IMG/VR virus record: IMGVR_UViG_3300035670_000203
Coordinates: 1 to 63,207 of that record
Length of the DNA stretch: 63,207 nt
Reading direction: 5' to 3' (one strand)
Source of the DNA: a virus
Part shown: in pieces, positions 1 to 63,207 of the stretch
Layout of the letters: each line of letters starts with the position of its first letter
Position numbering within the stretch: the first letter of the stretch is position 1
Translations under genes and position numbers: made by a program
Notes under the pieces: model-generated
The model's input: the letters and a program-made list of their open reading frames with translations, nothing else
Database searches by the model: none
Told to the model about the DNA's origin: nothing

Positions 1-99
1 AGTCGCATAAAAAGTATTTTTATGGTTATACCAATACTGATAGACATACCATGCCCAGTTGCGATATTCGGTCAAGTTTCGGAGCAGTTGGTGCTTCAT
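1..99 (-). CDS. Hypothetical protein, 5' part only
   Basis: An open frame starts with ATG (MKHQLLRNLTEY...) and runs off the left edge of the window, so only the first 33 codons are visible. The start lies about 23 bases downstream of the TATAAT of the composite promoter element to its right, which supports it as the first gene of a transcription unit. The visible part is rich in Trp and Tyr (WAWYVYQYWYN). I do not recognise the family. Confidence 0.5.
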   Translation of the reverse strand, partial: MKHQLLRNLTEYRNWAWYVYQYWYNHKNTFYAT

Positions 100-109
100 T
101 GGTGTCTGT

Positions 110-180
110 GTGTATGAGAGTATTATAAGGCATCTGATGCCCCTGTGGAAGGGTCAGGGGTCAGTTTGGGAAGTGTCCTC
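110..180 (-). promoter_or_regulatory. Composite palindrome-hairpin-promoter element, copy 1
   Basis: Read on the minus strand: a conserved near-palindrome (GGACACTTCCCAAACTG), a CCCCTG/CAGGGG stem (140-145/155-160), then TATAAT (127-122) and the leader ACTCTCATACACA. The TGA of the upstream gene lies in the hairpin loop, so the palindrome is translated here as the gene's last residues (EDTSQTDP). The -10 is clear; the -35 is poor (TTCCAC at 17 bases). I infer a junction between two transcription units. Confidence 0.6.
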
Positions 181-318
181 CAATTCATCAAGTAAAGCAT
201 CCCAATCAGGATGAGGCATACCCGCAACTACCATTTCACCACATTCAGGGCAGTGGAACATACCGATGGGAGCATCCTTATAAATGTCTGCTGTTGGGTC
301 AAAAGAACATTTAGTCAT
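154..318 (-). CDS. Small protein with one CxxC pair
   Basis: 54 residues. It has a single HCPEC motif (residues 23-27) followed by a Met/His-rich stretch (GMPHPDWDALLDELED), suggesting half of a zinc ribbon or rubredoxin-like knuckle. The start overlaps the upstream gene's stop as ATGA, so the two are probably translationally coupled. The last eight or so codons are made of the conserved block of the composite element, and the stop is inside the hairpin loop. I recall similar short CPECGEMVVAGMPHPDW-type proteins from marine T4-like phages; function unknown. Confidence 0.7.
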   Translation of the reverse strand: MTKCSFDPTADIYKDAPIGMFHCPECGEMVVAGMPHPDWDALLDELEDTSQTDP

Positions 319-554
319 TTGTAATCTTCTATGTAAGTTTGATAATCAAAATCTTCCTTATCAAATTGTTTAATCTCCTCATCCAAACAAGCAATAAGTT
401 TTACAATATGGTAGTATTGTTTGTAGTGCTCGTTGTTATACCATTCTTCGTAAGCATCTTCTATTGTAAGGTAAATGTTCTGATTGGTCTTATGTAAATC
501 AGCATAGACCTTACCATCCTGTCTTTTGAGCATTATGGTATAAAATTCAGTCAT
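315..554 (-). CDS. Hypothetical early protein, 79 aa
   Basis: An acidic, Tyr-rich protein (many EE, DY and YY pairs) without signal peptide or membrane segment. Its stop overlaps the next start and its own start overlaps the upstream stop (both ATGA), placing it in a tightly coupled minus-strand operon. The profile is typical of small phage proteins made early to act on host factors, but no family is recognised. Confidence 0.6.
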   Translation of the reverse strand: MTEFYTIMLKRQDGKVYADLHKTNQNIYLTIEDAYEEWYNNEHYKQYYHIVKLIACLDEEIKQFDKEDFDYQTYIEDYK

Positions 555-811
555 TCACTCCACCCCTCAAAGTATTCTGTGAAAAAACAAAAAGCAAGAG
601 ATTGTTTGTCGTTGTTCAGTTCTACACCAAAAAGAGAACTGGAAAGAAAAGAAAAAACGATATGGAACCCACCAGAAGACCAATGTTGGGAGGTTGGGTT
701 CTCATAATTCACCCACAAGAATGAACGATTTTTGAAGATACCGAACTGCCAAGTATAGGAAGTTTCAGCATTCTCCCATACCTTTTTATCGTATTGAAAG
801 AGTTTAGTCAT
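551..811 (-). CDS. Hypothetical protein, 86 aa, aromatic-rich
   Basis: An 86-residue protein very rich in Phe, Trp and Tyr, ending FCFFTEYFEGWSE. It contains a Ser-rich hydrophobic centre (IVFSFLSSSLFGVEL) that could be a buried strand or a weak membrane segment. Both ends overlap neighbours by ATGA. No family recognised. Confidence 0.55.
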   Translation of the reverse strand: MTKLFQYDKKVWENAETSYTWQFGIFKNRSFLWVNYENPTSQHWSSGGFHIVFSFLSSSLFGVELNNDKQSLAFCFFTEYFEGWSE

Positions 812-1020
812 TTAAGGTTCTCCAATTCATCAGCAAGTTCATAAAGCAACCGAGCATCAACTACCATATCTTCTACTCCTGCTTCTTCACAACACTGATA
901 GTATTGATGTTCATTCACAATCTCACGAATAGCAGTTGAAAGTGCTTCTCTCATATCATCGGTGGGTTCTACAATCAATTCACCTTTGAATGCTTCCCAG
1001 ATTTGTTGTGCTTTACTCAC
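808..1020 (-). CDS. Hypothetical protein, 70 aa, helical
   Basis: 70 residues, predicted mostly helical and acidic, with a central cysteine pair (QCCEEAG). It overlaps both neighbours by four bases. Its pattern resembles the next protein in the operon (MTEKSQKICSGL..., also with internal TLRELV/TAIREIV and a terminal EL-E), so the two may be distant paralogues arising from a tandem duplication. Function unknown. Confidence 0.6.
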   Translation of the reverse strand: MSKAQQIWEAFKGELIVEPTDDMREALSTAIREIVNEHQYYQCCEEAGVEDMVVDARLLYELADELENLK

Positions 1021-1202
1021 GACTCAAGTTCCTCAATTACTTTCATAAGGTCTTTTACATTTATCACATCAATTCCGTGGTCTCCATCAATATGAAAGTT
1101 ATTGTAGGCATACTGTTTTACCAACTCACGAAGAGTAGCAGCAAGGACAACCTTATACTCTGCGGAGAGACCACTACAGATTTTTTGTGATTTTTCAGTC
1201 AT
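1017..1202 (-). CDS. Hypothetical protein, 61 aa
   Basis: A helical 61-residue protein. Its centre (ATLRELVKQYAY) and terminal DLMKVIEELES resemble TAIREIVNEHQYY and LLYELADELENLK in the following gene, suggesting a duplicated pair. Coupled by ATGA overlaps on both sides. Function unknown. Confidence 0.6.
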   Translation of the reverse strand: MTEKSQKICSGLSAEYKVVLAATLRELVKQYAYNNFHIDGDHGIDVINVKDLMKVIEELES

Positions 1203-1357
1203 TTCTCCACCTTCTTTTCACACAAGGGAGTATCAGGAAGAACACCAAAGATATGTGAGGCAATAGTAATACCACCAAGCATCACGGTTGGAGCAAGAAA
1301 TAGCATTAGCATAATCGCAAAAGGAATAGCAAGGTATTCTTGGAAAAAATCTTTCAT
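1199..1357 (-). CDS. Small membrane protein, 52 aa
   Basis: A short gene beginning MKDFFQEYLAIPF, with one long hydrophobic segment (residues about 10-40, FAIMLMLFLAPTVMLGG...) and a charged tail ending CEKKVEK. ATGA overlaps at both ends argue strongly that it is real despite its size. I infer a single-pass inner-membrane protein, made early. No family recognised. Confidence 0.7.
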   Translation of the reverse strand: MKDFFQEYLAIPFAIMLMLFLAPTVMLGGITIASHIFGVLPDTPLCEKKVEK

Positions 1358-1530
1358 CGGTCAAAGTATCCAGAAGGTTTGTAATCACTAATGTATTGAG
1401 TTTTTAGTTGAACTTCAAAGGGGTCAACATCAGGAAAATTTTTCCTGATGTATTCTTTACACTCTTCACGGGTAAAGAAGGCACAAAGAAGTTCTCCTTC
1501 GTAAAATGCTGCTTCAATTGCTTCAATCAT
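1354..1530 (-). CDS. Hypothetical protein, 58 aa
   Basis: I place the start at MIEAIEAAFYEG because its ATG follows the upstream TGA by one base; a longer frame would run back into the upstream gene. The protein is acidic, with a hydrophobic CAFFTREECKEYI stretch and a Tyr/Lys-rich end (SGYFDR). The stop overlaps the next start by ATGA. Function unknown. Confidence 0.6.
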   Translation of the reverse strand: MIEAIEAAFYEGELLCAFFTREECKEYIRKNFPDVDPFEVQLKTQYISDYKPSGYFDR

Positions 1531-1531
1531 T

Positions 1532-1705
1532 TCAGTTCTGGTGTTGTTTGAGGTGAAGTTTGATACATTCCATAGCATAGTCAAGAGTTAGAGCACTACC
1601 CTCATAGTAGTAATCCATATTCATTACATCTGTGACTTTGAGTTTGTAATAAAATCTATCATCAGAGGAATACTGGTGAATGTCGATGTAGGTTTCGTAG
1701 TCCAT
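1532..1705 (-). CDS. Hypothetical protein, 57 aa, Tyr/Asp-rich
   Basis: First gene after the composite promoter element on its right: the start is about 20 bases downstream of TATAAT. It is a Tyr- and Asp-rich 57-residue protein (MDYETYIDIHQYSSDDRFYY) with a His-rich end (HLKQHQN). It leads a run of stop/start-coupled genes down to the left edge of the next element. No family recognised. Confidence 0.6.
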   Translation of the reverse strand: MDYETYIDIHQYSSDDRFYYKLKVTDVMNMDYYYEGSALTLDYAMECIKLHLKQHQN

Positions 1706-1712
1706 CGGTTGT

Positions 1713-1786
1713 TGTGTATGAGAGTATTATAGGGCATCTACAGGGTCTGTGGAGTGCCCCTGTGACGGTTTCTCAAGTGTCCTCAA
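1713..1786 (-). promoter_or_regulatory. Composite palindrome-hairpin-promoter element, copy 2
   Basis: On the minus strand: upstream TGA, GGACACTTGAGAAACCGTC, CACAGG, a long stem whose outer arms are GGGCA/TGCCC (1732-1736/1755-1759) with further inner pairing, then TATAAT (1731-1726) and the leader ACTCTCATACAC shared with copy 1. The conserved block begins at the stop codon of the gene to the right. Hairpin and -10 are clearly visible; terminator activity is inferred, since no T-run follows the stem. Confidence 0.65.
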
Positions 1787-2133
1787 ATCCAAGTTCTTAC
1801 ACTTGCCTTTGGATGTTCTTTACAAGCACTCAAAACCTCCTCTACAAAGGGAACAAAGTGCTTGTACATACCCCAACCATTAGGTGAGTTGAACTTTTCA
1901 TAATGCTCTGGATTTTCTTTAAGTTTTTTCAATCCTTCTTCCAGAGGAGCAATCAGTTTATCCGCAGTTGGATTTTCCCAAAGTTCGTTGGGTCTCCACA
2001 GGAACATATAAATTCCTGCTTCTTCAGCCATCTTATTCAGGTTGTGAGTGATATTAGCAGAAAACAACTCAACTTTATGAAGTTCTTTTCCTCCAGTATC
2101 AACTTCAACTTCTAGATAAAAATCAAGAGACAT
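1783..2133 (-). CDS. Hypothetical protein, 116 aa
   Basis: A soluble, mixed-charge protein (MSLDFYLEVEVDTGGKE..., then MYKHFVPFVEEVLSACKEHP) with Trp-rich GWGMYKHF and FLWRPNELWENP motifs. The pattern MSLDFYLE...NITHNLNKMAEEAGIY resembles a family of small proteins I associate with phages and phage-derived bacterial genes, but I cannot name a domain. Its stop is at the edge of the composite element. Confidence 0.65.
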   Translation of the reverse strand: MSLDFYLEVEVDTGGKELHKVELFSANITHNLNKMAEEAGIYMFLWRPNELWENPTADKLIAPLEEGLKKLKENPEHYEKFNSPNGWGMYKHFVPFVEEVLSACKEHPKASVRTWI

Positions 2134-2145
2134 AATGTTTTTCTG

Positions 2146-2165
2146 TGAGTATGAGTGTATTATTA
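2146..2165 (-). promoter_or_regulatory. Solo promoter with class A leader
   Basis: On the minus strand a TAATAAT box is followed by ACACTCATACTCACAG, close to the ACTCTCATACACA leader of composite copies 1 and 2, but with no palindrome or hairpin upstream. It lies 13-32 bases before the next ATG. The similarity of the downstream leader is the main evidence; the -10 is weak. Confidence 0.4.
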
Positions 2166-2175
2166 AGTATAAATT

Positions 2176-2358
2176 TTAGAAGTCATTTTCATTATCAAAG
2201 GTGAAGTATTCGTAGATGGAAGACATTACTGCTTCCTCAATATGTTCGATAATAGCACCCTCACTTGGGTTCTCAATATGCTTATGTGCCCGTGAATATC
2301 CACGACGGACACCTTCTTCAATTGCCTGTTCTAGGATTACACGAACTTTGGGTCTCAT
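2176..2358 (-). CDS. Hypothetical protein, 60 aa
   Basis: A short helical protein with an Arg-rich N-terminus (MRPKVRVILEQAIEEGVRRGYSRAHKH split by acidic residues) and an acidic end (FDNENDF). The start is about 22 bases downstream of a TTCACA-17-TATAAT promoter, so it is the leader gene of its unit. It may bind nucleic acid or a host protein; this is inference only. Confidence 0.6.
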   Translation of the reverse strand: MRPKVRVILEQAIEEGVRRGYSRAHKHIENPSEGAIIEHIEEAVMSSIYEYFTFDNENDF

Positions 2359-2368
2359 AGTTCTTTAA

Positions 2369-2440
2369 ATTCATAAGGTCATTATAAAGCAAAAACTCCC
2401 CCTTGTGAAGGGAGAGTGTGCCGGTTCTTCAGGTGTCCTA
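2369..2440 (-). promoter_or_regulatory. Composite palindrome-hairpin-promoter element, copy 3
   Basis: On the minus strand: stop codon TAG inside CCATAGGACACC, then GAAGAACCGGCACA, a CTCCC/GGGAG stem (2396-2400/2410-2414), a T-run and TATAAT (2386-2381) with leader GACCTTATGAAT. The loop contains TTCACA (2409-2404) exactly 17 bases upstream of TATAAT, so the -35 lies in the hairpin loop and one arm of the stem lies in the spacer. This is a good sigma70-like promoter overlapping a hairpin. Confidence 0.75.
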
Positions 2441-2800
2441 TGGATTTCTAACTAAAACTCTATAATTTATGTTTTGAAAATAAGATATTTCTGAATTTTC
2501 AATTGGACAAAACAATGATGCCACTTCAGTCCAATTATAATTTCTATGCATATTCAAGTGAAAGTTAAATCCTTTAAATCCCCAATCTTGTAGTTCTAAA
2601 ACTGCAATCAAAGGATGTCTATCATAAAGCAATTTTGGAGTCTTTGCATAGTAAACATAAGTGCAATAAGAACCCGGTCTTGGAATATATTTTGCTTCTC
2701 CAAAAACATCAATAATGTTTTCCATTATTTTAGCAGGTCTACTTATTTTTTTAATTCTTTGTTTTAAAATATTAACTTTACTTGGTTTTACTGGTGGCAT
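2438..2800 (-). CDS. Conserved T4-like phage protein, 120 aa
   Basis: A basic N-terminus (MPPVKPSKVNILKQRIKK) precedes a domain with YCTYVYYAKTP, LLYDRHPLIAVLEL and GFKGFNFH. This YDxxPL...GFxGxNFH pattern recurs in proteins of marine T4-like phages, as I remember them, with unknown function. A late-type box GATAAATA lies 25-32 bases upstream, unlike its neighbours, hinting that this gene is expressed late. Stop at the composite element. Confidence 0.65.
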   Translation of the reverse strand: MPPVKPSKVNILKQRIKKISRPAKIMENIIDVFGEAKYIPRPGSYCTYVYYAKTPKLLYDRHPLIAVLELQDWGFKGFNFHLNMHRNYNWTEVASLFCPIENSEISYFQNINYRVLVRNP

Positions 2801-2823
2801 TAAATGAATAAAATTAAGTAAAT

Positions 2824-3036
2824 TTATTTATCCCAAGGAGCCTTGCGGGATAAAATTCTCCTTAAACTTTCTATTTGTTCTGGGTCTGGTGGTTCATTGA
2901 TTCGTCGCACAAGTTCATCATATGCCTCTTTGGAAACATACATCTTTTGCGGTTTCATTCCAAGATGTTTGATACACTTGCGTTCGTATTGATATTCTTT
3001 CCATCTATACCAGATGGACAATAGAAAGTTTTTCAT
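2824..3036 (-). CDS. Hypothetical protein, 70 aa, basic
   Basis: I place the start at MKNFLLSIWYRWKEY because this ATG overlaps the stop of a 29-codon gene as ATGA; a longer open frame upstream would overlap two coupled genes out of frame. A short amphipathic N-terminal helix precedes a charged region (YERKCIKHLGMKPQKMYV) and an Arg-rich end. Function unknown. Confidence 0.65.
   Translation of the reverse strand: MKNFLLSIWYRWKEYQYERKCIKHLGMKPQKMYVSKEAYDELVRRINEPPDPEQIESLRRILSRKAPWDK
2825..2832 (-). promoter_or_regulatory. Late-type promoter box GATAAATA
   Basis: On the minus strand GATAAATA lies 25 bases before the start of the 120-residue gene. It matches the T4-like late box (TATAAATA in T4; NATAAATA in cyanophages). 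It overlaps the 3' end of the preceding gene. Chance matches are common in A+T-rich DNA, so position is the main support. Confidence 0.4.
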
Positions 3037-3122
3037 TCTTTTGGTGGGGTAAGTAAAATCCATAACCATACAAACATCGTTATGAGAACAATAAGTTCTA
3101 CAATCACTGGAGGTATATTCAT
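3033..3122 (-). CDS. 29-residue membrane miniprotein
   Basis: A tiny gene, MNIPPVIVEL followed by a long hydrophobic run and ending LLTPPKE. It overlaps the upstream stop (TGA/ATG) and the downstream ATG (ATGA), so it is the middle link of a translationally coupled chain. The composition fits a single transmembrane helix with a short N-terminal tail. I infer a real gene from the two overlaps and the hydrophobic pattern. Confidence 0.55.
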   Translation of the reverse strand: MNIPPVIVELIVLITMFVWLWILLTPPKE

Positions 3123-3289
3123 TCGTCAAATCCTTCAAGATACATCTTTCTCCAACCGTAGCACATTTCTTCATAGAAAGCAAGTCGGTCTATTTCAAGG
3201 AAATATTCATCAGTACTGAAATCCAGACGAAACATAATCGCAAAGTAGATGCTATAAAATCCGTATATAAAATCCTTGAGTTTTTCCAT
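3119..3289 (-). CDS. Hypothetical protein, 56 aa
   Basis: MEKLKDFIYGFYSIYFAIMF gives an amphipathic to membrane-associated N-terminus, followed by an acidic, aromatic tail (FYEEMCYGWRKMYLEGFDE). The start overlaps the upstream stop as TAATG, and the stop overlaps the 29-codon gene. A small peripheral membrane protein is possible. No family recognised. Confidence 0.6.
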   Translation of the reverse strand: MEKLKDFIYGFYSIYFAIMFRLDFSTDEYFLEIDRLAFYEEMCYGWRKMYLEGFDE

Positions 3290-3552
3290 TATCTCTCTCT
3301 ATAGTATGATAAGTTCATAGGGCACCGATAGTTTAGAAAATCTATATCCAAACTAATTGAAGAAATGTGAAAATTAAGTGAGAAAACACTACCATTAAAG
3401 ATACTAATACCAAATCTAATGTTCGGTTCCCAATCCCAGTATGAACTTGAATAAAATGTAGCTTCAAATAGGTTGAGTTTCCTGAATTGACCTATGGTAA
3501 GGTATGCGTCTCTTCCATAGTCCCATTCTGTATAAAAATCAAAGAGTTTCAT
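3289..3552 (-). CDS. Hypothetical protein, 87 aa
   Basis: Start chosen at MKLFDFYTEWDYG, which overlaps the upstream TGA as ATGA. The protein is rich in aromatic and beta-branched residues (FNGSVFSLNFHISSISLDIDF), suggesting a beta-sheet fold. Coupled at both ends. No family recognised. Confidence 0.6.
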   Translation of the reverse strand: MKLFDFYTEWDYGRDAYLTIGQFRKLNLFEATFYSSSYWDWEPNIRFGISIFNGSVFSLNFHISSISLDIDFLNYRCPMNLSYYRER

Positions 3553-3794
3553 TTTTGAATTACCGAATGACGTTGTGAAGGACAATCAAGGAAGAACTTA
3601 TATTCCGCATAACTCCCACCATTCCACTTTACAACATTACAATTTCCATATTTATCCACAACTTCAAACCTGTTCTCAAGTTCCTCTGGTTCAACAGTAA
3701 TCGCAGTATTGATGAGAGTTAATACTGTCGCACTTGTAAAACCAAGAACAAACCCAAGTAGAATAAACCGATAATAAGTGAGTTTCTGGTCCAT
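3549..3794 (-). CDS. Membrane protein with exposed C-terminal domain, 81 aa
   Basis: A short N-terminal tail (MDQKLTYYR) leads into one transmembrane segment (residues about 10-30, FILLGFVLGFTSATVLTLI), then about 50 polar residues with two Cys (NCNVVKW and LDCPSQ). The Cys pair could be oxidised if the tail faces the periplasm. Start overlaps the upstream stop as TAATG. No family recognised. Confidence 0.65.
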   Translation of the reverse strand: MDQKLTYYRFILLGFVLGFTSATVLTLINTAITVEPEELENRFEVVDKYGNCNVVKWNGGSYAEYKFFLDCPSQRHSVIQK

Positions 3795-3952
3795 TAGGTT
3801 GTTTTCTCCTTTCTTTGAGTGTTAATGTATTCCCCAAGTTTAGTCAAAATCTCCCTACAATTCGTTTGAATGTATTGGTCTTGGAGTTGGCTTTCCTTAT
3901 ATCTTAGCACAGATTGAAAGACAATCTCTGCTTCTTGTTTAGTGAAGTTCAT
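3794..3952 (-). CDS. Hypothetical protein, 52 aa
   Basis: A charged, helical protein (MNFTKQEAEIVFQSVLRYKE... ending TQRKEKTT). The start overlaps the phosphoesterase stop and its stop overlaps the next start, both as TAATG. Function unknown. Confidence 0.6.
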   Translation of the reverse strand: MNFTKQEAEIVFQSVLRYKESQLQDQYIQTNCREILTKLGEYINTQRKEKTT

Positions 3953-4740
3953 TAGATTTCAATTTCAAAGTTTGGGTCAAAGTTAGGGTTAATTTCAGTC
4001 GGATAATACCCTCTGGGATTACAAATCACTCGACACTCTCCTATCATATAATCAAAACTTTCGTGTGTATGACCGTGATGCCAGTATTTGATTTGAGGAT
4101 GATTGAGGATAAAGTCATCAAGGTCACTTACATAAGCACCATTCGCAATACCACTTGTGCGATACTTTGGATGGACTGATTGATACGATGGTGCGTGATG
4201 TGTAAGAACCCAAACCTTATCGTTCTGGAATAACTCAAGGTTCTCTTGTAGATACTTCTTGGTATTCTGGTGAAAGGCATAAGTATCATCAGGGTTCATC
4301 TTGCGATACCTTGGAGTGATACGAATGGTCTTGTAATCATTCATACACTGTGCTGCCTCCATCATTTCCAGAGCATTTCCATTACGAAAGTCAGTCCAGA
4401 GTGTTCCCCCTATGAAAATCCAATCGTCAATTCTAACGAAATCGTTTTCAAATAGGTGAATACCTTTAGGCAGGTTCTCTTTAAGAACATCCCAAGTTCC
4501 TTCGTAATTATATCCGTATGCTTCGTGATTTCCCGTAACATACAATACTCGGTCGAAGTTGTCGGCACACTTCCTTAGAAAGTCCTGATAAACCTTGTTG
4601 AGAGGTCCGTTTTTCTTGAAGTGACGAGCACAGAGAATGTCTCCACCCAGAATGAGAACATCACCTTCTCCCAAGTCAGGAACTCCGTGCCCCTGTTCGC
4701 AACATTCAAGGTGTAGGTCTGATACTACTTTGACTTTCAT
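3952..4740 (-). CDS. Calcineurin-like metallophosphoesterase
   Basis: 262 residues with the metallophosphoesterase signature in order: DLHLE (about residue 8), GGDI (about 32), GNHE (about 70), THHAPS (about 182) and HHGHTHE (about 222). These residues form the usual two-metal site. The length fits a single-domain enzyme. Substrate is not determined by sequence; relatives hydrolyse nucleotides, phosphodiesters or phosphoproteins. It is first gene behind its own composite promoter and just downstream of the RNA-repair genes, so a role in end processing of RNA, for example removal of a cyclic phosphate, is possible but only inferred. Confidence 0.85.
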   Translation of the reverse strand: MKVKVVSDLHLECCEQGHGVPDLGEGDVLILGGDILCARHFKKNGPLNKVYQDFLRKCADNFDRVLYVTGNHEAYGYNYEGTWDVLKENLPKGIHLFENDFVRIDDWIFIGGTLWTDFRNGNALEMMEAAQCMNDYKTIRITPRYRKMNPDDTYAFHQNTKKYLQENLELFQNDKVWVLTHHAPSYQSVHPKYRTSGIANGAYVSDLDDFILNHPQIKYWHHGHTHESFDYMIGECRVICNPRGYYPTEINPNFDPNFEIEI

Positions 4741-4767
4741 TATAAAATCCCATAGAGGGTTTGATAT

Positions 4768-4830
4768 TCATAAGGTCATTATACATCAAAAAAGGGCATC
4801 TGTGAAGTGCCCTTGTGACAGTTTAGAAAT
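4768..4830 (-). promoter_or_regulatory. Composite terminator-promoter element, copy 4
   Basis: On the minus strand the stop codon of the 3'-phosphatase lies within GGGCAATTTCTAAACTGTCACA; a 7-bp stem AAGGGCA/TGCCCTT (4792-4798/4808-4814) followed by a T-run gives a good intrinsic terminator. The loop holds TTCACA (4806-4801), 17 bases from TATAAT (4783-4778), followed by leader GACCTTATGAAT as in copy 3. The best copy for seeing the -35-in-loop design. Confidence 0.8.
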
Positions 4831-5275
4831 TGCCCTTTCCTTGACCCACATCAAACACAAATATACCACGATTTACCCACATATCAACCACCCTCTTGCG
4901 GTCATCAAATACCGCAAAGATCTTGTAGTCATTCTCAATCTCATCGGCAAGTTCCCCTTTTACAATGGCATCATCACGATGATCTTTATACTTTCGCATT
5001 AGAAGACCATTATAATCGTGCTCATAAATTCCGTGATTTTCAAACCACTGGATTGTCACATCACGATAATCATCAGAACGACCACTGACAAAGAAAATAG
5101 GAAACCGATCTTTAAGAGCATTGAATACTTCAAGAACAGGTTGATTAGGTGTATCGTTGATAATACCTGCGTTCCAAGCATCCCAGTTGCGGGGTTTGGT
5201 TGCTACATACTGCCGACGATGATAAACATTACATAAAGTTCCATCCAAATCAAAAACAACACAATTGGGTTTCAT
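4823..5275 (-). CDS. PNK-type 3'-phosphatase (HAD family)
   Basis: 150 residues. FDLDGTLCN (8-16) is HAD motif I with the nucleophilic Asp, FVSGRSDDYR (about 63-72) is motif II, and FAVFDDRKRVVDMW near the end is motif IV. The second half (RKYKDHRDDAIVKGEL...) follows the C-terminal phosphatase domain of T4 polynucleotide kinase closely, including the basic/acidic lead-in and the DDR...W...G ending. Role: removal of 3'-phosphate from broken RNA or DNA ends. In T4 it is fused to the kinase; here it is a separate gene two genes downstream of the kinase. Strong call on family, moderate on substrate. Confidence 0.85.
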   Translation of the reverse strand: MKPNCVVFDLDGTLCNVYHRRQYVATKPRNWDAWNAGIINDTPNQPVLEVFNALKDRFPIFFVSGRSDDYRDVTIQWFENHGIYEHDYNGLLMRKYKDHRDDAIVKGELADEIENDYKIFAVFDDRKRVVDMWVNRGIFVFDVGQGKGNF

Positions 5276-5499
5276 ACTTCCTCAAAATAATAAAAGGCAT
5301 CATTAAAAACTTCTTCATCATCACCCAAACTCATCCAACCTGCTGCCATACTATCAGAGAATTGTTCCCAAGCATAAACAGCATCAGTGTGGGAAATTTC
5401 ATAACCACGATCCGCAAAGATTTTTACAATGCGTTCAATGTCATTTTGATATTCAAAGTGATGATTGTAAGGTTGCTTGACTTTCAACTTTTTCAACAT
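5272..5499 (-). CDS. Hypothetical protein between split PNK halves, 75 aa
   Basis: The likely start is MLKKLKVKQPYNHH, overlapping the 3' end of the kinase gene by about 47 bases in another frame; earlier in-frame ATGs overlap further. The protein ends YFEEV and overlaps the phosphatase start as ATGA. It contains IVKIFADRGYEISHTDAVYAWEQFSDSMAAGW, broken by charged residues, which looks like a helical small domain. It lies where the linker of a fused T4-style enzyme would be. No family recognised. Confidence 0.6.
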   Translation of the reverse strand: MLKKLKVKQPYNHHFEYQNDIERIVKIFADRGYEISHTDAVYAWEQFSDSMAAGWMSLGDDEEVFNDAFYYFEEV

Positions 5500-5950
5500 A
5501 ATCAAAACCCTCATTAATAGTAGGAACTTCAAACTGATGCCACATTCTTTTTAGAACACTTTCGGGAATGAACTTACCTTCACGATGTTTGTTTCGTTCC
5601 AGTGCCTCTTCCAGTGATATCTCAAAGTATACAGCACCTCTGGCATAAAAGGAAGGGACTTTAGAAAGTTTTTTCTTTCGTGCCTTGACTGATAAGTTTG
5701 TCTGATCCCAGATGATGTTCTTACCTTTATCTTTTGCCATAATCAACTCAAGTTCAAGTTCCCGAGTAGCATCATCAATCACATCATCAAAGATCTGATT
5801 ATAAGTCACTCCCATCCTTTGTGCAATTTTTTCAATGTAATTGTCTGTAGAAAGGACTACTGCATCACTCCAATAGTCCAGTTTCTTAAGTTTTTCAATA
5901 TAAGTGGTCTTTCCGGAAGTAGGAATACCACAGAGCATCAAAAGTTCCAT
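5453..5950 (-). CDS. PNK-type 5'-kinase (P-loop)
   Basis: 165 residues. GIPTSGKTTY (8-17) is the Walker A loop; LSTDNY (about 34-39) carries the acceptor-binding Asp; WDQTNLSVKARKKKL (about 80-95) matches the DxTN...RR motif; and ERNKHREGKFIPESVLKRM is the lid with paired Arg. This is the kinase domain of T4 polynucleotide kinase without the phosphatase half. It transfers gamma-phosphate to a 5'-OH end. It overlaps the RNA ligase gene by 13 bases, so the ligase and kinase are coupled. Split rather than fused organisation is the notable point. Confidence 0.88.
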   Translation of the reverse strand: MELLMLCGIPTSGKTTYIEKLKKLDYWSDAVVLSTDNYIEKIAQRMGVTYNQIFDDVIDDATRELELELIMAKDKGKNIIWDQTNLSVKARKKKLSKVPSFYARGAVYFEISLEEALERNKHREGKFIPESVLKRMWHQFEVPTINEGFDYVEKVESQATLQSSL

Positions 5951-7104
5951 TTTAGATTACCAAACAACCAACGATTTTGATCGATTTTAGTTTGAGAAGA
6001 TAATGATTTACCAATCATATCAGTAATTACTTCATAAGCATTTTTGCCTGATCGCATACTATACATAATTGGCATTAGACGTGAATCTTCTAGTTTTTGG
6101 ACAAACTCCACAGCAAAATCTTTTTTGTCTGGATATTTTTCATTTGCTGGGACAAACTGTATTGCTAGAGAAATAGCAACAGAATCAACATTACTCCGGA
6201 AAGAATGCTGAAATTCTTTTAATCGTTCAGCATCTTGTGGAGTAAGTAGTGGAACTAAATCATCTACAGCATCATCAAGAATAACCTGAATGACATTCTT
6301 TTCCTGACTGATACTGTCTTTGGTCTTATGACGGAGAACATAATCATCTGCCTTGACCTTGACCATATGACCCGTATCAAAACGGAGAACTACACCTTCC
6401 CCATCGTCCCATTCACGAACCTGTTTTACAAACAAGTTTATGTCTTGAACGGCAAGACCATCGACTGCTTTAACTACAGGAATGTTCCAAGTTTTGGCAT
6501 AAATTGTCATAGTCTTATAATCAATATAATGACCTGTATCATTATACCGAATACCAGTTAAGATAAGATTATCTTCAGGATAATCAACTACAATTCGATT
6601 TTTGCGAGAAACCCATTCAAAAATTGGAGTCATATTCATAAGAATACACTTACCAATAAGACGGGCATAATTTGGGTTATCAGCAATAAACACTTCTGCG
6701 TTCATTGCAACATCCGTAATACCTGCCTTTGTAGCAAGACGGAAACCTTCTTTGGTAGGAATCGGACGGATCATAGAACCATCCAGTTTCTCTAGAACTA
6801 CGTGAGGTTCATAAAGATTGATCTTGTTCAGTTGAGTTTCTTCTTTTTCTCCAATATTGAAGAATTTTTGATAAGGACGGGAAATAAGTTTTCCTTGATT
6901 ATCAAAGATCAATCCACGACATTCCCGACGAATCGAAGATGAATAAGGGTCTTCACAGTCCCATTCAAATGTGTCCTCAAGTGCTACAGCATAATTAATA
7001 ACTGTATACCACTCTTTTTCGATTACACGGATCTCATCATATCCATTGATAACATAAAGGACATCTTCAATGGTTTCAATTTTTGGAAACTGGTAGGTAT
7101 TCAT
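5938..7104 (-). CDS. rnlA: RNA ligase 1 (T4 Rnl1 type)
   Basis: 388 residues, close to T4 Rnl1 (374). The nucleotidyl-transferase motif I is VVLEKLDGSMI (about residues 104-114) with Lys as the AMP acceptor; EGVVLRF is motif IV and MVKVKADDYVLRHK is motif V with two Lys. The region after motif V fits the Rnl1-specific C-terminal helical domain that recognises the tRNA anticodon loop. Together with kinase and phosphatase downstream it would reseal RNA cut by host anticodon nucleases, as T4 does against PrrC. It is the first gene after a clear composite promoter with an intrinsic terminator. Confidence 0.9.
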   Translation of the reverse strand: MNTYQFPKIETIEDVLYVINGYDEIRVIEKEWYTVINYAVALEDTFEWDCEDPYSSSIRRECRGLIFDNQGKLISRPYQKFFNIGEKEETQLNKINLYEPHVVLEKLDGSMIRPIPTKEGFRLATKAGITDVAMNAEVFIADNPNYARLIGKCILMNMTPIFEWVSRKNRIVVDYPEDNLILTGIRYNDTGHYIDYKTMTIYAKTWNIPVVKAVDGLAVQDINLFVKQVREWDDGEGVVLRFDTGHMVKVKADDYVLRHKTKDSISQEKNVIQVILDDAVDDLVPLLTPQDAERLKEFQHSFRSNVDSVAISLAIQFVPANEKYPDKKDFAVEFVQKLEDSRLMPIMYSMRSGKNAYEVITDMIGKSLSSQTKIDQNRWLFGNLKWNF

Positions 7105-7118
7105 CGGTCTTTGACTTA

Positions 7119-7185
7119 TACTGTAATTATAGCATAAAAAAGAGGGTAGTAAACCCTCCGTGTGTCAGTTTAAAAACTGGATTTT
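7119..7185 (-). promoter_or_regulatory. Composite terminator-promoter element, copy 5
   Basis: Drives the RNA-repair operon. On the minus strand: CAGTTTTTAAACTG, here a perfect inverted repeat (7164-7177), then CACACGG, stem GAGGGT/ACCCTC (7142-7147/7153-7158) followed by TTTTTT, then TATAAT (7131-7126). The -35 is poor (TTTACT at 16 bases). The stem with its T-run is a convincing terminator for the gene to the right. Confidence 0.75.
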
Positions 7186-7381
7186 ATTTGGAACTTACAA
7201 AATTATTAATTTTTTCGGCAAACTGTTCTACATCCTCATAAGAAGGAAATGGGGGCAAGTCCCACTTTTTTTCAGAAATTTCATTATGTGTTTCAACTAA
7301 TTCACGGGAAGCAGCATACTTATCGACAGCAAAATTGTATGCTTGCTTAAAAATTTCAAACCGTAATTCGTAGGGTGTCAT
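7184..7381 (-). CDS. Hypothetical protein, 65 aa
   Basis: A soluble helical protein (MTPYELRFEIFKQAYNFAVDKY...) ending NFVSSK, with a Pro-rich DLPPFPSYEDVEQ turn. An AAGGAG ribosome site lies upstream of the ATG. It is the last gene before the composite element. I recall similar short proteins (YELRFEIF..A...) in marine T4-like phages; function unknown. Confidence 0.65.
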   Translation of the reverse strand: MTPYELRFEIFKQAYNFAVDKYAASRELVETHNEISEKKWDLPPFPSYEDVEQFAEKINNFVSSK

Positions 7382-7437
7382 AGTTTTCTCCTTGTGTGTT
7401 GTGTGTGAGTGTTAAACTCGTTATTATGTATAATATT

Positions 7438-7638
7438 TTATTCAATCTCTTTATGATAAGTCATAAACAAATATTCTTCTGGTTCTTCACCGTCCACAAC
7501 AAATTCTTCAAAAATTGAGTGAGCATCATTAAATTGTTCAAGTTCAACAAGATATTCCATTCGATTGCAATAGAACTCTTCAATCTGATAGATGCTCCAC
7601 TTTCGGTCAGTATCATTCATAAATTCAATCCCAATCAA
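7438..7638 (-). CDS. Hypothetical protein, 66 aa
   Basis: An acidic protein with many Glu (VELEQFNDAHSIFEEFVVDG) and a C-terminal Tyr/His stretch (FMTYHKEIE). The start overlaps the previous gene's stop as ATGA. Acidic small early proteins of phages often mimic DNA or inhibit host enzymes, but nothing specific is visible. Confidence 0.6.
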   Translation of the reverse strand: MIGIEFMNDTDRKWSIYQIEEFYCNRMEYLVELEQFNDAHSIFEEFVVDGEEPEEYLFMTYHKEIE

Positions 7639-7877
7639 GTGGTAAAAGATTCGACTACAGAAGACTCGTAGTCATTATAACTCTCATCAAGTTTAAACCT
7701 TTGAGATTTTGTTACATATTCCATAATCCGATGATCGTGAGAATTTTCATATTCATCTCTCCAATCCATAAGAACTGAATGACAATCTTCATTGGATTCG
7801 GCAATGACATTTAGAATTCCACCATATTCAGATGAAGGAAATGGAACCCAATAATCAACGATGTAGAGATATTTCAT
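7635..7877 (-). CDS. Hypothetical protein, 80 aa
   Basis: Acidic, aromatic-rich protein (MKYLYIVDYWVPFPSSEYGG...). The strand-like start and following GILNVIAESNEDC suggest a small alpha/beta fold. It is first behind a good TTGACA-17-TAAAAT promoter with an AAGGAG ribosome site in its leader. Function unknown. Confidence 0.65.
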   Translation of the reverse strand: MKYLYIVDYWVPFPSSEYGGILNVIAESNEDCHSVLMDWRDEYENSHDHRIMEYVTKSQRFKLDESYNDYESSVVESFTT

Positions 7878-7900
7878 CTTTTGTTTTAAACTTCTCCTTA

Positions 7901-7929
7901 ATTTTAGAATGAAACTGAAAGATTGTCAA
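7901..7929 (-). promoter_or_regulatory. Sigma70-type promoter TTGACA-17-TAAAAT
   Basis: On the minus strand TTGACA (7929-7924), a 17-base spacer and TAAAAT (7906-7901), followed by AAGGAG and ATG at 7877. It is a near-consensus host-type promoter without palindrome or hairpin, unlike the composite elements, and fits immediate-early transcription by host RNA polymerase. Confidence 0.8.
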
Positions 7930-7935
7930 CCGAAA

Positions 7936-8094
7936 TTAACGGTTGCAATCAGGGTGAAATGTGTATTCGGAACAAACGGGATGAGAAGCAGAATATGCTT
8001 TGAAAAGTCTATCATCACGTTGAGTTAACCAAATATTATAACCAATAATAAACCCCAAACCAATAGCACCAAAAAGAAAATAACGTTTAGACAT
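7936..8094 (-). CDS. Small membrane protein with Cys pair, 52 aa
   Basis: MSKRYFLFGAIGLGFIIGYNIWL gives one N-terminal transmembrane segment with a positively charged start, followed by an exposed tail with two cysteines (HPVCSEY and HPDCNR). This fits a membrane-anchored miniprotein with a possible disulfide in the periplasm. The start overlaps the upstream gene by 8 bases. No family recognised. Confidence 0.65.
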   Translation of the reverse strand: MSKRYFLFGAIGLGFIIGYNIWLTQRDDRLFKAYSASHPVCSEYTFHPDCNR

Positions 8095-8248
8095 TATGTT
8101 CAATTAGAAAATACTCAATGCGTTTTTGAATGTCAACAAGTTCATCCCAGTAGGGATGCTTGTTTTCATACTTTTCTTTATCTTGTGTGATGTTGGACAC
8201 TGCAGTAAGCAGTGCGATGTAATCGTGAGAATTGAATTGTAGGTTCAT
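8087..8248 (-). CDS. Hypothetical protein, 53 aa
   Basis: A soluble helical protein, MNLQFNSHDYIALLTAVSNI, then a charged lysine-rich stretch and YWDELVDIQKRIEYF. It resembles small helical-hairpin proteins common in T4-like phages. Coupled with the following membrane-protein gene. Function unknown. Confidence 0.6.
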   Translation of the reverse strand: MNLQFNSHDYIALLTAVSNITQDKEKYENKHPYWDELVDIQKRIEYFLIEHNV

Positions 8249-8249
8249 T

Positions 8250-8423
8250 TTAATTCACTTGAATACTTTCACGACAATAGACAAATCGATTCCATTCTTC
8301 ATCAGTAAAATTATCTGATGCGTATGGAATACCGACAACATAAGCACAGAAACGATTAACAGTTTCTGAATATTCTGCTGGTTGACTTTGTGAAATCAAA
8401 GCAGAAGCAATAAGTTCAATCAT
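8250..8423 (-). CDS. Hypothetical protein, 57 aa
   Basis: The start is placed at MIELIASALISQSQ because an ATG 24 bases upstream abuts the TATAAT of the promoter and would fall outside the transcript; AAAGGA precedes the chosen ATG. The body has CAYVVGIPYASD and DEEWNRFVYCRESIQ. Function unknown. Confidence 0.6.
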   Translation of the reverse strand: MIELIASALISQSQPAEYSETVNRFCAYVVGIPYASDNFTDEEWNRFVYCRESIQVN

Positions 8424-8447
8424 TAGGTGAGGTTCCTTTACCTCCAT

Positions 8448-8508
8448 ATTATAAGGGGTTGCCTGCTTCCAAGCAACCCCCCTTGTGCCAGTTTGAGAAG
8501 TGGAACAT
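8448..8508 (-). promoter_or_regulatory. Composite terminator-promoter element, copy 6
   Basis: On the minus strand: HNH gene stop, CCACTTCTCAAACTGG, CACAAGG, an 8-bp stem GGGGTTGC/GCAACCCC (8455-8462/8473-8480), then TATAAT (8453-8448). A -35-like TTGCTT lies 17 bases upstream of the -10, within the stem-loop. The stem is strong but no T-run follows, so TATAAT directly abuts the hairpin. Confidence 0.75.
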
Positions 8509-8984
8509 CACTCAAACATATACTCTTTCCATTCTGGATTTTTTGTTCCATTTAGATAGAGCATTGCTTTATTGATGGGTGCTCTTGGTTTCTTAACCAG
8601 TCTCATATCAGTATTTTCAAGTAACTTATTACCTTTCTTGGTATTACAAGAAACGCAAGCAACTACAAGATTTTCCCAAGTATCACCCCCACCTTTTGAT
8701 TTTGGAATGACGTGATCAATTGTAAGATTGCGGGTTACTCCACAATACTGACACTTATTCTCATCACGAGTATACACCATACTTCGTGATGGTTTCTCAT
8801 TCATAATTTTGGATAAAGGAATACGAATGTAATTAAGCAATCTAATTACTCGTTTTGACAAAACCTGTGCCTTTTCTTTAAGTAGAAGAACTACTGCTCT
8901 TTTCCAATTTGTAAAATGAATTGGTTCATATGAAGCATTAAGAACAAGAATTGTTTGATGAGGTTCTATTTTTAGATAGTCCAT
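8508..8984 (-). CDS. HNH endonuclease
   Basis: 158 residues. The HNH core is near the centre: CQYCG (about 78), then LTIDHVIPKSKGGGDTWENLVVAC with the first His and Asn, and CVSCNTKKGNK. The two CxxC pairs would bind structural zinc; the DH pair is catalytic. The N-terminal LVLNASYEPIHFTNWKRAV is characteristic of the HNH subfamily common in cyanobacteria and their phages. It could be a free-standing homing nuclease or a DNA-packaging or host-DNA nuclease; no intron is visible nearby. Ends at composite element copy 6. Confidence 0.85.
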   Translation of the reverse strand: MDYLKIEPHQTILVLNASYEPIHFTNWKRAVVLLLKEKAQVLSKRVIRLLNYIRIPLSKIMNEKPSRSMVYTRDENKCQYCGVTRNLTIDHVIPKSKGGGDTWENLVVACVSCNTKKGNKLLENTDMRLVKKPRAPINKAMLYLNGTKNPEWKEYMFE

Positions 8985-9006
8985 ACTTTTCTATGATCCA
9001 TAATAT

Positions 9007-9183
9007 CTATTCAAAGTCTCCATTGATCTGATGGGCAACTACTTCTTGAATTTTCTTTGATTTTCTTTCTAATTCTTCTAGATGAAGAATCAAAAGTGAT
9101 AAATTGTCTTCCGTTTTTCCCATTAAAGCATCATAAATTCTTTCAAATGCTGCTGCCGTTTGTAGTGTTAAATCTTTTTCCAT
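9007..9183 (-). CDS. Hypothetical coiled-coil protein, 58 aa
   Basis: MEKDLTLQTAAAFERIYDAL followed by a heptad-like stretch (LLILHLEELERKSKKIQEVV) suggests a short helical or coiled-coil protein. The start overlaps the upstream membrane protein's stop as TAATG. Function unknown. Confidence 0.65.
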   Translation of the reverse strand: MEKDLTLQTAAAFERIYDALMGKTEDNLSLLILHLEELERKSKKIQEVVAHQINGDFE

Positions 9184-9692
9184 TAGTTTTGAGGTCGAAC
9201 TTCTTCTACTTTTGGTTGGTTTCCATCCAGATTGTACTCTTTATTTAAGTCTTTATTCCAAGCAGTGCCTTGAATAAAGCCAAGTCCACCGAAGAATAGA
9301 GCAGCAGCAAGAGTAATCATTGCTTTTGTATGATGACTATCAGTTGTCTCTTCATCCGAAGAATCTGCATATTCACTCACACTTTGTCCCGTAACTTTTT
9401 CCGCAACCCAAGTGGCAGCACCACCATAAACGGTCATTAGAACCCAAGGAGTAAAGTATAGAAGAAGGGCACCAGCACCAAGAAGACCTACAAGTGCCAT
9501 TCCACCCCCAGGACTCGATACACCACCTCCAGAAGAACTGCTACTTACTTCACGGAGATTGATAATCTGCTGTGCTCCATAAATGTTTTCAAGTTGTTCT
9601 TTTGCACCGTTTCTTGTGCTTGCAGAAACTTCCATATCAACATAACCGGAAGCACTACCCATCCAACATTTTGCGGTCCAACGACGAGACAT
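9183..9692 (-). CDS. Gly/Ser-linked membrane protein
   Basis: 169 residues from MSRRWTAKCWMGSASG; a longer in-frame extension runs through the promoter element and is not believed. The N-terminal 50 residues form a small domain (VDMEVSASTRNGAKEQLENIYGAQQI) resembling a DNA- or protein-modulating fold. A Ser/Gly linker follows, then a hydrophobic segment (ALVGLLGAGALLLYFTPWVLM) and a second (TLAAALFFGGLGFI) near the acidic tail. I infer a two-pass membrane protein. It is first behind composite element copy 7. No family recognised. Confidence 0.7.
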   Translation of the reverse strand: MSRRWTAKCWMGSASGYVDMEVSASTRNGAKEQLENIYGAQQIINLREVSSSSSGGGVSSPGGGMALVGLLGAGALLLYFTPWVLMTVYGGAATWVAEKVTGQSVSEYADSSDEETTDSHHTKAMITLAAALFFGGLGFIQGTAWNKDLNKEYNLDGNQPKVEEVRPQN

Positions 9693-9710
9693 AGTGTAAT
9701 TTGAAACTAT

Positions 9711-9772
9711 AGTAATTATACAACAAAGGGGTCGGTTTGACGACCCCTGGTGGACAGTTTGATTAGTGTCAC
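9711..9772 (-). promoter_or_regulatory. Composite terminator-promoter element, copy 7
   Basis: On the minus strand: GTGACACTAATCAAACTGTC overlapping the upstream stop, an 8-bp stem AGGGGTCG/CGACCCCT (9727-9734/9741-9748) followed by TTGTTG, then TATAAT (9720-9715). The strongest G+C stem of the series. No good -35 hexamer at 16-18 bases. Confidence 0.7.
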
Positions 9773-9933
9773 CCCCCTCGTTCTTGAAGAGATCGAACCA
9801 TAAGTTCAGTAAACTTCTCCATTTTTTCATAATGAACAGATGCTGGATCGGTATTAATTGCATTTTTAAGAGCAACTAATTCTTTCCACTCTTCAGGAGA
9901 TAGATCTCCAGTTTTTTCTTTTATCAAGGACAT
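9769..9933 (-). CDS. Hypothetical helical protein, 54 aa
   Basis: MSLIKEKTGDLSPEEWKELV followed by KNAINTDPASVHYEKMEKF and ending LQERGG. Predicted all-helical and soluble. The stop TGA is the first base group of the composite element. Function unknown. Confidence 0.6.
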   Translation of the reverse strand: MSLIKEKTGDLSPEEWKELVALKNAINTDPASVHYEKMEKFTELMVRSLQERGG

Positions 9934-10004
9934 ATTAGGATTTAAGAATGATATATTATATATTTGAAATGTGTTGGTTTCCTGACATTTCTCTTAAAAA
10001 AACT

Positions 10005-10232
10005 TCAAAAATCCCGAAAGAATGCCCCAAAAGAACCAGAATCTCCAAAGTTTCTTTCTTCAAGTTTATCCATAAGGTTTTCAGTTTTTTCAAGAGTATC
10101 AATCGAATTAATAAGGTCAGCAATCTGTTTGCAGATGTATGCCTTCTCATTCACAGCAGCATTCTTAAGTGCATTGCGAAGATGACTTTGTGCTTCTAGA
10201 AGATTTTCTTTTACGTTTTTAGAAAGTGCCAT
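10005..10232 (-). CDS. Hypothetical helical protein, 75 aa
   Basis: MALSKNVKENLLEAQSHLRN with Ala-rich helices and DTLEKTENLMDKLEE, then a Gly/Phe-rich end (GSFGAFFRDF). It is likely a helical bundle or coiled coil. Separated from the next gene by about 70 bases of A+T-rich DNA with no clear signal. Function unknown. Confidence 0.6.
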   Translation of the reverse strand: MALSKNVKENLLEAQSHLRNALKNAAVNEKAYICKQIADLINSIDTLEKTENLMDKLEERNFGDSGSFGAFFRDF

Positions 10233-10254
10233 TTAAATTTTCCTCAACATCAAA

Positions 10255-10449
10255 TTAATTTAGGTCAGATTGTGGTTCAATCAAAGTTCGGTAATCCTCC
10301 TCTGGAAGCATACACATAGCACAAGAAGCAATCTGATAAATGTCTTCTTTTGTAAGACCTTCAAGAGTCATCAAACGATTATCATCAAAACAAATTGAAA
10401 AACTATAACCCTCATCAGGGTGAAATGATCCACAAGTTTGTATTGTCAT
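10255..10449 (-). CDS. Hypothetical protein, 64 aa
   Basis: The first half is strand-like and His/Cys-containing (MTIQTCGSFHPDEGYSFSIC), the second helical with CAMCML. The Cys residues are not spaced as a clear zinc site. Start overlaps the upstream stop as ATGA. Function unknown. Confidence 0.55.
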   Translation of the reverse strand: MTIQTCGSFHPDEGYSFSICFDDNRLMTLEGLTKEDIYQIASCAMCMLPEEDYRTLIEPQSDLN

Positions 10450-10781
10450 TCCTTAATCCAAAATCCGTCTGCTGTCATCGTATATCCTGCCTCAATCATT
10501 TGTGTGTAATTAAGAGGTTGCCCTTCATTGTCAACAACAGGTTGATTTTTAAATTCTACAACAGTTTCTTTCCAAGCAACCTTAAACTTCTCATCAAATT
10601 CTTGAAGGAAATACTGCAAAAACTCACTGGTTGCATACATCAGTGCTTCTGCTTTATCAAGTTTATGATTCTCAAGGGCATTAATTGCACTATCCAAAAT
10701 CTCACGGGCACTACAAACTTTTGTTGTCACCATTTCAAGTTCATTCATTGAGTCCCATACTTTCTTATACTCAACTGTCAT
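10446..10781 (-). CDS. Hypothetical helical protein, 111 aa
   Basis: An all-helical N-terminal two-thirds (SMNELEMVTTKVCSAREIL, ALENHKLDKAEALMYATSEFL) followed by VVDNEGQPLNYTQMIEAGYTM. Coupled at both ends by ATGA. The helical-hairpin look suggests a scaffold or host-binding protein; no family recognised. Confidence 0.6.
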   Translation of the reverse strand: MTVEYKKVWDSMNELEMVTTKVCSAREILDSAINALENHKLDKAEALMYATSEFLQYFLQEFDEKFKVAWKETVVEFKNQPVVDNEGQPLNYTQMIEAGYTMTADGFWIKE

Positions 10782-11026
10782 TGATTTTCTCCAAATAAAA
10801 TGTCAATACGATGATCTACTGCTTCAATACTATTCTGCAACTCATAGTTGCAGTTTGTCAACTCAATATTTTCTTCTTCTAATCGTTTAATGTCAACCAA
10901 AGCATCCCGATACTTTTCTTCAAGAACTAACACTCGTTTTTGAAGTTCTTCAATCATCATATAAAGATTTGGTTCATAGTTTTCTTTCCCATACCGAGAA
11001 ATCAAATAATCATAAACGTTTTTCAT
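10778..11026 (-). CDS. Coiled-coil protein, 82 aa
   Basis: Start chosen at MKNVYDYLISRYGKENYEP, whose ATG overlaps the upstream TGA; the longer frame lies inside the previous gene. Residues about 20-70 form a strong coiled coil (IEELQKRVLVLEEKYRDALVDIK, RLEEENIELTN, broken here for length). A dimeric rod is likely. Function unknown. Confidence 0.65.
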   Translation of the reverse strand: MKNVYDYLISRYGKENYEPNLYMMIEELQKRVLVLEEKYRDALVDIKRLEEENIELTNCNYELQNSIEAVDHRIDILFGENQ

Positions 11027-11331
11027 TTTGGGACTTTGATTTGTTGAAATGGAATATTCAGGGTATCCGCATAAGATACAGGACAATTTTCAGATGACCC
11101 GTGGGTGGCAACCCAAGAATTCAGGAGCATTATAGCACAGTTCCTGCGGAAGGCAAATGCTTCTTTTCTTTTATCAAAGGATTCCCAAGATTTTGGAGGA
11201 AGTGCGTGAGCATCCACAAGAAGAGAATACTCTTGTCGATTTACAAATTGAAAATAGTTTTCTTTATTTTCTTCTGTTGGATAATTTACAAGATTTTCAA
11301 TTAGTTCTTGAATCATTTTAGATTTACACAC
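11023..11331 (-). CDS. Hypothetical protein, 102 aa
   Basis: A helical protein, MCKSKMIQELIENLVNYPTE at the start and NCAIMLLNSWVATHGSS with Cys near the end. It overlaps the membrane gene upstream by 19 bases. Minus-strand TATAAT-like DNA inside it (about 11132) is probably coincidental. Function unknown. Confidence 0.6.
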   Translation of the reverse strand: MCKSKMIQELIENLVNYPTEENKENYFQFVNRQEYSLLVDAHALPPKSWESFDKRKEAFAFRRNCAIMLLNSWVATHGSSENCPVSYADTLNIPFQQIKVPK

Positions 11332-11531
11332 TCGACTTTTTGAACATAATCACGAGGAACAATATGAGTCCTGATTGCATTAAACACAATAAAACAATTC
11401 GTAATCAAAATTGAAAGAAACATCAGGAGACGAATGATAGCAATTTTATCTGCTTCCTTATCGTCTTTACCTGATTTCTCTCCAAGGGACTTTGCGATCA
11501 ATCTCCAAAGAGTATTATGCTTCTTCTTCAT
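11313..11531 (-). CDS. Single-pass membrane protein, 72 aa
   Basis: Start placed at MKKKHNTLWRLIAKSLGEK, overlapping the upstream gene's end by 17 bases; the longer open frame lies wholly within that gene. A basic N-terminus and charged stretch (GKDDKEADK) lead to one transmembrane segment (LLMFLSILITNCFIVFNAI) and a short outside tail. Function unknown. Confidence 0.65.
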   Translation of the reverse strand: MKKKHNTLWRLIAKSLGEKSGKDDKEADKIAIIRLLMFLSILITNCFIVFNAIRTHIVPRDYVQKVECVNLK

Positions 11532-11787
11532 TTCTTGGTTGTGTTTGACTGATCTTGTATGTTCCTTTTTTGAGTTTGTATCGTTTGATGTAACTATCGC
11601 AGTGCTCCTGACAAACAAAGTAACACTTCTTGCTTTCCTTATTATCCTTATGTTCTAGAGTAACAGGAAATGCTTCGTGAAATGGAGGAGTTGAAATTGA
11701 AAGATCTTCTTTTACAACTTTAGGTGGACTTACTGTTTTTTTCTTGACAGTTCGTTTCTTGACTGGTGCAGAAGATTTACGTTTCAT
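11515..11787 (-). CDS. Basic protein with Cys/His knuckle, 90 aa
   Basis: The first 25 residues are Lys/Arg-rich and probably disordered (MKRKSSAPVKKRTVKKKTV). The second half contains CYFVCQEHCDSYIKRYKLKKG, whose Cys/His set may bind zinc. A small nucleic-acid-binding protein is a reasonable inference. First gene behind composite element copy 8. Confidence 0.65.
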   Translation of the reverse strand: MKRKSSAPVKKRTVKKKTVSPPKVVKEDLSISTPPFHEAFPVTLEHKDNKESKKCYFVCQEHCDSYIKRYKLKKGTYKISQTQPRNEEEA

Positions 11788-11816
11788 TGTTCGGCAAAGA
11801 GTTCCTTGTAGTAAGC

Positions 11817-11858
11817 ATTATACCTCACAAAGGAGGTCACTGACGGTTTTCTGTCCAA
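11817..11858 (-). promoter_or_regulatory. Composite element, copy 8 (degenerate)
   Basis: On the minus strand: GGACAGAAAACCGTCA, GTGA, a weak CCTC/GAGG stem (11823-11826/11833-11836), then TATAAT (11822-11817), 30 bases before an ATG. The block matches copy 2 (GGACA...AACCGTCA). An open frame can be drawn across it, but I regard that as chance (see rejected list). Confidence 0.55.
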
Positions 11859-11889
11859 AGAGTTACAGGACTCAACATACAAGTTGAAA

Positions 11890-12027
11890 TTATACCACGG
11901 GGTCGTTTGATCCAGTGCTGGGAACTGACTGTTGCTGATGTAGTTGTTTAAGTGCTTCCAGAACTTCAGGTGTTTCATCCCACTCATAGGTATCTCCGGA
12001 TTTTGAAATGTAAGTGCGTTTTGTCAT
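11890..12027 (-). CDS. Hypothetical protein, 45 aa
   Basis: MTKRTYISKSGDTYEWDETP followed by EVLEALKQLHQQQ and a Ser/Pro-rich end (STGSNDPVV). The ATG overlaps the upstream TGA. It is favoured over a competing frame running leftwards because of this coupling and because its stop precedes the composite element. The YISKSGDTYEWDETPEV pattern resembles a short phage protein I have seen repeatedly; function unknown. Confidence 0.6.
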   Translation of the reverse strand: MTKRTYISKSGDTYEWDETPEVLEALKQLHQQQSVPSTGSNDPVV

Positions 12028-12233
12028 AGTTTACCCCCTACTACTGATTTATAAGTGTGTGCGTCATCAAATCCTTCTTGCTTCATTTTTAAGTAAGCAC
12101 GAGTTGCATTGATACATTCTTGTTCGGTTAAGGAAGTAATAATACCTTTTCCTTCCTTATCAAAGGAATCCCAAGTTCCCCATTTTTTCTGCTCTACACG
12201 AAAGCAATCATCAATCCATTCAATTTCACTCAT
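12024..12233 (-). CDS. Hypothetical protein, 69 aa
   Basis: Start at MSEIEWIDDCFRVEQKKWG, overlapping the upstream membrane gene's stop by 8 bases. A beta-like first half with GTWDSFDKEGKGIITSL is followed by a helix (EQECINATRAYLKMKQEGF). The KWGTWDSFDKEGKGI segment recalls a small phage domain without assigned function. Confidence 0.65.
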   Translation of the reverse strand: MSEIEWIDDCFRVEQKKWGTWDSFDKEGKGIITSLTEQECINATRAYLKMKQEGFDDAHTYKSVVGGKL

Positions 12234-12468
12234 TCTTTTTTTGAAATTCCTTTTCAAGTTCTCTAGCAATTTTAGCATACTCCATCCTCATCATCAAGTT
12301 AGTGATGGGATTTTTTGGATGAAGACGTATCATCCAGTATGCTCTTTCAATGTTAATTTTAATCATCTTAAAAACCAAAGTAAGATATTCGCTTACATTT
12401 GGATCAAGTATCATCATATATGCTATGACTCCAAATAGTAGGAGTATTATGGAATTAAAAGGAGTCAT
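12226..12468 (-). CDS. Membrane protein, 80 aa
   Basis: An N-terminal transmembrane segment (SIILLLFGVIAYMMIL), a second amphipathic helix (EYLTLVFKMIKINIERAYW) and a charged cytoplasmic tail ending EKEFQKKNE. I infer an inner-membrane protein. Followed by a short coupled operon of three genes. No family recognised. Confidence 0.65.
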   Translation of the reverse strand: MTPFNSIILLLFGVIAYMMILDPNVSEYLTLVFKMIKINIERAYWMIRLHPKNPITNLMMRMEYAKIARELEKEFQKKNE

Positions 12469-12480
12469 AGTTTTGTCCTA

Positions 12481-12497
12481 TTGTATGAGGGTATTTA
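12481..12497 (-). promoter_or_regulatory. Possible solo class A promoter
   Basis: On the minus strand CTAAATACCCTCATACAA resembles the -10 plus leader of composite copies 1 and 2 (TATAATACTCTCATACAC), 13-29 bases before an ATG. No palindrome or hairpin accompanies it, and it overlaps the stop of the gene to the right. Weak call. Confidence 0.3.
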
Positions 12498-12860
12498 GTC
12501 CTCATCTTCTTCAAGATCTATAAGATCGGATAATCTTTTCATTTGGTCCCAATCCATAGGGACAGTTTTAACTTTTCCAGTGGCAACATCGTGAGACATT
12601 TGTAGCAAACTATCAAGAAAATGTTTAGGGTAGATTTCATCTTCTAAACTATCCCAGAAGTATAGAATACACTGCTCTAATGGATCATCATTCTTTAGAA
12701 GAGCATAACCCTCATAGTTGTTTCCCATTAGGTCTGCCCAGTTTCTGAAAGCATACCAGCAATTATACCATCCCTGAATGAGGCAGGACTGCCAGATATA
12801 CTCAAACCAAGTCATTTTGACTTTATCGATTTGTGTTCCTAGAAGTGGTTTTGAGAACAT
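12495..12860 (-). CDS. Hypothetical protein, 121 aa, Trp-rich
   Basis: A soluble protein with six or more Trp (MTWFEYIWQSCL, WYNCWYAFRNWADLMG) and an acidic end (LSDLIDLEEDED). The pattern ESIWQSCLIQGWYNCWYAFRNWAD is reminiscent of a conserved T4-like cyanophage hypothetical family. Function unknown. Confidence 0.65.
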   Translation of the reverse strand: MFSKPLLGTQIDKVKMTWFEYIWQSCLIQGWYNCWYAFRNWADLMGNNYEGYALLKNDDPLEQCILYFWDSLEDEIYPKHFLDSLLQMSHDVATGKVKTVPMDWDQMKRLSDLIDLEEDED

Positions 12861-12862
12861 TG

Positions 12863-13072
12863 TTATAAGGGATTGTCATCAAGGTCTTTCAAGTATTCTA
12901 CCCACCACTGGGGATCTTTGTCAACCCACCAGTCAGGTTCCGGTAACCCTCTTTCAAAGTACCAATCACGAATGGCACCTTTAATGGTTTCACCAATCTC
13001 GATCTGCTTCTTCCTTTGCATCAATGTCTTCATATACGTCTGCCATATAGGGTCCGTGGGGTCGTTTTGCAT
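12863..13072 (-). CDS. Hypothetical protein, up to 69 aa
   Basis: The C-terminal half (RGLPEPDWWVDKDPQWWVEY) is Trp/Asp-rich and not random in composition. The first ATG overlaps the upstream membrane gene by 83 bases; internal ATGs at about 13033 and 13021 would reduce this to 44 or 32 bases and are preferred. Function unknown. Confidence 0.55.
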   Translation of the reverse strand: MQNDPTDPIWQTYMKTLMQRKKQIEIGETIKGAIRDWYFERGLPEPDWWVDKDPQWWVEYLKDLDDNPL

Positions 13073-13190
13073 CTTCTTTTACATATTTAACTTCAGAAGC
13101 ACTTGAGGACAACCATAATGATATTTTAGTTATAATAAAAATAATTGCAAGGGGAAGGAAACATAAAGAAACTAATATTGGGTATTTCAT
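12990..13190 (-). CDS. Membrane protein with acidic tail, 66 aa
   Basis: MKYPILVSLCFLPLAIIFIITKISLW is one N-terminal transmembrane segment, possibly a signal anchor; the rest is acidic and soluble (YVKEDAKRPHGPYMADVYED). It starts directly after the upstream gene's stop. Overlap with the following gene is unusually long and leaves one of the two starts uncertain. Confidence 0.6.
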   Translation of the reverse strand: MKYPILVSLCFLPLAIIFIITKISLWLSSSASEVKYVKEDAKRPHGPYMADVYEDIDAKEEADRDW

Positions 13191-13511
13191 TTAGTCACGT
13201 TGCCTCCAATCCTCTGGTCTATCTTGAGTAAAGAAATCAACAATATCATCTACACTTTCAAATCTACGAATCCCTTTTCCTTCGTGCCCTACACCACCAA
13301 TATCAAGAGCATTTAGAAATCCATCCATAGTATCTTGTGTCATATCAGGATTTTCTGCTTTTCTTCGTGCCTGTCGAAGCATTGTAGCAGCAGAACGATT
13401 TGCTTTTGCAAGTTTTTCTGCCCATATCATCTCTTCAAGTTCAACAGATTCTCTGTCGATAATTTTTTTACAAATACCTTCAAGTTTGAGTCGATACTGT
13501 GTTGATAGCAT
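13191..13511 (-). CDS. Hypothetical protein, 106 aa
   Basis: A helical, Arg/Lys- and Glu-rich protein. A central stretch (RSAATMLRQARRKAENPDMT) and VDDIVDFFTQDRPEDWRQRD at the end stand out. The repeated Ala/Arg helix could bind nucleic acid. A late-type AATAAATA lies about 62 bases upstream. Similar sequences (AATMLRQARR...) occur in marine phages, as far as I recall; function unknown. Confidence 0.6.
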   Translation of the reverse strand: MLSTQYRLKLEGICKKIIDRESVELEEMIWAEKLAKANRSAATMLRQARRKAENPDMTQDTMDGFLNALDIGGVGHEGKGIRRFESVDDIVDFFTQDRPEDWRQRD

Positions 13512-13576
13512 AATTTTAATTCTTTTGAATGATAATGGAACAGAAAGGAACTATCGTTCCCGAAGATTAATGTTAT

Positions 13577-13771
13577 TTATTTAACAATTTTCCAGTGCTC
13601 ATTACCTCCTTTTTGAAGATGAAACTCATACATTCCATTTAGAGATAGTAGATGATAAAGTTTCTCGTCTTCCTCAAGAATTAAACACGAATGAAAGTTA
13701 TCCATAAGGTCATCAAATCGATGTTTTGCTTGAGGAGTTAGAGGAACTACATTCACAAATTTCTTTTTCAT
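13577..13771 (-). CDS. Hypothetical protein, 64 aa
   Basis: MKKKFVNVVPLTPQAKHRFDDLMDNFHSC, read here as separate segments, then LYHLLSLNGMYEFHLQKGG ending HWKIVK. The end looks like a beta-hairpin. This PLTPQAKHRFDDLM...YHLLSLNG pattern fits a small conserved T4-like phage family without function. Confidence 0.6.
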   Translation of the reverse strand: MKKKFVNVVPLTPQAKHRFDDLMDNFHSCLILEEDEKLYHLLSLNGMYEFHLQKGGNEHWKIVK

Positions 13772-13817
13772 TTTAGAGTTTAGTTGATGGGATCATCCTA
13801 GCAGGTTTTAAGTCTTA

Positions 13818-14000
13818 TCACACGAACACTGTTCCACTTTGAGAAGTGGTCTCTCGGTGATCTTGAATGAACTTCTGTGCCTGACGAACAGTGTTCGTTT
13901 CTCCAATCTGACTTCCATTAAAGATAATGACAAGTTTCTTTCCCCAAGGCACAGCAGCATAATTATCCTGGGTTATAAATCCCTCTGTTTTATTAGGCAT
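13818..14000 (-). CDS. Hypothetical protein, 60 aa
   Basis: First gene of the early cluster, 28 bases downstream of a TTGACA-18-TAGAAT promoter. The body has WGKKLVIIFNGSQIG and TVRQAQKFIQDHR. The C-terminal codons (ETTSQSGTVFV) are made from a block related to the composite palindrome, as in the CPEC protein at the left edge (EDTSQTDP). Function unknown. Confidence 0.6.
   Translation of the reverse strand: MPNKTEGFITQDNYAAVPWGKKLVIIFNGSQIGETNTVRQAQKFIQDHRETTSQSGTVFV
13829..13846 (-). repeat. Solo copy of the conserved palindrome
   Basis: CCACTTTGAGAAGTGG is a perfect inverted repeat differing by one base from the near-palindrome of composite copy 6 (CCAGTTTGAGAAGTGG). It lies inside the 3' end of a gene and has no clear hairpin or TATAAT following it. 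Either a decayed composite element or a stand-alone binding site. Confidence 0.45.
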
Positions 14001-14027
14001 AATATGATCTTCAACGGGAACAAACCT

Positions 14028-14057
14028 ATTCTAATCATATTCTAGGGGTATTGTCAA
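14028..14057 (-). promoter_or_regulatory. Sigma70-type promoter TTGACA-18-TAGAAT
   Basis: On the minus strand TTGACA (14057-14052), an 18-base spacer and TAGAAT (14033-14028), 28 bases before ATG at 14000. It lies exactly where the late/modification genes end and the early-type small genes begin, so it marks the boundary between the two transcription programmes. Confidence 0.7.
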
Positions 14058-14078
14058 GAGTTATTTTTTATGTTAGGA

Positions 14079-14435
14079 TCAATATAGTTTGATTTCCTTA
14101 TATTCTGAATTAAACTTCTCGTTAATATCTTTTTTTATTCTTGCTCTCTCATCATTAGTAATATAAACACTACGAGCAAGTTCTATAAACTCTTGATCGA
14201 ATCTTTGTTCTTTTTCTAAAAGTCTTAATTTGTCTTCAATCTCCCATAATTTTTCATTTACATCAAGTAAATTTTGCAAATCATCATAATTAAAAACATT
14301 ATGATTAGTTGCGATTTCTATTAAATGATTTAGTTCCTTACGAACGTATTCATTATCAGTATACTTTGATTTAATTTGGAGAATTGATATCTTATCAATC
14401 AATTCTCCAACAGATACTGGAATATCTACTCTCAT
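14079..14435 (-). CDS. DUF6165 family protein
   Basis: 118 residues. PVSVGELIDKISILQIKSKY at the start, VNEKLWEIEDKLRLLEKE in the centre, and FIELARSVYITNDERARIKK with a final KLY match DUF6165. Members are often found beside glycan-synthesis and polysaccharide-export genes; molecular function is unknown. Here it overlaps by four bases with the stop of a three-domain glycan enzyme, supporting a role in the same pathway. Confidence 0.8.
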   Translation of the reverse strand: MRVDIPVSVGELIDKISILQIKSKYTDNEYVRKELNHLIEIATNHNVFNYDDLQNLLDVNEKLWEIEDKLRLLEKEQRFDQEFIELARSVYITNDERARIKKDINEKFNSEYKEIKLY

Positions 14436-16579
14436 TTGGGGCAGTTATTTTGAATATGACTTAGAATTACTGCATTCTTACAAGCAACACCTAGACCAAA
14501 TGAATGCTCTATGTTAAACTTTGGAAGATCTAATTCTTCAAAGAATTTCTTCACTCCATATTCTTTACCATCATAGTTTTCAATTGCGGTGTCGTGGAAC
14601 AGTATAACTGCCTCATCACTTAGAAACTCACTCCAAGTTTCAAAGTCTTTCTTTACATCTTCATAGTGATGACTTCCATCAATGTGAAGTATATCAATTT
14701 TATTATCCCAAGTCTTTGCTATTTCATTAAAATCACCTTTAATAAAAGTGATATTGTCTTGAAGATGTAGTTTTTCACGTTTCATCATCACATATTCATA
14801 TTTACCTGGAGAATCATTTCCTACAAAGTCATCACCGACAAAATTATCAATACCGTAAACATGACCAATTCTTGGAAGGGCAAAACAGAAAGTGGAAAAT
14901 CCATAATCAACTCCTAGGTCAACCACAACTTTTGGATTCATAAATCTCACCAACCACTCAGCAAAATTGCGATGTCCAAACCAAGCTGTTGTTGGAGTAT
15001 CATCAATATTATTTAAGAAAAGTCTATCAATAGAATCAGTTCTTTCTTTGAGTCTTAGAGTTCCTGAATTAAATGCTGTGGCAAAGATAATAATATTCGG
15101 ATTTCTTACAAGTTTTCCAATTTCAAGCAGATGAGTAAATGCTTTACCCATAGCATCACCACCCATATTCATTGCTTCACTGACGGCATGGAAAGCATAA
15201 TTTGATGCTTGCTGAATATTTCTTAGTTGAATTAAAGCAATGCTACTCATAATGAATACATCAATTCTTGAAGAATCGAAGTATGCTTTAGAAATATTGA
15301 GATACTCTTGGCCAAGTTCTAATGCTTTTTCAAAGTTCTTGACTTCAAAATAATGTTTGAAAATGAACCACAGATAGTAAGTATTGTTTGGATCATTCTT
15401 ATATTCTCTTTCGCAAATGGAAAGATAGAATAGTTGCTTATCAATATTTGGTTGAACAGTCTTTGTGATTTTAATAGTTGTATCAACAGTAGACTCATTT
15501 AGATGATCTTGTGTAGGAATAAACAGTGGAGTTTCGTGAACTGAATTTATCCAGGTATAATTTTTAGTTCTATGAAAACGGACATGCGCTGTATTGGATA
15601 GAGTTGGTTCATTTTCACCAACCTTATCATAACGTTCATGATTAAATGCAGTGAATTCACCAGAGATTACATCGAGACCATCTGGGAAAAACTCTTCAAC
15701 ATCCTCATTGAAATCGAGTGAAAATGCCCAATCAGTTTTTACATAAGATAGTGCTTGATTTCTTGCCTTAGAGAAATCAAATTCTTCTCTTGTCTGTGGA
15801 TGTTCGTAGACTTCAATTCCTGCTTCTTTGAGAAGTTCTACTGTTTTATCTGTGCTTCCAGTATCAACTACAACAGTGTGAGAAAATTTCTTTGAGTTTT
15901 CAATAAATTTTTCAACATTCTTTTCTTCATTTTTAGCAATAGCATAAAGCGTCAAATCCATGTTAGTCAGTCCTCCAGGTTTAATATGAAACCAAACTTT
16001 TCCAATATTGTCTGGTCGATTATGATAATTTGTAATAAGTAAATTTTTACCTTGAAAGTATTTATTCACTGCTTGAATGACACCATCCCAGCAAGGAACA
16101 TAATCATCTCCACTGATAATTCCCCCTTGCTTTACTTTTGGATACCATGCAATAATATCTTCAAGAACACTCTCATAATCATGAGAAGCATCTATATGAA
16201 CAAAGTCTAAACTATTATCTTCAAACTGTTTTGCTGCTTCTATACTTTTTAGTCTTAATGGTATAACATAGTCTGATACTTCACATAATTGAATATTATT
16301 TTTGAAATCATCAAACAAAGTTTTACCTTGTAGACTTAATTCTTCTATATGATCTTTATGTTCATCACTTCCTTCCCAAGTATCTACAGCATAAAATTTT
16401 ACTGTTTTATTTGAGTTCTTGATGATGGAACCCATACACGAAGTAGATCTACCTCTCCATGATCCTACTTCTACCAATGTTCCGTTGTCTGGAACTTTAT
16501 CAAACCAAAATTTATAAACATCTGGGTAATCAAAAAACCCAGGAATTTCTTTCCAAGTGGTCATAGATACTGTTTCCAA
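14432..16579 (-). CDS. Methyltransferase-glycosyltransferase-methyltransferase fusion
   Basis: 715 residues with three catalytic modules. Residues about 30-190: class I SAM methyltransferase with GTLVEVGSWRGRST (motif I) and FVHIDASHDY. Residues about 208-360: family 2 glycosyltransferase of the WaaE type, with LYAIAKNEEKNVEKF, VVVDTGSTDKT and SLDFNED. Residues about 385-500: TPR-like helices. Residues about 545-700: a second methyltransferase with VVVDLGVDYGFSTF and ILHIDGSHHYEDV. The two methyltransferase parts resemble each other and look like members of the Methyltransf_24 family. Expected role: transfer and methylation of a sugar on a phage or host glycan or protein. Acceptor unknown. 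Confidence 0.85.
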   Translation of the reverse strand: METVSMTTWKEIPGFFDYPDVYKFWFDKVPDNGTLVEVGSWRGRSTSCMGSIIKNSNKTVKFYAVDTWEGSDEHKDHIEELSLQGKTLFDDFKNNIQLCEVSDYVIPLRLKSIEAAKQFEDNSLDFVHIDASHDYESVLEDIIAWYPKVKQGGIISGDDYVPCWDGVIQAVNKYFQGKNLLITNYHNRPDNIGKVWFHIKPGGLTNMDLTLYAIAKNEEKNVEKFIENSKKFSHTVVVDTGSTDKTVELLKEAGIEVYEHPQTREEFDFSKARNQALSYVKTDWAFSLDFNEDVEEFFPDGLDVISGEFTAFNHERYDKVGENEPTLSNTAHVRFHRTKNYTWINSVHETPLFIPTQDHLNESTVDTTIKITKTVQPNIDKQLFYLSICEREYKNDPNNTYYLWFIFKHYFEVKNFEKALELGQEYLNISKAYFDSSRIDVFIMSSIALIQLRNIQQASNYAFHAVSEAMNMGGDAMGKAFTHLLEIGKLVRNPNIIIFATAFNSGTLRLKERTDSIDRLFLNNIDDTPTTAWFGHRNFAEWLVRFMNPKVVVDLGVDYGFSTFCFALPRIGHVYGIDNFVGDDFVGNDSPGKYEYVMMKREKLHLQDNITFIKGDFNEIAKTWDNKIDILHIDGSHHYEDVKKDFETWSEFLSDEAVILFHDTAIENYDGKEYGVKKFFEELDLPKFNIEHSFGLGVACKNAVILSHIQNNCPK

Positions 16580-17259
16580 TCAATACAAGGTGATAATAAA
16601 TCTGCTTGACAATGTGTAGAATAACCAGGAATTGCTGATATTAGAACTTTACCTCTTTGTGATAATTCCAAAAACTTATAATGATCTGCTGATGGTTCAA
16701 CTCCTGTAGAGTATTTAATGTGATACTCAAGATCATTTATAAGAGTTGAATATTTTGTAGCAAATGTATTGGTGGTGGAAGGTGTTGCCATCCAATGAGA
16801 AGATTCAGTATGCAAAACTTTTGTTCTGAACTCTGCATAATACTCACCATACTTGTCTCTGTGGTCGTATAAGGTCGCATAAGAGACTGGAAGGGTAAAT
16901 CCCTCGATTAAGATCTTATCCCACCCTGGACGGTGTACATAGTCATCCTCAAGAAAATAGATAATATCTTCGGAAGAATGATTTTGGGTTTGAATGTAAT
17001 CTAGAGTCTTAAGAAAACTCTTTGCTTCTCCTCCACAATTTATAGTATAAACATTAGTTTCTTGAGACAAGAAAGTGTCTTCTATTTTTCCGTAATGTTC
17101 GTCGTAAATAATTGTATAGGATGTATTTTCTGAATTTAATGTATTCTTAAAATTCTGAAATACTTTTTCTTTATCCCACCAATCTGGCCTTTGTTTTCCT
17201 GGTGCCTCTTGTATTTTAGAATAATAACATTGTCTTAAATAAACATGAATTTTTTTCAT
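16561..17259 (-). CDS. Glycosyltransferase-like protein (GT-A)
   Basis: 232 residues. IIYFLEDDYVHRPGWDKIL in the middle is a GT-A DxD-like site with flanking hydrophobic strand; SYATLYDHRDKYG and ESSHWMATPSTTNTFA follow, and the end has IPGYSTHCQ. This order matches putative glycosyltransferases in phage and bacterial glycan clusters. It overlaps the three-domain enzyme by 19 bases and the oxygenase upstream by 4. Donor and acceptor unknown. Confidence 0.7.
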   Translation of the reverse strand: MKKIHVYLRQCYYSKIQEAPGKQRPDWWDKEKVFQNFKNTLNSENTSYTIIYDEHYGKIEDTFLSQETNVYTINCGGEAKSFLKTLDYIQTQNHSSEDIIYFLEDDYVHRPGWDKILIEGFTLPVSYATLYDHRDKYGEYYAEFRTKVLHTESSHWMATPSTTNTFATKYSTLINDLEYHIKYSTGVEPSADHYKFLELSQRGKVLISAIPGYSTHCQADLLSPCIDWKQYL

Positions 17260-17864
17260 ACTAGATTGCCTGAGATAGAAATTCTATAATCATCACTTGT
17301 CGTGAATGGATAAACACAATGAGATAAGTGTGCTGGGAATAATACTATTCTTCTTTCCCAGTCATGATCAACATATAATGTTTCAAGAGTTAGATTACCC
17401 AGAATGTTTGGATAGAGAAACTGGAATGCTGATGCTGCTTTATTTTTTGATTCTTTTACGTGTGGTGCATTTAATTCATCTTGTACTTTATACGGAACCT
17501 TTAACCAACAAACGAAACTAAATGTTCCTCCGTGATGATGAATTGGATTAAATTCATTTTTCTTCTGAAAATTAACCCAAACATTGCCTTGTTCAAAATG
17601 AAAATCTCCATGCTTTCTTAAAAAATTCCAATGCTCTCCATAAGACTTACACATTTCACTCATGAAAGGTTCAAGATATGGAAGAGATTTTGGAAGTCCG
17701 TATTGCATTTCTATATTTCCTGCGAGACCATCATTCCACTTTTGATGATTGCTCCAATCAGATTGAATTTCTTCAACCTCACTCATAACTATTTCATATA
17801 GTTCGTCTGGAAGAATTCCTGTAGTAACTCCAGGATTTGGTAATGAAATGTGTGTAAAATTCAT
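17256..17864 (-). CDS. 2OG-Fe(II) oxygenase, putative
   Basis: 202 residues from MNFTHISLPNPG, whose ATG overlaps the upstream stop. PIHHHGGTFSFVCWL carries the iron-binding HxH-type pattern; LSHCVYPF near the end gives the distal His and DDYRISISG the 2OG-binding Arg. The arrangement fits the 2OG-FeII_Oxy_5 group that is abundant in cyanophages. Likely hydroxylates a protein side chain or small molecule; the neighbourhood suggests fibre or glycan substrates. Confidence 0.75.
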   Translation of the reverse strand: MNFTHISLPNPGVTTGILPDELYEIVMSEVEEIQSDWSNHQKWNDGLAGNIEMQYGLPKSLPYLEPFMSEMCKSYGEHWNFLRKHGDFHFEQGNVWVNFQKKNEFNPIHHHGGTFSFVCWLKVPYKVQDELNAPHVKESKNKAASAFQFLYPNILGNLTLETLYVDHDWERRIVLFPAHLSHCVYPFTTSDDYRISISGNLV

Positions 17865-18652
17865 AGTTTTAATAAATCGTATTTGTTCCACCAGGATTTC
17901 CAATCAATAAAAAAGTCTTTGTCCCATTCTGTTTGCATATGAAGAGTTAAAGAAGGAATGGGGGTAAAACAATAGTAACCTCTTTCATAATAGATTCTAC
18001 AAATACTCTCCATTTCCATTTTTTCACTTACTTCACTAGTTCCCATTTTGTAAAACAAGTCCCAGTTTTGATTAATAATACTTATATGAGTCATCAAAGT
18101 AACTGCTGGATGAATATTAGTTCTCCAATACCTATCTTTTCCCACAACAATATTACATTTAACAGCAGTATTTTCTGGATCGTGATATTCAGCAGGTTTA
18201 TTGAAAGGAAAAATACTAGCAGGCATTCCTAAATTGCAACTAAACTGATTAATTGCATGTATCATTAACTCGATAGAATTTTGTTCATGTAAAAAATCAT
18301 CTTGAACAAAATAAACCCAATCCTTTCCATGCTCTTTTCCATACTTATAACATTGAAGTATGGATGGCATTATTCCATAGGTTTCAAGATGTGTTAGATT
18401 AATCTTGAACTTTGCAATATTAATCATTCGCTGAAGAATATTTAAAAATTCTTGACTTGAATGATCATCAAAAATTTGCAATTCTATTTCATAATCTGGA
18501 TAATTTTTTTGAGCATAATTAAGACTATCAATTAAAGAAAATATACATCTTGAAGATACTTCTATTTTTGGAGCATTACAATATCTTTGATGTCTATCAT
18601 CACGGTTTCCTTTTGAATGAGACTGAAGAACTACTAACAAATGAGGTTTCAT
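17861..18652 (-). CDS. Glycosyltransferase-like protein (GT2-like)
   Basis: 263 residues. LQIFDDHSSQEFLNIL (nucleotide-sugar binding, like DDxS) and WVYFVQDDFLHEQNSIELM (DxD-like) are in the GT-A order. RYWRTNIHPAVTLMTH and a C-terminal Trp-rich acceptor part (DWKSWWNKYDLL) follow. Coupled by ATGA to both neighbours. Substrate unknown. Confidence 0.7.
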   Translation of the reverse strand: MKPHLLVVLQSHSKGNRDDRHQRYCNAPKIEVSSRCIFSLIDSLNYAQKNYPDYEIELQIFDDHSSQEFLNILQRMINIAKFKINLTHLETYGIMPSILQCYKYGKEHGKDWVYFVQDDFLHEQNSIELMIHAINQFSCNLGMPASIFPFNKPAEYHDPENTAVKCNIVVGKDRYWRTNIHPAVTLMTHISIINQNWDLFYKMGTSEVSEKMEMESICRIYYERGYYCFTPIPSLTLHMQTEWDKDFFIDWKSWWNKYDLLKL

Positions 18653-19431
18653 AAATCAAATTTAGAATAAAGTTTTACATTTTCTTCTCCTATTACATCA
18701 ATAGGATTTTGTGAAATTTTAGATAGTTTTGGACGAATATCGTGAAGACCTTTTAATCCCCAAGCATCATCTTTTTGCTCTCCACAAGCATTTTCTATTT
18801 GATTAAAATTATTACTTTCTGGACTAATTTCTAAAAATTCATAAATCTTATTTAATTCTTCTTGGGGATTAGAAACAAGTTGATTGTATTCAACTAGATA
18901 AACCCATTCTGGATATTTTGTGAGACCATAAACCATAGACTCATAAGAGGGAGAAACATAATATCTCCAAATACATTCTGCTCGATTATTATTTGTAATT
19001 GGAAGATTCTTTTTTCTCAAGTGATTATCAATAAAATTATTTTCGTGATTGGTTCTTTCTATCAGTGAAATATAAGAAGTAATAACTTCTGGAATAGAAC
19101 GATAAGTTGCTACAATTTTTGGTTTATTAGAAAGAAACATCTGAACTGTATCAAGGTTCTTTCCCCAAAATCTATGCTTGTCTAGTATTGTTGATTTTGG
19201 AATATGATTATAAAAATTAGCAAGGACTGCCTTATAGACATTATATGAGATTGTTTTTCGATCAAAAGTAAATTGTATATCTACTTTATTAAATGACTTT
19301 TCAATATCAGTTACTATGTCACCTAGAGGAGAAGTAGGTGAAACATAAATGTCTGAATGTTGATTCAGAAGTGATCCAAGTAATGTAGAACCACTTCTTG
19401 GAAGTCCTCCAAGAAAATATAATGTCTTCAT
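18649..19431 (-). CDS. Sulfotransferase
   Basis: 260 residues. GLPRSGSTLLGSLLNQH (9-25) is the 5'-phosphosulfate-binding loop of PAPS sulfotransferases; KIVATYRSIPEVITSYISL is the 3'-phosphate-binding region with the conserved Arg and Ser; VEYNQLVSNPQEELNKIYEFL is the usual C-terminal landmark. Transfers sulfate from PAPS to a hydroxyl or amine, probably on a glycan, given five glycosyltransferase-like genes around it. Start overlaps downstream; upstream is a A+T-rich 27-base gap before an RCC1 gene. Confidence 0.85.
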   Translation of the reverse strand: MKTLYFLGGLPRSGSTLLGSLLNQHSDIYVSPTSPLGDIVTDIEKSFNKVDIQFTFDRKTISYNVYKAVLANFYNHIPKSTILDKHRFWGKNLDTVQMFLSNKPKIVATYRSIPEVITSYISLIERTNHENNFIDNHLRKKNLPITNNNRAECIWRYYVSPSYESMVYGLTKYPEWVYLVEYNQLVSNPQEELNKIYEFLEISPESNNFNQIENACGEQKDDAWGLKGLHDIRPKLSKISQNPIDVIGEENVKLYSKFDL

Positions 19432-19458
19432 AAAATTATTTGATTTGTTTATTATATA

Positions 19459-20637
19459 TTATATTAATAGATCGTTATAATTTACTGCTGCTGTGTGTGA
19501 ATCTCCACAAGATACTTGTCTCCAATTAGTTCTACCAGCGAATGTTGTGATTGGAGTGGATATACTTGTTGGATTATTATTTCCATTTCCTGTAGTAAAT
19601 TCATTACCCCAAATCCAAAGGGTTCCATCAGCCTTGATTGCTGCTGTATGAATACCTCCAGAACTCACTTGTTTCCAGTTGTTTCCCCCAGCAAATGTTG
19701 TGACTGGAGTAGATCTATTGGTTGTATCTGCATTTCCAAGTTGCCCAGAAGATCCAATCCCCCAAGTCCATAAGGTTCCATCAGTTTTGATTGCTGCAAC
19801 ATTATTAGATCCAACATTTACTTGTTTCCAATTAGTTCCCCCAGCGAATGTTGTGATTGGAGTAGATCTAGTTTGATTGCTTGTTTCTGTGTTACCAAGA
19901 TATCCTGCACCACCCGCAAATCCCCAAGTCCATAAGGTTCCATCAGTTTTGATTGCTGCCACATGAAAACCTCCAGAACTCACTTGTTTCCAGTTATTTC
20001 CCCCAGCAAAGGTGGTAACTGGAGTGGATCTATTGGTTGTATCTGCATTTCCAAGATATCCTCCGGCACCCCAAGTCCATAAGGTTCCATCAGTTTTGAT
20101 TGCTGATGTAAAATATTGACCACAAGACACTTGTTTCCAATTAGTTCCTCCAGCAAATGTTGTGACTGGAGTACTTTTAGTAGTAGTTAATACTGAATCC
20201 CCAAGTTTACCATAAGTTGGGGTTCCCCAAATCCAAAGAGTTCCATCAGTCTTGATTGCTGCTGTGTGTTGAACTGCAGCACTTACTTGTTTCCAATCTG
20301 TTCCTCCGGCAAATGTGGTTGCTGGAGTAGACGTATCTACTGATATATTGCCAGTTCCAAGTCTTCCTGAAGAAGATTCCCCCCAAATCCATAAGGTTCC
20401 ATCAGTTTTGATTGCTGCTATATGTTGGGATCCGGAAATTAATTGTTTCCAGTTTATTCCTCCAGAAAAGGTCGTAACTGGAGTTAATTTGTCAGTAAAT
20501 GATGCCTCCCCAAGTCGTCCACTAAATGCTTCTCCCCAAGTCCATAAGTTTCCATCACGAAATAAATCTGCAGGAATAAAAACATCATCAAAACTATAAT
20601 CAACTCCGTTTTGTCTAAAGTTATAAAAGGTGGGCAT
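19459..20637 (-). CDS. RCC1-repeat protein, one seven-bladed propeller
   Basis: 392 residues. After a short N-terminal segment (about 30 residues) there are exactly seven LWxWG repeats, each followed by G.LG, STPVTTFAGGTNWKQVS-like and AAIKTDGT-like segments (about 50 residues per repeat). The chain starts at the WG strand and ends with the NWRQVSCGDSHTAA strand, so N- and C-termini complete one blade, as in the RCC1 fold. The name describes fold, not RCC1 function; a surface or tail adhesin is likely by context. No signal peptide. Nucleotide-level repeats are nearly identical. Confidence 0.88.
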   Translation of the reverse strand: MPTFYNFRQNGVDYSFDDVFIPADLFRDGNLWTWGEAFSGRLGEASFTDKLTPVTTFSGGINWKQLISGSQHIAAIKTDGTLWIWGESSSGRLGTGNISVDTSTPATTFAGGTDWKQVSAAVQHTAAIKTDGTLWIWGTPTYGKLGDSVLTTTKSTPVTTFAGGTNWKQVSCGQYFTSAIKTDGTLWTWGAGGYLGNADTTNRSTPVTTFAGGNNWKQVSSGGFHVAAIKTDGTLWTWGFAGGAGYLGNTETSNQTRSTPITTFAGGTNWKQVNVGSNNVAAIKTDGTLWTWGIGSSGQLGNADTTNRSTPVTTFAGGNNWKQVSSGGIHTAAIKADGTLWIWGNEFTTGNGNNNPTSISTPITTFAGRTNWRQVSCGDSHTAAVNYNDLLI

Positions 20638-20658
20638 CTGGAAAACTTGTAAACGACT

Positions 20659-21012
20659 TTACTCTACAAAAATCACAGGAGTATTCATTTTTTCACTCCA
20701 TTCTTTTAAATATTGTTTAATTTCACTTTTTATTTCTTTATTATTTATTGCGATTGCTTTTAGATATTGACCGTTCTCATTATTCTCCACAGAAACTAAT
20801 ACACTAGACTTATCAGGTCTCATTTCTTCTGGAAGTAAATACTGACTCCAAGCACATTGATAGTTTCTACAACATTCTGGCCTTGCTTTATGAACTCCAC
20901 AACCAGTACATTCTAAAAACTTACAAGACTTTCCTGCGCCAAATTCCCATCCAAAAGAATCTCCAATTAACCAAGTGCAGCAAGCAGTGCATTCTCCACA
21001 TTCACGAAACAT
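20659..21012 (-). CDS. CxxCxxCC (YkgJ-like) metal-binding protein
   Basis: 117 residues from MFRECGECTACCTW; the ATG overlaps the upstream gene by 11 bases. CGECTACC is the signature of the YkgJ-like zinc/iron-chelating family, and further Cys follow (SCKFLECTGCGVHK, PECCRNYQC). A small metal-cluster or metal-chelating protein. Others of this family accompany glycan and flagellin modification genes. Role here unknown. Confidence 0.75.
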   Translation of the reverse strand: MFRECGECTACCTWLIGDSFGWEFGAGKSCKFLECTGCGVHKARPECCRNYQCAWSQYLLPEEMRPDKSSVLVSVENNENGQYLKAIAINNKEIKSEIKQYLKEWSEKMNTPVIFVE

Positions 21013-21655
21013 AGTCTTCCTCTCTATAAAAATATTTGTAAGGTTCATAATCTTCTGGTTGATATAAGGATTTCATTTTTCCATTTCCAGTACCAATCCA
21101 GAATTCACGATCTAATCTAAAATTACTTTCTAAAAAAGTATTATCTAATTGATTTATATAAGAAGCATTTGCCCACCAAAAATTCCCAACAAAATGTTTT
21201 GTTCCTACCTTTTCCCAAGTTTGAGTTCCATCACTCCAGGTTGTTGGCCCAAGAATCTTAAGATTACTACCAACAGCATCATAATCATTTAGGTATTCCA
21301 CACATTCTTTCCACCGATCAATTACAAAATATTCCATCATCAATCTCCAAGATTCTCCATTCATACTTTGATGAGTCAATCCTTTCATGTGAAAATAAAG
21401 AACCTTGTAATCTAGATTTTCTTTACAAAAATCTCTTAATGAAATTAAAGTTTCTGTTTCTTCTTTCCAATCTTGATTTCTTTTTATGATTGCATTTCTT
21501 GGAACATTGAATAAGTCTTTATCTCCATTTACTCCTAAATGAATATGAGATGCTTGTCTGATTAAACCAGAAGTATATAATCTATGAATTTGTGCTTGAT
21601 ATAAAAAGGCACTTATGCCTAGTTGCGAAACGTGATAAAAAATTGCTAATTTCAT
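21002..21655 (-). CDS. Glycan-cluster protein, putative glycosyltransferase
   Basis: 217 residues. YFHMKGLTH, SWRLMMEYFVIDRW, DAVGSNL and HFVGNFWWANASYI are motifs I recognise from bacterial and phage proteins in polysaccharide clusters (the HxKG...WR...GNFWWA type). It probably acts in surface glycan assembly. Catalytic residues cannot be named. Coupled to its neighbours by small overlaps. Confidence 0.65.
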   Translation of the reverse strand: MKLAIFYHVSQLGISAFLYQAQIHRLYTSGLIRQASHIHLGVNGDKDLFNVPRNAIIKRNQDWKEETETLISLRDFCKENLDYKVLYFHMKGLTHQSMNGESWRLMMEYFVIDRWKECVEYLNDYDAVGSNLKILGPTTWSDGTQTWEKVGTKHFVGNFWWANASYINQLDNTFLESNFRLDREFWIGTGNGKMKSLYQPEDYEPYKYFYREEDYVS

Positions 21656-22440
21656 GTATTATACACTCCACCATTTTCTCCTCGCATTCCTTTAATCATT
21701 GTAAGACCAAGATTGGGAATGCTGATAATATTTTTTTTATTAATAAATCTATAAAGAGAATGTTCTACGTCAGTTCCAGCAGTATATTGAATCATTCTTT
21801 CCATATACTTAAATGCCTTTTCAAGTGCCTCTACGATCTCATTGAATAACATTCGATCAAAAGACCACAATCCAGTAACCATTGTTCCTTTTGCACCATA
21901 AAGATATGCATATACATTTGCTAGTTCTATCTCATCATAATTTTCAGATTCTTCTGGAAGATATTCATACTTTTTAAGAACATATCTTCCTTCTAAAAAC
22001 TTACTTTCATAATCTTGAATATTAAAATCATCATTTAGTAAATATCTTCCAGTCATTTTAAAGACTCTTTGACTATCACTGAATAGATTATGCTGCTTAA
22101 TTGTATACAGAGCATTTAACAATCCTCTGGTTTCCAACAATGATTTTCCGTATGTAATTAACTCTGGTCTTTTTTCAAGATTTTGGTATATCTGCTGAAG
22201 AACAGGTTCATTATAAAACTCTAGAAATAAATCACACTTTTCTCTTAAAACTTCTTTGTATTTCTCATCTATTGGATGATAAGAACATTCAAACAAAACA
22301 ACGTAAGATTTTGGAACTTTTTCACGAATACATTTAATAGTTTCTAATGTTTGATTAAATCTTTGTTCTTCACCATGAGCACTAAAATTTTCTTCTTGAA
22401 AATGCTTAAGTGCTGATCCAACTAAAAATAAAAATTTCAT
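21652..22440 (-). CDS. Unrecognised protein of the glycan cluster
   Basis: 262 residues from MKFLFLVGSALKHF, whose ATG overlaps the upstream TGA. The N-terminal strand-loop pattern (LVG...) and later KMTGRYLLNDDFNI and LWSFDRMLF fit a nucleotide-sugar-using enzyme; I compare it with WavE-like lipopolysaccharide synthesis proteins, but only loosely. Coupled to adjacent glycosyltransferases. Confidence 0.6.
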   Translation of the reverse strand: MKFLFLVGSALKHFQEENFSAHGEEQRFNQTLETIKCIREKVPKSYVVLFECSYHPIDEKYKEVLREKCDLFLEFYNEPVLQQIYQNLEKRPELITYGKSLLETRGLLNALYTIKQHNLFSDSQRVFKMTGRYLLNDDFNIQDYESKFLEGRYVLKKYEYLPEESENYDEIELANVYAYLYGAKGTMVTGLWSFDRMLFNEIVEALEKAFKYMERMIQYTAGTDVEHSLYRFINKKNIISIPNLGLTMIKGMRGENGGVYNT

Positions 22441-23159
22441 AGTAGTCCCCTCTTCCATGCCCATAGTTGATCCTCTATTTGATTCTCTTCTTTATATGAA
22501 CCTTTTTCAATCTTATCAGTCCACATTTCCAAAAGTCTAATCTTATCATCATCACTGACACAGAATTCATGATTAAACCAATAGTTCATTTTTCCATCTT
22601 GCGGAATTAACTTATAAAAACTTTCAACTTTTAATCCATACTTTGCAATATTACGACTTACAATATAATCATCAAGAATATGTTGAGATTCATATCCAAA
22701 GTTTTTTTCTAGATCCATTGGATTTATTTGATCTATGAATTGCTCTGGATCCTTATGTGGTTTCCATGCGTGTCTAGTCCAATCACTGAAAATACAAACC
22801 CATGTCGTAGCACCGATATTTCTACCATCTCTTCTTACATAATTGTTATGCATAAACCGAAATGGATAGTAATCGTGACGATTAAAGATTACATATTCTT
22901 TCGGAAAAAGTTCTGTAAGATCAGGGCAATTTGGATGAACTAAAGCATCAGCATCTAAAAATATTGTCCAATCATAATTTGCTCCAATTTCATACAATTG
23001 AAACTTTTCCATATTACACGAAAGATGCGGGAACTTTCTTTCGTTGATAATAACAAAATCAGCACCAATCTTTTCAGCATACTTCCTCATATAAGGATAT
23101 GTAAACTTAGTGATTTCTTTGTTATAATTAATGTCCAGTGTAACGAGTGCTTTCTTCAT
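22437..23159 (-). CDS. Glycosyltransferase, GT8-like
   Basis: 240 residues. MKKALVTLDINYNKEITKFTY, then KIGADFVII and DWTIFLDADALVHPNCPDL give the GT-A layout with a DxD metal site. NIGATTWVCIFSDW and NYWFNHEFC are consistent with the acceptor half. Overlaps the oxygenase upstream by 32 bases. Transferred sugar unknown. Confidence 0.75.
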   Translation of the reverse strand: MKKALVTLDINYNKEITKFTYPYMRKYAEKIGADFVIINERKFPHLSCNMEKFQLYEIGANYDWTIFLDADALVHPNCPDLTELFPKEYVIFNRHDYYPFRFMHNNYVRRDGRNIGATTWVCIFSDWTRHAWKPHKDPEQFIDQINPMDLEKNFGYESQHILDDYIVSRNIAKYGLKVESFYKLIPQDGKMNYWFNHEFCVSDDDKIRLLEMWTDKIEKGSYKEENQIEDQLWAWKRGLL

Positions 23160-23625
23160 AATCTGTGTTAAAACTAATAACGATTCTTTGTTCTTGTTCT
23201 TCTTCCGTATAATGAATTAAATCACTTGAAAAAATAACTAGCAGTCCAGAGTAAGGTTTGATCCTTCTATCTATATCAGGAAATATTAGGGGAACTGAAT
23301 TATCTCCCACAGAAACATAAAATGCTCCACTTAAAATACTTTGCTCATTCTCATTACTATGATTATGTGCTTTTAATTTATTTCCTGGTTCAACAACATT
23401 AAACCAACTGTTGATAAATTTAAGGTTTTTATCGTAGCACAGATTGATATGTTGTTTTATAATTTTATTCAATCCTTGCAATTCTGGATACATTAAGACT
23501 GGCATTCCAAAATTAAAAGTTGATTTACCTTTTGTAATTAATCCGTGCTCGTTTCCTTGAATTGCAAGTAAAGTCTTTTGAATTGATTTGAGGTTCAAAA
23601 ATGATAAATTATATTCCTCTACCAT
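23128..23625 (-). CDS. 2OG-Fe(II) oxygenase, putative
   Basis: 165 residues. KAHNHSNENEQSILSGAFYV carries the first His set of the 2OG-FeII_Oxy_5 group; LIHYTEEEQEQRIVISFN carries the distal His and the Arg for 2-oxoglutarate. This is the second oxygenase of the cluster. Overlaps by 17 bases with the TPR glycosyltransferase upstream. The substrate may be a side chain that is then glycosylated; this is inference. Confidence 0.75.
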   Translation of the reverse strand: MVEEYNLSFLNLKSIQKTLLAIQGNEHGLITKGKSTFNFGMPVLMYPELQGLNKIIKQHINLCYDKNLKFINSWFNVVEPGNKLKAHNHSNENEQSILSGAFYVSVGDNSVPLIFPDIDRRIKPYSGLLVIFSSDLIHYTEEEQEQRIVISFNTDYEESTRYTGH

Positions 23626-24949
23626 TTAAAAACTCCTTGAGTTGTTTTAAAGGTTCTTCCCAGGTTCTTGGTTTCTTTTGCTTGAACAAATGAACATTAT
23701 CTCCATACCACCAAGATTTTCCTGTTGAACTTGTCCATACATAATATTCCATAATCGGAACAAATACACAGACTTCTTTTCCTTGTGATGCTGCGATGTG
23801 AGCAATAGAAGTGCAAGAAGTAATGACTAGATCCATTTGAGATACAATTGAAAATGTATCAGTAAAATCACGACCAGGAATGTTAAAAGTTTTTACATCA
23901 TAACCTTCTGGTGGTAATTGGTCTGGAAGTTGAAGTGAATATAAAGATGCTGAAGTTTCAGAAAGAATATCAAAAAGTGGTTCTGGTTGAATCGAACGGA
24001 AATGTGCCTGCTCAAATCCAGAACCAGAGTTCCAAAATACACCAATCTTATATTTCTGGTCTTCTTGAATATATGAGTATTCAGATTCTTTTTCAGGGAG
24101 TGGGTTTAGATAGGGTGTTTGACCTAGATCTTCTACTTTTAGATTGAGATAATAAGGAAGTGCAAGAGCATAAACCCAGCAAGGATCTCCTGAAAATTCT
24201 GGATTATCCCAAACAAGTTCAGTTTCAAATCCATTATATCTAAAAATCTTTTGAATATCCTTTCGGGTTGTTGTCCAAATTGGATTCATTCCGAGGTCTT
24301 TTAGATGCTTCATAAAACGGACGTGAATTATTTCATCCCCCGCACCACATTGACTGTCTATGATAATACTTCTTTCTTTTTGTGGTGTTCCATCCCATTT
24401 TTCAAATGGTGGAAGTTTTCTATTTTTATATGCTTCTACTTCTCCTGCTTTGAGAAAATGTTGAAGTCCTGTATGAATATCATCTTTTCTGAAATAATGC
24501 CCAGAAAGATTGTGATATGCCTTACGATCAATTTCAGCAGGTAATGGTTTTTTAATCAGATCAAATAAAAGTTTTTCTGCTTTTTGTTTTTGATTAATTG
24601 CAGAATAAGAAAAAGTTTCTTCTAAAAGAAGTTCAGTATCTTGCGGATTTTTTGATTTAATTTTTGAAATTTGAGTTAATGCTTTTTCTGGATAGTTATT
24701 TTGATTATAAGCATTAATTAAATTTTTTGTTGTGATGTAGTTTTCTTCAGGAGTTCTTGTGAGTTTAAGTGCTTTCTCCCCATAATGCATAGCATTTGAG
24801 AAGTCTTTAATCTCAAAGAAAATCTTTGCCACATCATTATATTGCTCAAAAGTCTCTGCTCTTTTGCCGAATGCTTCTAGAACTTGTGTTGTAAGTTCTT
24901 TTTCTTCAAAAGAATATAGTGTTTTTGTGACCAACTCAAGGGGGTTCAT
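23609..24949 (-). CDS. TPR-glycosyltransferase (GT9/GT41-like)
   Basis: 446 residues. Residues about 25-170 are TPR-like helices (FFEIKDFSNAMHYGEKALKL, AYNQNNYPEKALTQI). From about 185: IDSQCGAGDEIIHVRF, a GT-B domain with KIGVFWNSGSGFEQAHFRS and VITSCTSIAHIAASQGKEVCVF, the pattern of TPR-coupled glycosyltransferases that act on proteins. SWWYGDNVHLF near the end is typical. I infer glycosylation of a phage structural protein, perhaps a fibre. A late-type AATAAATA lies about 25 bases upstream. Confidence 0.8.
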   Translation of the reverse strand: MNPLELVTKTLYSFEEKELTTQVLEAFGKRAETFEQYNDVAKIFFEIKDFSNAMHYGEKALKLTRTPEENYITTKNLINAYNQNNYPEKALTQISKIKSKNPQDTELLLEETFSYSAINQKQKAEKLLFDLIKKPLPAEIDRKAYHNLSGHYFRKDDIHTGLQHFLKAGEVEAYKNRKLPPFEKWDGTPQKERSIIIDSQCGAGDEIIHVRFMKHLKDLGMNPIWTTTRKDIQKIFRYNGFETELVWDNPEFSGDPCWVYALALPYYLNLKVEDLGQTPYLNPLPEKESEYSYIQEDQKYKIGVFWNSGSGFEQAHFRSIQPEPLFDILSETSASLYSLQLPDQLPPEGYDVKTFNIPGRDFTDTFSIVSQMDLVITSCTSIAHIAASQGKEVCVFVPIMEYYVWTSSTGKSWWYGDNVHLFKQKKPRTWEEPLKQLKEFLNGRGI

Positions 24950-24973
24950 AAGAAATATTGAATGTATTTTGAT

Positions 24974-24981
24974 TATTTATT
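24974..24981 (-). promoter_or_regulatory. Late-type promoter box AATAAATA
   Basis: AATAAATA on the minus strand, 25 bases before the ATG of the TPR-glycosyltransferase. It overlaps the stop of the RCC1 gene to its right. Matches the cyanophage late box NATAAATA; implies that the glycan genes are co-expressed with structural genes. Confidence 0.5.
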
Positions 24982-26224
24982 AGAAGTCTACAGACTTTAT
25001 TGCTACTGAGTGTCTATTTCCAGCACTTACTTGCTTCCAATTATTTCCTCCAGCAAATGTTGTTACTGGAGTGGATTTGCTAGGTGTTTCATTATTTCCA
25101 AGAGTTCCAGAAAATCCATTACCCCAAGACCAAAGAGATCCATCAGTTTTGATTGCTAATGTAAATCTATTATCAGCACAACTTACTTGTTTCCAATTAT
25201 TACCTCCAGCAAATGTGGTAACTGGAGTGGATGTATTGGTTGTTGATGCATTTCCAAGTTGTCCATTATTTCCATTACCCCAAACCCAAAGAGTTCCATC
25301 AGTTTTTATTGCTGCCATATGAACTTGCCCACAACTTACTTGTTTCCAGTCAGTTCCCCCAGCAAAGGTGGTAATTGGAGTAGATGAATTACCTGATGTG
25401 GGATCTCCATTTCCAAGTTGTCCATTTGTCTTTAATCCCCAAGTCCAAAGAGTTCCATCTGTTTTGATTGCTGCACCAAATAGACTACCTCCACTAATTT
25501 GTTTCCAATTAGTTCCCCCAGCAAAAGTAGTGACTGGAGTAGATCTATCAGTTATATCGGCATTTCCAAGTTGTCCACTACTGCCTCTACCCCAACTCCA
25601 AAGAGTTCCATCTGTTTTGATTGCATATGTACAATATCCACCACAAGAAACTTGTTTCCAGTCAGTTCCTCCAGCAAATGTGGTGATTGGAGTAGATCTA
25701 TTTCCTACTATAAGTAGATTTGCAAGTCTTCCATTACTACTACTTCCCCATAACCATAATGTTCCATCAGTTTTGATTGCTGCTGTATGCTCAGAATTTA
25801 AAGCAAAGGAACAACTAACTTGTTTCCAATTAGTTCCCCCAGCAAATGTGGTAATTGGAGTGGATATAATAGTAAGAACTGATGATAATGTATTTCCAAG
25901 TTGCCCACTAGCAGCAAGTCCCCAAGTCCAAAGAGTTCCATCAGTTTTAATTGCTGCTATTTGATCATCTCCAGCACTTACTTGTTTCCAATCAGTTCCC
26001 CCAGCAAATGTGGTGACTGGAGTGGATCTGTTTGGAGTTATATCGTTAGTTCCGAGGTTCCCATCAGAAGAAAGTCCCCAAACCCATAATTCTGGTGGAA
26101 TACCAATTTGTTGACCGATTTCAGGATAAACGCTCAGTAAATAATCTTTACGGATTAACTTACTTCCTAAGTCAACTCCATTACTATCTTTAAAATTAGT
26201 AGTAATATTTTGATTAGAACTCAT
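24980..26224 (-). CDS. RCC1-repeat protein, one seven-bladed propeller
   Basis: 414 residues. About 45 N-terminal residues (MSSNQNITTNFKDSNGVDLG...) precede seven LWxWG repeats (VWGLSSDG, TWGLAASG, LWGSSSNG, SWGRGSSG, TWGLKTNG, VWGNGNNG, SWGNGFSG). The chain again starts on WG and ends on the NNWKQVSAGNRHSVAIK strand, closing the ring. Variable residues cluster just after WG and around the NADTT-like turn. No signal peptide. Probable adhesin or fibre tip, by context with fibre genes. Confidence 0.88.
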   Translation of the reverse strand: MSSNQNITTNFKDSNGVDLGSKLIRKDYLLSVYPEIGQQIGIPPELWVWGLSSDGNLGTNDITPNRSTPVTTFAGGTDWKQVSAGDDQIAAIKTDGTLWTWGLAASGQLGNTLSSVLTIISTPITTFAGGTNWKQVSCSFALNSEHTAAIKTDGTLWLWGSSSNGRLANLLIVGNRSTPITTFAGGTDWKQVSCGGYCTYAIKTDGTLWSWGRGSSGQLGNADITDRSTPVTTFAGGTNWKQISGGSLFGAAIKTDGTLWTWGLKTNGQLGNGDPTSGNSSTPITTFAGGTDWKQVSCGQVHMAAIKTDGTLWVWGNGNNGQLGNASTTNTSTPVTTFAGGNNWKQVSCADNRFTLAIKTDGSLWSWGNGFSGTLGNNETPSKSTPVTTFAGGNNWKQVSAGNRHSVAIKSVDF

Positions 26225-26225
26225 T

Positions 26226-26897
26226 TTACTCTTCTATTGGTTGTTCTGATAATTGAGGGTTTTCTCTAATAACGACATTATAAACATCATCAATTGTTGT
26301 ACAAGCATCAATCTCTTGTAATTTTGCTAACTCCCAATCAAATGCTTCTTGAACTTTTATATCAATTTGAGTAAGAACATATTGCAATTCTTCTGAAGTA
26401 ATTTGTAACCAAGTATTATCAAATTTAAAATTATGAGGCCCTGGAGATGCAGAAAGTTTTGCAGATAAAAGAATTCTTTCCTCTCTTGAGGTTGAAATTT
26501 TTACTGCATTTCCATTCAAATTTATAGAAATCTTAGTATTTTCTTTTTCTCTTCTGAGTGGAGAAACTTCTTGTTTACGAAGTTCTTTAACTTCTTCTAA
26601 AGTCTTGTCGGATATTGGATAAGTAAATAAAACCTTAATTGGAATATTATTTTCTTCAATGATTGACCAAGTAAAATTACCAACATTATGGTATCTTGGA
26701 TCATGATTTGGAATAACTTTTTCTATTGGTATAAGATGAGTTTGGTCATCACTAAAATGAATTGGAAGATCAGAGTAACTTTGAGGAGAAATTCTTTCTT
26801 CAATCTCAAGATCTTCCAATTCAGAATTAATCATTCTGACATTGAAACCCATAGGGCCAAGTATTAATGAATTATTGTTGATCAGTGCTATTTCCAT
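26226..26897 (-). CDS. Probable fibre-assembly protein (DUF4376-like)
   Basis: 223 residues. The first 100 residues are strand-rich with NFTWSIIEENNIPIKVLF. The second half (LLSAKLSASPGPHNFKF, then ELQYVLTQIDIKVQEAFDWELAKL) fits the C-terminal domain of phage tail-fibre assembly proteins (DUF4376 type). Its place between two propeller genes supports a role in folding or mounting them. A CATAAATA late box is 15 bases upstream of the ATG. Confidence 0.6.
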   Translation of the reverse strand: MEIALINNNSLILGPMGFNVRMINSELEDLEIEERISPQSYSDLPIHFSDDQTHLIPIEKVIPNHDPRYHNVGNFTWSIIEENNIPIKVLFTYPISDKTLEEVKELRKQEVSPLRREKENTKISINLNGNAVKISTSREERILLSAKLSASPGPHNFKFDNTWLQITSEELQYVLTQIDIKVQEAFDWELAKLQEIDACTTIDDVYNVVIRENPQLSEQPIEE

Positions 26898-26911
26898 TGG
26901 TGTTTTTTATC

Positions 26912-26919
26912 TATTTATG
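26912..26919 (-). promoter_or_regulatory. Late-type promoter box CATAAATA
   Basis: CATAAATA on the minus strand, 15 bases upstream of the DUF4376-like gene and overlapping the end of the large propeller gene. A good match to the cyanophage late box, though the leader would be very short. Confidence 0.5.
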
Positions 26920-29900
26920 AGAGTGGGAGGTCTGGTGAGATTCCTGATTGTATTGCTGCCGCATGTATTCTTCCAAAAAATACCTGTTTCCAGTTATTGC
27001 CCCCTGCAAAGGTAGTTACTGGACTATAAAACCTATTAGAATAATTTTGTTCAAAATTATTTCCAACTTGCCCAAAAGAATTATATCCCCAAGTCCACAA
27101 TGTTCCGTCAGTTTTAACTGCTATTGTATTACCATAACCAGCACCTACTTGCTTCCAATTAGTAGCATTTCCATCGACTTCTTTAGGAGACCAATTTTGA
27201 GGTGTTCCAAGTGCAAGGTCAGTATCATCTTCATTTTGTCCAAAAACATATAATTCATTATTAATTCCATCTCCTCTCAATGCAAAAGAACTTGAATTGT
27301 TAGTAAATACCTGCCTCCAATTAGTTCCTCCAGCAAATGTTGTAACTGGCGTACTTATATTTGGATTAGAAATTGATGCATATAAAGTTTTATTTCCAAG
27401 AAAACCATATCCATTATAACCCCAAGTCCATAATGTTCCATCAGTTTTAATAGATATTAAATTATTTGATTGTGAGCATACTTGCTTCCAATTAGTTCCT
27501 CCAGCAAAGGTGGTGACAGGAGTAGATACATTAGTTAATGATGCATTTCCAAGTTGTCCATAATTTCCACTACCCCAAGTCCATAAGGTTCCATCAGTTT
27601 TGATTGCTGCTGTAATAGAATCTCCAGCACTCACTTGTTTCCAATTAGTTCCTCCAGCAAAAGTAGTGACTGGAGTGGATTTATTGGTCGTATCTGCATT
27701 TCCAAGATGTCCAGAAGATCCAATACCCCAAACCCAAAGAGTTCCATCAGTTTTGATTGCTGCTGTGTGAACAGCTCCATTACTCACATGTTTCCAGTTG
27801 GTTCCTCCAGCAAATGTGGTGACTGGAGTGGATACAACACTATTAACTGTTACGCCATTTCCTAATTGTCCGTTTGTTGTTACTCCCCAAGTCCACAAGG
27901 TTCCATCAGTTTTGACTGCTACACCACAGTTAAATTGTGAACTAACTTGCTTCCAATTAGTTCCTCCAGCAAAAGTGGTTGTTGGAGTGAAAACTGCTTT
28001 TCTTCTACTTGTGAATCCATTTCCAATTTTTCCAGAATATTCATTTCCCCAAACAAAAAGTTCTTTATTGACTCCATTATCTTTTAGTGCCACAGTATGT
28101 TCTCGTCCTGAACTAACTTGTTTCCAATCAGTTCCTCCTGCAAATGTAGTAACTGGAGTAGAACTATTTGCAGTAAGCACGTTTCCAAGTTGCCCTAAAA
28201 GTCCATTACCCCAACCCCACAAAGTTCCATCAGTTTTAACAGCCATAGTATGAGCGTATCCACTACTTACTTGTTTCCAATCAGTTCCTCCAGCAAAAGT
28301 AGTAATTGGTGTAGATCTATTACCTACTATTAATGTATTTCCCAATCTTCCGTTGGATGTTGTTCCCCAAACCCAAAGAGTTCCATCAGTTTTGATTGCT
28401 GCTGTATGTCTGTTTCCGCTACTTACTTGTTTCCAATTAGTTCCTCCAGCAAATGTTGTAACTGGAGTAGATCTAGTACCTGTTATTAATGCATTTCCAA
28501 GTGACCCATAAGACATTCTTCCCCAAACCCAAAGAGTTCCATCAGTTTTGATTGCTGCTGTATGAAAACCTCCAGCACTTACCTGTTTCCAGTCGGTTCC
28601 TCCAGCAAATGTGGTAAGGGGAGTTGAAGTAACTGATAAATTATTTACAGCATTTCCAAGTTGTGAATTAGTGCCCAATCCCCAAGTCCATAAAGTTCCA
28701 TCAGTTTTGATTGCTGCAATATGAAACCTTCCGGAACTTGTTTGTTTCCAGTTGGTTCCTCCGGCAAATGTGGTGATTGGAGTAGATCTATCGGTTGTAT
28801 CTGCATTTCCAAGTAATCCAAAACGTCCATCTCCCCAAGTCCAAAGAGTACCATCAGTTTTGATTGCTGAATTGGTAGCAAAATTATCAAAAGTACTAGT
28901 TATTGAAACAGAAGATGATACTTGTTTCCAGTTAGTTCCTCCAGCGAATGTTGTAATTGGAGTAGAAATAGCACTTGTGGTAGTCAATCCATTTCCAAGT
29001 CTACCATTTTTTCCATTTCCCCAAACCCAAAGAGTTCCATCAGTTTTGATTGCTATAGTATGTTCATTGCTTGCACTTAAAGTGTAAAGATCTTCTGGTT
29101 CTGCAGTTAAAGTATCTGCCCAATTAGTTCCTCCAGCAAAGGTGGTGACTGGAGTAAATGGTATATTAGAAGTAAAAAATCCAAGTTGAGAATTGCTATT
29201 ATTTCCAAATGCCCATAAAGTTCCGTCAGTTTTTATTGCTAAAGTTGATGAAATAGAAGAATGCACTTGTTTCCAATTAGTTCCTCCGGCAAATGTTGTA
29301 ACTGGAGTATAAATTACAGTTGTAGGTGTAGAATTGGTTCCTAGTTTTTCTCCAAACCCCCAAGTCCATAAAGTTCCATCAGTTTTGATTGCTGATCCAC
29401 TAGATATTGTATAAAGATCTTCTGGTTCTGTAGTTAAAGTATCTGCCCAATTAGTTCCTCCAGCAAAGGTGGTGACTGGAGTATATCTTATTCTTAGTGG
29501 ACCATTCCCTAATTGACCATATACAGAATTTCCCCAAGACCACAAAGTACCATTGGTTTTAATTCCTAACATGTGATTTGCACCACATACAACTTGCTTC
29601 CAATCAGTTCCTCCTACAAATGTAGTAACTGGAGTAGATGTAGGTTCACCATTATTATTTCCAAGAGATCCATCTGGATTAAATCCATTAAATCCCCAAG
29701 TCCATAAAGTACCATCTGTTTTAACTGCAGCAGTGTTTCCTCTTCCAGCACTTACTTGTTTCCAATCAGTTCCTCCAGCAAAAGTAGTGATTGGCGTATA
29801 TGCATCTACATCAGTAGTTCCATTTCCAAGTTCTCCTGAAAATGCAGCTCCCCAAGTCCAAAGAGTTCCATCTGTTTTAATTGCAGCGACATGAAAAAAA

Positions 29901-30427
29901 CCACCTTCAACTTGTTTCCAATTGTTTCCTCCAGCAAAAGTAGTGACTGGTGTGGATCTATTTCCATTAACTGTATCATTAATTCCAATGTTAATATTAT
30001 CTCCCCAACACCACAAACTTCCATCAGTTTTGATTGCAAAGGTAGAAAATCCAGACAATGCTATTTGTCTCCAGTCATTCCCTCCAGCAAATGTAGTAAT
30101 TGGAGTTGATCTGACAGCCGGAGAAGATGTTATTCCATGTCCAAGTTGTCCATTAAATCCATAACCCCACATCCATAAGGTTCCATCAGTTTTAATACCT
30201 CCAGAATGACCATTCCCTAAAGAAATTTGTTTCCAGTTACTTCCTCCAGAAAAAGTGGTAACTGGAGTAATTACAGATGTTACTGCAGTATTATTACCAA
30301 TTTCTCCACCATATCCTTGATGTCCCCATAACCACAATTGATCTCCAATATACTGATCAATTAACCAGTATTCGGTTACAAAATAATTTTCTAAGTCTCC
30401 TTCTGGGGATAAAAACTGATTAGGCAT
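26915..30427 (-). CDS. Giant RCC1-repeat protein, 21 blades (3 x 7)
   Basis: 1170 residues. Counting the LWxWG-type strands gives 21 repeats (including LWAFG and LYVFG), i.e. three complete seven-bladed propellers in one chain. The chain starts on WG and ends on NNWKQVFFGRIHAAAIQ, so closure is possible. Blades 15 and 20 are irregular (ALKDNGVNKELFVWG, ALRGDGINNELYVFG); blades 7 and 9 are preceded by ADTLT(T/A)EPEDLY insertions. About 25 N-terminal residues have no repeat. RCC1-fold proteins usually have seven blades, so 21 is unusual. I infer a large receptor-binding or baseplate-decorating protein; no enzymatic residues seen. Confidence 0.85.
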   Translation of the reverse strand: MPNQFLSPEGDLENYFVTEYWLIDQYIGDQLWLWGHQGYGGEIGNNTAVTSVITPVTTFSGGSNWKQISLGNGHSGGIKTDGTLWMWGYGFNGQLGHGITSSPAVRSTPITTFAGGNDWRQIALSGFSTFAIKTDGSLWCWGDNINIGINDTVNGNRSTPVTTFAGGNNWKQVEGGFFHVAAIKTDGTLWTWGAAFSGELGNGTTDVDAYTPITTFAGGTDWKQVSAGRGNTAAVKTDGTLWTWGFNGFNPDGSLGNNNGEPTSTPVTTFVGGTDWKQVVCGANHMLGIKTNGTLWSWGNSVYGQLGNGPLRIRYTPVTTFAGGTNWADTLTTEPEDLYTISSGSAIKTDGTLWTWGFGEKLGTNSTPTTVIYTPVTTFAGGTNWKQVHSSISSTLAIKTDGTLWAFGNNSNSQLGFFTSNIPFTPVTTFAGGTNWADTLTAEPEDLYTLSASNEHTIAIKTDGTLWVWGNGKNGRLGNGLTTTSAISTPITTFAGGTNWKQVSSSVSITSTFDNFATNSAIKTDGTLWTWGDGRFGLLGNADTTDRSTPITTFAGGTNWKQTSSGRFHIAAIKTDGTLWTWGLGTNSQLGNAVNNLSVTSTPLTTFAGGTDWKQVSAGGFHTAAIKTDGTLWVWGRMSYGSLGNALITGTRSTPVTTFAGGTNWKQVSSGNRHTAAIKTDGTLWVWGTTSNGRLGNTLIVGNRSTPITTFAGGTDWKQVSSGYAHTMAVKTDGTLWGWGNGLLGQLGNVLTANSSTPVTTFAGGTDWKQVSSGREHTVALKDNGVNKELFVWGNEYSGKIGNGFTSRRKAVFTPTTTFAGGTNWKQVSSQFNCGVAVKTDGTLWTWGVTTNGQLGNGVTVNSVVSTPVTTFAGGTNWKHVSNGAVHTAAIKTDGTLWVWGIGSSGHLGNADTTNKSTPVTTFAGGTNWKQVSAGDSITAAIKTDGTLWTWGSGNYGQLGNASLTNVSTPVTTFAGGTNWKQVCSQSNNLISIKTDGTLWTWGYNGYGFLGNKTLYASISNPNISTPVTTFAGGTNWRQVFTNNSSSFALRGDGINNELYVFGQNEDDTDLALGTPQNWSPKEVDGNATNWKQVGAGYGNTIAVKTDGTLWTWGYNSFGQVGNNFEQNYSNRFYSPVTTFAGGNNWKQVFFGRIHAAAIQSGISPDLPLS

Positions 30428-33124
30428 TTACTTTCCTCCAGCAATTTCTTTGATTGCTTCAATTAATACAGCAATTAAGTTTCCGTAAGAAACTGTTTTT
30501 AATCCTTTATCATTTGTGGTAACAACTTCTGGAAGTATCTTTTCCATTTCTTGAGCAATGACACCAATAGATGACTGATTATGGCCGTCCTTCCAATCAT
30601 ATTTAACACCATTCATTTGCATTACAAGTTCAAGAGCATTTTCAATTGGTCTAATGTTAGTTTTCTGTGATTCATCAGATAGTGAATTGAATACAGTTGC
30701 AGATAAAGTTCCAGAGGAAGGATTATAAGTTAATTTATTTTCTGAAACTTTTAACTCAGAAAAGACCCCAGAAGTTACAGTAGAATATCCAACATAATAA
30801 GTTTCATTAGTTGATTCATCATTTACTACAGTTAAAGAAGCAGAACTCCCTTGAGTTCCTTGGATTCCTTGATTTGATAATCCCTGCAATCCCTGTAATC
30901 CTTGTCTTCCTTGAACACCTTGAGAACCCTGAACACCCTGATCTCCTTGTGCTCCAACTCCACCAAAGGTTCCTTGTGATCCTTGAATTCCTTGTCTTCC
31001 TTGAGTTCCTTGAACCCCTTGGTCTCCTTGTGCTCCAACTCCACCAAAAGTTCCTTGGGATCCTTGAATTCCTTGTCTTCCTTGAGAACCCTGAACACCC
31101 TGATCTCCTTGTGCTCCAACTCCACCAAAGGTTCCTTGTGATCCTTGAATTCCTTGTCTTCCTTGAGTTCCTTGGACTCCTTGATTACCTTGATTACCTT
31201 GCAATCCTTGAGTTCCCTGAGGACCACTTATATTTCCTATATTAATCCAATTACCACTTCCAACATATACCCAAAGGTCATTTAATGCATCATCAAGAAC
31301 AGCATTACCAAGTTCTGCAGATGGGAAAGCAGCATTTAAAGTAGTTTCTGGATCATTAGGAGGTGCTACATTTACATCAGGAACGGATCCAATAATAATA
31401 GTTGCTTGTCCATTAGCACCTTGAACCCCTTGAAGTCCCTGTCTTCCTTGATTTCCTTGAGTTCCTTGAATTCCTTGAACACCTTGATCCCCTTGTAAAC
31501 CAACGGCACCAAAAAGACCTTGAACACCTTGAACACCTTGAACACCTTGATTTCCTTGATTTCCTTGATTGCCTTGTAATCCTTGATTTCCTTGAACTCC
31601 TTGGTTTCCTTGATTGCCTTGAATTCCTTGGTTACTTAATCCTTGAACACCCTGATTTCCTTGAACTCCTTGGTTTCCTTGGGTTCCTTGTATACCTTGA
31701 TCCCCTTGTAAACCAACGGCACCAAAAAGACCTTGAACACCTTGAACACCTTGATTGCCTTGATTACCTTGAACTCCTTGATTACTTAAACCTTGAAGAC
31801 CTTGAACCCCTTGGTTTCCTTGATTACCCTGGTTTCCTTGAAGACCCTGATTACCTTGATTACCTTGAACACCTTGATTGCCTTGGTTTCCCTGGAGTCC
31901 TTGATTACCTTGGAGTCCTTGATTACCTTGAACACCTTGGTTTCCTTGATTGCCTTGAACACCTTGGTTGCTTAATCCCTGAAGACCTTGATTTCCTTGA
32001 ACCCCTTGAGATCCTTGATCTCCCTGAATACCTTGGGATCCTTGTAAACCAACTGCTCCAAAAGTTCCTTGGTTTCCTTGATTACCTTGCAAACCTTGGT
32101 TACCTTGATTACCTTGGACTCCTTGATTACTTAAACCTTGAAGTCCTTGATTGCCTTGATTCCCTTGAAGTCCCTGGTTTCCTTGGACACCTTGGTTTCC
32201 TTGATTGCCCTGTAAACCTTGGTTTCCTTGATTTCCTTGGACCCCTTGATTGCCTTGATTTCCTTGTAATCCTTGGGTTCCCTGAGGACCACTTATATTT
32301 CCAATGTTGGTCCAATTGCCACTTCCAAGATAAACCCAAAGATCATTTAATGCATCATCTAAGACTGCATTGCCAAGTTCTGCAGATGGGAAAGCAGTGT
32401 TTAAAGTAGTTTCTGGATCATTAGGAGGCGCTACATTTACATCAGGAACGGATCCAATAATAATAGTTGCTTGCCCAGTAGTTCCCTGAGTACCTTGAAC
32501 ACCAAAAGGACCTTGATTTCCTTGATTACCTTGAACACCTTGATTACTTAAACCTTGAAGACCTTGAACACCCTGAACACCTTGGTCTCCCTGAACACCT
32601 TGATTACCTTGAACACCTTGATTACTTAAACCTTGTAATCCTTGAACTCCTTGATCACCTTGTAATCCTTGAACACCCTGAACACCTTGGTCTCCCTGAA
32701 GACCTTGATTACCTTGTAATCCTTGGTTGCCTTGCAATCCTTGGTTGCCTTGAACACCCTGGTTTCCTTGATGTCCCTGAAGACCCTGATTACCTTGTAG
32801 ACCTTGATTACCTTGTAATCCTTGGACTCCCTGGTTACCTTGTAGACCCTGAATACCTTGCGTTACAACATCTCTAGATGGAACCCAGAATCTTTCTCCC
32901 TCATACCCATCAGCAGCAATTAGAACATAATGCTCTACTGGAACTTTAATAGGACTTTCTGGAGTTCCTGGTGTAAAAGGATTAGTTCCAACAGAAGAAA
33001 CACCAACATTAGGATCACCTAAATCAGGTTCTGCCTGTTCCAATCCAAGGAATTCATATCTATCAGATGTAATTCCTGATTGAGGTAATCTTTGTACTCT
33101 TCCTGTTGTATATTTCTTAGTCAT
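30428..33124 (-). CDS. Collagen-like tail fibre with S74 chaperone end
   Basis: 898 residues. About 90 N-terminal residues are non-repetitive, then long runs of the QGxQGx triplet (VQG, LQG, NQG) to about 745, interrupted by two copies of a 60-residue module (about 215-280 and 575-640; PDVNVAPPNDPETTLN, WVYLGSGNW) and by seven LSNQG breaks in triplet phase. The C-terminus (SLSDESQKTNIRPIENAL, YDWKDG, SSIGVIAQEMEKILPEVV) is an S74 intramolecular chaperone, which trims itself after trimer folding. A trimeric fibre is expected. The Gln-for-Pro collagen seen here is common in phages. Confidence 0.88.
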   Translation of the reverse strand: MTKKYTTGRVQRLPQSGITSDRYEFLGLEQAEPDLGDPNVGVSSVGTNPFTPGTPESPIKVPVEHYVLIAADGYEGERFWVPSRDVVTQGIQGLQGNQGVQGLQGNQGLQGNQGLQGHQGNQGVQGNQGLQGNQGLQGNQGLQGDQGVQGVQGLQGDQGVQGLQGLSNQGVQGNQGVQGDQGVQGVQGLQGLSNQGVQGNQGNQGPFGVQGTQGTTGQATIIIGSVPDVNVAPPNDPETTLNTAFPSAELGNAVLDDALNDLWVYLGSGNWTNIGNISGPQGTQGLQGNQGNQGVQGNQGNQGLQGNQGNQGVQGNQGLQGNQGNQGLQGLSNQGVQGNQGNQGLQGNQGNQGTFGAVGLQGSQGIQGDQGSQGVQGNQGLQGLSNQGVQGNQGNQGVQGNQGLQGNQGLQGNQGNQGVQGNQGNQGLQGNQGNQGNQGVQGLQGLSNQGVQGNQGNQGVQGVQGLFGAVGLQGDQGIQGTQGNQGVQGNQGVQGLSNQGIQGNQGNQGVQGNQGLQGNQGNQGNQGVQGVQGVQGLFGAVGLQGDQGVQGIQGTQGNQGRQGLQGVQGANGQATIIIGSVPDVNVAPPNDPETTLNAAFPSAELGNAVLDDALNDLWVYVGSGNWINIGNISGPQGTQGLQGNQGNQGVQGTQGRQGIQGSQGTFGGVGAQGDQGVQGSQGRQGIQGSQGTFGGVGAQGDQGVQGTQGRQGIQGSQGTFGGVGAQGDQGVQGSQGVQGRQGLQGLQGLSNQGIQGTQGSSASLTVVNDESTNETYYVGYSTVTSGVFSELKVSENKLTYNPSSGTLSATVFNSLSDESQKTNIRPIENALELVMQMNGVKYDWKDGHNQSSIGVIAQEMEKILPEVVTTNDKGLKTVSYGNLIAVLIEAIKEIAGGK
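31212..31411 (-). repeat. Repeat module within collagen-like gene, copy 2
   Basis: A 200-base module nearly identical to the copy about 1.07 kb to the right (only scattered substitutions). Encodes the PDVNVAPPNDPETTLN...NDLWVY(V/L)GSGNW domain. Identity of synonymous sites suggests recent duplication or gene conversion within the gene. Confidence 0.8.
32277..32476 (-). repeat. Repeat module within collagen-like gene, copy 1
   Basis: First copy (in protein order) of the 200-base module that interrupts the collagen run. Together with the second copy it brackets a block of QGx repeats, giving a potential recombination pair that would change fibre length in frame. Confidence 0.8.
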
Positions 33125-33129
33125 TTACT

Positions 33130-33489
33130 TTACTGTTTTGCAGTTTCTAAAACGCTTAAAATTAATTCTAATGTATTATTTTCATCAGCTTGCATTTTTA
33201 TTACATCATTAGTTTCTAATGCCAATCTTCCATCAGGAATTAAGTTCAATCCATCATAAGGGGGGATGGAAATTTCATTTGCAAACTTAAAATCAGCACG
33301 AGGTTCAACTGATCTTGAATGAACTGCAGTAACTTTATATGTTCCCTCAGAACTTCCAGTTGAAACATTAGTAACTTGGGAAAGTATTACAATAGATGCA
33401 ACACCAATCGGACAAGTATAGATTCCTACCATTTCAGTAGTTAATCCTACTCTTATTGTTCTAAATTTATTTAATGCAATTTTTGCCAT
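33130..33489 (-). CDS. Small structural protein, 119 aa
   Basis: A beta-rich protein, MAKIALNKFRTIRVGLTT, then YTCPIGVASIVILSQVTNV and YDGLNLIPDGRLALETNDVI, ending SVLETAKQ. The pattern is that of small head- or tail-decoration proteins found between fibre genes in marine T4-like phages. One base separates it from the next fibre gene. Function inferred only. Confidence 0.6.
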   Translation of the reverse strand: MAKIALNKFRTIRVGLTTEMVGIYTCPIGVASIVILSQVTNVSTGSSEGTYKVTAVHSRSVEPRADFKFANEISIPPYDGLNLIPDGRLALETNDVIKMQADENNTLELILSVLETAKQ

Positions 33490-33490
33490 T

Positions 33491-36400
33491 TTACTTACTT
33501 ATTCCTAGAATTAATGGTGTTACTGTATTTAACAAACTTTGGCTAAATGCCCTACCACTAATAGTTCCAGTAATCTGGTTAATAACAATGTCATCTCCAA
33601 TTTTAAAGTTGCCTGCCTGATCAGTACTGGTATAAACAACTTCACCACCATTGAGTTTTACAACCTCATTTTCTGGAATTAGTACACCACCCAAAGCAGG
33701 TTTTGCGGTGTTGATGTTATTTCCAGTTCCAACCCATTCAAATGAGTGAGAAGAAGTGATTTGTAAACTTAAACGACTAAAGTAAACAGTTGTTCCTGCA
33801 CTTACTGTATTATTTAGATTCTGTTGAAGAACGATTGTAGAAATACCGGCAACAGGTAGTGTCGCACTTTCGATTGTATAATATGTTGGGTATATTGTAG
33901 TATGAGCAGTTGCTTGAACTGCATTTGGTCCAGGTGGTGGGGGAGCAATTGTAACTGAAGGTGCAGTTCTATACTGACTTCCTGTTGCAATTACATCAAT
34001 AGAAACAACTTTTCCATCAACAATATTTGGTGATGCTTCCGCACGAATTCCAAATGCATCTTCTGGAGGTGCTTCTATTGTTACAAGTGGAGGATTAAGT
34101 TCAGAATATCCACTACCAACATTATCCATTTCAATTGTCTGAACAATATAGAATAGTTCTCCAAAGTATAGTGCCTGACCATCATAAGGACGATAAGAAC
34201 CTATACCTGATACTATGACCGTATCTTGTTCGACAGGAGCATTTTGTTCTACTACACCAGTATATCTGTAGATTGATTTTGAAGTTCTATCACCAACACC
34301 ATCAGCAACAAGTCCAAGTCTTCCGAAAGAAGAGTTGGAGTTTGTAAGGTCGCATTGTCCACCAGATGCAGTAAAGATTGCAATGTCATTACAAATTGTG
34401 AAGATAGAAACTAACTGAGAATATGCACCATTAGTAATGGAAACACCAATTCCCCCCTGATTATACTGAGTATAAGAGTCAACACTCATAGAACCAGTAA
34501 CACCAATATCTACTTGGTCTCCAGGTTCTGCTTCAAATCCATCAACTTTCATTCCAATACTATTGGGAACAAAGTTAGTGCAGTTTCTCACATAAGGACC
34601 TTGTGTAATTGGTCCGACTCCTGGAGAATAAGGTGGTTTTACATAACCTCCTTGAACATATTCGTGAGGTATTGTTGAAGGTCCAACTCTAACCACAAAT
34701 GTTGTTCCTGCACCTATAACATCAGTAACTCTGAATTTATAACCTTCACTTCCAGTTGGATATATTGTAGTTGTTCCTGCACCACTTGTGCAACTAAATT
34801 CCAAATCTCTAATAGTGACTACATCATTAACTCTTACATAAGCACCAGGAGCAGTAATGGTGGTAATTCCAGTTGTATGATCATAAATTGCATCATCAAT
34901 AGCAACTGAACGATCTACAACATATCCTGTTCCAAAAACATATTCACGAACAATTGTTGATATTCCAGTATTAATAACAACTGAACCATCTTCATTTACT
35001 CTATCAATATAATAATTGTATCCGAATTGATCATTAGTATAAGATTCTATAAAGATTGAATCAGAAAAGAAAATATAAAAAAGATCTCTTACTTCAATTA
35101 AATCTCCTTTTTTAGCGTTTAATGGAGATGCTGTTGTAATAGTTATTTCTCCATTTTGTGGATTATAAGGAGCATCAATAATTTCTACTTTTCCTTCAAA
35201 TCCAACCCCACTATTTCCAGGATAAGAAGTTGTGATTCCAGATTCTGATCCAAGTCCAACGATTGTAGTAACAACTCCAACACAAGACCTTATTGCAGAA
35301 ATTACATTTGAACATCCGTTAATTGCATTATTAAATCCAGTTTCAAAATCTGGCTGCATTCCCAAATCTTTTACTTGATAAAATTCATTTTGGAAACTTG
35401 TGTATTTTTGAACAGTTCCTCCAGAAACATAATTGTGAGGTAGTGTTGATTGTCCTACAACGACTTCAAAGTTATCGTCATCTATTACATCTAAAACATT
35501 AAATACATATCCATAAGCACCAGTTGGATAAGTTAGTGTAAGAACTCCACCATCAGAAGGACAAGTAAATCCTAATCCAACAATTTTTACTGCATCATTT
35601 TGATTTAAATTATGATTTTCTGCGGTAATCGTTACAATACCTGTAACATTATCATACTCAGCAAATGTTACATCAGTAGCAACTCCTACAGGATAACCTC
35701 CCCAAGTGCAGTTATTAACTACTGAACGAGCAACATTAAAAGAATAATCTAATGTTGCAATTGTTTGCTCGACTTCTCCAGGATTTTTTAGAATTTCTGG
35801 AATTAAATTCCAATTTTCATCATAATAAGTTTCTCCTGCCATCACACAACGAGAATTTCCACCTCTTGTAATATCAAAACAAATTGCTCTCCAAATATCT
35901 TTTACATCATCTGCACAGTCTTGACTCTCAAGAGTAACTCCAAATTCAATTGCTGGTGCTTGTTCAGTCCCTAATCCAACAATACTTGTAACAATTCCAG
36001 AAAGAGTTTCAATTCTTACAATTGTATCTCCACATCCACCAGGAACTAGAATTGGAGAATAACTACTAGTATCTTGACTTAAAGAAGTATATTGATCTGG
36101 ATAAGACTCATTATTAATAACGTAAGTTACAATACCAACTGCGTGTTGAATCGCATCTACAGTTGCTTCACGAACACTATAACCATTTACATCAGTTCCT
36201 GTAATATGTTGTAGTGCTCCCGCATTATCATAATAAGATAATCCAGCACCGACAGATTTCTTATTACTTCCTGCTTTTAAGTCATAAGAAATTGAGCGAA
36301 GAATATCTTTAATATCATCCTCACAATCTTCAGGAACAGTGGGAACTACAAATGCAGGAGACTTGTAATCTGTAGAAGTAAGGAATCCAATTGTTTCTGA

Positions 36401-37408
36401 TGCAATATAATCAAGATTTAAGTCTATAAGTCTAGCAGCATCTTGTTCTCTATGACTTCCAGCAAAACCACTGAATCCACTTGTTAAGAAACCAACTGCT
36501 TCTTTTGCAATATAATCAAGATTCAAACGAAGCATTCTTGCTCCATCAAAAAATCTATCAACCTGAACACCTTCAAGGGGTTCAAATGATACAATAGCAG
36601 CACCATTAGTCATTTCAGGACCAATGAAACTTATATCAGTAATATGACAACCATTGTTTACATAAAATAAATCTAGATCAGGGAATCTTGGAGTGACTAC
36701 ACAGTTTCTTAATTCTGTTCCTTCTACGGAAACTGTTTTCTTTAAAACTATGGGATTATCTTCTACATAAACTCCAGGATAAACTTTAATAGTATCACCA
36801 AAGTTTGCTATTTGTGCTGCTGCTTTAATTGTTCTTTTTGAATGATTTTCAGTTAATCCAGTATTATTATCATCACCATTTTGAGTGACGAAGATTGTTT
36901 TCCCAGTAGGTTTATATGCGTCTATTGTAACTATACCTTTTCCTGGATTTTGAGTAGCATCAATTTGAATGCCTATTCCAGGAACAATTTGAGTTACAAT
37001 ACCTACAAGATTTACACCATCACCAAAGTATTCAATGGCAGTTACATCACCAGAAACAGTTACATCATCTCCAAATGTTCCAGTGGATCCAACATCTAAA
37101 GTACTGCCAACTACAAGTTCCTGTCCAATATCGGCAGAACCAGAAGCATTTATATTTCCATCTATACCGACACCACCTTCAACTACAAGAGATCCAGTGC
37201 TTACTGAAGTAGACTCTGTAGTATTTGTGAAATTAACTAGTCCTGTTGCGGTTAAAGGACCATCAAATGTTCCACCACCTACAACATCTAAGGTTCTTTG
37301 GGGATCGGTGGTTCCAATACCAACTCTATCCCTAACACCATCAGCATAAATTAGATTTTCATCAACTTCAAGACCATTTTTTACGACGAAATTTTTGTTT
37401 ATGCCCAT
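33491..37408 (-). CDS. Large beta-helix tail fibre or adhesin
   Basis: 1305 residues. The N-terminus MGINKNFVVKNGLEV and following VGIGTTDPQRTLDV resemble short collar or fibre attachment parts. From about 165 TIFVTQNGDDNNTGLTENH, GDTIKVYPGVYVEDNPIV and TELRNCVV mark a pectate-lyase-like right-handed beta-helix. LNLDYIA(K/S)E and RDLEF-type segments repeat afterwards, as do GYKFRVTDVI and GYVFNVLDVI. A C-terminal beta-sandwich ends GNFKIGDDIVINQ. Similar very large proteins are typical of marine cyanophage fibre loci. Host receptor recognition is inferred. Confidence 0.8.
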   Translation of the reverse strand: MGINKNFVVKNGLEVDENLIYADGVRDRVGIGTTDPQRTLDVVGGGTFDGPLTATGLVNFTNTTESTSVSTGSLVVEGGVGIDGNINASGSADIGQELVVGSTLDVGSTGTFGDDVTVSGDVTAIEYFGDGVNLVGIVTQIVPGIGIQIDATQNPGKGIVTIDAYKPTGKTIFVTQNGDDNNTGLTENHSKRTIKAAAQIANFGDTIKVYPGVYVEDNPIVLKKTVSVEGTELRNCVVTPRFPDLDLFYVNNGCHITDISFIGPEMTNGAAIVSFEPLEGVQVDRFFDGARMLRLNLDYIAKEAVGFLTSGFSGFAGSHREQDAARLIDLNLDYIASETIGFLTSTDYKSPAFVVPTVPEDCEDDIKDILRSISYDLKAGSNKKSVGAGLSYYDNAGALQHITGTDVNGYSVREATVDAIQHAVGIVTYVINNESYPDQYTSLSQDTSSYSPILVPGGCGDTIVRIETLSGIVTSIVGLGTEQAPAIEFGVTLESQDCADDVKDIWRAICFDITRGGNSRCVMAGETYYDENWNLIPEILKNPGEVEQTIATLDYSFNVARSVVNNCTWGGYPVGVATDVTFAEYDNVTGIVTITAENHNLNQNDAVKIVGLGFTCPSDGGVLTLTYPTGAYGYVFNVLDVIDDDNFEVVVGQSTLPHNYVSGGTVQKYTSFQNEFYQVKDLGMQPDFETGFNNAINGCSNVISAIRSCVGVVTTIVGLGSESGITTSYPGNSGVGFEGKVEIIDAPYNPQNGEITITTASPLNAKKGDLIEVRDLFYIFFSDSIFIESYTNDQFGYNYYIDRVNEDGSVVINTGISTIVREYVFGTGYVVDRSVAIDDAIYDHTTGITTITAPGAYVRVNDVVTIRDLEFSCTSGAGTTTIYPTGSEGYKFRVTDVIGAGTTFVVRVGPSTIPHEYVQGGYVKPPYSPGVGPITQGPYVRNCTNFVPNSIGMKVDGFEAEPGDQVDIGVTGSMSVDSYTQYNQGGIGVSITNGAYSQLVSIFTICNDIAIFTASGGQCDLTNSNSSFGRLGLVADGVGDRTSKSIYRYTGVVEQNAPVEQDTVIVSGIGSYRPYDGQALYFGELFYIVQTIEMDNVGSGYSELNPPLVTIEAPPEDAFGIRAEASPNIVDGKVVSIDVIATGSQYRTAPSVTIAPPPPGPNAVQATAHTTIYPTYYTIESATLPVAGISTIVLQQNLNNTVSAGTTVYFSRLSLQITSSHSFEWVGTGNNINTAKPALGGVLIPENEVVKLNGGEVVYTSTDQAGNFKIGDDIVINQITGTISGRAFSQSLLNTVTPLILGISK

Positions 37409-37440
37409 TTTTTTAAAGGTTCACTATCCCCTTTTTTTAT

Positions 37441-37448
37441 TATTTAGA
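37441..37448 (-). promoter_or_regulatory. Late-type box TCTAAATA
   Basis: TCTAAATA on the minus strand about 33 bases before the 1305-residue fibre gene. One base off the consensus; the flanking A-rich stretch (AATAAAAAAAG) is typical of such leaders. Moderate to weak call. Confidence 0.35.
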
Positions 37449-37460
37449 ATAGTTATATTT

Positions 37461-38681
37461 TTATGCTCTAAATGTTAAATTCAAACTAGTAGAATGTCTA
37501 GTATTGCTTCCAAAAATTAAATATTTCCAAGTCGTATCAGGATTACCATTTCTTCTTATAACATTTGCATTTGGATCGGAATTAACATCTCCCATATTAT
37601 CTAATATAGTTGAGGATCTATATCTAACAATAACAACTCCAGTTCCACCTACCCCGGCACCATTTATTCCTTCAAACCCATTAGCAGCATATCTAGATCC
37701 TCCACCTCCACCTCCTCCAGTTCTGTTATATCCATCTCGATTTAATTGAGAATCTTCTGAAATAGGATTTGTTCCATCACCTCCACCATTTCTTCCTGGA
37801 TTTTGAGTTGCTGTATCAGTAACTGAACTTCCACCTCCACCACCTCCTCCAAATCCATCAACTGCTTTTATTCGGTTAGATTCACTTCTTACATTAAAAC
37901 TAGCACCATTAAGAAATCCAACACCAATCCCAGCACCTCCGTCACCTGAAGAATCTGGTTCTGGCCTACCAGCAGTAAACCAACCTCTTCCACCTACACC
38001 AGTAGTACCTCCTCCACCCCCAGCTTCTGAACTATTAGCTCTCACAAACACTGCACCACCTCCACGATTTCCAATACAAGTATCTCCAGCTTGACAAGTA
38101 TTTCCATTAACTGCTAATCCATACCTATTGTCTGGTTCATCAACCCTAGCATTTCCTTGTCCTCCACCATTTCCACCATTTCTACCTCTGCGATCATTCG
38201 CATTAGTTTTAGAACCACCTCCACCACCTCCACCACCTAAGGAGAGATATGTCACATTATTATGAGTAAAAGAACTACTTTTCCCATCTTGTCCTGGTCT
38301 ACCATCTTGAATAACTCCATCAACACCTCCAACTGTAATGGCATAATCTACTCCAGGTATTACAAATAAATTATTTACAATTTGTGCAAATCCACCACCA
38401 CCTCCACCACCACAATTTCCATTATCATTACCATCAGGGGTTCCTCCTCCACCACCAGAACCAACAATAAGAACATCAATAAAATAGCCAGCACTAACAC
38501 CTCTAAAATCTGAATATGCTATAGAATTAGGTGCTGCTGGTAGAGTGTAAAGAGCACCATCTTTTGATGCTCTTTGTCCTCTATACTCACTAAGTTTCAT
38601 AGGTCTTCCACCATCAATAGAATCGGGAAACTCCTTATCAATATCATCTCCACTTAATTCTCCATCAATTGGTAATGCCAT
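37461..38681 (-). CDS. Glycine-rich structural protein
   Basis: 406 residues. The first 55 residues are globular (MALPIDGELSGDDIDKEF, LPAAPNSIAYSDFRG). Then a region with runs of 5-8 Gly (SGGGGGTP, GGGGGGGG) and interspersed Asn/Ser, as in polyglycine-helix host-recognition tips of phage adhesins such as T4-like gp38. The C-terminus (GGTGVVIVRYRSS, WKYLIFG) is beta-rich. Similar phage proteins have been seen at fibre ends. I favour a receptor-recognition tip or fibre cap. Confidence 0.75.
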   Translation of the reverse strand: MALPIDGELSGDDIDKEFPDSIDGGRPMKLSEYRGQRASKDGALYTLPAAPNSIAYSDFRGVSAGYFIDVLIVGSGGGGGTPDGNDNGNCGGGGGGGFAQIVNNLFVIPGVDYAITVGGVDGVIQDGRPGQDGKSSSFTHNNVTYLSLGGGGGGGGSKTNANDRRGRNGGNGGGQGNARVDEPDNRYGLAVNGNTCQAGDTCIGNRGGGAVFVRANSSEAGGGGGTTGVGGRGWFTAGRPEPDSSGDGGAGIGVGFLNGASFNVRSESNRIKAVDGFGGGGGGGSSVTDTATQNPGRNGGGDGTNPISEDSQLNRDGYNRTGGGGGGGSRYAANGFEGINGAGVGGTGVVIVRYRSSTILDNMGDVNSDPNANVIRRNGNPDTTWKYLIFGSNTRHSTSLNLTFRA

Positions 38682-38685
38682 TGAA

Positions 38686-41600
38686 TTAACCTCCTAATTC
38701 TTGAATTCTTTTTTCTAATGATCCAATTTTTTGATTTTGCTCTTTAATTGCTTCAATTAAAAGTGGGACAAGTTTTTCATATTGAACTGTTAGATAATCA
38801 GAATTTACTGGTGCTGACTTAACTGCCTCTGGAAGAATTTCTTGAACATCTTGAGCAGAAACTCCAACGTGAAAACCTTGTTTATGAATTCCTACTTCTT
38901 TTGCAAGTTCATTAAATTCATATGTAAATCCATTCAACTTGCAAACTTTATCTAATGCATTTTCAATGGGTTCAATATTTGTTTTGAGTCTAATGTCAGA
39001 AACGAATGCAACAATATCTCCAGTTGCATTAACAACACCTGCTTCAAGGTATATATCATCATTTGAATCATTAAGATTTGCAATATGCAATCTAGTATTT
39101 TCTCCAGATTCTACATAATAACGAATAAATGCTTCATCCCCACCACCTCCACCGGGATTTGTGGGCCAATATATTCCTCTATCTGAAGCATTTCCTACTG
39201 AAGGAGTAATAGCACCTGAAAATGTTTTAGTTCCTCCTATAGTTTGATTCCCAGTAGTTCTTACTACAGTAGTATCAACCTGAATAGAATCAGCATTAAC
39301 TTGAATTCCACCACCTTGAGCACCAACAATATCTAATTCTACACTTTGTCCATTTAAAGATCCTCCTCCACTCAATCCATCACCAGCAGTTACACTTCTA
39401 TCTAAATTAGAAGCAAGAGATGCAGTTCCACTTAAGTTGGTGTTTAATGTATTAGTGCTTGGATTATAAGTAATGCCTGCATCAGTATATAAAGATTCAT
39501 TCGTTGCAGTGGCATTATCAGAGTCTACAAAAATTAAGAAGTGATTTGCATCGGTTGATCTAGTTTGAGTCTTAATTAAATCAGCACTTGTTGCATTACC
39601 ACTCAAATTAGTAGTTAATACATTCGTGCTTGGATTATAAGTAATGCCTGCATCAGTATATAAAGATTCATTCGTTGCAGTAGCATTATTAGAATCTACG
39701 AAAGTTAACCAATGAGTTGCATCAGTTGCTCTAGATTGGGTCTTAATTAAATCAGCACTTGTTGCATTACCAAATAAATTACCAGTTACGTTTCCAGTCA
39801 CATTTCCAGTTAGATCGCCAGTTAATCCTCCAGGAGTGACAATTGATCCAGATAAAATTAAATTACCAGTTCCATCTAAAGAAGCAATTTCAGTTTGCCC
39901 TGCATACCACTTAAAGAATAATGATGGTGTATTACTTGGAATAGAATTCCATAGAGAGTTGCCAGTAACTCCAGTAGCATAATCTACATTAGTTCCATTC
40001 AAAGTTTCTTCATAAACAAATCTAGAACCAACACTTCGGGTTGTAAATGTTGGGGTATTCTTTCCTAATTCATTTCTAAAGTTAATAATATCAATTGGAT
40101 TTCTGAAAATAATAGTTGCAAATCCAACAGTTGTATCTAATGCAATATCAACATCAATACCAAATCCATCAGGGTCTCCAATAAATTTAATTTGGTCTAC
40201 AATTCCCTCAAAAACATTTGGTCCATTTTCAACTCCAGAGTAAATATAAACTAAGGTTCCAAGATCACCAACATAACCCCACGTTCTCCAACGATCACTC
40301 GTAGTATAAACCCATCCAATGTTTTCCCCTTCATTTGGAGAAGCACGATAGATTATATCACCGTAATTTCCTGCAACAGTGGGAATGTCGGAAGAAATTG
40401 AATATCTTCTAGAAATTTCTAGATCACCTTGTAGGAATATAGATGGTGCTTCAATCCCTTCTGGGGAATAAGAAGTTAACTTCTCATTTAAAATAACAGG
40501 TCCATTAAATTCAGAGGTTACATCATTATTTTTTCCTCCGCCAATTCTGATAGATCTATCAACTACAACATCATTTGTTTTTACTATCTCATTAGTAATG
40601 TTTTCATCACCAGTGAAGGTTTGAATTGGGGTATCAAAGATTTCTTCCTTTCCTGTAGCAGAAGTCGTCTTTTTATTTCCTGCGTAGAAATCTCCAGAAT
40701 CATCAGTTCCAGAATAGTAAACAACACCACCGTTATACTTTGATGCTTGTGAAAGTATCTTTTCAGATTCTGATAGTTTTCTATCTTGCTTTTCTGGGAA
40801 GGCAGTTGAATAATTACCTGGACCAAATCCAACATATTCAAAAGTATGTCCAGAAGCACGAATGATTGTGTTTCTTCTAAACTCAACTGGAATTGGTTTG
40901 ATTCTTTGAATTACGGAACCAACTGGATGAGTTTTTCTAATTGATGCAAACTGTGCTCTATAAACCTCAACGTTATCATTTATGATAGGAGATCTGACTC
41001 TCATCACTTCTCCATTTACGATAAAGTAATCTCCTATCTTAAGTCCACTACTTGCAGCATTAGTAATAACAATTGGAATACTTGCATCATTTGCAGTAGA
41101 TAAGTATTGAACACTGTTTGATAAAACAAGTTTATCATAAATGTATCTACCTCTATCAGATCCTCTTTGAGAGGTATTATATCCGTATGGATATAATCTT
41201 CTTGTTCCTGCAGTTGATGGTGTTGTAGTTGAAGTTCCAATTCCTACAACTTCAAATGAAGTTGATGAAATTACCCTGCTGACAGAAACATCTTTATTAT
41301 AAAGAGATTGTGTAAATCCATCAAGTTTAACCTTTTGATTAAAACTTAAATCGTGAGCAGATGATGTAGTAACAGTTGCAATTCCAAATGCTCTATCATA
41401 AGTAAATGCTGAAATGCTCAAAGATTTACCAGTTATAACAGCAATTGAATTTTGTGTTGTAAATGTAGTGCTAAAATTAGTAACTATTCCAGCGGAGGCA
41501 ACAACTATTCTGTTGTTTGCCGGAATAGATGTAATTCTATAAAGATTATTATATCCTGTACTAACTCCAGTATAACCAGAAAGACTAATAACATCACCAA

Positions 41601-44600
41601 CATTATTACTAATGGTTGATACAGTTACTGTTGCGGGAACAAATCCTGTAGTAGTTCCAATTCCAACAGGAGGTATTAGAGATAAAGTATTTCCAACAAC
41701 ATATCTACTACCTCCATCCATAATCTGGACAGATTCAACATTACCAGTAGCATTAACATCAATTGATACTCTTGCATTTACACCAGTTGTAGTTCCTTGT
41801 AAATTAACTCCATAATAAGTACCAGGAACATAACTTGATCCAGTGCTTACAATAGAAAGTGAAGTAATTTCAGAAAGACCGTGATCTATAGTAGTATAGA
41901 TTGTATGAGAAGTTCCAACTGAATTTGAAACAATTGCTGTTACACCAAAACCAATATTAAAATCATCAAAGAATTTATTTAAAGTTTCTTTTGTAATACT
42001 GCTTTCAGGACTATCAGTAGTGACTTCTCCAATTGTATCTAACTTAGCAAATGATACTGCTTCTTTAGGATCTGCAATTGGATTGTCTCTATCTATTTGA
42101 GGATAAAGTCTTTTAATTGGTTGAGATAATTTAATATTTGTAAATGGTGCAGCAATAGGAGAAACTGAATTATTTAAAATAGTTAATTCATAAATTCCAT
42201 CTTGCTTTTCTGGAATATAATCTTGAACTGTTTCAATTTTATATAACTTATATGTGTTAACAGTTTCTTTTGGTTGGAAGTATGGAAGATCTAAATTACG
42301 AATAGAAGTATCATTAGAAAATGCTCCTGGATTATTTGCAAGATCGTATACAAATTGCTTTGAATTAATAATTCTCTTTACGGAATAAGTTCCATTATAT
42401 TCATTTGGTATTACATTTCTTATTCTTACTTCTGTTCCAACATTTAAATCATGATCTAATTCGCAAGTAACTGTTGCCTCGTTTAAAGTCCAAGTTATTG
42501 TAGAAATATATTTTGGACTTCTTAGATCATTTACACTCTGTAGTGAATCGTCTTCAAATCCAAAATAAGTATCAATTTCATTTTCTCCAAGTAATGTCTT
42601 ATTACTCTTTTGCAATACATATCCATCAAGAGGAGGTCTTGCAATAATAGAAGAGTCTTTTGGAATGACATACTCAAATTTATAAATTGTGTCATCTATG
42701 TTTCTTCTATCTGGTGTTCTTTGAATGTAAGTTCTATTAGTTGTCGGAACACCATCCTTAGATAAAACATAATCATATAAAGTGCTATTTGGAGCAACTG
42801 TAATATACCAGTTAGATCTAACTGAATCCCACTGAACAGGGTGTCCAATTTCACCAGCATTTTTGTCAGAAACTCTACTGACAACTTTTAGTCTTCCTCC
42901 TTTTGTGTTTATATCAATAGCAAGACCATTTAAGGCAGAATCAAAAGTATCTGCTATTTTAATTTGATTATTTCCACCTGTAGTAACATCAATAGCATAG
43001 TATATTTTGTCTTCTATTCCATCAGGCAAATAACCATTATCAGAGATAATTCTTATTTTTTCTCCGGTTTCAAAATTGTCTGTTTGAGTGAAGTTTATAA
43101 TTGATGAAAAAATATTATTTTCAGTATCCCCATTTATTCTATCAACATTAAAAGATTTTTCGTAAGAGTTATTAGTATTTGGTATTAAAACTCTTGCTGT
43201 TGTATCTTCAAGATAAAGAATTTCGTTTTTTGCAGCACCGATTCTATATCCATCCAGTAATATTCTTGGAGGGTGATTAATGTCATTTTCATCATATAAG
43301 TAAAGTTTATCTGTTGTCGCTGCTCCCGCTGCTCCAGCAATCGTTAAAGCAACATCAATAGAATTAAATTCAATTGTAATATCATTAGATTCAATGTCTC
43401 TTGGAGGTATGATTTTAGTAATAAATCCTACGTCATCTCTAGGAAATGCTTCTCTACTAAATCCCTCAGATACTAATGCCTTAGCACCAAAGTTTGAGTT
43501 TGAGTTGGTAATTGAATAATCACCACCACTTTCTGCAAGGAATTGATTTGCAAATCCAATTGCGAAAATACTTACAAGTTGACAGAAACCACCTTCAGAT
43601 ACTTTTATATGATAGTTTTCATATTCAGGTTTAAATCTTGCTCTTGAATTCTTATAGAGATTTGGAACTGCAACAGAATCTCGATAAGCACCAATATTCT
43701 TATCATATAATACAAAAGCATTATCATCTTTTTGGATGCCAATTCCAGTGAATTGAGCAACAACCATACTCTTAAATCCATCTGCTTTGCTTCCATCTGC
43801 GTGAAGACCGCACATTCCATAAACAGATCTTAATGATACGTTAAAGACATATGGAGAAGCAGATGATACAGTATCGGTTACAATACTGAAGTTTGCTCCA
43901 AATACTTGAGGAGCAGCAACTTGAGGTAAAATTTTAGATCTATATTGTAGTTGATTAGTTCCCAGAACTCTGAACACTACAAACTGACCATCATATCCTT
44001 CTACATCAACACCAGAAACTTGAATTGGAGTATCAACACTAATTCCTTCAAGAGGTTCTGTAGTTGTAACTGTAATTGTAGTTGTAGGAGTAAATCCATT
44101 TCCTGCTCTGATTTCAGATATTTGGAAATCTTTTCCTCTTGAACCTACAATTCTAAATTCATCTACAACTGGTTGAATATCTACAGCAGCACCTGTTGAA
44201 TAAACAACATCATCAATTGGTCTACCAGATGAATCTCCATATACTAATGAGATCTTTTCATAATACATTTCAAGATCAGTTCTTGAAGTTGTTATATTAT
44301 TAACAACATCATTAATTACAACATTATTAACTCCATCAGCATACTCAAAACAAGTTAATTTATGGTGTGAAAAAGTTGGTGTTTCTCTTAATGAAGTATA
44401 ATCCTTATAAGCAATTCCATTTGGATCTGCATCAAGAATAGAAAATCCATATAAAAATGATGCACCAGTAAGTCTGAATATAGCAGATCTTTCTATATTA
44501 TTATTGGTTGGATCTGGAACATATAAGGGTCTTATGACAGTTTTTCTAAGATCTTTTGCAACAATACTTACACCACGAGGAAGAATTAATCCTCCGTGAA

Positions 44601-44982
44601 CTGAATTCAATTTGTAGAGATCGTTAGTTGGTGATGTTAAATCATATACAGTTTCTAAAGACCATTGATTTATTGAGGAATCTACCCCACTTCTAAGTTT
44701 AATATTACCATCATCTTCGATTACTGCTCCAGGACGATTATCTACTATGTGCTGTCCTGGGTAAATTAATATTGTAGTTCTTCCAAATCTATCGTTATCT
44801 AATCCTGCCTGATATGAAAATCTTGCTGCTTCTGCGAGTGCTCTGTTTAATGATTTAAACGGAACCATTTGACTGCTTCCGTCATTTTCTATGCTATCTG
44901 TAGAATCTAGAGCATTTGGATCTACGTGAAGTAAATTACCACGAACAGACTTCAAAAATGCTTCTAATCTTGAAAGACCCAT
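38686..44982 (-). CDS. Giant tail fibre with S74 chaperone, 2098 aa
   Basis: 2098 residues. The N-terminus MGLSRLEAFLKSVRGNLLHV is the conserved start of giant cyanophage fibres, followed by a beta-helix-like region (TILIYPGQHIVDNRPG, FRLTGASFLYGFS). Middle beta-rich modules carry repeated SISAFTYDRAFGIATV-like strands. Two 57-residue tandem repeats (NATSADLIKTQ...ITYNPSTN) precede the shaft end. The last 120 residues (SDIRLKTNIEPIENAL, GVSAQDVQEILPEAV) form an S74 chaperone with the expected Asp and the final coiled coil. Trimeric fibre, released chaperone after folding. The box GATAAATA is 31 bases upstream. Confidence 0.85.
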   Translation of the reverse strand: MGLSRLEAFLKSVRGNLLHVDPNALDSTDSIENDGSSQMVPFKSLNRALAEAARFSYQAGLDNDRFGRTTILIYPGQHIVDNRPGAVIEDDGNIKLRSGVDSSINQWSLETVYDLTSPTNDLYKLNSVHGGLILPRGVSIVAKDLRKTVIRPLYVPDPTNNNIERSAIFRLTGASFLYGFSILDADPNGIAYKDYTSLRETPTFSHHKLTCFEYADGVNNVVINDVVNNITTSRTDLEMYYEKISLVYGDSSGRPIDDVVYSTGAAVDIQPVVDEFRIVGSRGKDFQISEIRAGNGFTPTTTITVTTTEPLEGISVDTPIQVSGVDVEGYDGQFVVFRVLGTNQLQYRSKILPQVAAPQVFGANFSIVTDTVSSASPYVFNVSLRSVYGMCGLHADGSKADGFKSMVVAQFTGIGIQKDDNAFVLYDKNIGAYRDSVAVPNLYKNSRARFKPEYENYHIKVSEGGFCQLVSIFAIGFANQFLAESGGDYSITNSNSNFGAKALVSEGFSREAFPRDDVGFITKIIPPRDIESNDITIEFNSIDVALTIAGAAGAATTDKLYLYDENDINHPPRILLDGYRIGAAKNEILYLEDTTARVLIPNTNNSYEKSFNVDRINGDTENNIFSSIINFTQTDNFETGEKIRIISDNGYLPDGIEDKIYYAIDVTTGGNNQIKIADTFDSALNGLAIDINTKGGRLKVVSRVSDKNAGEIGHPVQWDSVRSNWYITVAPNSTLYDYVLSKDGVPTTNRTYIQRTPDRRNIDDTIYKFEYVIPKDSSIIARPPLDGYVLQKSNKTLLGENEIDTYFGFEDDSLQSVNDLRSPKYISTITWTLNEATVTCELDHDLNVGTEVRIRNVIPNEYNGTYSVKRIINSKQFVYDLANNPGAFSNDTSIRNLDLPYFQPKETVNTYKLYKIETVQDYIPEKQDGIYELTILNNSVSPIAAPFTNIKLSQPIKRLYPQIDRDNPIADPKEAVSFAKLDTIGEVTTDSPESSITKETLNKFFDDFNIGFGVTAIVSNSVGTSHTIYTTIDHGLSEITSLSIVSTGSSYVPGTYYGVNLQGTTTGVNARVSIDVNATGNVESVQIMDGGSRYVVGNTLSLIPPVGIGTTTGFVPATVTVSTISNNVGDVISLSGYTGVSTGYNNLYRITSIPANNRIVVASAGIVTNFSTTFTTQNSIAVITGKSLSISAFTYDRAFGIATVTTSSAHDLSFNQKVKLDGFTQSLYNKDVSVSRVISSTSFEVVGIGTSTTTPSTAGTRRLYPYGYNTSQRGSDRGRYIYDKLVLSNSVQYLSTANDASIPIVITNAASSGLKIGDYFIVNGEVMRVRSPIINDNVEVYRAQFASIRKTHPVGSVIQRIKPIPVEFRRNTIIRASGHTFEYVGFGPGNYSTAFPEKQDRKLSESEKILSQASKYNGGVVYYSGTDDSGDFYAGNKKTTSATGKEEIFDTPIQTFTGDENITNEIVKTNDVVVDRSIRIGGGKNNDVTSEFNGPVILNEKLTSYSPEGIEAPSIFLQGDLEISRRYSISSDIPTVAGNYGDIIYRASPNEGENIGWVYTTSDRWRTWGYVGDLGTLVYIYSGVENGPNVFEGIVDQIKFIGDPDGFGIDVDIALDTTVGFATIIFRNPIDIINFRNELGKNTPTFTTRSVGSRFVYEETLNGTNVDYATGVTGNSLWNSIPSNTPSLFFKWYAGQTEIASLDGTGNLILSGSIVTPGGLTGDLTGNVTGNVTGNLFGNATSADLIKTQSRATDATHWLTFVDSNNATATNESLYTDAGITYNPSTNVLTTNLSGNATSADLIKTQTRSTDANHFLIFVDSDNATATNESLYTDAGITYNPSTNTLNTNLSGTASLASNLDRSVTAGDGLSGGGSLNGQSVELDIVGAQGGGIQVNADSIQVDTTVVRTTGNQTIGGTKTFSGAITPSVGNASDRGIYWPTNPGGGGGDEAFIRYYVESGENTRLHIANLNDSNDDIYLEAGVVNATGDIVAFVSDIRLKTNIEPIENALDKVCKLNGFTYEFNELAKEVGIHKQGFHVGVSAQDVQEILPEAVKSAPVNSDYLTVQYEKLVPLLIEAIKEQNQKIGSLEKRIQELGG
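39429..39770 (-). repeat. Tandem repeat, 2 x 171 bases
   Basis: Two direct copies of a 171-base (57-codon) unit in the shaft of the giant fibre gene, encoding LSGNATSADLIKTQ...LYTDAGITYNPSTN. A long near-identical core suggests recent duplication. Unequal crossing-over here would change shaft length in steps of 57 residues. Confidence 0.75.
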
Positions 44983-45012
44983 CTTATTATTTTATAGATT
45001 TCCGTTAATGAT

Positions 45013-45020
45013 TATTTATC
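45013..45020 (-). promoter_or_regulatory. Late-type promoter box GATAAATA
   Basis: GATAAATA on the minus strand 31 bases before the giant fibre start, within an A+T-rich 49-base gap. Matches the cyanophage late box. The position is ideal for late transcription. Confidence 0.55.
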
Positions 45021-45031
45021 ATAGATGAAAT

Positions 45032-45196
45032 CTACTTCTTCCCTATAAGATATTCAACTGTATTTGCAATATCATTCATTGCGTCTCTAAGTTCAGGTCT
45101 TTGTCCTGACTCTTGTTTTATTATTGGTCGGTGATCGTCTGTGAGAGTCCATCTCCATTGCTTCATAGACTCACACCACCAGAGATTAATTTTCAT
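45032..45196 (-). CDS. Hypothetical protein, 54 aa
   Basis: A short gene, MKINLWWCESMKQWRWTLTD followed by DHRPIIKQESGQRPE and NTVEYLIGKK. The Trp-rich start recurs in small phage proteins next to fibre genes. Its start overlaps the upstream small gene by 11 bases. Function unknown. Confidence 0.6.
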   Translation of the reverse strand: MKINLWWCESMKQWRWTLTDDHRPIIKQESGQRPELRDAMNDIANTVEYLIGKK

Positions 45197-45341
45197 GCTT
45201 ATATTTTTCCAGTTTAATCCAATTTAAAAGTGCATTTAGTTGCATTCTTTTTTCTTCAGTTAAATCAAATTTTTTATTGAATAGATAAAAATCAATTGAT
45301 TCGATTGCAAGATCTCTATCTGATTGGGAAATTAATGACAT
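45186..45341 (-). CDS. Hypothetical protein, 51 aa
   Basis: MSLISQSDRDLAIESIDFYL then FNKKFDLTEEKRMQLNALLNW ending KYKHEN, split here for length. A soluble helical protein. Overlaps the next gene's ATG with its stop. Function unknown. Confidence 0.55.
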   Translation of the reverse strand: MSLISQSDRDLAIESIDFYLFNKKFDLTEEKRMQLNALLNWIKLEKYKHEN

Positions 45342-45364
45342 ATAAAATAATAAGTATAGGGCAT

Positions 45365-45643
45365 TTAAAGAATTTCGTCAAGAACCTCTGGATTTTCCAA
45401 CTCAACTTCAAACAAACAAGGATGAACCTCTTCATCAATTAAATAAAATGATTTGTGATAAAATATCTCAGGTGTCATTGTAAGTTGCTCATTTGCTTTT
45501 TGAATTATCTCAGGATCATCTTGAGCAATGTCTGGAATTTCATCAAAAGTAAAAGGTATATTGTTTATATAATAAGTCTTTATAATATACTTTTCATATG
45601 AAGTTTTATACCAATTATAAGATGTAGTAATCTTATACTTCAT
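45365..45643 (-). CDS. Hypothetical protein, 92 aa, Tyr-rich
   Basis: MKYKITTSYNWYKTSYEKYI, then FTFDEIPDIAQDDPEII and an acidic end (LENPEVLDEIL). Tyr/Lys in the first half and Asp/Glu in the second. An AATAAATA late box is 22 bases upstream, inside the previous gene's 3' end. Function unknown. Confidence 0.6.
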   Translation of the reverse strand: MKYKITTSYNWYKTSYEKYIIKTYYINNIPFTFDEIPDIAQDDPEIIQKANEQLTMTPEIFYHKSFYLIDEEVHPCLFEVELENPEVLDEIL

Positions 45644-45659
45644 TTAACTTGAGGTTAGA

Positions 45660-45878
45660 TTAACTATTTATTGGATTTTTATATGTTGGTGGGTGATATT
45701 TGAGATACTCAAAAAAAGTAAGTTTCATTTCTTTTTGAGTCATTCCACAATGCTTTGCTGCTGCTGGAAGAGTCATCGCACAAGAAAAGAGTGCTTCGTT
45801 TGCTTCCTTTACGTTTTCTGGAGTTGTTTTCACTGGAGGTTCGTATAACATATTGTAATTAATTTTGTATGGGTTCAT
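45660..45878 (-). CDS. Hypothetical protein with helix-turn-helix-like segment, 72 aa
   Basis: The core PAAAKHCGMTQKEMKLTFFEYL resembles a helix-turn-helix (helix AAKHCGM, turn, helix QKEMKLTFFEY), preceded by an unstructured start and followed by a Pro-rich end. It may be a small DNA-binding protein; phage relatives of this type (ENVKEANEALF...) are, as I recall, conserved in cyanophages. Start overlaps the upstream stop as ATGA. Confidence 0.6.
   Translation of the reverse strand: MNPYKINYNMLYEPPVKTTPENVKEANEALFSCAMTLPAAAKHCGMTQKEMKLTFFEYLKYHPPTYKNPINS
45665..45672 (-). promoter_or_regulatory. Late-type promoter box AATAAATA
   Basis: AATAAATA on the minus strand, 22 bases upstream of the 92-residue gene and inside the last codons of the 72-residue gene. 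Position supports a late promoter; coding overlap weakens it. Confidence 0.4.
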
Positions 45879-46057
45879 AGTGGATTCTTATATTCGATTA
45901 AGTCTTCTTTAATTTTAGTTCTAACAACCTCAAGAACTTTTATAAATTGATTGATAGTTTTACAATATACTTCTTTTTTTGTTCCTAGATTAGAATAAAG
46001 ATAAAACATCTTATTCATAGGATCTACAATACAACGAATAAGATATTCATTATCCAT
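45875..46057 (-). CDS. Hypothetical protein, 60 aa
   Basis: MDNEYLIRCIVDPMNKMFYLYSN (split) continues as GTKKEVYCKTINQFIKVLEVV ending EYKNPL. A small alpha/beta-looking protein coupled to its neighbours. Function unknown. Confidence 0.6.
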   Translation of the reverse strand: MDNEYLIRCIVDPMNKMFYLYSNLGTKKEVYCKTINQFIKVLEVVRTKIKEDLIEYKNPL

Positions 46058-46058
46058 C

Positions 46059-46355
46059 TTAAGATTGTAAACTTGTTAAAATTGCTGCAATTTCACCTTG
46101 CAATCCTCCGATAGCAGCATTTAGATTTTCAATTTCTTGTAAAATATCCACTCCTTGAACAGTTAATATTCCATCAATTGTAACATCATCGTCAAACTTT
46201 GCTCTTTTAGTTACATCTAGTTTACCACTTAAATCTAAATCAACACTTCCATCCTCATTGAAAACGAATGGATCATTAGTTTCTGGCATTTCTGGTGGTT
46301 CTTGAGGGGTAAACTCAGGACCAATAATTTCAGTTGATGCAATACCTACAACCAT
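46059..46355 (-). CDS. Short tail-fibre-like structural protein, 98 aa
   Basis: A Pro-rich N-terminus (GPEFTPQEPPEMPETND), then VDLDLSGKLDVTKRAKFDDDV with the beta-stranded DG(T/S)L.V pattern of fibre shafts, and a C-terminal coiled coil (LQEIENLNAAIGGLQGEIAA). Probably a trimeric short structural protein at the baseplate. Confidence 0.65.
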   Translation of the reverse strand: MVVGIASTEIIGPEFTPQEPPEMPETNDPFVFNEDGSVDLDLSGKLDVTKRAKFDDDVTIDGILTVQGVDILQEIENLNAAIGGLQGEIAAILTSLQS

Positions 46356-46365
46356 TTTAACACTC

Positions 46366-47034
46366 CTATAATGATAACCAAAGACTTGGATGGGGCATAG
46401 ACTGATGATGTAAATTATATTCTGGTTTTAAACATAATTTAACATCACCAGCAATTACATATCTATCACTTAAATTTTCTTTTTTTAAAGTTGAGTGTGA
46501 TAGATTACTTGGAAATATAACAACGGTTCCTTCATGAGGTGTTATTGTATAGTTTCCACAATTATACTTATTAAACTTTTTAATCAAATTATATTTGTTG
46601 CTCGGTTCAAAGATATTTCCAGATACTTCATTTAAATTATTTGAACTATGAACACAGAACTTATCCGAAGTATTATCAGAAGACAGATAATAACAAAAAG
46701 AAATATCTGAACCATTATGTATGTGAGGTTTCAATTGAGGAATATCTTTATTATGATATCCAACCCAGGATTTTATGAAGTTAATGTTTAATTTATTATG
46801 ATCTACTTCTAATAGATCCAAGTAATTGCATATATTATCTTTTAAAGATTTGAAAAGAATGTGATAATTAGAATTCAAATGTAAAGAACATCTTCCAGAA
46901 TTTTCTGGAGTTTCATTTTCATAACCATTAAACCATAAAGTTTTTAATTCTTCAAAATATTGGTCTTTAAATTCTCGATGTGTTTTTACCTCATCTTGAG
47001 CAACTAATATTGGAAAGACCTCATGAACCTTCAT
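46366..47034 (-). CDS. 2OG-Fe(II) oxygenase, putative
   Basis: 222 residues. KPHIHNGSDISFCYYLSSD supplies the first His set, SHSTLKKENLSDRYVIAGDV the distal His and Arg. The length and motif order fit cyanophage 2OG-FeII_Oxy_5 proteins. It is the third such enzyme in the window and lies among structural genes, one base from the next. Likely hydroxylation of a structural protein; inference. Confidence 0.7.
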   Translation of the reverse strand: MKVHEVFPILVAQDEVKTHREFKDQYFEELKTLWFNGYENETPENSGRCSLHLNSNYHILFKSLKDNICNYLDLLEVDHNKLNINFIKSWVGYHNKDIPQLKPHIHNGSDISFCYYLSSDNTSDKFCVHSSNNLNEVSGNIFEPSNKYNLIKKFNKYNCGNYTITPHEGTVVIFPSNLSHSTLKKENLSDRYVIAGDVKLCLKPEYNLHHQSMPHPSLWLSL

Positions 47035-47035
47035 A

Positions 47036-47827
47036 CTATGTGTTTATGCTATACTCACTATTATCACCTGGATAGTCGTCTGGTGTCAAGCCTTGATACT
47101 CAGGGATAAGGTCTTCCCCATCAGTTCTTGTTCCATAAACATGGTAAAAACAATCAATAGGCATTCCACCTTTTGCTTGAAGATGTATTTGAGTCTTATC
47201 AATTCTTTTTACGATTACATCCTGATGAGCACCAACAGGTGTTAAAGACACTGTAATTGATTGAGTGTCAACAAAAGTTTTCCAATACTCTGGAAGTTGA
47301 ATAACATTCTTATTTGTAATTCTTCCACGCACATATACATCATTAGAAGGTGCCTCTGGGCACGTATGCCTTAATCTCCATCCCTCTTTTGTTGGATGAG
47401 GAATATCAAAGTTTTTCTTTGAAGATAATCTATGAGCACCACAAAATGCCCATACATCTCCTTGAGAAACAACAATTGCTCCTGCTCTTACAGCAAGACC
47501 AGCATTGACACTTAGATTGGCGTCTAAGTTATTGAAAATAGCAGCATCTCCTATTACTGCAAGAGAATATGGAGAATTATTTGTAGGAATACATGCTTGA
47601 AGAACACCTGGAATAACTGCAGGAGGAGAATCACTATTTGTTAAAGGGGCAATCATACACGATGCCCACACACTTGGAAATGTTGCATGATTTCCAATAA
47701 TTGCTGGACCTTGAGTATATGAAGATCCTTGTATTTTTAATGGCCCTCTTCCTAATATTTCTGGTCCTACTGGATCCTTAACATTAAAAAACTGTCCTTT
47801 TACATAGATATCATCATAAGATGCCAT
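47036..47827 (-). CDS. Structural protein with peptidase-G2-like end
   Basis: 263 residues. The first 140 residues are strand-rich (LKIQGSSYTQGPAIIGNHATF, split, and LSVNAGLAVRAGAIVV), beta-helix-like. The C-terminal 120 (KNFDIPHPTKEGWRLRHTCP, RGRITNKNVIQLPEYWKTF, HQDVIVKRIDKT, CFYHVYGTR) match a C-terminal domain common in phage and bacterial surface proteins (FKIxHPxxxxxxLxH...LPEWF...V.G.R). It may be an auto-processing or chaperone domain. Fifteen bases from the spike gene. Confidence 0.65.
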   Translation of the reverse strand: MASYDDIYVKGQFFNVKDPVGPEILGRGPLKIQGSSYTQGPAIIGNHATFPSVWASCMIAPLTNSDSPPAVIPGVLQACIPTNNSPYSLAVIGDAAIFNNLDANLSVNAGLAVRAGAIVVSQGDVWAFCGAHRLSSKKNFDIPHPTKEGWRLRHTCPEAPSNDVYVRGRITNKNVIQLPEYWKTFVDTQSITVSLTPVGAHQDVIVKRIDKTQIHLQAKGGMPIDCFYHVYGTRTDGEDLIPEYQGLTPDDYPGDNSEYSINT

Positions 47828-47842
47828 AAATTTTCCTCTTTA

Positions 47843-48421
47843 TTAAAATATGTTAAATGATGGTAATGCTCTTTCCCAAATACTATTCTCAAATTCAATT
47901 GGAGGTTTGATAGCACTTGCTGATGTTACATTTTGAACTTCACCAGCATACATTTTCATTATATTAGTAGCAGTAAGTTGCATTGACCCATTGGTATATA
48001 AACTTGCTGACTGTTTTCCATTAAATTCTACTTGTTTACCCTCCACATTTATTTTTGCAGAAGCCTTTATATTCACGTTACCATTATTATTATCGGGCCC
48101 ATATGCAATCATGTCAATGTTTTCTGCTTCCATTCTAATTCTGCCACGGGTAGAAATTACAATATCCCCATTAGCAGCATCTAACCAAAATGCAGGTTGT
48201 CCTTTTTCAATGTTATCTCCACACTTAATTTGATATCTTCCTCTACATCTATTTGTAATCCAACCAGATCTTGGATCTGTTTGATCTATGGTGATGTATT
48301 CAAGTCCTCCTTGACCTTGTAAGAGAATTGATGACTTAACTTGATCTTTATGTATATGACCAAATCTTAAGGCACCGTCTTTAGTTCTTATGTCTTTAGT
48401 TTCGTAATTTTTTGATGTCAT
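47843..48421 (-). CDS. Beta-helical needle (gp5 C-terminal-like)
   Basis: 192 residues. After about 60 residues, alternating strands GDIVISTRGRIRMEAENIDM, NVNIKASAKINVEGKQVEF and SMQLTATNIMKMYAGEV form a triple-stranded beta-helix ladder like the membrane-piercing needle of T4 gp5. It follows the gp5 hub gene directly (4 bases), so the needle appears to be a separate polypeptide here. Inference from pattern; no metal-binding tip motif is seen. Confidence 0.65.
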   Translation of the reverse strand: MTSKNYETKDIRTKDGALRFGHIHKDQVKSSILLQGQGGLEYITIDQTDPRSGWITNRCRGRYQIKCGDNIEKGQPAFWLDAANGDIVISTRGRIRMEAENIDMIAYGPDNNNGNVNIKASAKINVEGKQVEFNGKQSASLYTNGSMQLTATNIMKMYAGEVQNVTSASAIKPPIEFENSIWERALPSFNIF

Positions 48422-48425
48422 TTTA

Positions 48426-51236
48426 TCATTTACCTCCTAAACATTTTATACATCCAGTACAATCAACTACATTAATAACTTTTGAATCTTTTGGAACATC
48501 AAACTCTTCATCCTTAGACAATCTCTTCACTTTAAGTATTGGAGCAAGTAAAGCATTAAATCCTGTAGAAGAATTTGTTTTGATTTCTGGAATATCATCA
48601 AAACCACAACCACTATTTAACACTCTAACACCAGTGATTTGTCCATACTCATTAATTATGGGTTTTGCAACAACACCATTGCTAGGTGTAATAATAAGTT
48701 CATCTTCTGGTCTGTATCCGTATCCACTTTGAAGAACCTCAATCTCCTCTACGCATAATACTACATTATAAGATACTCTTCCTCCACCTTCTCCAGAAGA
48801 ATCTGTGAGTGCAAAGTCATTTACAACTGGTATATTTGGTGGTTTTACTGGAAGAAGTGGAAGATTAATAGTCTTTCTGTCAGTTCCTATTCCTGAAGTA
48901 TCAGTTGATATTCCTAGATTGTTTCCAGTGGTTCCTATACCTAGATTTCCGGTGGTTCCTATACCTAGATTTCCGGTGGTTCCTATGCCCACACTTTGAT
49001 CTAAAACTATAATTGTTCCTTCGACAACATCTTCTCCAACAACTGTAGATCCTCCTCTAGCAATTCTATTTGGAACAGTATTCAAAGATAACTGATTATT
49101 AGAAATAAATCCATAATATTTTTTAGATTCTCCTTCAAGATTAGTAATTGTCATCTGAATTGGTTCTTCTTCAGATGCTACTGTTTGCTCTATATTTACT
49201 TCAAACTTATTAAACTGAAGAGGTACAGTTTCTGGAGGACCAATTGGTGGGTAGTAAGTATCCCCAGGTTCTAGGACTGCTGGTTTATTAATTCCGACAA
49301 TTCTATATCTACCATCTCTGGTTCTAATATATCCTTCATCAGGTTCTTTCCAAGTAAATCCATCACCTCCCATACTACCATCAGGTTTCTGTAAATATCC
49401 TGTTCCAGGAGATTCTACTGCAATACTTTTTAGTTTTAACTTTCCAGGATTTTCTTCATCAGGTTCCATTATTGCTTTAAAAGAACCTCCTGATCCATTG
49501 CCACAAGCATCCTGAAGACTAACTGTAGGAGTTGAGGTAAATGATCCAGGATTAATAATATCAAATCCAATAATCGAAGAATTTGACCCTACAATTGGAT
49601 TTGCGATTGCACCAGAATTTTCTCCTCCCAAGAAGTTAACTGTAGGTGGACCGCAAAGAACTGGACCGACTTCACAATTTACTGCTCTAGCTGGTGTTTT
49701 TCCTGGAGGAGCAAGAGTCTTAACGATTTCAGAAGAAAAATCTCCGACTTGTATTCCAGGGGTTGCTGGTCCTGCCAAATCAATCTCATCATATCCTGGG
49801 CAACTTTGATCTTCATCGCAAAGAAAGAACTTTAATATTCCAGATAAAATATCAAAAGCAGAAGCAACTATGGAAGCAATATTACCAATTGCACCAAGAA
49901 CACCGGAAAGAGCAGAAGTTATTTCTCCTAAAATTGGATTTAAAAAATCAGAAAGTAATTGTTGAACTGCACAAACTGGACCACTAACTAGTTTTTCAAT
50001 TGAATCAGTAAGCAACTTTACAAATGTAGGAACAAGAGATGAAATTATTTTTTTAAATAAGCAAGAAAGAATTTCAAGTGCCTCAGATACAATGTTATTA
50101 TATGTTGGTCTTTCACTTGGAAAAAGAAATGGAATTACTTCTTTTTGTAAAAGATTTGTAATTTCAACTTCCAATTTTTCCAAAATAAGACCAAGTAAAT
50201 TGGTCATATATGAGGAAATAAAACTAGATGCAGTTTGAATAATATTATTTAATTGTGATTGTATAGAAGCTGCTGCTAAAGAAACTTCTCCGGCAGTTCT
50301 CTTAATTTGATCTGCTTGTGTTATTAAATTATTAAGAACTTTTGCAATTCCTTGAACATCAGAATCATCTTTTTTACAAGCATTTCTTAAAGGTCGTTTT
50401 ACCTTTTTATCTTGATCCTGAGTATCCCAAGCTAATGTAGTGACGTGAAGTCCCTCAGTAACTTGTAAAGGAACATTAAAAATATTTAAATTATCAGGAA
50501 CATATGCTGGTGCTTTGTTTGAATCACTAAATGTATTATTAAACTGTTGATATCCTTGATTACAATTTCCTGGTGGTTGAGTTGCTGCTTGTCTTGAAGC
50601 TTTTGCAGTAGCAACTAAGACTTGTCTTTCTACTTCTTGTGGAGGAAGTCCTTTTGCTTTTGCTTCAGATCTTGCTTTAGAAGCAGCATCAAATTCTTCT
50701 CTGGTTGGAGTTCTTGCGGGATTAAGAAGTCTTGATAATTGTTGCGTGGATAATTTATCAACATCTGGAGGTAACGCAGTGTTTGATAAACTTCCAGGAC
50801 CATTAGGTGGAGGTGGTGGAGGTGGAGGAACAACTCCTCTTTCCTTTGGAACATTATTATTTGAATTTCCTACAACACCAACAATATAACCTTCCTGTCC
50901 TGCCATTCCATCCATAAAGAATCCAAAGACCACAGATCCTGGTTCTATGGATGGAGTTACTGATGCTCCACCGTGCCCAGAACCAGCAGTGACAGGCATT
51001 ATCACCTGACAGAATGCCATCTGTTCTGGTGGAAGTTTATCCAACTCCCCAGTGTGCCAATTAAAAACTCTTACTTTATATCTATGTCCCCATCCCTTAA
51101 TGGAAGCAATATTCGTAAATGTTCCTGCTTCAATGTTGTCTTGCCAAGATTCTTTTGTTTCTACTCTGCCTAACCACCAAGGGGGATTGACAAAAAATTG
51201 AGGATTAAAAGTAGAACCAGTAGTTACATCAGACAT
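48426..51236 (-). CDS. gp5: Baseplate hub gp5-like protein, 936 aa
   Basis: The N-terminus FFVNPPWWLGRVETKESW, KVRVFNWHTGELDKLPPEQM, FCQVIMPVTAGSGHGG and VVFGFFMDGMAGQEGYIVGVV is the OB-fold of T4-like gp5. A poly-Pro stretch (about 138) leads into a long linker with helical segments, then a coiled region (about 280-470) and a beta-rich end with VGIGTTGN-like short repeats and a final CTGCIKCLGGK. No T4-lysozyme signature (the E...D...T catalytic set) was visible. The hub trimer would sit under the gp27-like ring. Cell-wall cutting is probably provided by the 1022-residue protein. Confidence 0.85.
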   Translation of the reverse strand: MSDVTTGSTFNPQFFVNPPWWLGRVETKESWQDNIEAGTFTNIASIKGWGHRYKVRVFNWHTGELDKLPPEQMAFCQVIMPVTAGSGHGGASVTPSIEPGSVVFGFFMDGMAGQEGYIVGVVGNSNNNVPKERGVVPPPPPPPPNGPGSLSNTALPPDVDKLSTQQLSRLLNPARTPTREEFDAASKARSEAKAKGLPPQEVERQVLVATAKASRQAATQPPGNCNQGYQQFNNTFSDSNKAPAYVPDNLNIFNVPLQVTEGLHVTTLAWDTQDQDKKVKRPLRNACKKDDSDVQGIAKVLNNLITQADQIKRTAGEVSLAAASIQSQLNNIIQTASSFISSYMTNLLGLILEKLEVEITNLLQKEVIPFLFPSERPTYNNIVSEALEILSCLFKKIISSLVPTFVKLLTDSIEKLVSGPVCAVQQLLSDFLNPILGEITSALSGVLGAIGNIASIVASAFDILSGILKFFLCDEDQSCPGYDEIDLAGPATPGIQVGDFSSEIVKTLAPPGKTPARAVNCEVGPVLCGPPTVNFLGGENSGAIANPIVGSNSSIIGFDIINPGSFTSTPTVSLQDACGNGSGGSFKAIMEPDEENPGKLKLKSIAVESPGTGYLQKPDGSMGGDGFTWKEPDEGYIRTRDGRYRIVGINKPAVLEPGDTYYPPIGPPETVPLQFNKFEVNIEQTVASEEEPIQMTITNLEGESKKYYGFISNNQLSLNTVPNRIARGGSTVVGEDVVEGTIIVLDQSVGIGTTGNLGIGTTGNLGIGTTGNNLGISTDTSGIGTDRKTINLPLLPVKPPNIPVVNDFALTDSSGEGGGRVSYNVVLCVEEIEVLQSGYGYRPEDELIITPSNGVVAKPIINEYGQITGVRVLNSGCGFDDIPEIKTNSSTGFNALLAPILKVKRLSKDEEFDVPKDSKVINVVDCTGCIKCLGGK

Positions 51237-51238
51237 AA

Positions 51239-51454
51239 TTAATCTTCATAAATTCTGCACTCTAAAGCATCTGGATTTAAATCGCAGTAAACTTCAAGTG
51301 GGGTTGGATCGTGATTATCCCCAGGATGATTCTCTTGATATTTTTCAAGATTTTGTATTTCATCATTTAGATGTCTTCTTCTTTGACTGCTGACATTGGG
51401 ATTATCTAATTCATTTCGATCATCCTCAATGTGCTGTTGGAGTGTTCTATTCAT
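51239..51454 (-). CDS. Hypothetical protein, 71 aa
   Basis: An acidic helical protein, MNRTLQQHIEDDRNELDNPN, QRRRHLNDEIQNLEKYQEN, then VYCDLNPDALECRIYED with two Cys. Lies between the gp5 and gp27-like genes and may be a small hub component. AATAAATA is 23 bases upstream. Confidence 0.6.
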   Translation of the reverse strand: MNRTLQQHIEDDRNELDNPNVSSQRRRHLNDEIQNLEKYQENHPGDNHDPTPLEVYCDLNPDALECRIYED

Positions 51455-51476
51455 AGAACGAAAAATATACTTGATT

Positions 51477-51484
51477 TATTTATT
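51477..51484 (-). promoter_or_regulatory. Late-type promoter box AATAAATA
   Basis: AATAAATA on the minus strand 23 bases upstream of the 71-residue gene and just after the gp27-like stop. A good late-box candidate, giving the gp5 unit its own promoter. Confidence 0.5.
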
Positions 51485-52781
51485 ACATTTTCATCGGTTT
51501 TCTTCCGTATGTTTCACGAATCAACTCCAAAGAAGTATAACATTGACTACTAGGGTCTATTCTATGACACAAACTTGATATGAGATATACTCCACTCATT
51601 CTTGGATCATATGTTGGATTTGGTTTTGTTGACTGTTCTGGAAAATCACAAAATATTAATTGCCCTGCTTCTAGACTAAAATCTCCATAAATTGTTATCT
51701 GTATTCTTAATGTAAATGCTTGATTGTATCTAGAAGATGCAGCAGAAAGATAATCTTTCTTTTCAGTATCTAATTCTTTTGATTGTTCTATGGGTTTTAA
51801 GTTTCCAACAGACTCAAGACTTGTAAAAAATCTAGAAGGACTATCAATGAATTCAGTATTCATATTTGTTCCAAACTCAGTAGCCTGAGAACTTGTCACT
51901 GGTGCTTGTTGGGTAATGCTTAATGGGTTACAGTTGTATACACTTTCTTGAGAATTAAACAAGTTCACTGATGAATTATAAGTTCCCATTTGCAATTGAT
52001 CTTTGAGATCATTATCACTTACAACTTCAAAGTTTAATATTTTTCCTGTATATCCTGGAGGAGGAACTGATACTGTATTGTTGTAAATAAACTTCTTAGT
52101 ATATTCTTGTTCAAACAATCCATCTACAGACTTAAATTTATATCCACTTTTTGTTTCAAAAAAGAAGTACCCAGCAAGTAATCCAAGAGCACTTGTTCCT
52201 TCTTTGATTGCTTGTGATGCCAACCACATTATAAACCAAAAGGGTTTCTTAGTAGTTCCGATAAAAGACCTTTCATTTTTAGTAGGTTCTATATCAAAAT
52301 CTTTTGGTGTTTTTAAATCTTCTAGTAATATTTTAACCACAGAATCTGATATTTTTCCATCATATCTTTTTACTATTCTTACACTTTCATTTTTTAAATA
52401 TTCTTTTGAAACTAATTCTATAATTTCAAATTCTTTTAACTTATCACTTCCTTTATCTTTTGATGTAATGTGTAATGGATTTATTTCACTCTTAAAAGGT
52501 ATCTTCTGTTTATTTGCATCTTCAATTTCAATATAAACTTTTTCACCTCTAGAAATTCTAACGGCATTTGATGCGGTAACTTTTCCCCCAGTTCCATCAT
52601 TTCCTCCTGCGGCATTTCCTGTATCAACAAATGCTATCGTCATTCTTACAGTCTCTGATAATATATTTTCATAATAATACAATTCAACTAAACCCTTGTT
52701 GAATGCGAGTGGTTCTCCCCCCGCATTTGGGTAAATATCAAAAACTGGAACGTTGCCTTTTGATTGATCTAAAGAAGTCAT
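51483..52781 (-). CDS. Baseplate hub gp27-like protein
   Basis: 432 residues. MTSLDQSKGNVPVFDIYPNAGG and ELYYYENILSETVRMTIAFVDTG form the first beta-domain; a second one is near LKEFEIIELVSKEYLKNESV; the C-terminal TLRIQITIYGDFSLEAGQLI and MSGVYLISSLCHRIDP are the usual closing strands of gp27/gpD-like hubs. This ring connects the tube to the gp5 spike. Identification rests on domain pattern and position next to gp5. Confidence 0.65.
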   Translation of the reverse strand: MTSLDQSKGNVPVFDIYPNAGGEPLAFNKGLVELYYYENILSETVRMTIAFVDTGNAAGGNDGTGGKVTASNAVRISRGEKVYIEIEDANKQKIPFKSEINPLHITSKDKGSDKLKEFEIIELVSKEYLKNESVRIVKRYDGKISDSVVKILLEDLKTPKDFDIEPTKNERSFIGTTKKPFWFIMWLASQAIKEGTSALGLLAGYFFFETKSGYKFKSVDGLFEQEYTKKFIYNNTVSVPPPGYTGKILNFEVVSDNDLKDQLQMGTYNSSVNLFNSQESVYNCNPLSITQQAPVTSSQATEFGTNMNTEFIDSPSRFFTSLESVGNLKPIEQSKELDTEKKDYLSAASSRYNQAFTLRIQITIYGDFSLEAGQLIFCDFPEQSTKPNPTYDPRMSGVYLISSLCHRIDPSSQCYTSLELIRETYGRKPMKM

Positions 52782-52782
52782 A

Positions 52783-55700
52783 TTAACCTATTGCGTCTAA
52801 AATATCCATTCCTGGAACACTATTATCTATATCACGCATCATTGAAATAGAAGTTCCACCTTCACCTCCAAGTGGGACAGGAACTTCTATTTCAATAGGG
52901 ACTTCAACAATTTCAGGTTCAGCATATGGTTGCTCATAGTCCATATATGTATTTAAAGAATTTATAATTGAAGGCATATATTTTTTCAATGAATTTCTAT
53001 CGTGAATATCATAATTTAATATATCAAGAAGTCCTGGCGCAACTTTTTCAGTTTCTTTGTAAGAATCTGCATCAATTACATATTCAGTTCCTTCTTCTCC
53101 TATCATTGCCATATGTGGGCCATCTAGAGTTTCACCACCTCTTGCATAAGCAACGTGAACGTGATCATTATGATCAGCTTGATATGATCCAATATTTTTA
53201 TATCTAGGGGAATGGTGTATAAGTTCAGCTGGACTATATCCATTTTTTCTATTCCATTCTAATATTGCTTTTATAACAGGAGCTTGTTCGTCTCTACCAC
53301 CACTACTTGGATGGGATGGAGCCCAACCACCTAAATCAATCGCTCTTCCTTGATAATGCAATGATCCAGAACTATGTCCAGATTTTGCCCAAGGAGGATG
53401 TCTTGGATGTCTATGAATAGACCCAGTAACAGGAAGTTTGGATCTATTTGCTTTCATAAAATCTCCAAGATCTCCTGCAATTTTTTGACCACCTTTTCCA
53501 TAACCTTTCCCCATTTTTATATTTTGATCTTTACTTGAAGATAATTCAGATTTAGAATATCCTCCTTGTTTGACTTTTGATAATGCTTTTAAAACTTTAT
53601 CAAAAGTAGTGTGAGCCTTATTCCTACCATCTCCGTGAAAATAAGATAAATTATCATTTCCTCTAGGCAATCCTGCCCATTCCATAGAAAGATATTTTGC
53701 AAATTCTGGATCCGATATTTTCCCAGCTAACCAATCTCTACCATATCTCTTCTTTTCAATAAGAGCTATAGCCATTTTATCCTGATTTTCTGGACTAAAA
53801 AGATCATTCGGTTTTAATCCAGCATAAGCAGCTTGTGCTGCAATATTCATAAATTGATATTTTCCAGATGCTGCTGATCCCCATTTTCTATAATTTGCCA
53901 GTTGAACAGCATTAGCTTGAGCAATTGTTAATTTTGAATAACCAGGATAAATTCCTCCATATCTACTATCATATGAACCTCCTGCAGATTCTACAGATGA
54001 TATTAAATCTAATAATGGACCCCATTTTCCAGAAGTTAATCCACCCCCTTCAACACCTTCATCCATTCCTTCATCAGATGGTTCATTATTTTTTTCAAGC
54101 ATCTCTTCTCTACCAACAGGTCTTAAAGATAATTCTTTACTCAAATTATGAATAGTAGTATTAACCTCTTTAGATACAGAATCTTCAACAGACTTTGCTA
54201 TTACATTTGTATAGTCTTCTCCACCAAAATATTTTTGTGCATCAACTTCTCCTCCTCCAGAAAATCCAAGAGGACTTGATTTGAATGTAGTTTGAATCCA
54301 AGAATTTAATCCTCTACCTGCATTTTTATAATCAAGCAAATCAGGTTTTTGTCCTAAAACACTCTTTAAAGCAATGGTAAAGAATGGACCAAAGAAGTCT
54401 GCCTTTCCTAAATTATCATTACTTTTGACTAAAAATTCTTGAGGATTTGTTGTTTTTTGTGTTGGTTTTTTAGTCTCTTGAGGTTGTTCTTTACTTTTTC
54501 CAGTAAATAAGCCAAAAGGATCCCACCAAGCTTTTTCAGGATTTGGAAATACCTTTCTTACTTTCTTTTCTCCGCCAGTATCAGCACCGGGTTTTATTTT
54601 TCTAGGAATAAAAGATACAGTTCTTTTTGGTTTCTTTTTCTTTAATGTTCTTCTTACTGTTTTTGATCTAGAAGTTTTTGGAATTCCTCCTCCAGCAAGT
54701 TTATTTACCTTACCTTTTTTAGGAGTTTTTCCTCCAAAAAATAAATCATATAAAGCACCACCAGCTAAATCCCCAGCAACTCCTCCAATCATACCCCCAA
54801 TAAAATTTCCAGCAACTGGAACTACAGATCCTATAACTGCTCCAAGAGCACCTAAGAGACCTGCACCAATTGCTCTAAATGCTGCTCTACCAAGATTTTC
54901 ACCAAGAGCAACAGACAATCCAAAATCAATTAATGCACCAACTACTGGCAATGGTATTCTTTTTAAAAATGGTCTAACTGAGGATAAAAGTGCTCTTTTC
55001 CCACCACCACTTGTAGTTATCGTAGGTCTTTGACGAAGTGGATTTCTTATATCAGGTCTACCTGCTGCACCACCACCACTTGTAGTTATTGTAGGTCTTT
55101 GACGAAGTGGATTTCTTATATCAGGTCTACCTGCTGCACCACCACCACTTGTGGTTACTTTAGGTGTTCCAGAAATTTTTGGAGATGCTCCTTTTCCTCC
55201 TCCACCAAATCCACCAGAACCAGCAGCAACCATCCCAGCAATGATTGCCAGATTTAAAAATTTATTTAATACTCCAGACAATTCATCAAATTTTTTTACT
55301 CCACCATCACCAAAAAGATTCTTTACAAATCCTCTAGTTGCATCATACGTTTTATATCCCCAATCAATAAAAGTTACTAAACTATCTAATAATTTTCCTC
55401 CCCAATCAATAATAAAATCACTTACATTAATAATAACAGGAAGTATCTTTAATAATTGAGGAAGAAATCCGATCAACCTAACTGCAAGAAATCCAAGAAC
55501 AGTTTGAGTAATAAAGTTTTTAATCCATCCAAAAAAACCAAGTTTTGGAGCAGATGGTAGTTTAACTTCTTTTTCAGGTTTTGGAAGTTTTTTTTCTAAA
55601 TCCTTTTCTCTTTTAGAAAATTCTTCTCCTTCCTTTTTAATTCTTGTTTTTTTATCTTCTTTTTTTGAAAGAAGTAAAGAATCTTTTAGTAATTTATCAA

Positions 55701-55851
55701 CCTTAATAACCTTATTCTCAATCTTCTTTACAGTATCTGTTATAGAAGATGTCTTTGTTATTTTAGCAGAAGGTTTACTAAAATTTAAAAACTTATCTGC
55801 TTTAACTATAGAAGATTTTGAAGATTTTGATGGAGGAAGTAGTTTTGCCAT
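52783..55851 (-). CDS. Tape-measure-like tail protein with two cell-wall hydrolase domains
   Basis: 1022 residues. N-terminal charged helices; a hydrophobic region (about 105-165, LGFLAVRLIGFLPQLLKILP); Gly/Ser repeats; a second hydrophobic region (LGALGAVIGSVVPVAGNFIGG) at about 330-370. At about 612-730 is a lambda-R-like transglycosylase: DLISSVESAGGSYDSRYGG (catalytic Glu), SGKYQFM, FSPENQDKMAIALI, MEWAGLP. At about 830-900 is an M15/VanY-like metallopeptidase: LHYQGRAIDLGG (H and D ligands) and HNDHVHVA (HxH). Two hydrolytic domains on one tail protein would cut glycan and peptide during DNA entry. C-terminal acidic EVPIEIEVPVPLGG. Hydrolase calls are strong; tape-measure call is moderate. 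Confidence 0.75.
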   Translation of the reverse strand: MAKLLPPSKSSKSSIVKADKFLNFSKPSAKITKTSSITDTVKKIENKVIKVDKLLKDSLLLSKKEDKKTRIKKEGEEFSKREKDLEKKLPKPEKEVKLPSAPKLGFFGWIKNFITQTVLGFLAVRLIGFLPQLLKILPVIINVSDFIIDWGGKLLDSLVTFIDWGYKTYDATRGFVKNLFGDGGVKKFDELSGVLNKFLNLAIIAGMVAAGSGGFGGGGKGASPKISGTPKVTTSGGGAAGRPDIRNPLRQRPTITTSGGGAAGRPDIRNPLRQRPTITTSGGGKRALLSSVRPFLKRIPLPVVGALIDFGLSVALGENLGRAAFRAIGAGLLGALGAVIGSVVPVAGNFIGGMIGGVAGDLAGGALYDLFFGGKTPKKGKVNKLAGGGIPKTSRSKTVRRTLKKKKPKRTVSFIPRKIKPGADTGGEKKVRKVFPNPEKAWWDPFGLFTGKSKEQPQETKKPTQKTTNPQEFLVKSNDNLGKADFFGPFFTIALKSVLGQKPDLLDYKNAGRGLNSWIQTTFKSSPLGFSGGGEVDAQKYFGGEDYTNVIAKSVEDSVSKEVNTTIHNLSKELSLRPVGREEMLEKNNEPSDEGMDEGVEGGGLTSGKWGPLLDLISSVESAGGSYDSRYGGIYPGYSKLTIAQANAVQLANYRKWGSAASGKYQFMNIAAQAAYAGLKPNDLFSPENQDKMAIALIEKKRYGRDWLAGKISDPEFAKYLSMEWAGLPRGNDNLSYFHGDGRNKAHTTFDKVLKALSKVKQGGYSKSELSSSKDQNIKMGKGYGKGGQKIAGDLGDFMKANRSKLPVTGSIHRHPRHPPWAKSGHSSGSLHYQGRAIDLGGWAPSHPSSGGRDEQAPVIKAILEWNRKNGYSPAELIHHSPRYKNIGSYQADHNDHVHVAYARGGETLDGPHMAMIGEEGTEYVIDADSYKETEKVAPGLLDILNYDIHDRNSLKKYMPSIINSLNTYMDYEQPYAEPEIVEVPIEIEVPVPLGGEGGTSISMMRDIDNSVPGMDILDAIG
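55002..55139 (-). repeat. Tandem repeat, 2 x 69 bases
   Basis: A 69-base (23-codon) unit repeated twice with a partial third copy (to about 55156), encoding TTSGGGAAGRPDIRNPLRQRPTI split over the linker. Nearly identical copies indicate recent slippage or duplication in the flexible linker of the tail protein. Confidence 0.8.
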
Positions 55852-55856
55852 TGATC

Positions 55857-58800
55857 TTATTTCTTAACTCCATAAGTACTTCTTGCAGTTTTTGTAGATT
55901 TAGCGCTATGGTTTGGAGAAAATGAAGGTGGTTTACTTGATTTAGTAGATCCTTTTGATTTACTAGATCTTTGACCTCCTTTATATTGAGATGTTTTTTT
56001 ATTTGCTGCTGGCTTTGGTATAGGTTTTACCGGAGTTTTGGTTGCTGTTTTTGGTCTAGTAAATCTAGATTTAGTAGGTTGTTTTGTATTTTTTTGTGGT
56101 TTATCATAAAGTTTTGCTGATTTATTTTTCTTCAAAAATTCTTTTTTCTTTTTCTCTTCCTCTTTTACTTTTGCAGATCCTCCACCAAACCATCCCATCT
56201 TATCCCACCAAGGTCTTTTTTCTTCTAATTTACGTTGGTTTTCTTGTTGTTTTTTAATTTTTTTCTGTTCGGCAATTGCTTTTTGTTGATCTTTTTTCAA
56301 TTGTTCTGGTGTTTTTTGTTTTCCTGTTGAAGGATCTATTTTACTCCTATCAATTTTCCCAATTTTAATTTCACTACCAAGGGCTCTTTGATTTAACCAT
56401 CCAATATCTTGAGCAAATCTTCCCAACATAGAAGCACCAAAATAAGTTGCATCACTAAAAGATCCTTTCAATAAACCTTCTTTTGCTAATTGAGCATATT
56501 CTCCAACAGTTCTATTAAAATTATACCTATCATCACTGTAAAGAACATCTCCCCCAGGTTTTGTAGAAGCAGTAAATCTTCCTAAGATAGAATTAGCTGC
56601 TGATCCTCCAGATACTTTATCGCTATATGCACCTCCACCTTTAGCACCCTTATTAATATCTTCTTGATTCCAATTCATAGTTACTTTACCAGTTTTTGGA
56701 TCAACTTTCAATCCGTTTTTGCCCATAGTTTGTTCTATAGTTTGCATTCTCATTTTATCAACTTGAGGATTTGATAAAATTTTAAATGGTCTCCCTAAAG
56801 GTCCTAATATGGATTTTAGGAAAGTTAAATTTCTCATCGTGGTAGCATTCCCAGATGGAATAGGAATTAATCCTTTATCAGCAATTTCTTTAAATGGACC
56901 ATCAGGAAGTTTTCTAATAAAACTATCACCAAAAGTAATCTGTCTATCTTGAATCTTTTCCATTCCTTTAGAAAGATCATTATATCTCTTAGAAGATGAT
57001 ACATTCTTCATAGTATCAAAAAATTTAGCCCCAGTATTTTTTGGTATTTGAGAAATTTGGTTTACTGTTTGAGAAGCCTTATCTTGAATTTTTCCAGATT
57101 TAATATCGGATAAAACTTTATTGCCATAGTTTAAAGATTGACTATACAATCCTGATCCAAATTTTGCACTAGAGTCTATCAAAGATGAAACATCTTTTTT
57201 TAATTGATCACCTTGCAAATATTTTTGTGCTTGAACACCAGCATTCATTCCAATATTCCCAATTTGATTGGGATCTAATTTAATATTCCCAATTTGACCA
57301 GCTGTCCTATTGATAAAATTAGCAGAATTAGAAGCAAATTCATTAGTTGTAGGTCCCCAAGTTTGCGGTTCCTGAAGATTAATTCCTTTACTAAGGAACC
57401 ACTTATTCATAGCATATAATAATTTTTCAAAATCATTACCTCCACCAGAATCACGTCTAATTTCTCCTCCACCATAAGCATAAGTTTTTCCTCCAACTAC
57501 TTGAGGTTGGTTTGTACCACCTCCTGCAGCATTCATTGCTTCTAAGGTCTCTACTCCATACTTATTGACAGCACCAACTGACATAACAAATTCACCATCA
57601 GTAAGCATTGCAGGAACTCTATCTCTTCCCTTTGGTCCATTTACTAATCCACTACCTAATCCTCCAGAAAATCCTCCACCACTAAATCCATATTGTTTTG
57701 TCTTTCCTGTTTGTAAGAAATAAATCTGCTCATCAATTTCAGATCCCTTTCCTTGTAATCTTTCAAAAACATTAAGATTTGCTTTTTGTGTTTGAAGTTG
57801 TTTTATCTTATCATCTTTGCTTCCAGGTGCTTTTTCAGTTTTTCTTTCCTGCTCATTTACAGTTTGAGGAAACATTGCAGGGATTGTTGCCCCAGCAGTA
57901 AATAGAGCAATTCCTTTTCCTAAAGGAGTTCTTATAAACTTTAAAAGTTGTGGTATGGCAACCTTACCAATTTGGAAGATAAATCTTCCAAGCATACCAA
58001 CAGTTCCTCTGACAAATTTGCCAAAGGTTGTTCCAAATAGAACATAAGATCCAAGTAATGCTGGCCACCAATCTTTAAAAAATCTTATAATACTTTTTAT
58101 TTTTCCTTGATTTTTTGGATCTGCAATCCAATTTACAAGTTTAATTAATATTCTTCCAAGAATTATATTACCAATAAAATTAAGTATCTTATCCCAAATA
58201 GATTGAAATGGTTTAGTAATTGCAGATATTGCTTTCTTGATTCCATCAAAAGTTTTAGATTCTAATTCACCCTCTCTTGACTTTCTTTTTTTATTTTCTT
58301 CTTCTTTTCTTTTCTCTTCTAATTGATTCCTATTTCGATCATTAATATCTGTTAGAGTATTGACAATTGAATCAAGAGTTTTATTAATATTATCTAAAGA
58401 AGTTTTTAATGATTCAGAATTATCAGATGATGTTCTAGAAATTTTAGCAGACTTTTCTGTAATGTCTCTAACTTTTACTGGATCAATATACTGTTGGAAA
58501 AAAGAATTATTTGCTGTTATTTTCCCAGAAGGAGATTTAGCAATTTTTCCTCCTCTTGGTCGATTCCCTCCTCCAGATGAAGGGGAAGGAGGTGCAGATG
58601 GAGGAGGAGAAACTGATACTTTTGCTTTTGAGGTCTTTACTTTAAATCTACCTTTCTTATTTTTAACTCTCTTAAATTCATTTCTTAAGAGCTCATCTTC
58701 TTCTCTAGGAAGTTCTTTTCCTATTAATCTAGCAGATGCTAATTTTTTCTTTATAATTTCATAGTAAGTCTGGTAATCAAGTTCCAATCCAGAATTGATC

Positions 58801-58862
58801 TTCAGTAATCTTAAAATTACTTCATTGATATTTTCTGTAGTAACTTTTTGATTACCAGCCAT
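55857..58862 (-). CDS. Tape measure protein, 1001 aa
   Basis: A charged, Pro-rich N-terminus (about 1-125), a helical part with KKRKSREGELES, hydrophobic helices (about 225-330, FIGNIILGRILIKLVNWI and GKGIALFTAGATIPAMF), and at about 400 the tape-measure signature GPKGRDRVPAMLTDGEFVM...VGAVNKYGVETLEAMNAAGG (split). The C-terminus is Lys/Thr/Ser-rich and probably disordered. Follows the gp26/60-aa pair, the usual place. At about 1.5 A per residue it would set a tail of roughly 150 nm; this is arithmetic from length. Confidence 0.75.
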   Translation of the reverse strand: MAGNQKVTTENINEVILRLLKINSGLELDYQTYYEIIKKKLASARLIGKELPREEDELLRNEFKRVKNKKGRFKVKTSKAKVSVSPPPSAPPSPSSGGGNRPRGGKIAKSPSGKITANNSFFQQYIDPVKVRDITEKSAKISRTSSDNSESLKTSLDNINKTLDSIVNTLTDINDRNRNQLEEKRKEEENKKRKSREGELESKTFDGIKKAISAITKPFQSIWDKILNFIGNIILGRILIKLVNWIADPKNQGKIKSIIRFFKDWWPALLGSYVLFGTTFGKFVRGTVGMLGRFIFQIGKVAIPQLLKFIRTPLGKGIALFTAGATIPAMFPQTVNEQERKTEKAPGSKDDKIKQLQTQKANLNVFERLQGKGSEIDEQIYFLQTGKTKQYGFSGGGFSGGLGSGLVNGPKGRDRVPAMLTDGEFVMSVGAVNKYGVETLEAMNAAGGGTNQPQVVGGKTYAYGGGEIRRDSGGGNDFEKLLYAMNKWFLSKGINLQEPQTWGPTTNEFASNSANFINRTAGQIGNIKLDPNQIGNIGMNAGVQAQKYLQGDQLKKDVSSLIDSSAKFGSGLYSQSLNYGNKVLSDIKSGKIQDKASQTVNQISQIPKNTGAKFFDTMKNVSSSKRYNDLSKGMEKIQDRQITFGDSFIRKLPDGPFKEIADKGLIPIPSGNATTMRNLTFLKSILGPLGRPFKILSNPQVDKMRMQTIEQTMGKNGLKVDPKTGKVTMNWNQEDINKGAKGGGAYSDKVSGGSAANSILGRFTASTKPGGDVLYSDDRYNFNRTVGEYAQLAKEGLLKGSFSDATYFGASMLGRFAQDIGWLNQRALGSEIKIGKIDRSKIDPSTGKQKTPEQLKKDQQKAIAEQKKIKKQQENQRKLEEKRPWWDKMGWFGGGSAKVKEEEKKKKEFLKKNKSAKLYDKPQKNTKQPTKSRFTRPKTATKTPVKPIPKPAANKKTSQYKGGQRSSKSKGSTKSSKPPSFSPNHSAKSTKTARSTYGVKK

Positions 58863-59034
58863 TACTTTGTTGCTTCTGTTTAGATTCTTCTTCTTCTATA
58901 TGTTGCTTTAATAATTCAACGTAAATATCCCTTTCCCAAGGAATCATATTTTCAATTTCAGTCAATGAATATTTATGATATTGCATTAACGAAAAATTTA
59001 ATTTGAAATATGATTCAAGATCCATATGAATCAT
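58852..59034 (-). CDS. Small tail-assembly protein, gp51-like by position
   Basis: 60 residues, MIHMDLESYFKLNFSLMQYH, then YSLTEIENMIPWERDIYVEL and a Glu/Gln-rich end (HIEEEESKQKQQSNGW). It overlaps the tape-measure start by 11 bases and starts 2 bases after the gp26-like stop. Position and the IPWERDIYV motif match small baseplate/tail-assembly proteins (gp51-like in cyanophage annotation). It may form the second half of a tail-assembly chaperone pair. Confidence 0.65.
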   Translation of the reverse strand: MIHMDLESYFKLNFSLMQYHKYSLTEIENMIPWERDIYVELLKQHIEEEESKQKQQSNGW

Positions 59035-59036
59035 TG

Positions 59037-59756
59037 CTATGCGAAAAAACTTGATAACCCTTCAAGAATGACTTCACTTTCAACCTTGGTGTTAGGATTT
59101 GTAACATTAATTGTATGAGAAAGTTTTGGCATAGTCTCAAAGAACTTTTCAATTTCTTTGAATTGAGATGAATTCATTTGATCAAGAAAATCCATCAGTT
59201 CTTTTTTAGTCACATCAGCAGCAGACCAAACTTCTTCTTCATTATAGATTTTATCCACACAAGATGCAACAAGTTCAAATGATTGTTCCATCGCATTATT
59301 ACTAGACATATCAAAGTTATTTTTAATGAACTGATCTAGAGAAGGATACTTCATTTCCATCATCAAAGAATCATCTAACTTAATTTTGTTAGTATGATCT
59401 GGATTAGTTTTAACTTTAATATCATCGACATCTATTTTAACAGTCACATTTGTCTCTTCGTCATCTGGACAAATAACATTTAACTCTATTTCTTCACCGA
59501 CTGATTTTGCACGAATATTTAAGAACAAATATTCAATGTCAAAGGTAGGTAAAGATTCTACTTTAATTCCTTTTGTTTCAACACAGTTTTTAATGACTGT
59601 TTTAATTGCAGTAGTAATTTGTTTAGTATCTTCAGACTCTAAAGCAATGACCAAAAGTTTTTCTTCTTTAACTAAGAAAGGTCTATACTTAATTGTCTGT
59701 CCAGTTGAAGGCAATTCAAGTTCATAAGTTGGTGTGGCAATTTTTGGTAAAGGCAT
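59037..59756 (-). CDS. gp26: Baseplate hub assembly protein gp26-like
   Basis: 239 residues. MPLPKIATPTYELELPSTGQ, IKYRPFLVKEEKLLVIALES, VIKNCVETKGI and FDIEYLFLNIRAKSVGE are the hallmarks of the T4 baseplate protein family (gp26). The start is fixed by the motif. A CATAAATA late box lies 29 bases upstream. It is expected to act in hub or tail-tube assembly and, next to a tape measure, behaves like a tail-assembly chaperone. Confidence 0.88.
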   Translation of the reverse strand: MPLPKIATPTYELELPSTGQTIKYRPFLVKEEKLLVIALESEDTKQITTAIKTVIKNCVETKGIKVESLPTFDIEYLFLNIRAKSVGEEIELNVICPDDEETNVTVKIDVDDIKVKTNPDHTNKIKLDDSLMMEMKYPSLDQFIKNNFDMSSNNAMEQSFELVASCVDKIYNEEEVWSAADVTKKELMDFLDQMNSSQFKEIEKFFETMPKLSHTINVTNPNTKVESEVILEGLSSFFA

Positions 59757-59784
59757 AATCTCCTTACAATAAACTCAGGTATTT

Positions 59785-59792
59785 TATTTATG
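59785..59792 (-). promoter_or_regulatory. Late-type promoter box CATAAATA
   Basis: CATAAATA on the minus strand 29 bases before the gp26-like gene, in the divergent region facing two plus-strand genes. It is a textbook cyanophage late box and is only 5 bases from the conserved palindrome of the composite element. Confidence 0.65.
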
Positions 59793-59797
59793 AGGGT

Positions 59798-59855
59798 TGT
59801 GCCAGATTACAAAGTGTCTCCTAATCAGACTTTTTTGGAGAGTATGCCCTATAAT
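59798..59855 (+). promoter_or_regulatory. Composite palindrome-hairpin-promoter element, copy 9, divergent
   Basis: TGTGCCAGATTACAAAGTGTCTCC (split: TGTGCCAG, ATTACAA, AGTGTCTCC) matches the conserved block (compare TGTGCCAGTTTGAGAAGTGG of copy 6). A TCTCC/GGAGA stem (59817-59821/59837-59841) and TATAAT (59850-59855) follow on the plus strand. The region lies between divergent genes, so it is not a 3' end of anything; this shows that the block travels with promoters rather than with terminators alone. Confidence 0.65.
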
Positions 59856-59879
59856 TAAATGGTAAACCATCAAAACGAA

Positions 59880-60119
59880 ATGCGAAAACTTTTTTTCACC
59901 CTAGTATTTTTCTATGGAGTTGGTCTATCCACCTACTTTGCTCATTGGGGAATTAGGGACATGGCAGCTCTAGAAAAAGCAGTTTCAGTTGGAGCACATC
60001 ACGAAGAGATGAGGCATAGGATGAATGTTTCTGCTGAGGGGAATTGGTTTCTTCTTTCAAATCTAATTGCAGTAACAGGTGCTCTAGGTGTTGTCGGAGG
60101 ATCTAAAAAAAATGCTTAA
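59880..60119 (+). CDS. Two-pass membrane protein, 79 aa
   Basis: The ATG chosen is MRKLFFTLVFFYGVGLSTYF; an earlier ATG (59859) lies only 4 bases past the -10 and cannot be transcribed. Two hydrophobic segments (residues about 3-20, and WFLLSNLIAVTGALGVVGG near the end) with a charged, His-rich loop (GAHHEEMRHRMN). An early-type promoter precedes it although its neighbours are late structural genes. A small membrane protein of unknown role; holin-like possibility cannot be excluded. Confidence 0.65.
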   Translation: MRKLFFTLVFFYGVGLSTYFAHWGIRDMAALEKAVSVGAHHEEMRHRMNVSAEGNWFLLSNLIAVTGALGVVGGSKKNA

Positions 60120-60243
60120 GGTTCTAAAGTATCTTATTATTGGATACGGAATATTATTAGGGTCTATTTATTTTCTTGCGGCAATTGTTCCTGCACCATC
60201 TGCTGATATTAGGGAAGGATTTTCCTCTAAGTTTTCAAAATAA
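60112..60243 (+). CDS. Single-pass membrane protein, 43 aa
   Basis: MLKVLKYLIIGYGILLGSIY, then FLAAIVPAPSADIREGF and SSKFSK. The start overlaps the upstream stop by 8 bases (AATGCTTAA), so the two are coupled. One transmembrane helix and a short tail with PAPSAD, possibly periplasmic. Ends just before a strong terminator. Confidence 0.65.
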   Translation: MLKVLKYLIIGYGILLGSIYFLAAIVPAPSADIREGFSSKFSK

Positions 60244-60244
60244 T

Positions 60245-60277
60245 AAAAAAGAGAGGAGATATCTCCTCTCTTTTTTT
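60245..60277. terminator. Bidirectional intrinsic terminator
   Basis: GAGAGGAGATATCTCCTCTC is a perfect 20-base palindrome (60251-60270) flanked by AAAAAA and TTTTTTT. On either strand the stem is followed by a T-run, so it can end transcripts of the small plus-strand operon and of the gp54-like minus-strand gene. The two genes converge on it, 8 and 10 bases away from the palindrome's ends. Confidence 0.92.
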
Positions 60278-60279
60278 AT

Positions 60280-61134
60280 CTAAAATAATCGAGTATTGAG
60301 TGCATTATTATTTCCAGAGAAAGGATTGGATAATGCACTATCACTAAAATTAGTAAAATTAGTATTAGTAAGAGTTCCTGGAGAAAAGTTTCCAAGATTA
60401 AGACCTTGCTGAAAAGCATTTGTATTAATTTTAGCTTGATCTGCTTGAGTTAAATCAAATGGATTTCTAGGAGCAGTCTTTGAAGTAGTTTGACCAGGCT
60501 CAGAAACTCCAGGATTTTCTTTTATATTACCTGCAACATAACGATCAAAAGAAAATCCAACTGTAACCTTAAGTAACTGAGAAGATTCATAAGAAACTGG
60601 CATAGAATTTATAGATACAGGAAATGCATTAATAAAATCATATACCATAGTTTTTGAAGATTCTCTTGTTCCAAGATTTCTTTCAAACTTTGTAATACTT
60701 ATAAACTCAGACTTATAATCTTTTGGGTATCTAATCCTATAAAAATTATTAATATCTTTTGATCCAGTAACTTGTTCTCCAGAAATCCATCTTAACCAAG
60801 CTTCAAAGTAACGAATTTGATCATAAGATTGATTTACATAAAAAGTAAAGTCTGCCCTATCATCATAAATTCTTCTATATGCGTGTCTTTGAGTAACCCC
60901 AGTATAATCATTATTCAATTCGTGAGTAGTAAGAGTAGATCCAGGGAGACTTGCATCAGAACAAGTTAATGTAAGAATATCTGTTATTTCTCCAGGAAAT
61001 CCACTTTGTCTAATAAATGATTCTGCTTCATCAGGTGGTTTTATGTAAACCTCATAATGAGAAGTTAATGCGGGTTGCATTATGATTCTCTTAATATCCA
61101 ATATCTTCCTAGTTCTTGGAGTTGGCGCTGCCAT
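60280..61134 (-). CDS. Baseplate tail-tube initiator gp54-like
   Basis: 284 residues. IIMQPALTSHYEVYIKPPDE, FIRQSGFPGEITDILTLTCS and GVTQRHAYRRIYDDRADFTF form the first half of a tail-tube fold. NFYRIRYPKDYKSEFISITKF, MVYDFINAFPVSINSMPVSY and LLKVTVGFSFDRYVAGN form the second. This is typical of tube and tube-initiator proteins (T4 gp19/gp54 type). I prefer gp54 because the gp48 cap is encoded nearby, but a tube subunit is not ruled out. Disordered Asn-rich end (NPFSGNNNALNTRLF). Confidence 0.75.
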   Translation of the reverse strand: MAAPTPRTRKILDIKRIIMQPALTSHYEVYIKPPDEAESFIRQSGFPGEITDILTLTCSDASLPGSTLTTHELNNDYTGVTQRHAYRRIYDDRADFTFYVNQSYDQIRYFEAWLRWISGEQVTGSKDINNFYRIRYPKDYKSEFISITKFERNLGTRESSKTMVYDFINAFPVSINSMPVSYESSQLLKVTVGFSFDRYVAGNIKENPGVSEPGQTTSKTAPRNPFDLTQADQAKINTNAFQQGLNLGNFSPGTLTNTNFTNFSDSALSNPFSGNNNALNTRLF

Positions 61135-61136
61135 CG

Positions 61137-61144
61137 AATAAATA
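61137..61144 (+). promoter_or_regulatory. Late-type promoter box AATAAATA (plus)
   Basis: AATAAATA 22 bases upstream of gp4 on the plus strand, in the 31-base gap between divergent genes. Its partner on the minus strand overlaps the gp4 start codon. Confidence 0.5.
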
Positions 61145-61160
61145 TTCTTTGTTTATATTG

Positions 61161-61168
61161 TATTTATG
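61161..61168 (-). promoter_or_regulatory. Late-type promoter box CATAAATA (minus)
   Basis: CATAAATA on the minus strand 27 bases before the gp54-like gene. It overlaps the ATG of gp4 on the other strand, so the promoter and a start codon share bases. Face-to-face late promoters of this kind give overlapping leader RNAs. Confidence 0.6.
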
Positions 61169-61633
61169 AGAAGAGAAGAAAAATATCATCAAGGTAAATT
61201 TAGACCACAAAATCCAGAAAAATACAAGGGAGATATTAACAATATAATTTACAGAAGTTCTTGGGAGTTGGTTGCACTTCAATGGTGTGATAGAAATCCA
61301 GATGTATTAGAATATGGATCCGAGGAATTTTTTATTCCATATTTTGATGAAACTACAAGAAGAGTCAGAAGATATTTTCCAGATCTTTTCATAAAAGTAA
61401 AAGATAATCAAGGATCTATTAAAAACTATGTGGTAGAAATAAAACCAAAAAAACAAACAAAACCACCAGAACAGACTTCAAGAAAAAGACAAAAAACTTA
61501 TATTAATGAAATGATCACTTATGAAAAAAATTTAAGTAAGTGGAGATATGCAGAAGAGTGGTGTAAAGATAGAGGATTGATATTTAAAATACTTACAGAA
61601 GATGATTTAGGGATTAAGTATCGTAATAAATAA
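61166..61633 (+). CDS. gp4: Head completion protein gp4
   Basis: 155 residues. MRREEKYHQGKFRPQNPEKY, IIYRSSWELVALQWCDRNP and FIPYFDETTRRVRRYFPDLF are characteristic of the T4 gp4/gp50 family with a TnsA-like nuclease fold; YVVEIKPKKQ has the E-x-K and ETT/PDL the acidic metal ligands. Needed to make heads competent for tail joining in T4. Preceded by AATAAATA on the plus strand. Confidence 0.9.
   Translation: MRREEKYHQGKFRPQNPEKYKGDINNIIYRSSWELVALQWCDRNPDVLEYGSEEFFIPYFDETTRRVRRYFPDLFIKVKDNQGSIKNYVVEIKPKKQTKPPEQTSRKRQKTYINEMITYEKNLSKWRYAEEWCKDRGLIFKILTEDDLGIKYRNK
61625..61632 (+). promoter_or_regulatory. Possible late-type box AATAAATA (plus)
   Basis: AATAAATA overlaps the stop codon region of gp4 and lies 82 bases upstream of the gp48 start. 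The long leader and coding overlap make it a weak candidate; gp48 also has a good ribosome site (AGGGAGGAG). Confidence 0.3.
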
Positions 61634-61714
61634 ATTATAAAGAACTTCTATTCTAATGCAATATAAAAAGAATCCAACTTACATTCTCGGGTTCCTTGTT
61701 AGGGAGGAGTTCTA

Positions 61715-63070
61715 ATGGCTGAAGAAAAAAAAGCTGGACAAGGGTGGGAAAAAAATACAGATAATACTTTTAAAGCAACTTTAAGTGTTCCAAAAAAACC
61801 ATCGGCAGTAGTTCAAACAGCATCCTCTTCAGGAACAAGTCAAAATACAAATCAAAGAGTAAGAGTAATAGTAAATAATGAAACTGGTGCAATACAACTA
61901 TATGAAACTAGGGAACCTTTAGGTGATAGATTATTCAATACCTTTAATCCATCTACAGGTAAATGGGAATCTCCATCTAATGATCCTCAAGCATTTAATG
62001 AAATACAAAATAGAATAGGAACTGATGGAATTCAAAAATTACAAAATCAAGCAAAACAAGGAGCAATAAATGGAGTAATAAATCCAACTTCAACAAATGA
62101 AAATAAGGTAAAAATATCATCTACAGAAGGATATAAATCTTTATCAAATACAATTAAACAAGATCCAAATTCTGGACAAGTAGGACCAGAATCATTTAAT
62201 CAAGGCGAAATTAGTCAAGCAGTAGGACAAGGAAAACTTAGAAGTAGTTATGGGGATACTAGATATCCACTAAATATGAAATCTGACCAAGATTATATTA
62301 AATTTACAATGTATACTTATGTACCAAAAACATTTGGACTTACATCTGGACTTGGTGCATTTAGTGGTTCAAATAAAGGATCTAAACTTGGAACAGTCAC
62401 TCTTCCTATTCAACCACAAATTTCAGATTCTAATTCAGTTACCTGGGGAGAAGATACAATAAATTCTGTAGAAGCAGCGGCTGCAGCGACTGCCTATGCA
62501 TCAATAACAAGAGGTGTTGAAGGAGCAGAGGAATCTGTCAACCAAGCAGCAACAGGTATTGCTGAACAAAAAGGAAGCATAACTACAACTTTAGCAGCAG
62601 GTCTTGCTGGAAAGGCTGTTGGTGCAAATGAAAATTTCTTAAGCAGAGTAACTGGAGGAATCTTAAACAATAATGTAGAGTTATTATTTCAAGGACCAGC
62701 TTTAAGATCATTTTCTTTTACTTTTATAATGTCAGCAAGAGAGCCAAGAGAAAGTGAAGCAATAAGAAATATCATAAGATTTTTCAAGCAAGGAATGAGT
62801 GTTAAAAGAACAGAATCAAATCTTTTCCTAAAAGCACCTAATGTTTTTGATATTGAATATTATCATAAAAATGCTCCTCACAAATATATAAACAAAATCA
62901 AAACCTGCGCTCTTCAAAATTGTTCAGTAAATTACACTCCTGATGGAAATTATGCAACTTATGAAGATGGAGCTATGACACAATATAGTTTAACTCTATC
63001 ATTTGGTGAGATTGATCCATTATATGATGATGAATATGATGCACTTGGACTCGATCACATAGGTTACTAA
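61715..63070 (+). CDS. gp48: Baseplate tail-tube cap gp48
   Basis: 451 residues, longer than T4 gp48 (364) because of a Ser/Gln/Asn-rich N-terminal half (about 1-180). KFTMYTYVPKTFGL starts the conserved part. FSFTFIMSAREPRESEAIRN, IRFFKQGMSVKRTESNLFLK, FDIEYYHKNAPHKYINKIK and NCSVNYTPDGNYATYEDGAM are diagnostic for the cap. AGGGAGGAG precedes the ATG by 6 bases. In T4 it caps the baseplate side of the tube with gp54. Confidence 0.88.
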   Translation: MAEEKKAGQGWEKNTDNTFKATLSVPKKPSAVVQTASSSGTSQNTNQRVRVIVNNETGAIQLYETREPLGDRLFNTFNPSTGKWESPSNDPQAFNEIQNRIGTDGIQKLQNQAKQGAINGVINPTSTNENKVKISSTEGYKSLSNTIKQDPNSGQVGPESFNQGEISQAVGQGKLRSSYGDTRYPLNMKSDQDYIKFTMYTYVPKTFGLTSGLGAFSGSNKGSKLGTVTLPIQPQISDSNSVTWGEDTINSVEAAAAATAYASITRGVEGAEESVNQAATGIAEQKGSITTTLAAGLAGKAVGANENFLSRVTGGILNNNVELLFQGPALRSFSFTFIMSAREPRESEAIRNIIRFFKQGMSVKRTESNLFLKAPNVFDIEYYHKNAPHKYINKIKTCALQNCSVNYTPDGNYATYEDGAMTQYSLTLSFGEIDPLYDDEYDALGLDHIGY

Positions 63071-63071
63071 A

Positions 63072-63207
63072 ATGGCATCGTACTTCAGACAAGTTCCAAA
63101 TTTTGAATATATATCAAGAAACTCCGATGAAAAAAATCTATCGGATTATGTTCCAGTAAAAAATCTTTTTAAAAAAGGAAAATTAAGAGAAGATATTTTT
63201 CAAGATC
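63072..63207 (+). CDS. gp53: Baseplate wedge gp53, 5' part only
   Basis: First 45 codons before the window ends. MASYFRQVPNFEYISRNSDE, SDYVPVKNLFKKGKLREDIF match the start of cyanophage gp53 (Y.R..PDFDY...VKNLFKRG.IREDI). Begins one base after the gp48 stop, so it is part of the gp4-gp48-gp53 unit. A wedge protein that binds the lysozyme-bearing hub in T4. Confidence 0.8.
   Translation, partial: MASYFRQVPNFEYISRNSDEKNLSDYVPVKNLFKKGKLREDIFQD

Follow-up and report, generated by a model that had tools for sequence, protein, structure and literature searches.

RCC1-repeat proteins of a cyanophage-like virus with repeat totals in multiples of seven: candidate tail-borne propellers

Why would a phage carry, among its tail-fibre genes, three RCC1 proteins whose repeat numbers are all multiples of seven, and what might such proteins do? 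The question is raised by a 63 kb virus record (IMG/VR IMGVR_UViG_3300035670_000203), the whole stretch of which (63,207 nucleotides) is called here the window and which derives from a cyanophage-like virus. T4-like tail genes are present in the window, the relatives of the tail tube cap being found in Synechococcus and Prochlorococcus phages, and the gene layout resembles that of the freshwater cyanophage S-SRM01.

Three RCC1 proteins in a tail-fibre gene region

The RCC1 genes, designated A, B and C, sit in the tail-fibre/baseplate gene region. Their features and those of their closest neighbours are as follows (the N-terminal peptides are called anchors after their proposed role).

26915..30427 (-): protein C, 1170 aa, 21 RCC1 repeats, type I anchor (LWxWG count, Pfam, survey, anchor typing)
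30338..30427 (-): N-terminal anchor peptide of C, type I (MPNQFLSPEGDLENYFVTEYWLIDQYIGDQ), kept in orthologues with 6, 7, 14 and 28 repeats
29219..30337 (-): repeats 1-7 of C, putative ring 1 (from repeat positions)
28061..29218 (-): repeats 8-14 of C, putative ring 2 (from repeat positions)
26948..28060 (-): repeats 15-21 of C, putative ring 3 (from repeat positions)
26226..26897 (-): DUF4376 protein between C and B, weak matches to phage tail-fibre PHROGs
24980..26224 (-): protein B, 414 aa, 7 RCC1 repeats, type II anchor (LWxWG count, Pfam, anchor typing)
26090..26224 (-): N-terminal anchor peptide of B, type II (TNFKDSNGVDLGSKLIRKDYLLSVYPEI...)
19459..20637 (-): protein A, 392 aa, 7 RCC1 repeats, type III anchor (LWxWG count, Pfam, anchor typing)
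20548..20637 (-): N-terminal anchor peptide of A, type III (MPTFYNFRQNGVDYSFDDVFIPADLFRDGN)
30428..33124 (-): collagen-like fibre protein carrying a Peptidase_S74 intramolecular chaperone, encoded immediately upstream of C
33491..37408 (-): large tail-fibre protein, PHROG 17885, 3442

The initial annotation had counted 7, 7 and 21 repeats in A, B and C, a result confirmed by the count of LWxWG-type strands (repeats mostly of 49-62 residues) and by an independent repeat HMM. The curated RCC1 models PF25390 and PF00415 match above cut-off and cover the repeat regions of all three proteins (best E = 4e-64, 1e-79 and 2e-177 for A, B and C). The shared start on WG and end on NW(K/R)QV...H, also claimed at the outset, were likewise recovered: each chain begins with an N-terminal peptide of 30-45 residues followed by an LWxWG strand, and ends with an NW(K/R)QV..H..A strand, all three being cut at the identical point of the RCC1 repeat.

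The closest known counterpart of this arrangement is found in S-SRM01, a freshwater member of the Kyanoviridae, in which gp335, gp337 and gp344 carry the same three anchors in the same order and have the same neighbours as in the window (an S74 fibre, gp336, TPR, 2OG and glycosyl genes). gp336 occupies the position of the DUF4376 gene and has a similar end sequence, and B is 60% identical to gp337. The repeat numbers of gp335, gp337 and gp344 are 6, 7 and 7, against 21, 7 and 7 for C, B and A.

Several neighbouring genes can be described further. The 898 aa fibre encoded at 30428-33124 has collagen-like GxQG repeats with few prolines, its Peptidase_S74 chaperone being located at the end, while a 2098 aa protein (38686-44982) has a short match to the N-terminal domain of the lower-baseplate protein BppL and a Peptidase_S74 chaperone at its C-terminus. 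A cluster of genes of glycan-modifying type (14432-24949) extends between the RCC1 genes and past them; it includes a methyltransferase/glycosyltransferase fusion (14432-16579), a sulfotransferase (18649-19431) and two 2OG-Fe(II) oxygenases (17256-17903 and 23128-23625), a third oxygenase of this type being encoded at 46366-47034.

Repeat totals and ring closure

Repeat numbers were surveyed in several hundred viral contig stretches, retrieved by one protein query together with four DNA patterns typical of this RCC1 subfamily, so that the sample is drawn towards it. Repeats were counted by the repeat HMM in complete ORFs, with dereplication at 90% and merging of split repeats. Among the matches listed, and with the caveat that metagenome assemblies can collapse repeats, the total is a multiple of seven in 362 of 412 dereplicated complete viral RCC1 ORFs, which comprise 330 cases of 7 repeats, 17 of 14, 6 of 21, 2 of 28, 2 of 35, 4 of 42 and 1 of 56. 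Of the 47 ORFs exceeding eight repeats among the matches listed, 32 follow the rule (p = 7e-17, binomial against 1/7), as do 22 of the 27 which are tiled without gaps (p = 1e-14, among the matches listed). Totals in multiples of seven are far beyond chance. The counting method does not impose this number, because the same HMM mostly gives 8 hits on bacterial genome contigs and 15 in several longer ORFs. In these bacterial proteins, the first hit lacks the repeat start and the last hit the repeat end, consistent with seven or fourteen blades, one of them split between the termini.

Raw counts of 29 (L009/L010), 34 (L116) and 37 (L253) proved on inspection to reflect split or weak repeats, the true numbers being 28, 35 and 35; the remaining odd counts were handled by the merging rule only. 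Exceptions do exist and often lack a single repeat to reach a multiple of seven, such as 6 repeats in S-SRM01 gp335 (L131:27329-28363) and in L103 (109-1134), and 13 in L215 (6188-8362). These could represent six-blade rings, rings completed by the anchor or losses during assembly. In a 27-repeat ORF (L155:4682-8971), repeat 20 is followed by an internal peptide resembling an anchor, which would fit a fusion of a 20-repeat gene with a 7-repeat one.

The initial annotation regarded the three proteins as one, one and three whole seven-blade propellers, and had suggested structure prediction as a check. AlphaFold, run on C from a three-row alignment, gave a pLDDT of 28. For a type I orthologue with 14 repeats (L166), for which 15 sequences of 14 repeats could be aligned in register, the model reached a pLDDT of 77.3 and a pTM of 0.67. 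Foldseek superposed this model on the single seven-blade ring of HERC2 RLD2, with a TM-score of 0.84 of the target and 2.4 Å over 364 columns. This alignment is collinear and spans about seven repeats, so that one ring of the model is made up of seven repeats in a row; the superposition would be at odds with an open solenoid or with a ring of 14 blades. Together with the counts of 7, 7 and 21, the model, which is of L166 and not of C itself, makes a strong case for a seven-blade propeller fold of the phage RCC1 proteins. Such a fold would be shared, like the repeat sequence, with HERC2, UVR8, RPGR and human RCC1, all solved seven-blade propellers. The original reading in whole propellers is thus retained and extended by the survey and by the closed ring in the model, the second ring of L166 and the three rings of C being what the remaining repeats would be expected to form.

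How the rings close appears to differ from the cellular case. While bacterial relatives begin near repeat position 30 and end near 26, leaving one repeat split between the chain ends, phage chains begin at position 1 and end near 46, at the turn which precedes LWxWG. The velcro closure by a split repeat, a common although not a core feature of the RCC1 family, was accordingly not found in phage chains, so that closure must use another strand, and compared with bacterial rings (e.g., L466, L488 and L508), those of phages have the appearance of circular permutants. In close relatives, the junction between repeats 7 and 8 resembles an ordinary A-B hairpin, without a linker; consecutive rings may be joined by a strand swap or by a C-terminal strand returning to the first ring. 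Irregular blades as marks of the ring boundaries, as proposed at the outset, were not supported. A similar irregular junction is also present between repeats 19 and 20 of C, and in 32 long proteins, the junctions at multiples of seven are canonical only slightly less often than the others (43% versus 57%, p = 0.03), irregular ones being at most weakly enriched there.

Orthologous lines and the origin of the sevens

Their distinct N-terminal peptides and conserved gene order assign A, B and C to three separate orthologous lines, C having the type I peptide, B type II and A type III. Among the matches listed, type I proteins have 6 (four cases), 7 (34), 14 (one), 21 (one, that of the window) or 28 repeats (one after dereplication). 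Type II proteins have 5 (two), 7 (43), 14 (one), 21 (two) or 42 (one), and type III proteins 7 (39), 13 (one) or 6 (one), another one scored as 5 reading as 7 by eye, again among the matches listed. The order I-II-III along the transcript was found, among the matches listed, in 20 contigs with all three types and in 36 with two neighbouring types; in four further contigs one type is present in an additional copy, and the order was reversed in none of those listed. The phage therefore seems to keep three different RCC1 proteins, each of which may be enlarged. The possibility that the anchor peptides are a general fibre tag was ruled out, as a search for types I-III on non-RCC1 ORFs in all loci returned truncated RCC1 ORFs only.

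Multiples of seven might simply be a by-product of duplicating whole seven-repeat units, rather than of selection for closed rings. Orthologues indeed differ by a net seven: in a repeat-level alignment of C with its 28-repeat orthologue, repeats 1-8 match 1-8, 14/15 match 21/22 and 20/21 match 27/28, giving a net difference of exactly seven which is internal (score 2.15, versus a maximum of 1.54 in 20 shuffles). However, repeats seven apart show no excess similarity, as assessed at the protein level in four long proteins and at the DNA level in C. The closest pairs within long proteins occur at many different spacings, including one exact protein-level copy three repeats apart. This absence of a seven-repeat period disfavours simple whole-ring duplication, which would in addition leave single-ring proteins in need of selection for ring size, and we consider it quite unlikely as the source of the rule. 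Most simply, gain, loss and mixing would involve single repeats or small blocks of them, and only ring-closing totals would persist, in which case the seven would be made by selection and not by the unit of copying. Blades would then recombine and diverge one by one, net copy steps of seven arising because only chains of complete rings survive.

In the 28-repeat orthologue, an insert of about 200 residues (L010:4486-5268) splits repeat 25, the flanking RCC1 sequence being the sole Pfam match.

Tail association and the variable face

The initial annotation had proposed a propeller on a phage fibre; a place of these proteins in the tail-fibre region is supported by the gene context and by fusions in relatives. 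Among the matches listed, 59 surveyed ORFs have more than 150 residues before the propeller; several of those tested match tail-fibre or baseplate PHROGs in this region, and others contain TIG, Ig-like or LamG domains. Tail-fibre PHROGs 30742, 11393, 9017, 18673 and 5073 were thus found upstream of the propeller, a covalent fusion of the homologous domain to fibre modules which is seen in relatives and not in the window. In Clostridioides phage LIBA6276, an RCC1 gene is located between two annotated tail-fibre genes. Two chromosome-condensation genes stand out among the handful that diverge strongly between a pair of closely related coliphages belonging to one species (PMC13070987). Virion RCC1 proteins have been identified by mass spectrometry in E. 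coli phage W70 (PMC11370258) and, as the RCC1-like GAP_001, in Cronobacter phage GAP32 (PMC5259590). The description of a "new type" of module in the initial annotation was therefore too strong. The W70 (phrog_4219) and GAP32 proteins belong to the same family as A, B and C but are distant in sequence, the W70 proteins being small (about 40 kDa). A virion location of A, B and C is likely.

In the accessible parts of both reports, the virion proteins are interpreted as DNA-condensation proteins and tandem rings are not described (PMC11370258; PMC5259590). That A, B and C are packaged or intracellular DNA-condensation or nucleoid proteins would agree with this suspected role (PMC11370258), with the usual annotation as "regulator of chromosome condensation" and with PHROG 4219, which matches the RCC1 proteins of the window and is categorized under DNA/RNA metabolism. 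Their net charges (0, +2 and -2; pI 7.0, 8.2 and 6.8) give no sign of a basic DNA-binding protein, and both the location among tail-fibre genes and the fusions to tail-fibre modules argue against such a function. Furthermore, the RCC1 name derives from a eukaryotic Ran exchange factor, and to our knowledge bacteria have no Ran. Added to the distribution of variable positions described below, which is more in keeping with an outer binding face than with one for DNA, these data make a role in DNA condensation very unlikely.

Across the 35 repeats of the window, positions 6-20 and 36-42 vary (entropy of 2.3 and 2.4 bits, respectively) while values elsewhere are 0.6-0.7, the strands and the A-B and C-D turns being conserved. 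In a four-strand propeller blade, the B-C and D-A loops lie on one face. Positions 6-20 correspond to the B-C loop and 36-42 to the D-A loop, so that a hypervariable and exposed surface is delineated, same-face placement and exposure being derived from general propeller topology. In 13 matched repeat pairs between C and the 28-repeat orthologue of L010, dN/dS is 0.94 in the B-C loop and 0.50 in the D-A loop, versus 0.07-0.24 elsewhere. This is the pattern of a recognition face, although loops evolving near neutrality could reflect relaxed constraint rather than selection by the host.

Collectively, A, B and C are probably propellers which are borne on the tail, bind a receptor and change in size by whole rings. 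In the proposed arrangement, each seven consecutive repeats would form one closed seven-blade ring, A and B having one ring each and C three on a single chain. The short N-terminal peptide, of three conserved kinds, would anchor each protein to the tail-fibre/baseplate network, the rings would sit outside as receptor-binding heads, and the freely varying B-C and D-A loops would make the contact with the host surface, where a glycan is the probable target. Anchoring, virion location, receptor binding and the order of the rings in C are all inferred from the data above.

Two other functions can be weighed against receptor binding. As virion-attached spacer or decoration modules, the proteins would have their length tuned by rings, in keeping with close orthologues which differ by net whole rings and with seven repeats being usually enough; the strong concentration of change in the loops of one face is unexpected for a spacer, and this function appears unlikely. 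They could also inhibit a host protein, inside or outside the cell, like the seven-blade BLIP-II, whose fold class they share; their versatile binding face would be in line with this. The tail-fibre gene context and the fusions speak against an inhibitor, no signal peptide was seen on inspection of A, B and C, and three conserved types of N-terminal peptide in a fixed order fit assembly into a larger structure, so that we hold this function to be highly improbable. 

If the receptor-binding reading is correct, these proteins may represent a type of adhesin, widespread among phages, in which valency comes in quanta of one propeller. Related phages would encode one, two, three, four or six rings in the same gene, with blades shuffled singly, totals kept at multiples of seven and one face diversifying for host recognition. 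We regard the odds of this broader generalization as evenly balanced. Phage and virion RCC1 proteins are already known, as is, in principle, the amplification of blades into several rings: a 15-blade WD40 protein has been predicted to form 7 + 8 blades (PMC9218822). The amplified WD40 multi-propellers share with the phage proteins the blade-wise growth into several rings per chain proposed here, but have near-identical blades and mixed ring sizes, in contrast to the diverged blades and multiples of seven of phage RCC1 (PMC9218822). Cellular RCC1 proteins are mostly single rings. No account of the phage rule of seven, of one-ring steps between orthologues, of the three-anchor set or of single-face variability was found in the open-access literature. 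In one further article (PMC10218006), "rcc1" is only a gene tag and has no bearing on these proteins.

The odd count makes the rule testable on hundreds of genes and ring closure legible from sequence, and orthologous genes with natural one-ring steps offer a clean system for studying the evolution of repeat proteins under a folding constraint. Phages might tune binding valency through the number of rings. A tail-borne, receptor-binding function would also correct the common DNA-condensation label of phage RCC1 genes and flag overlooked candidate determinants of host range in aquatic phages.
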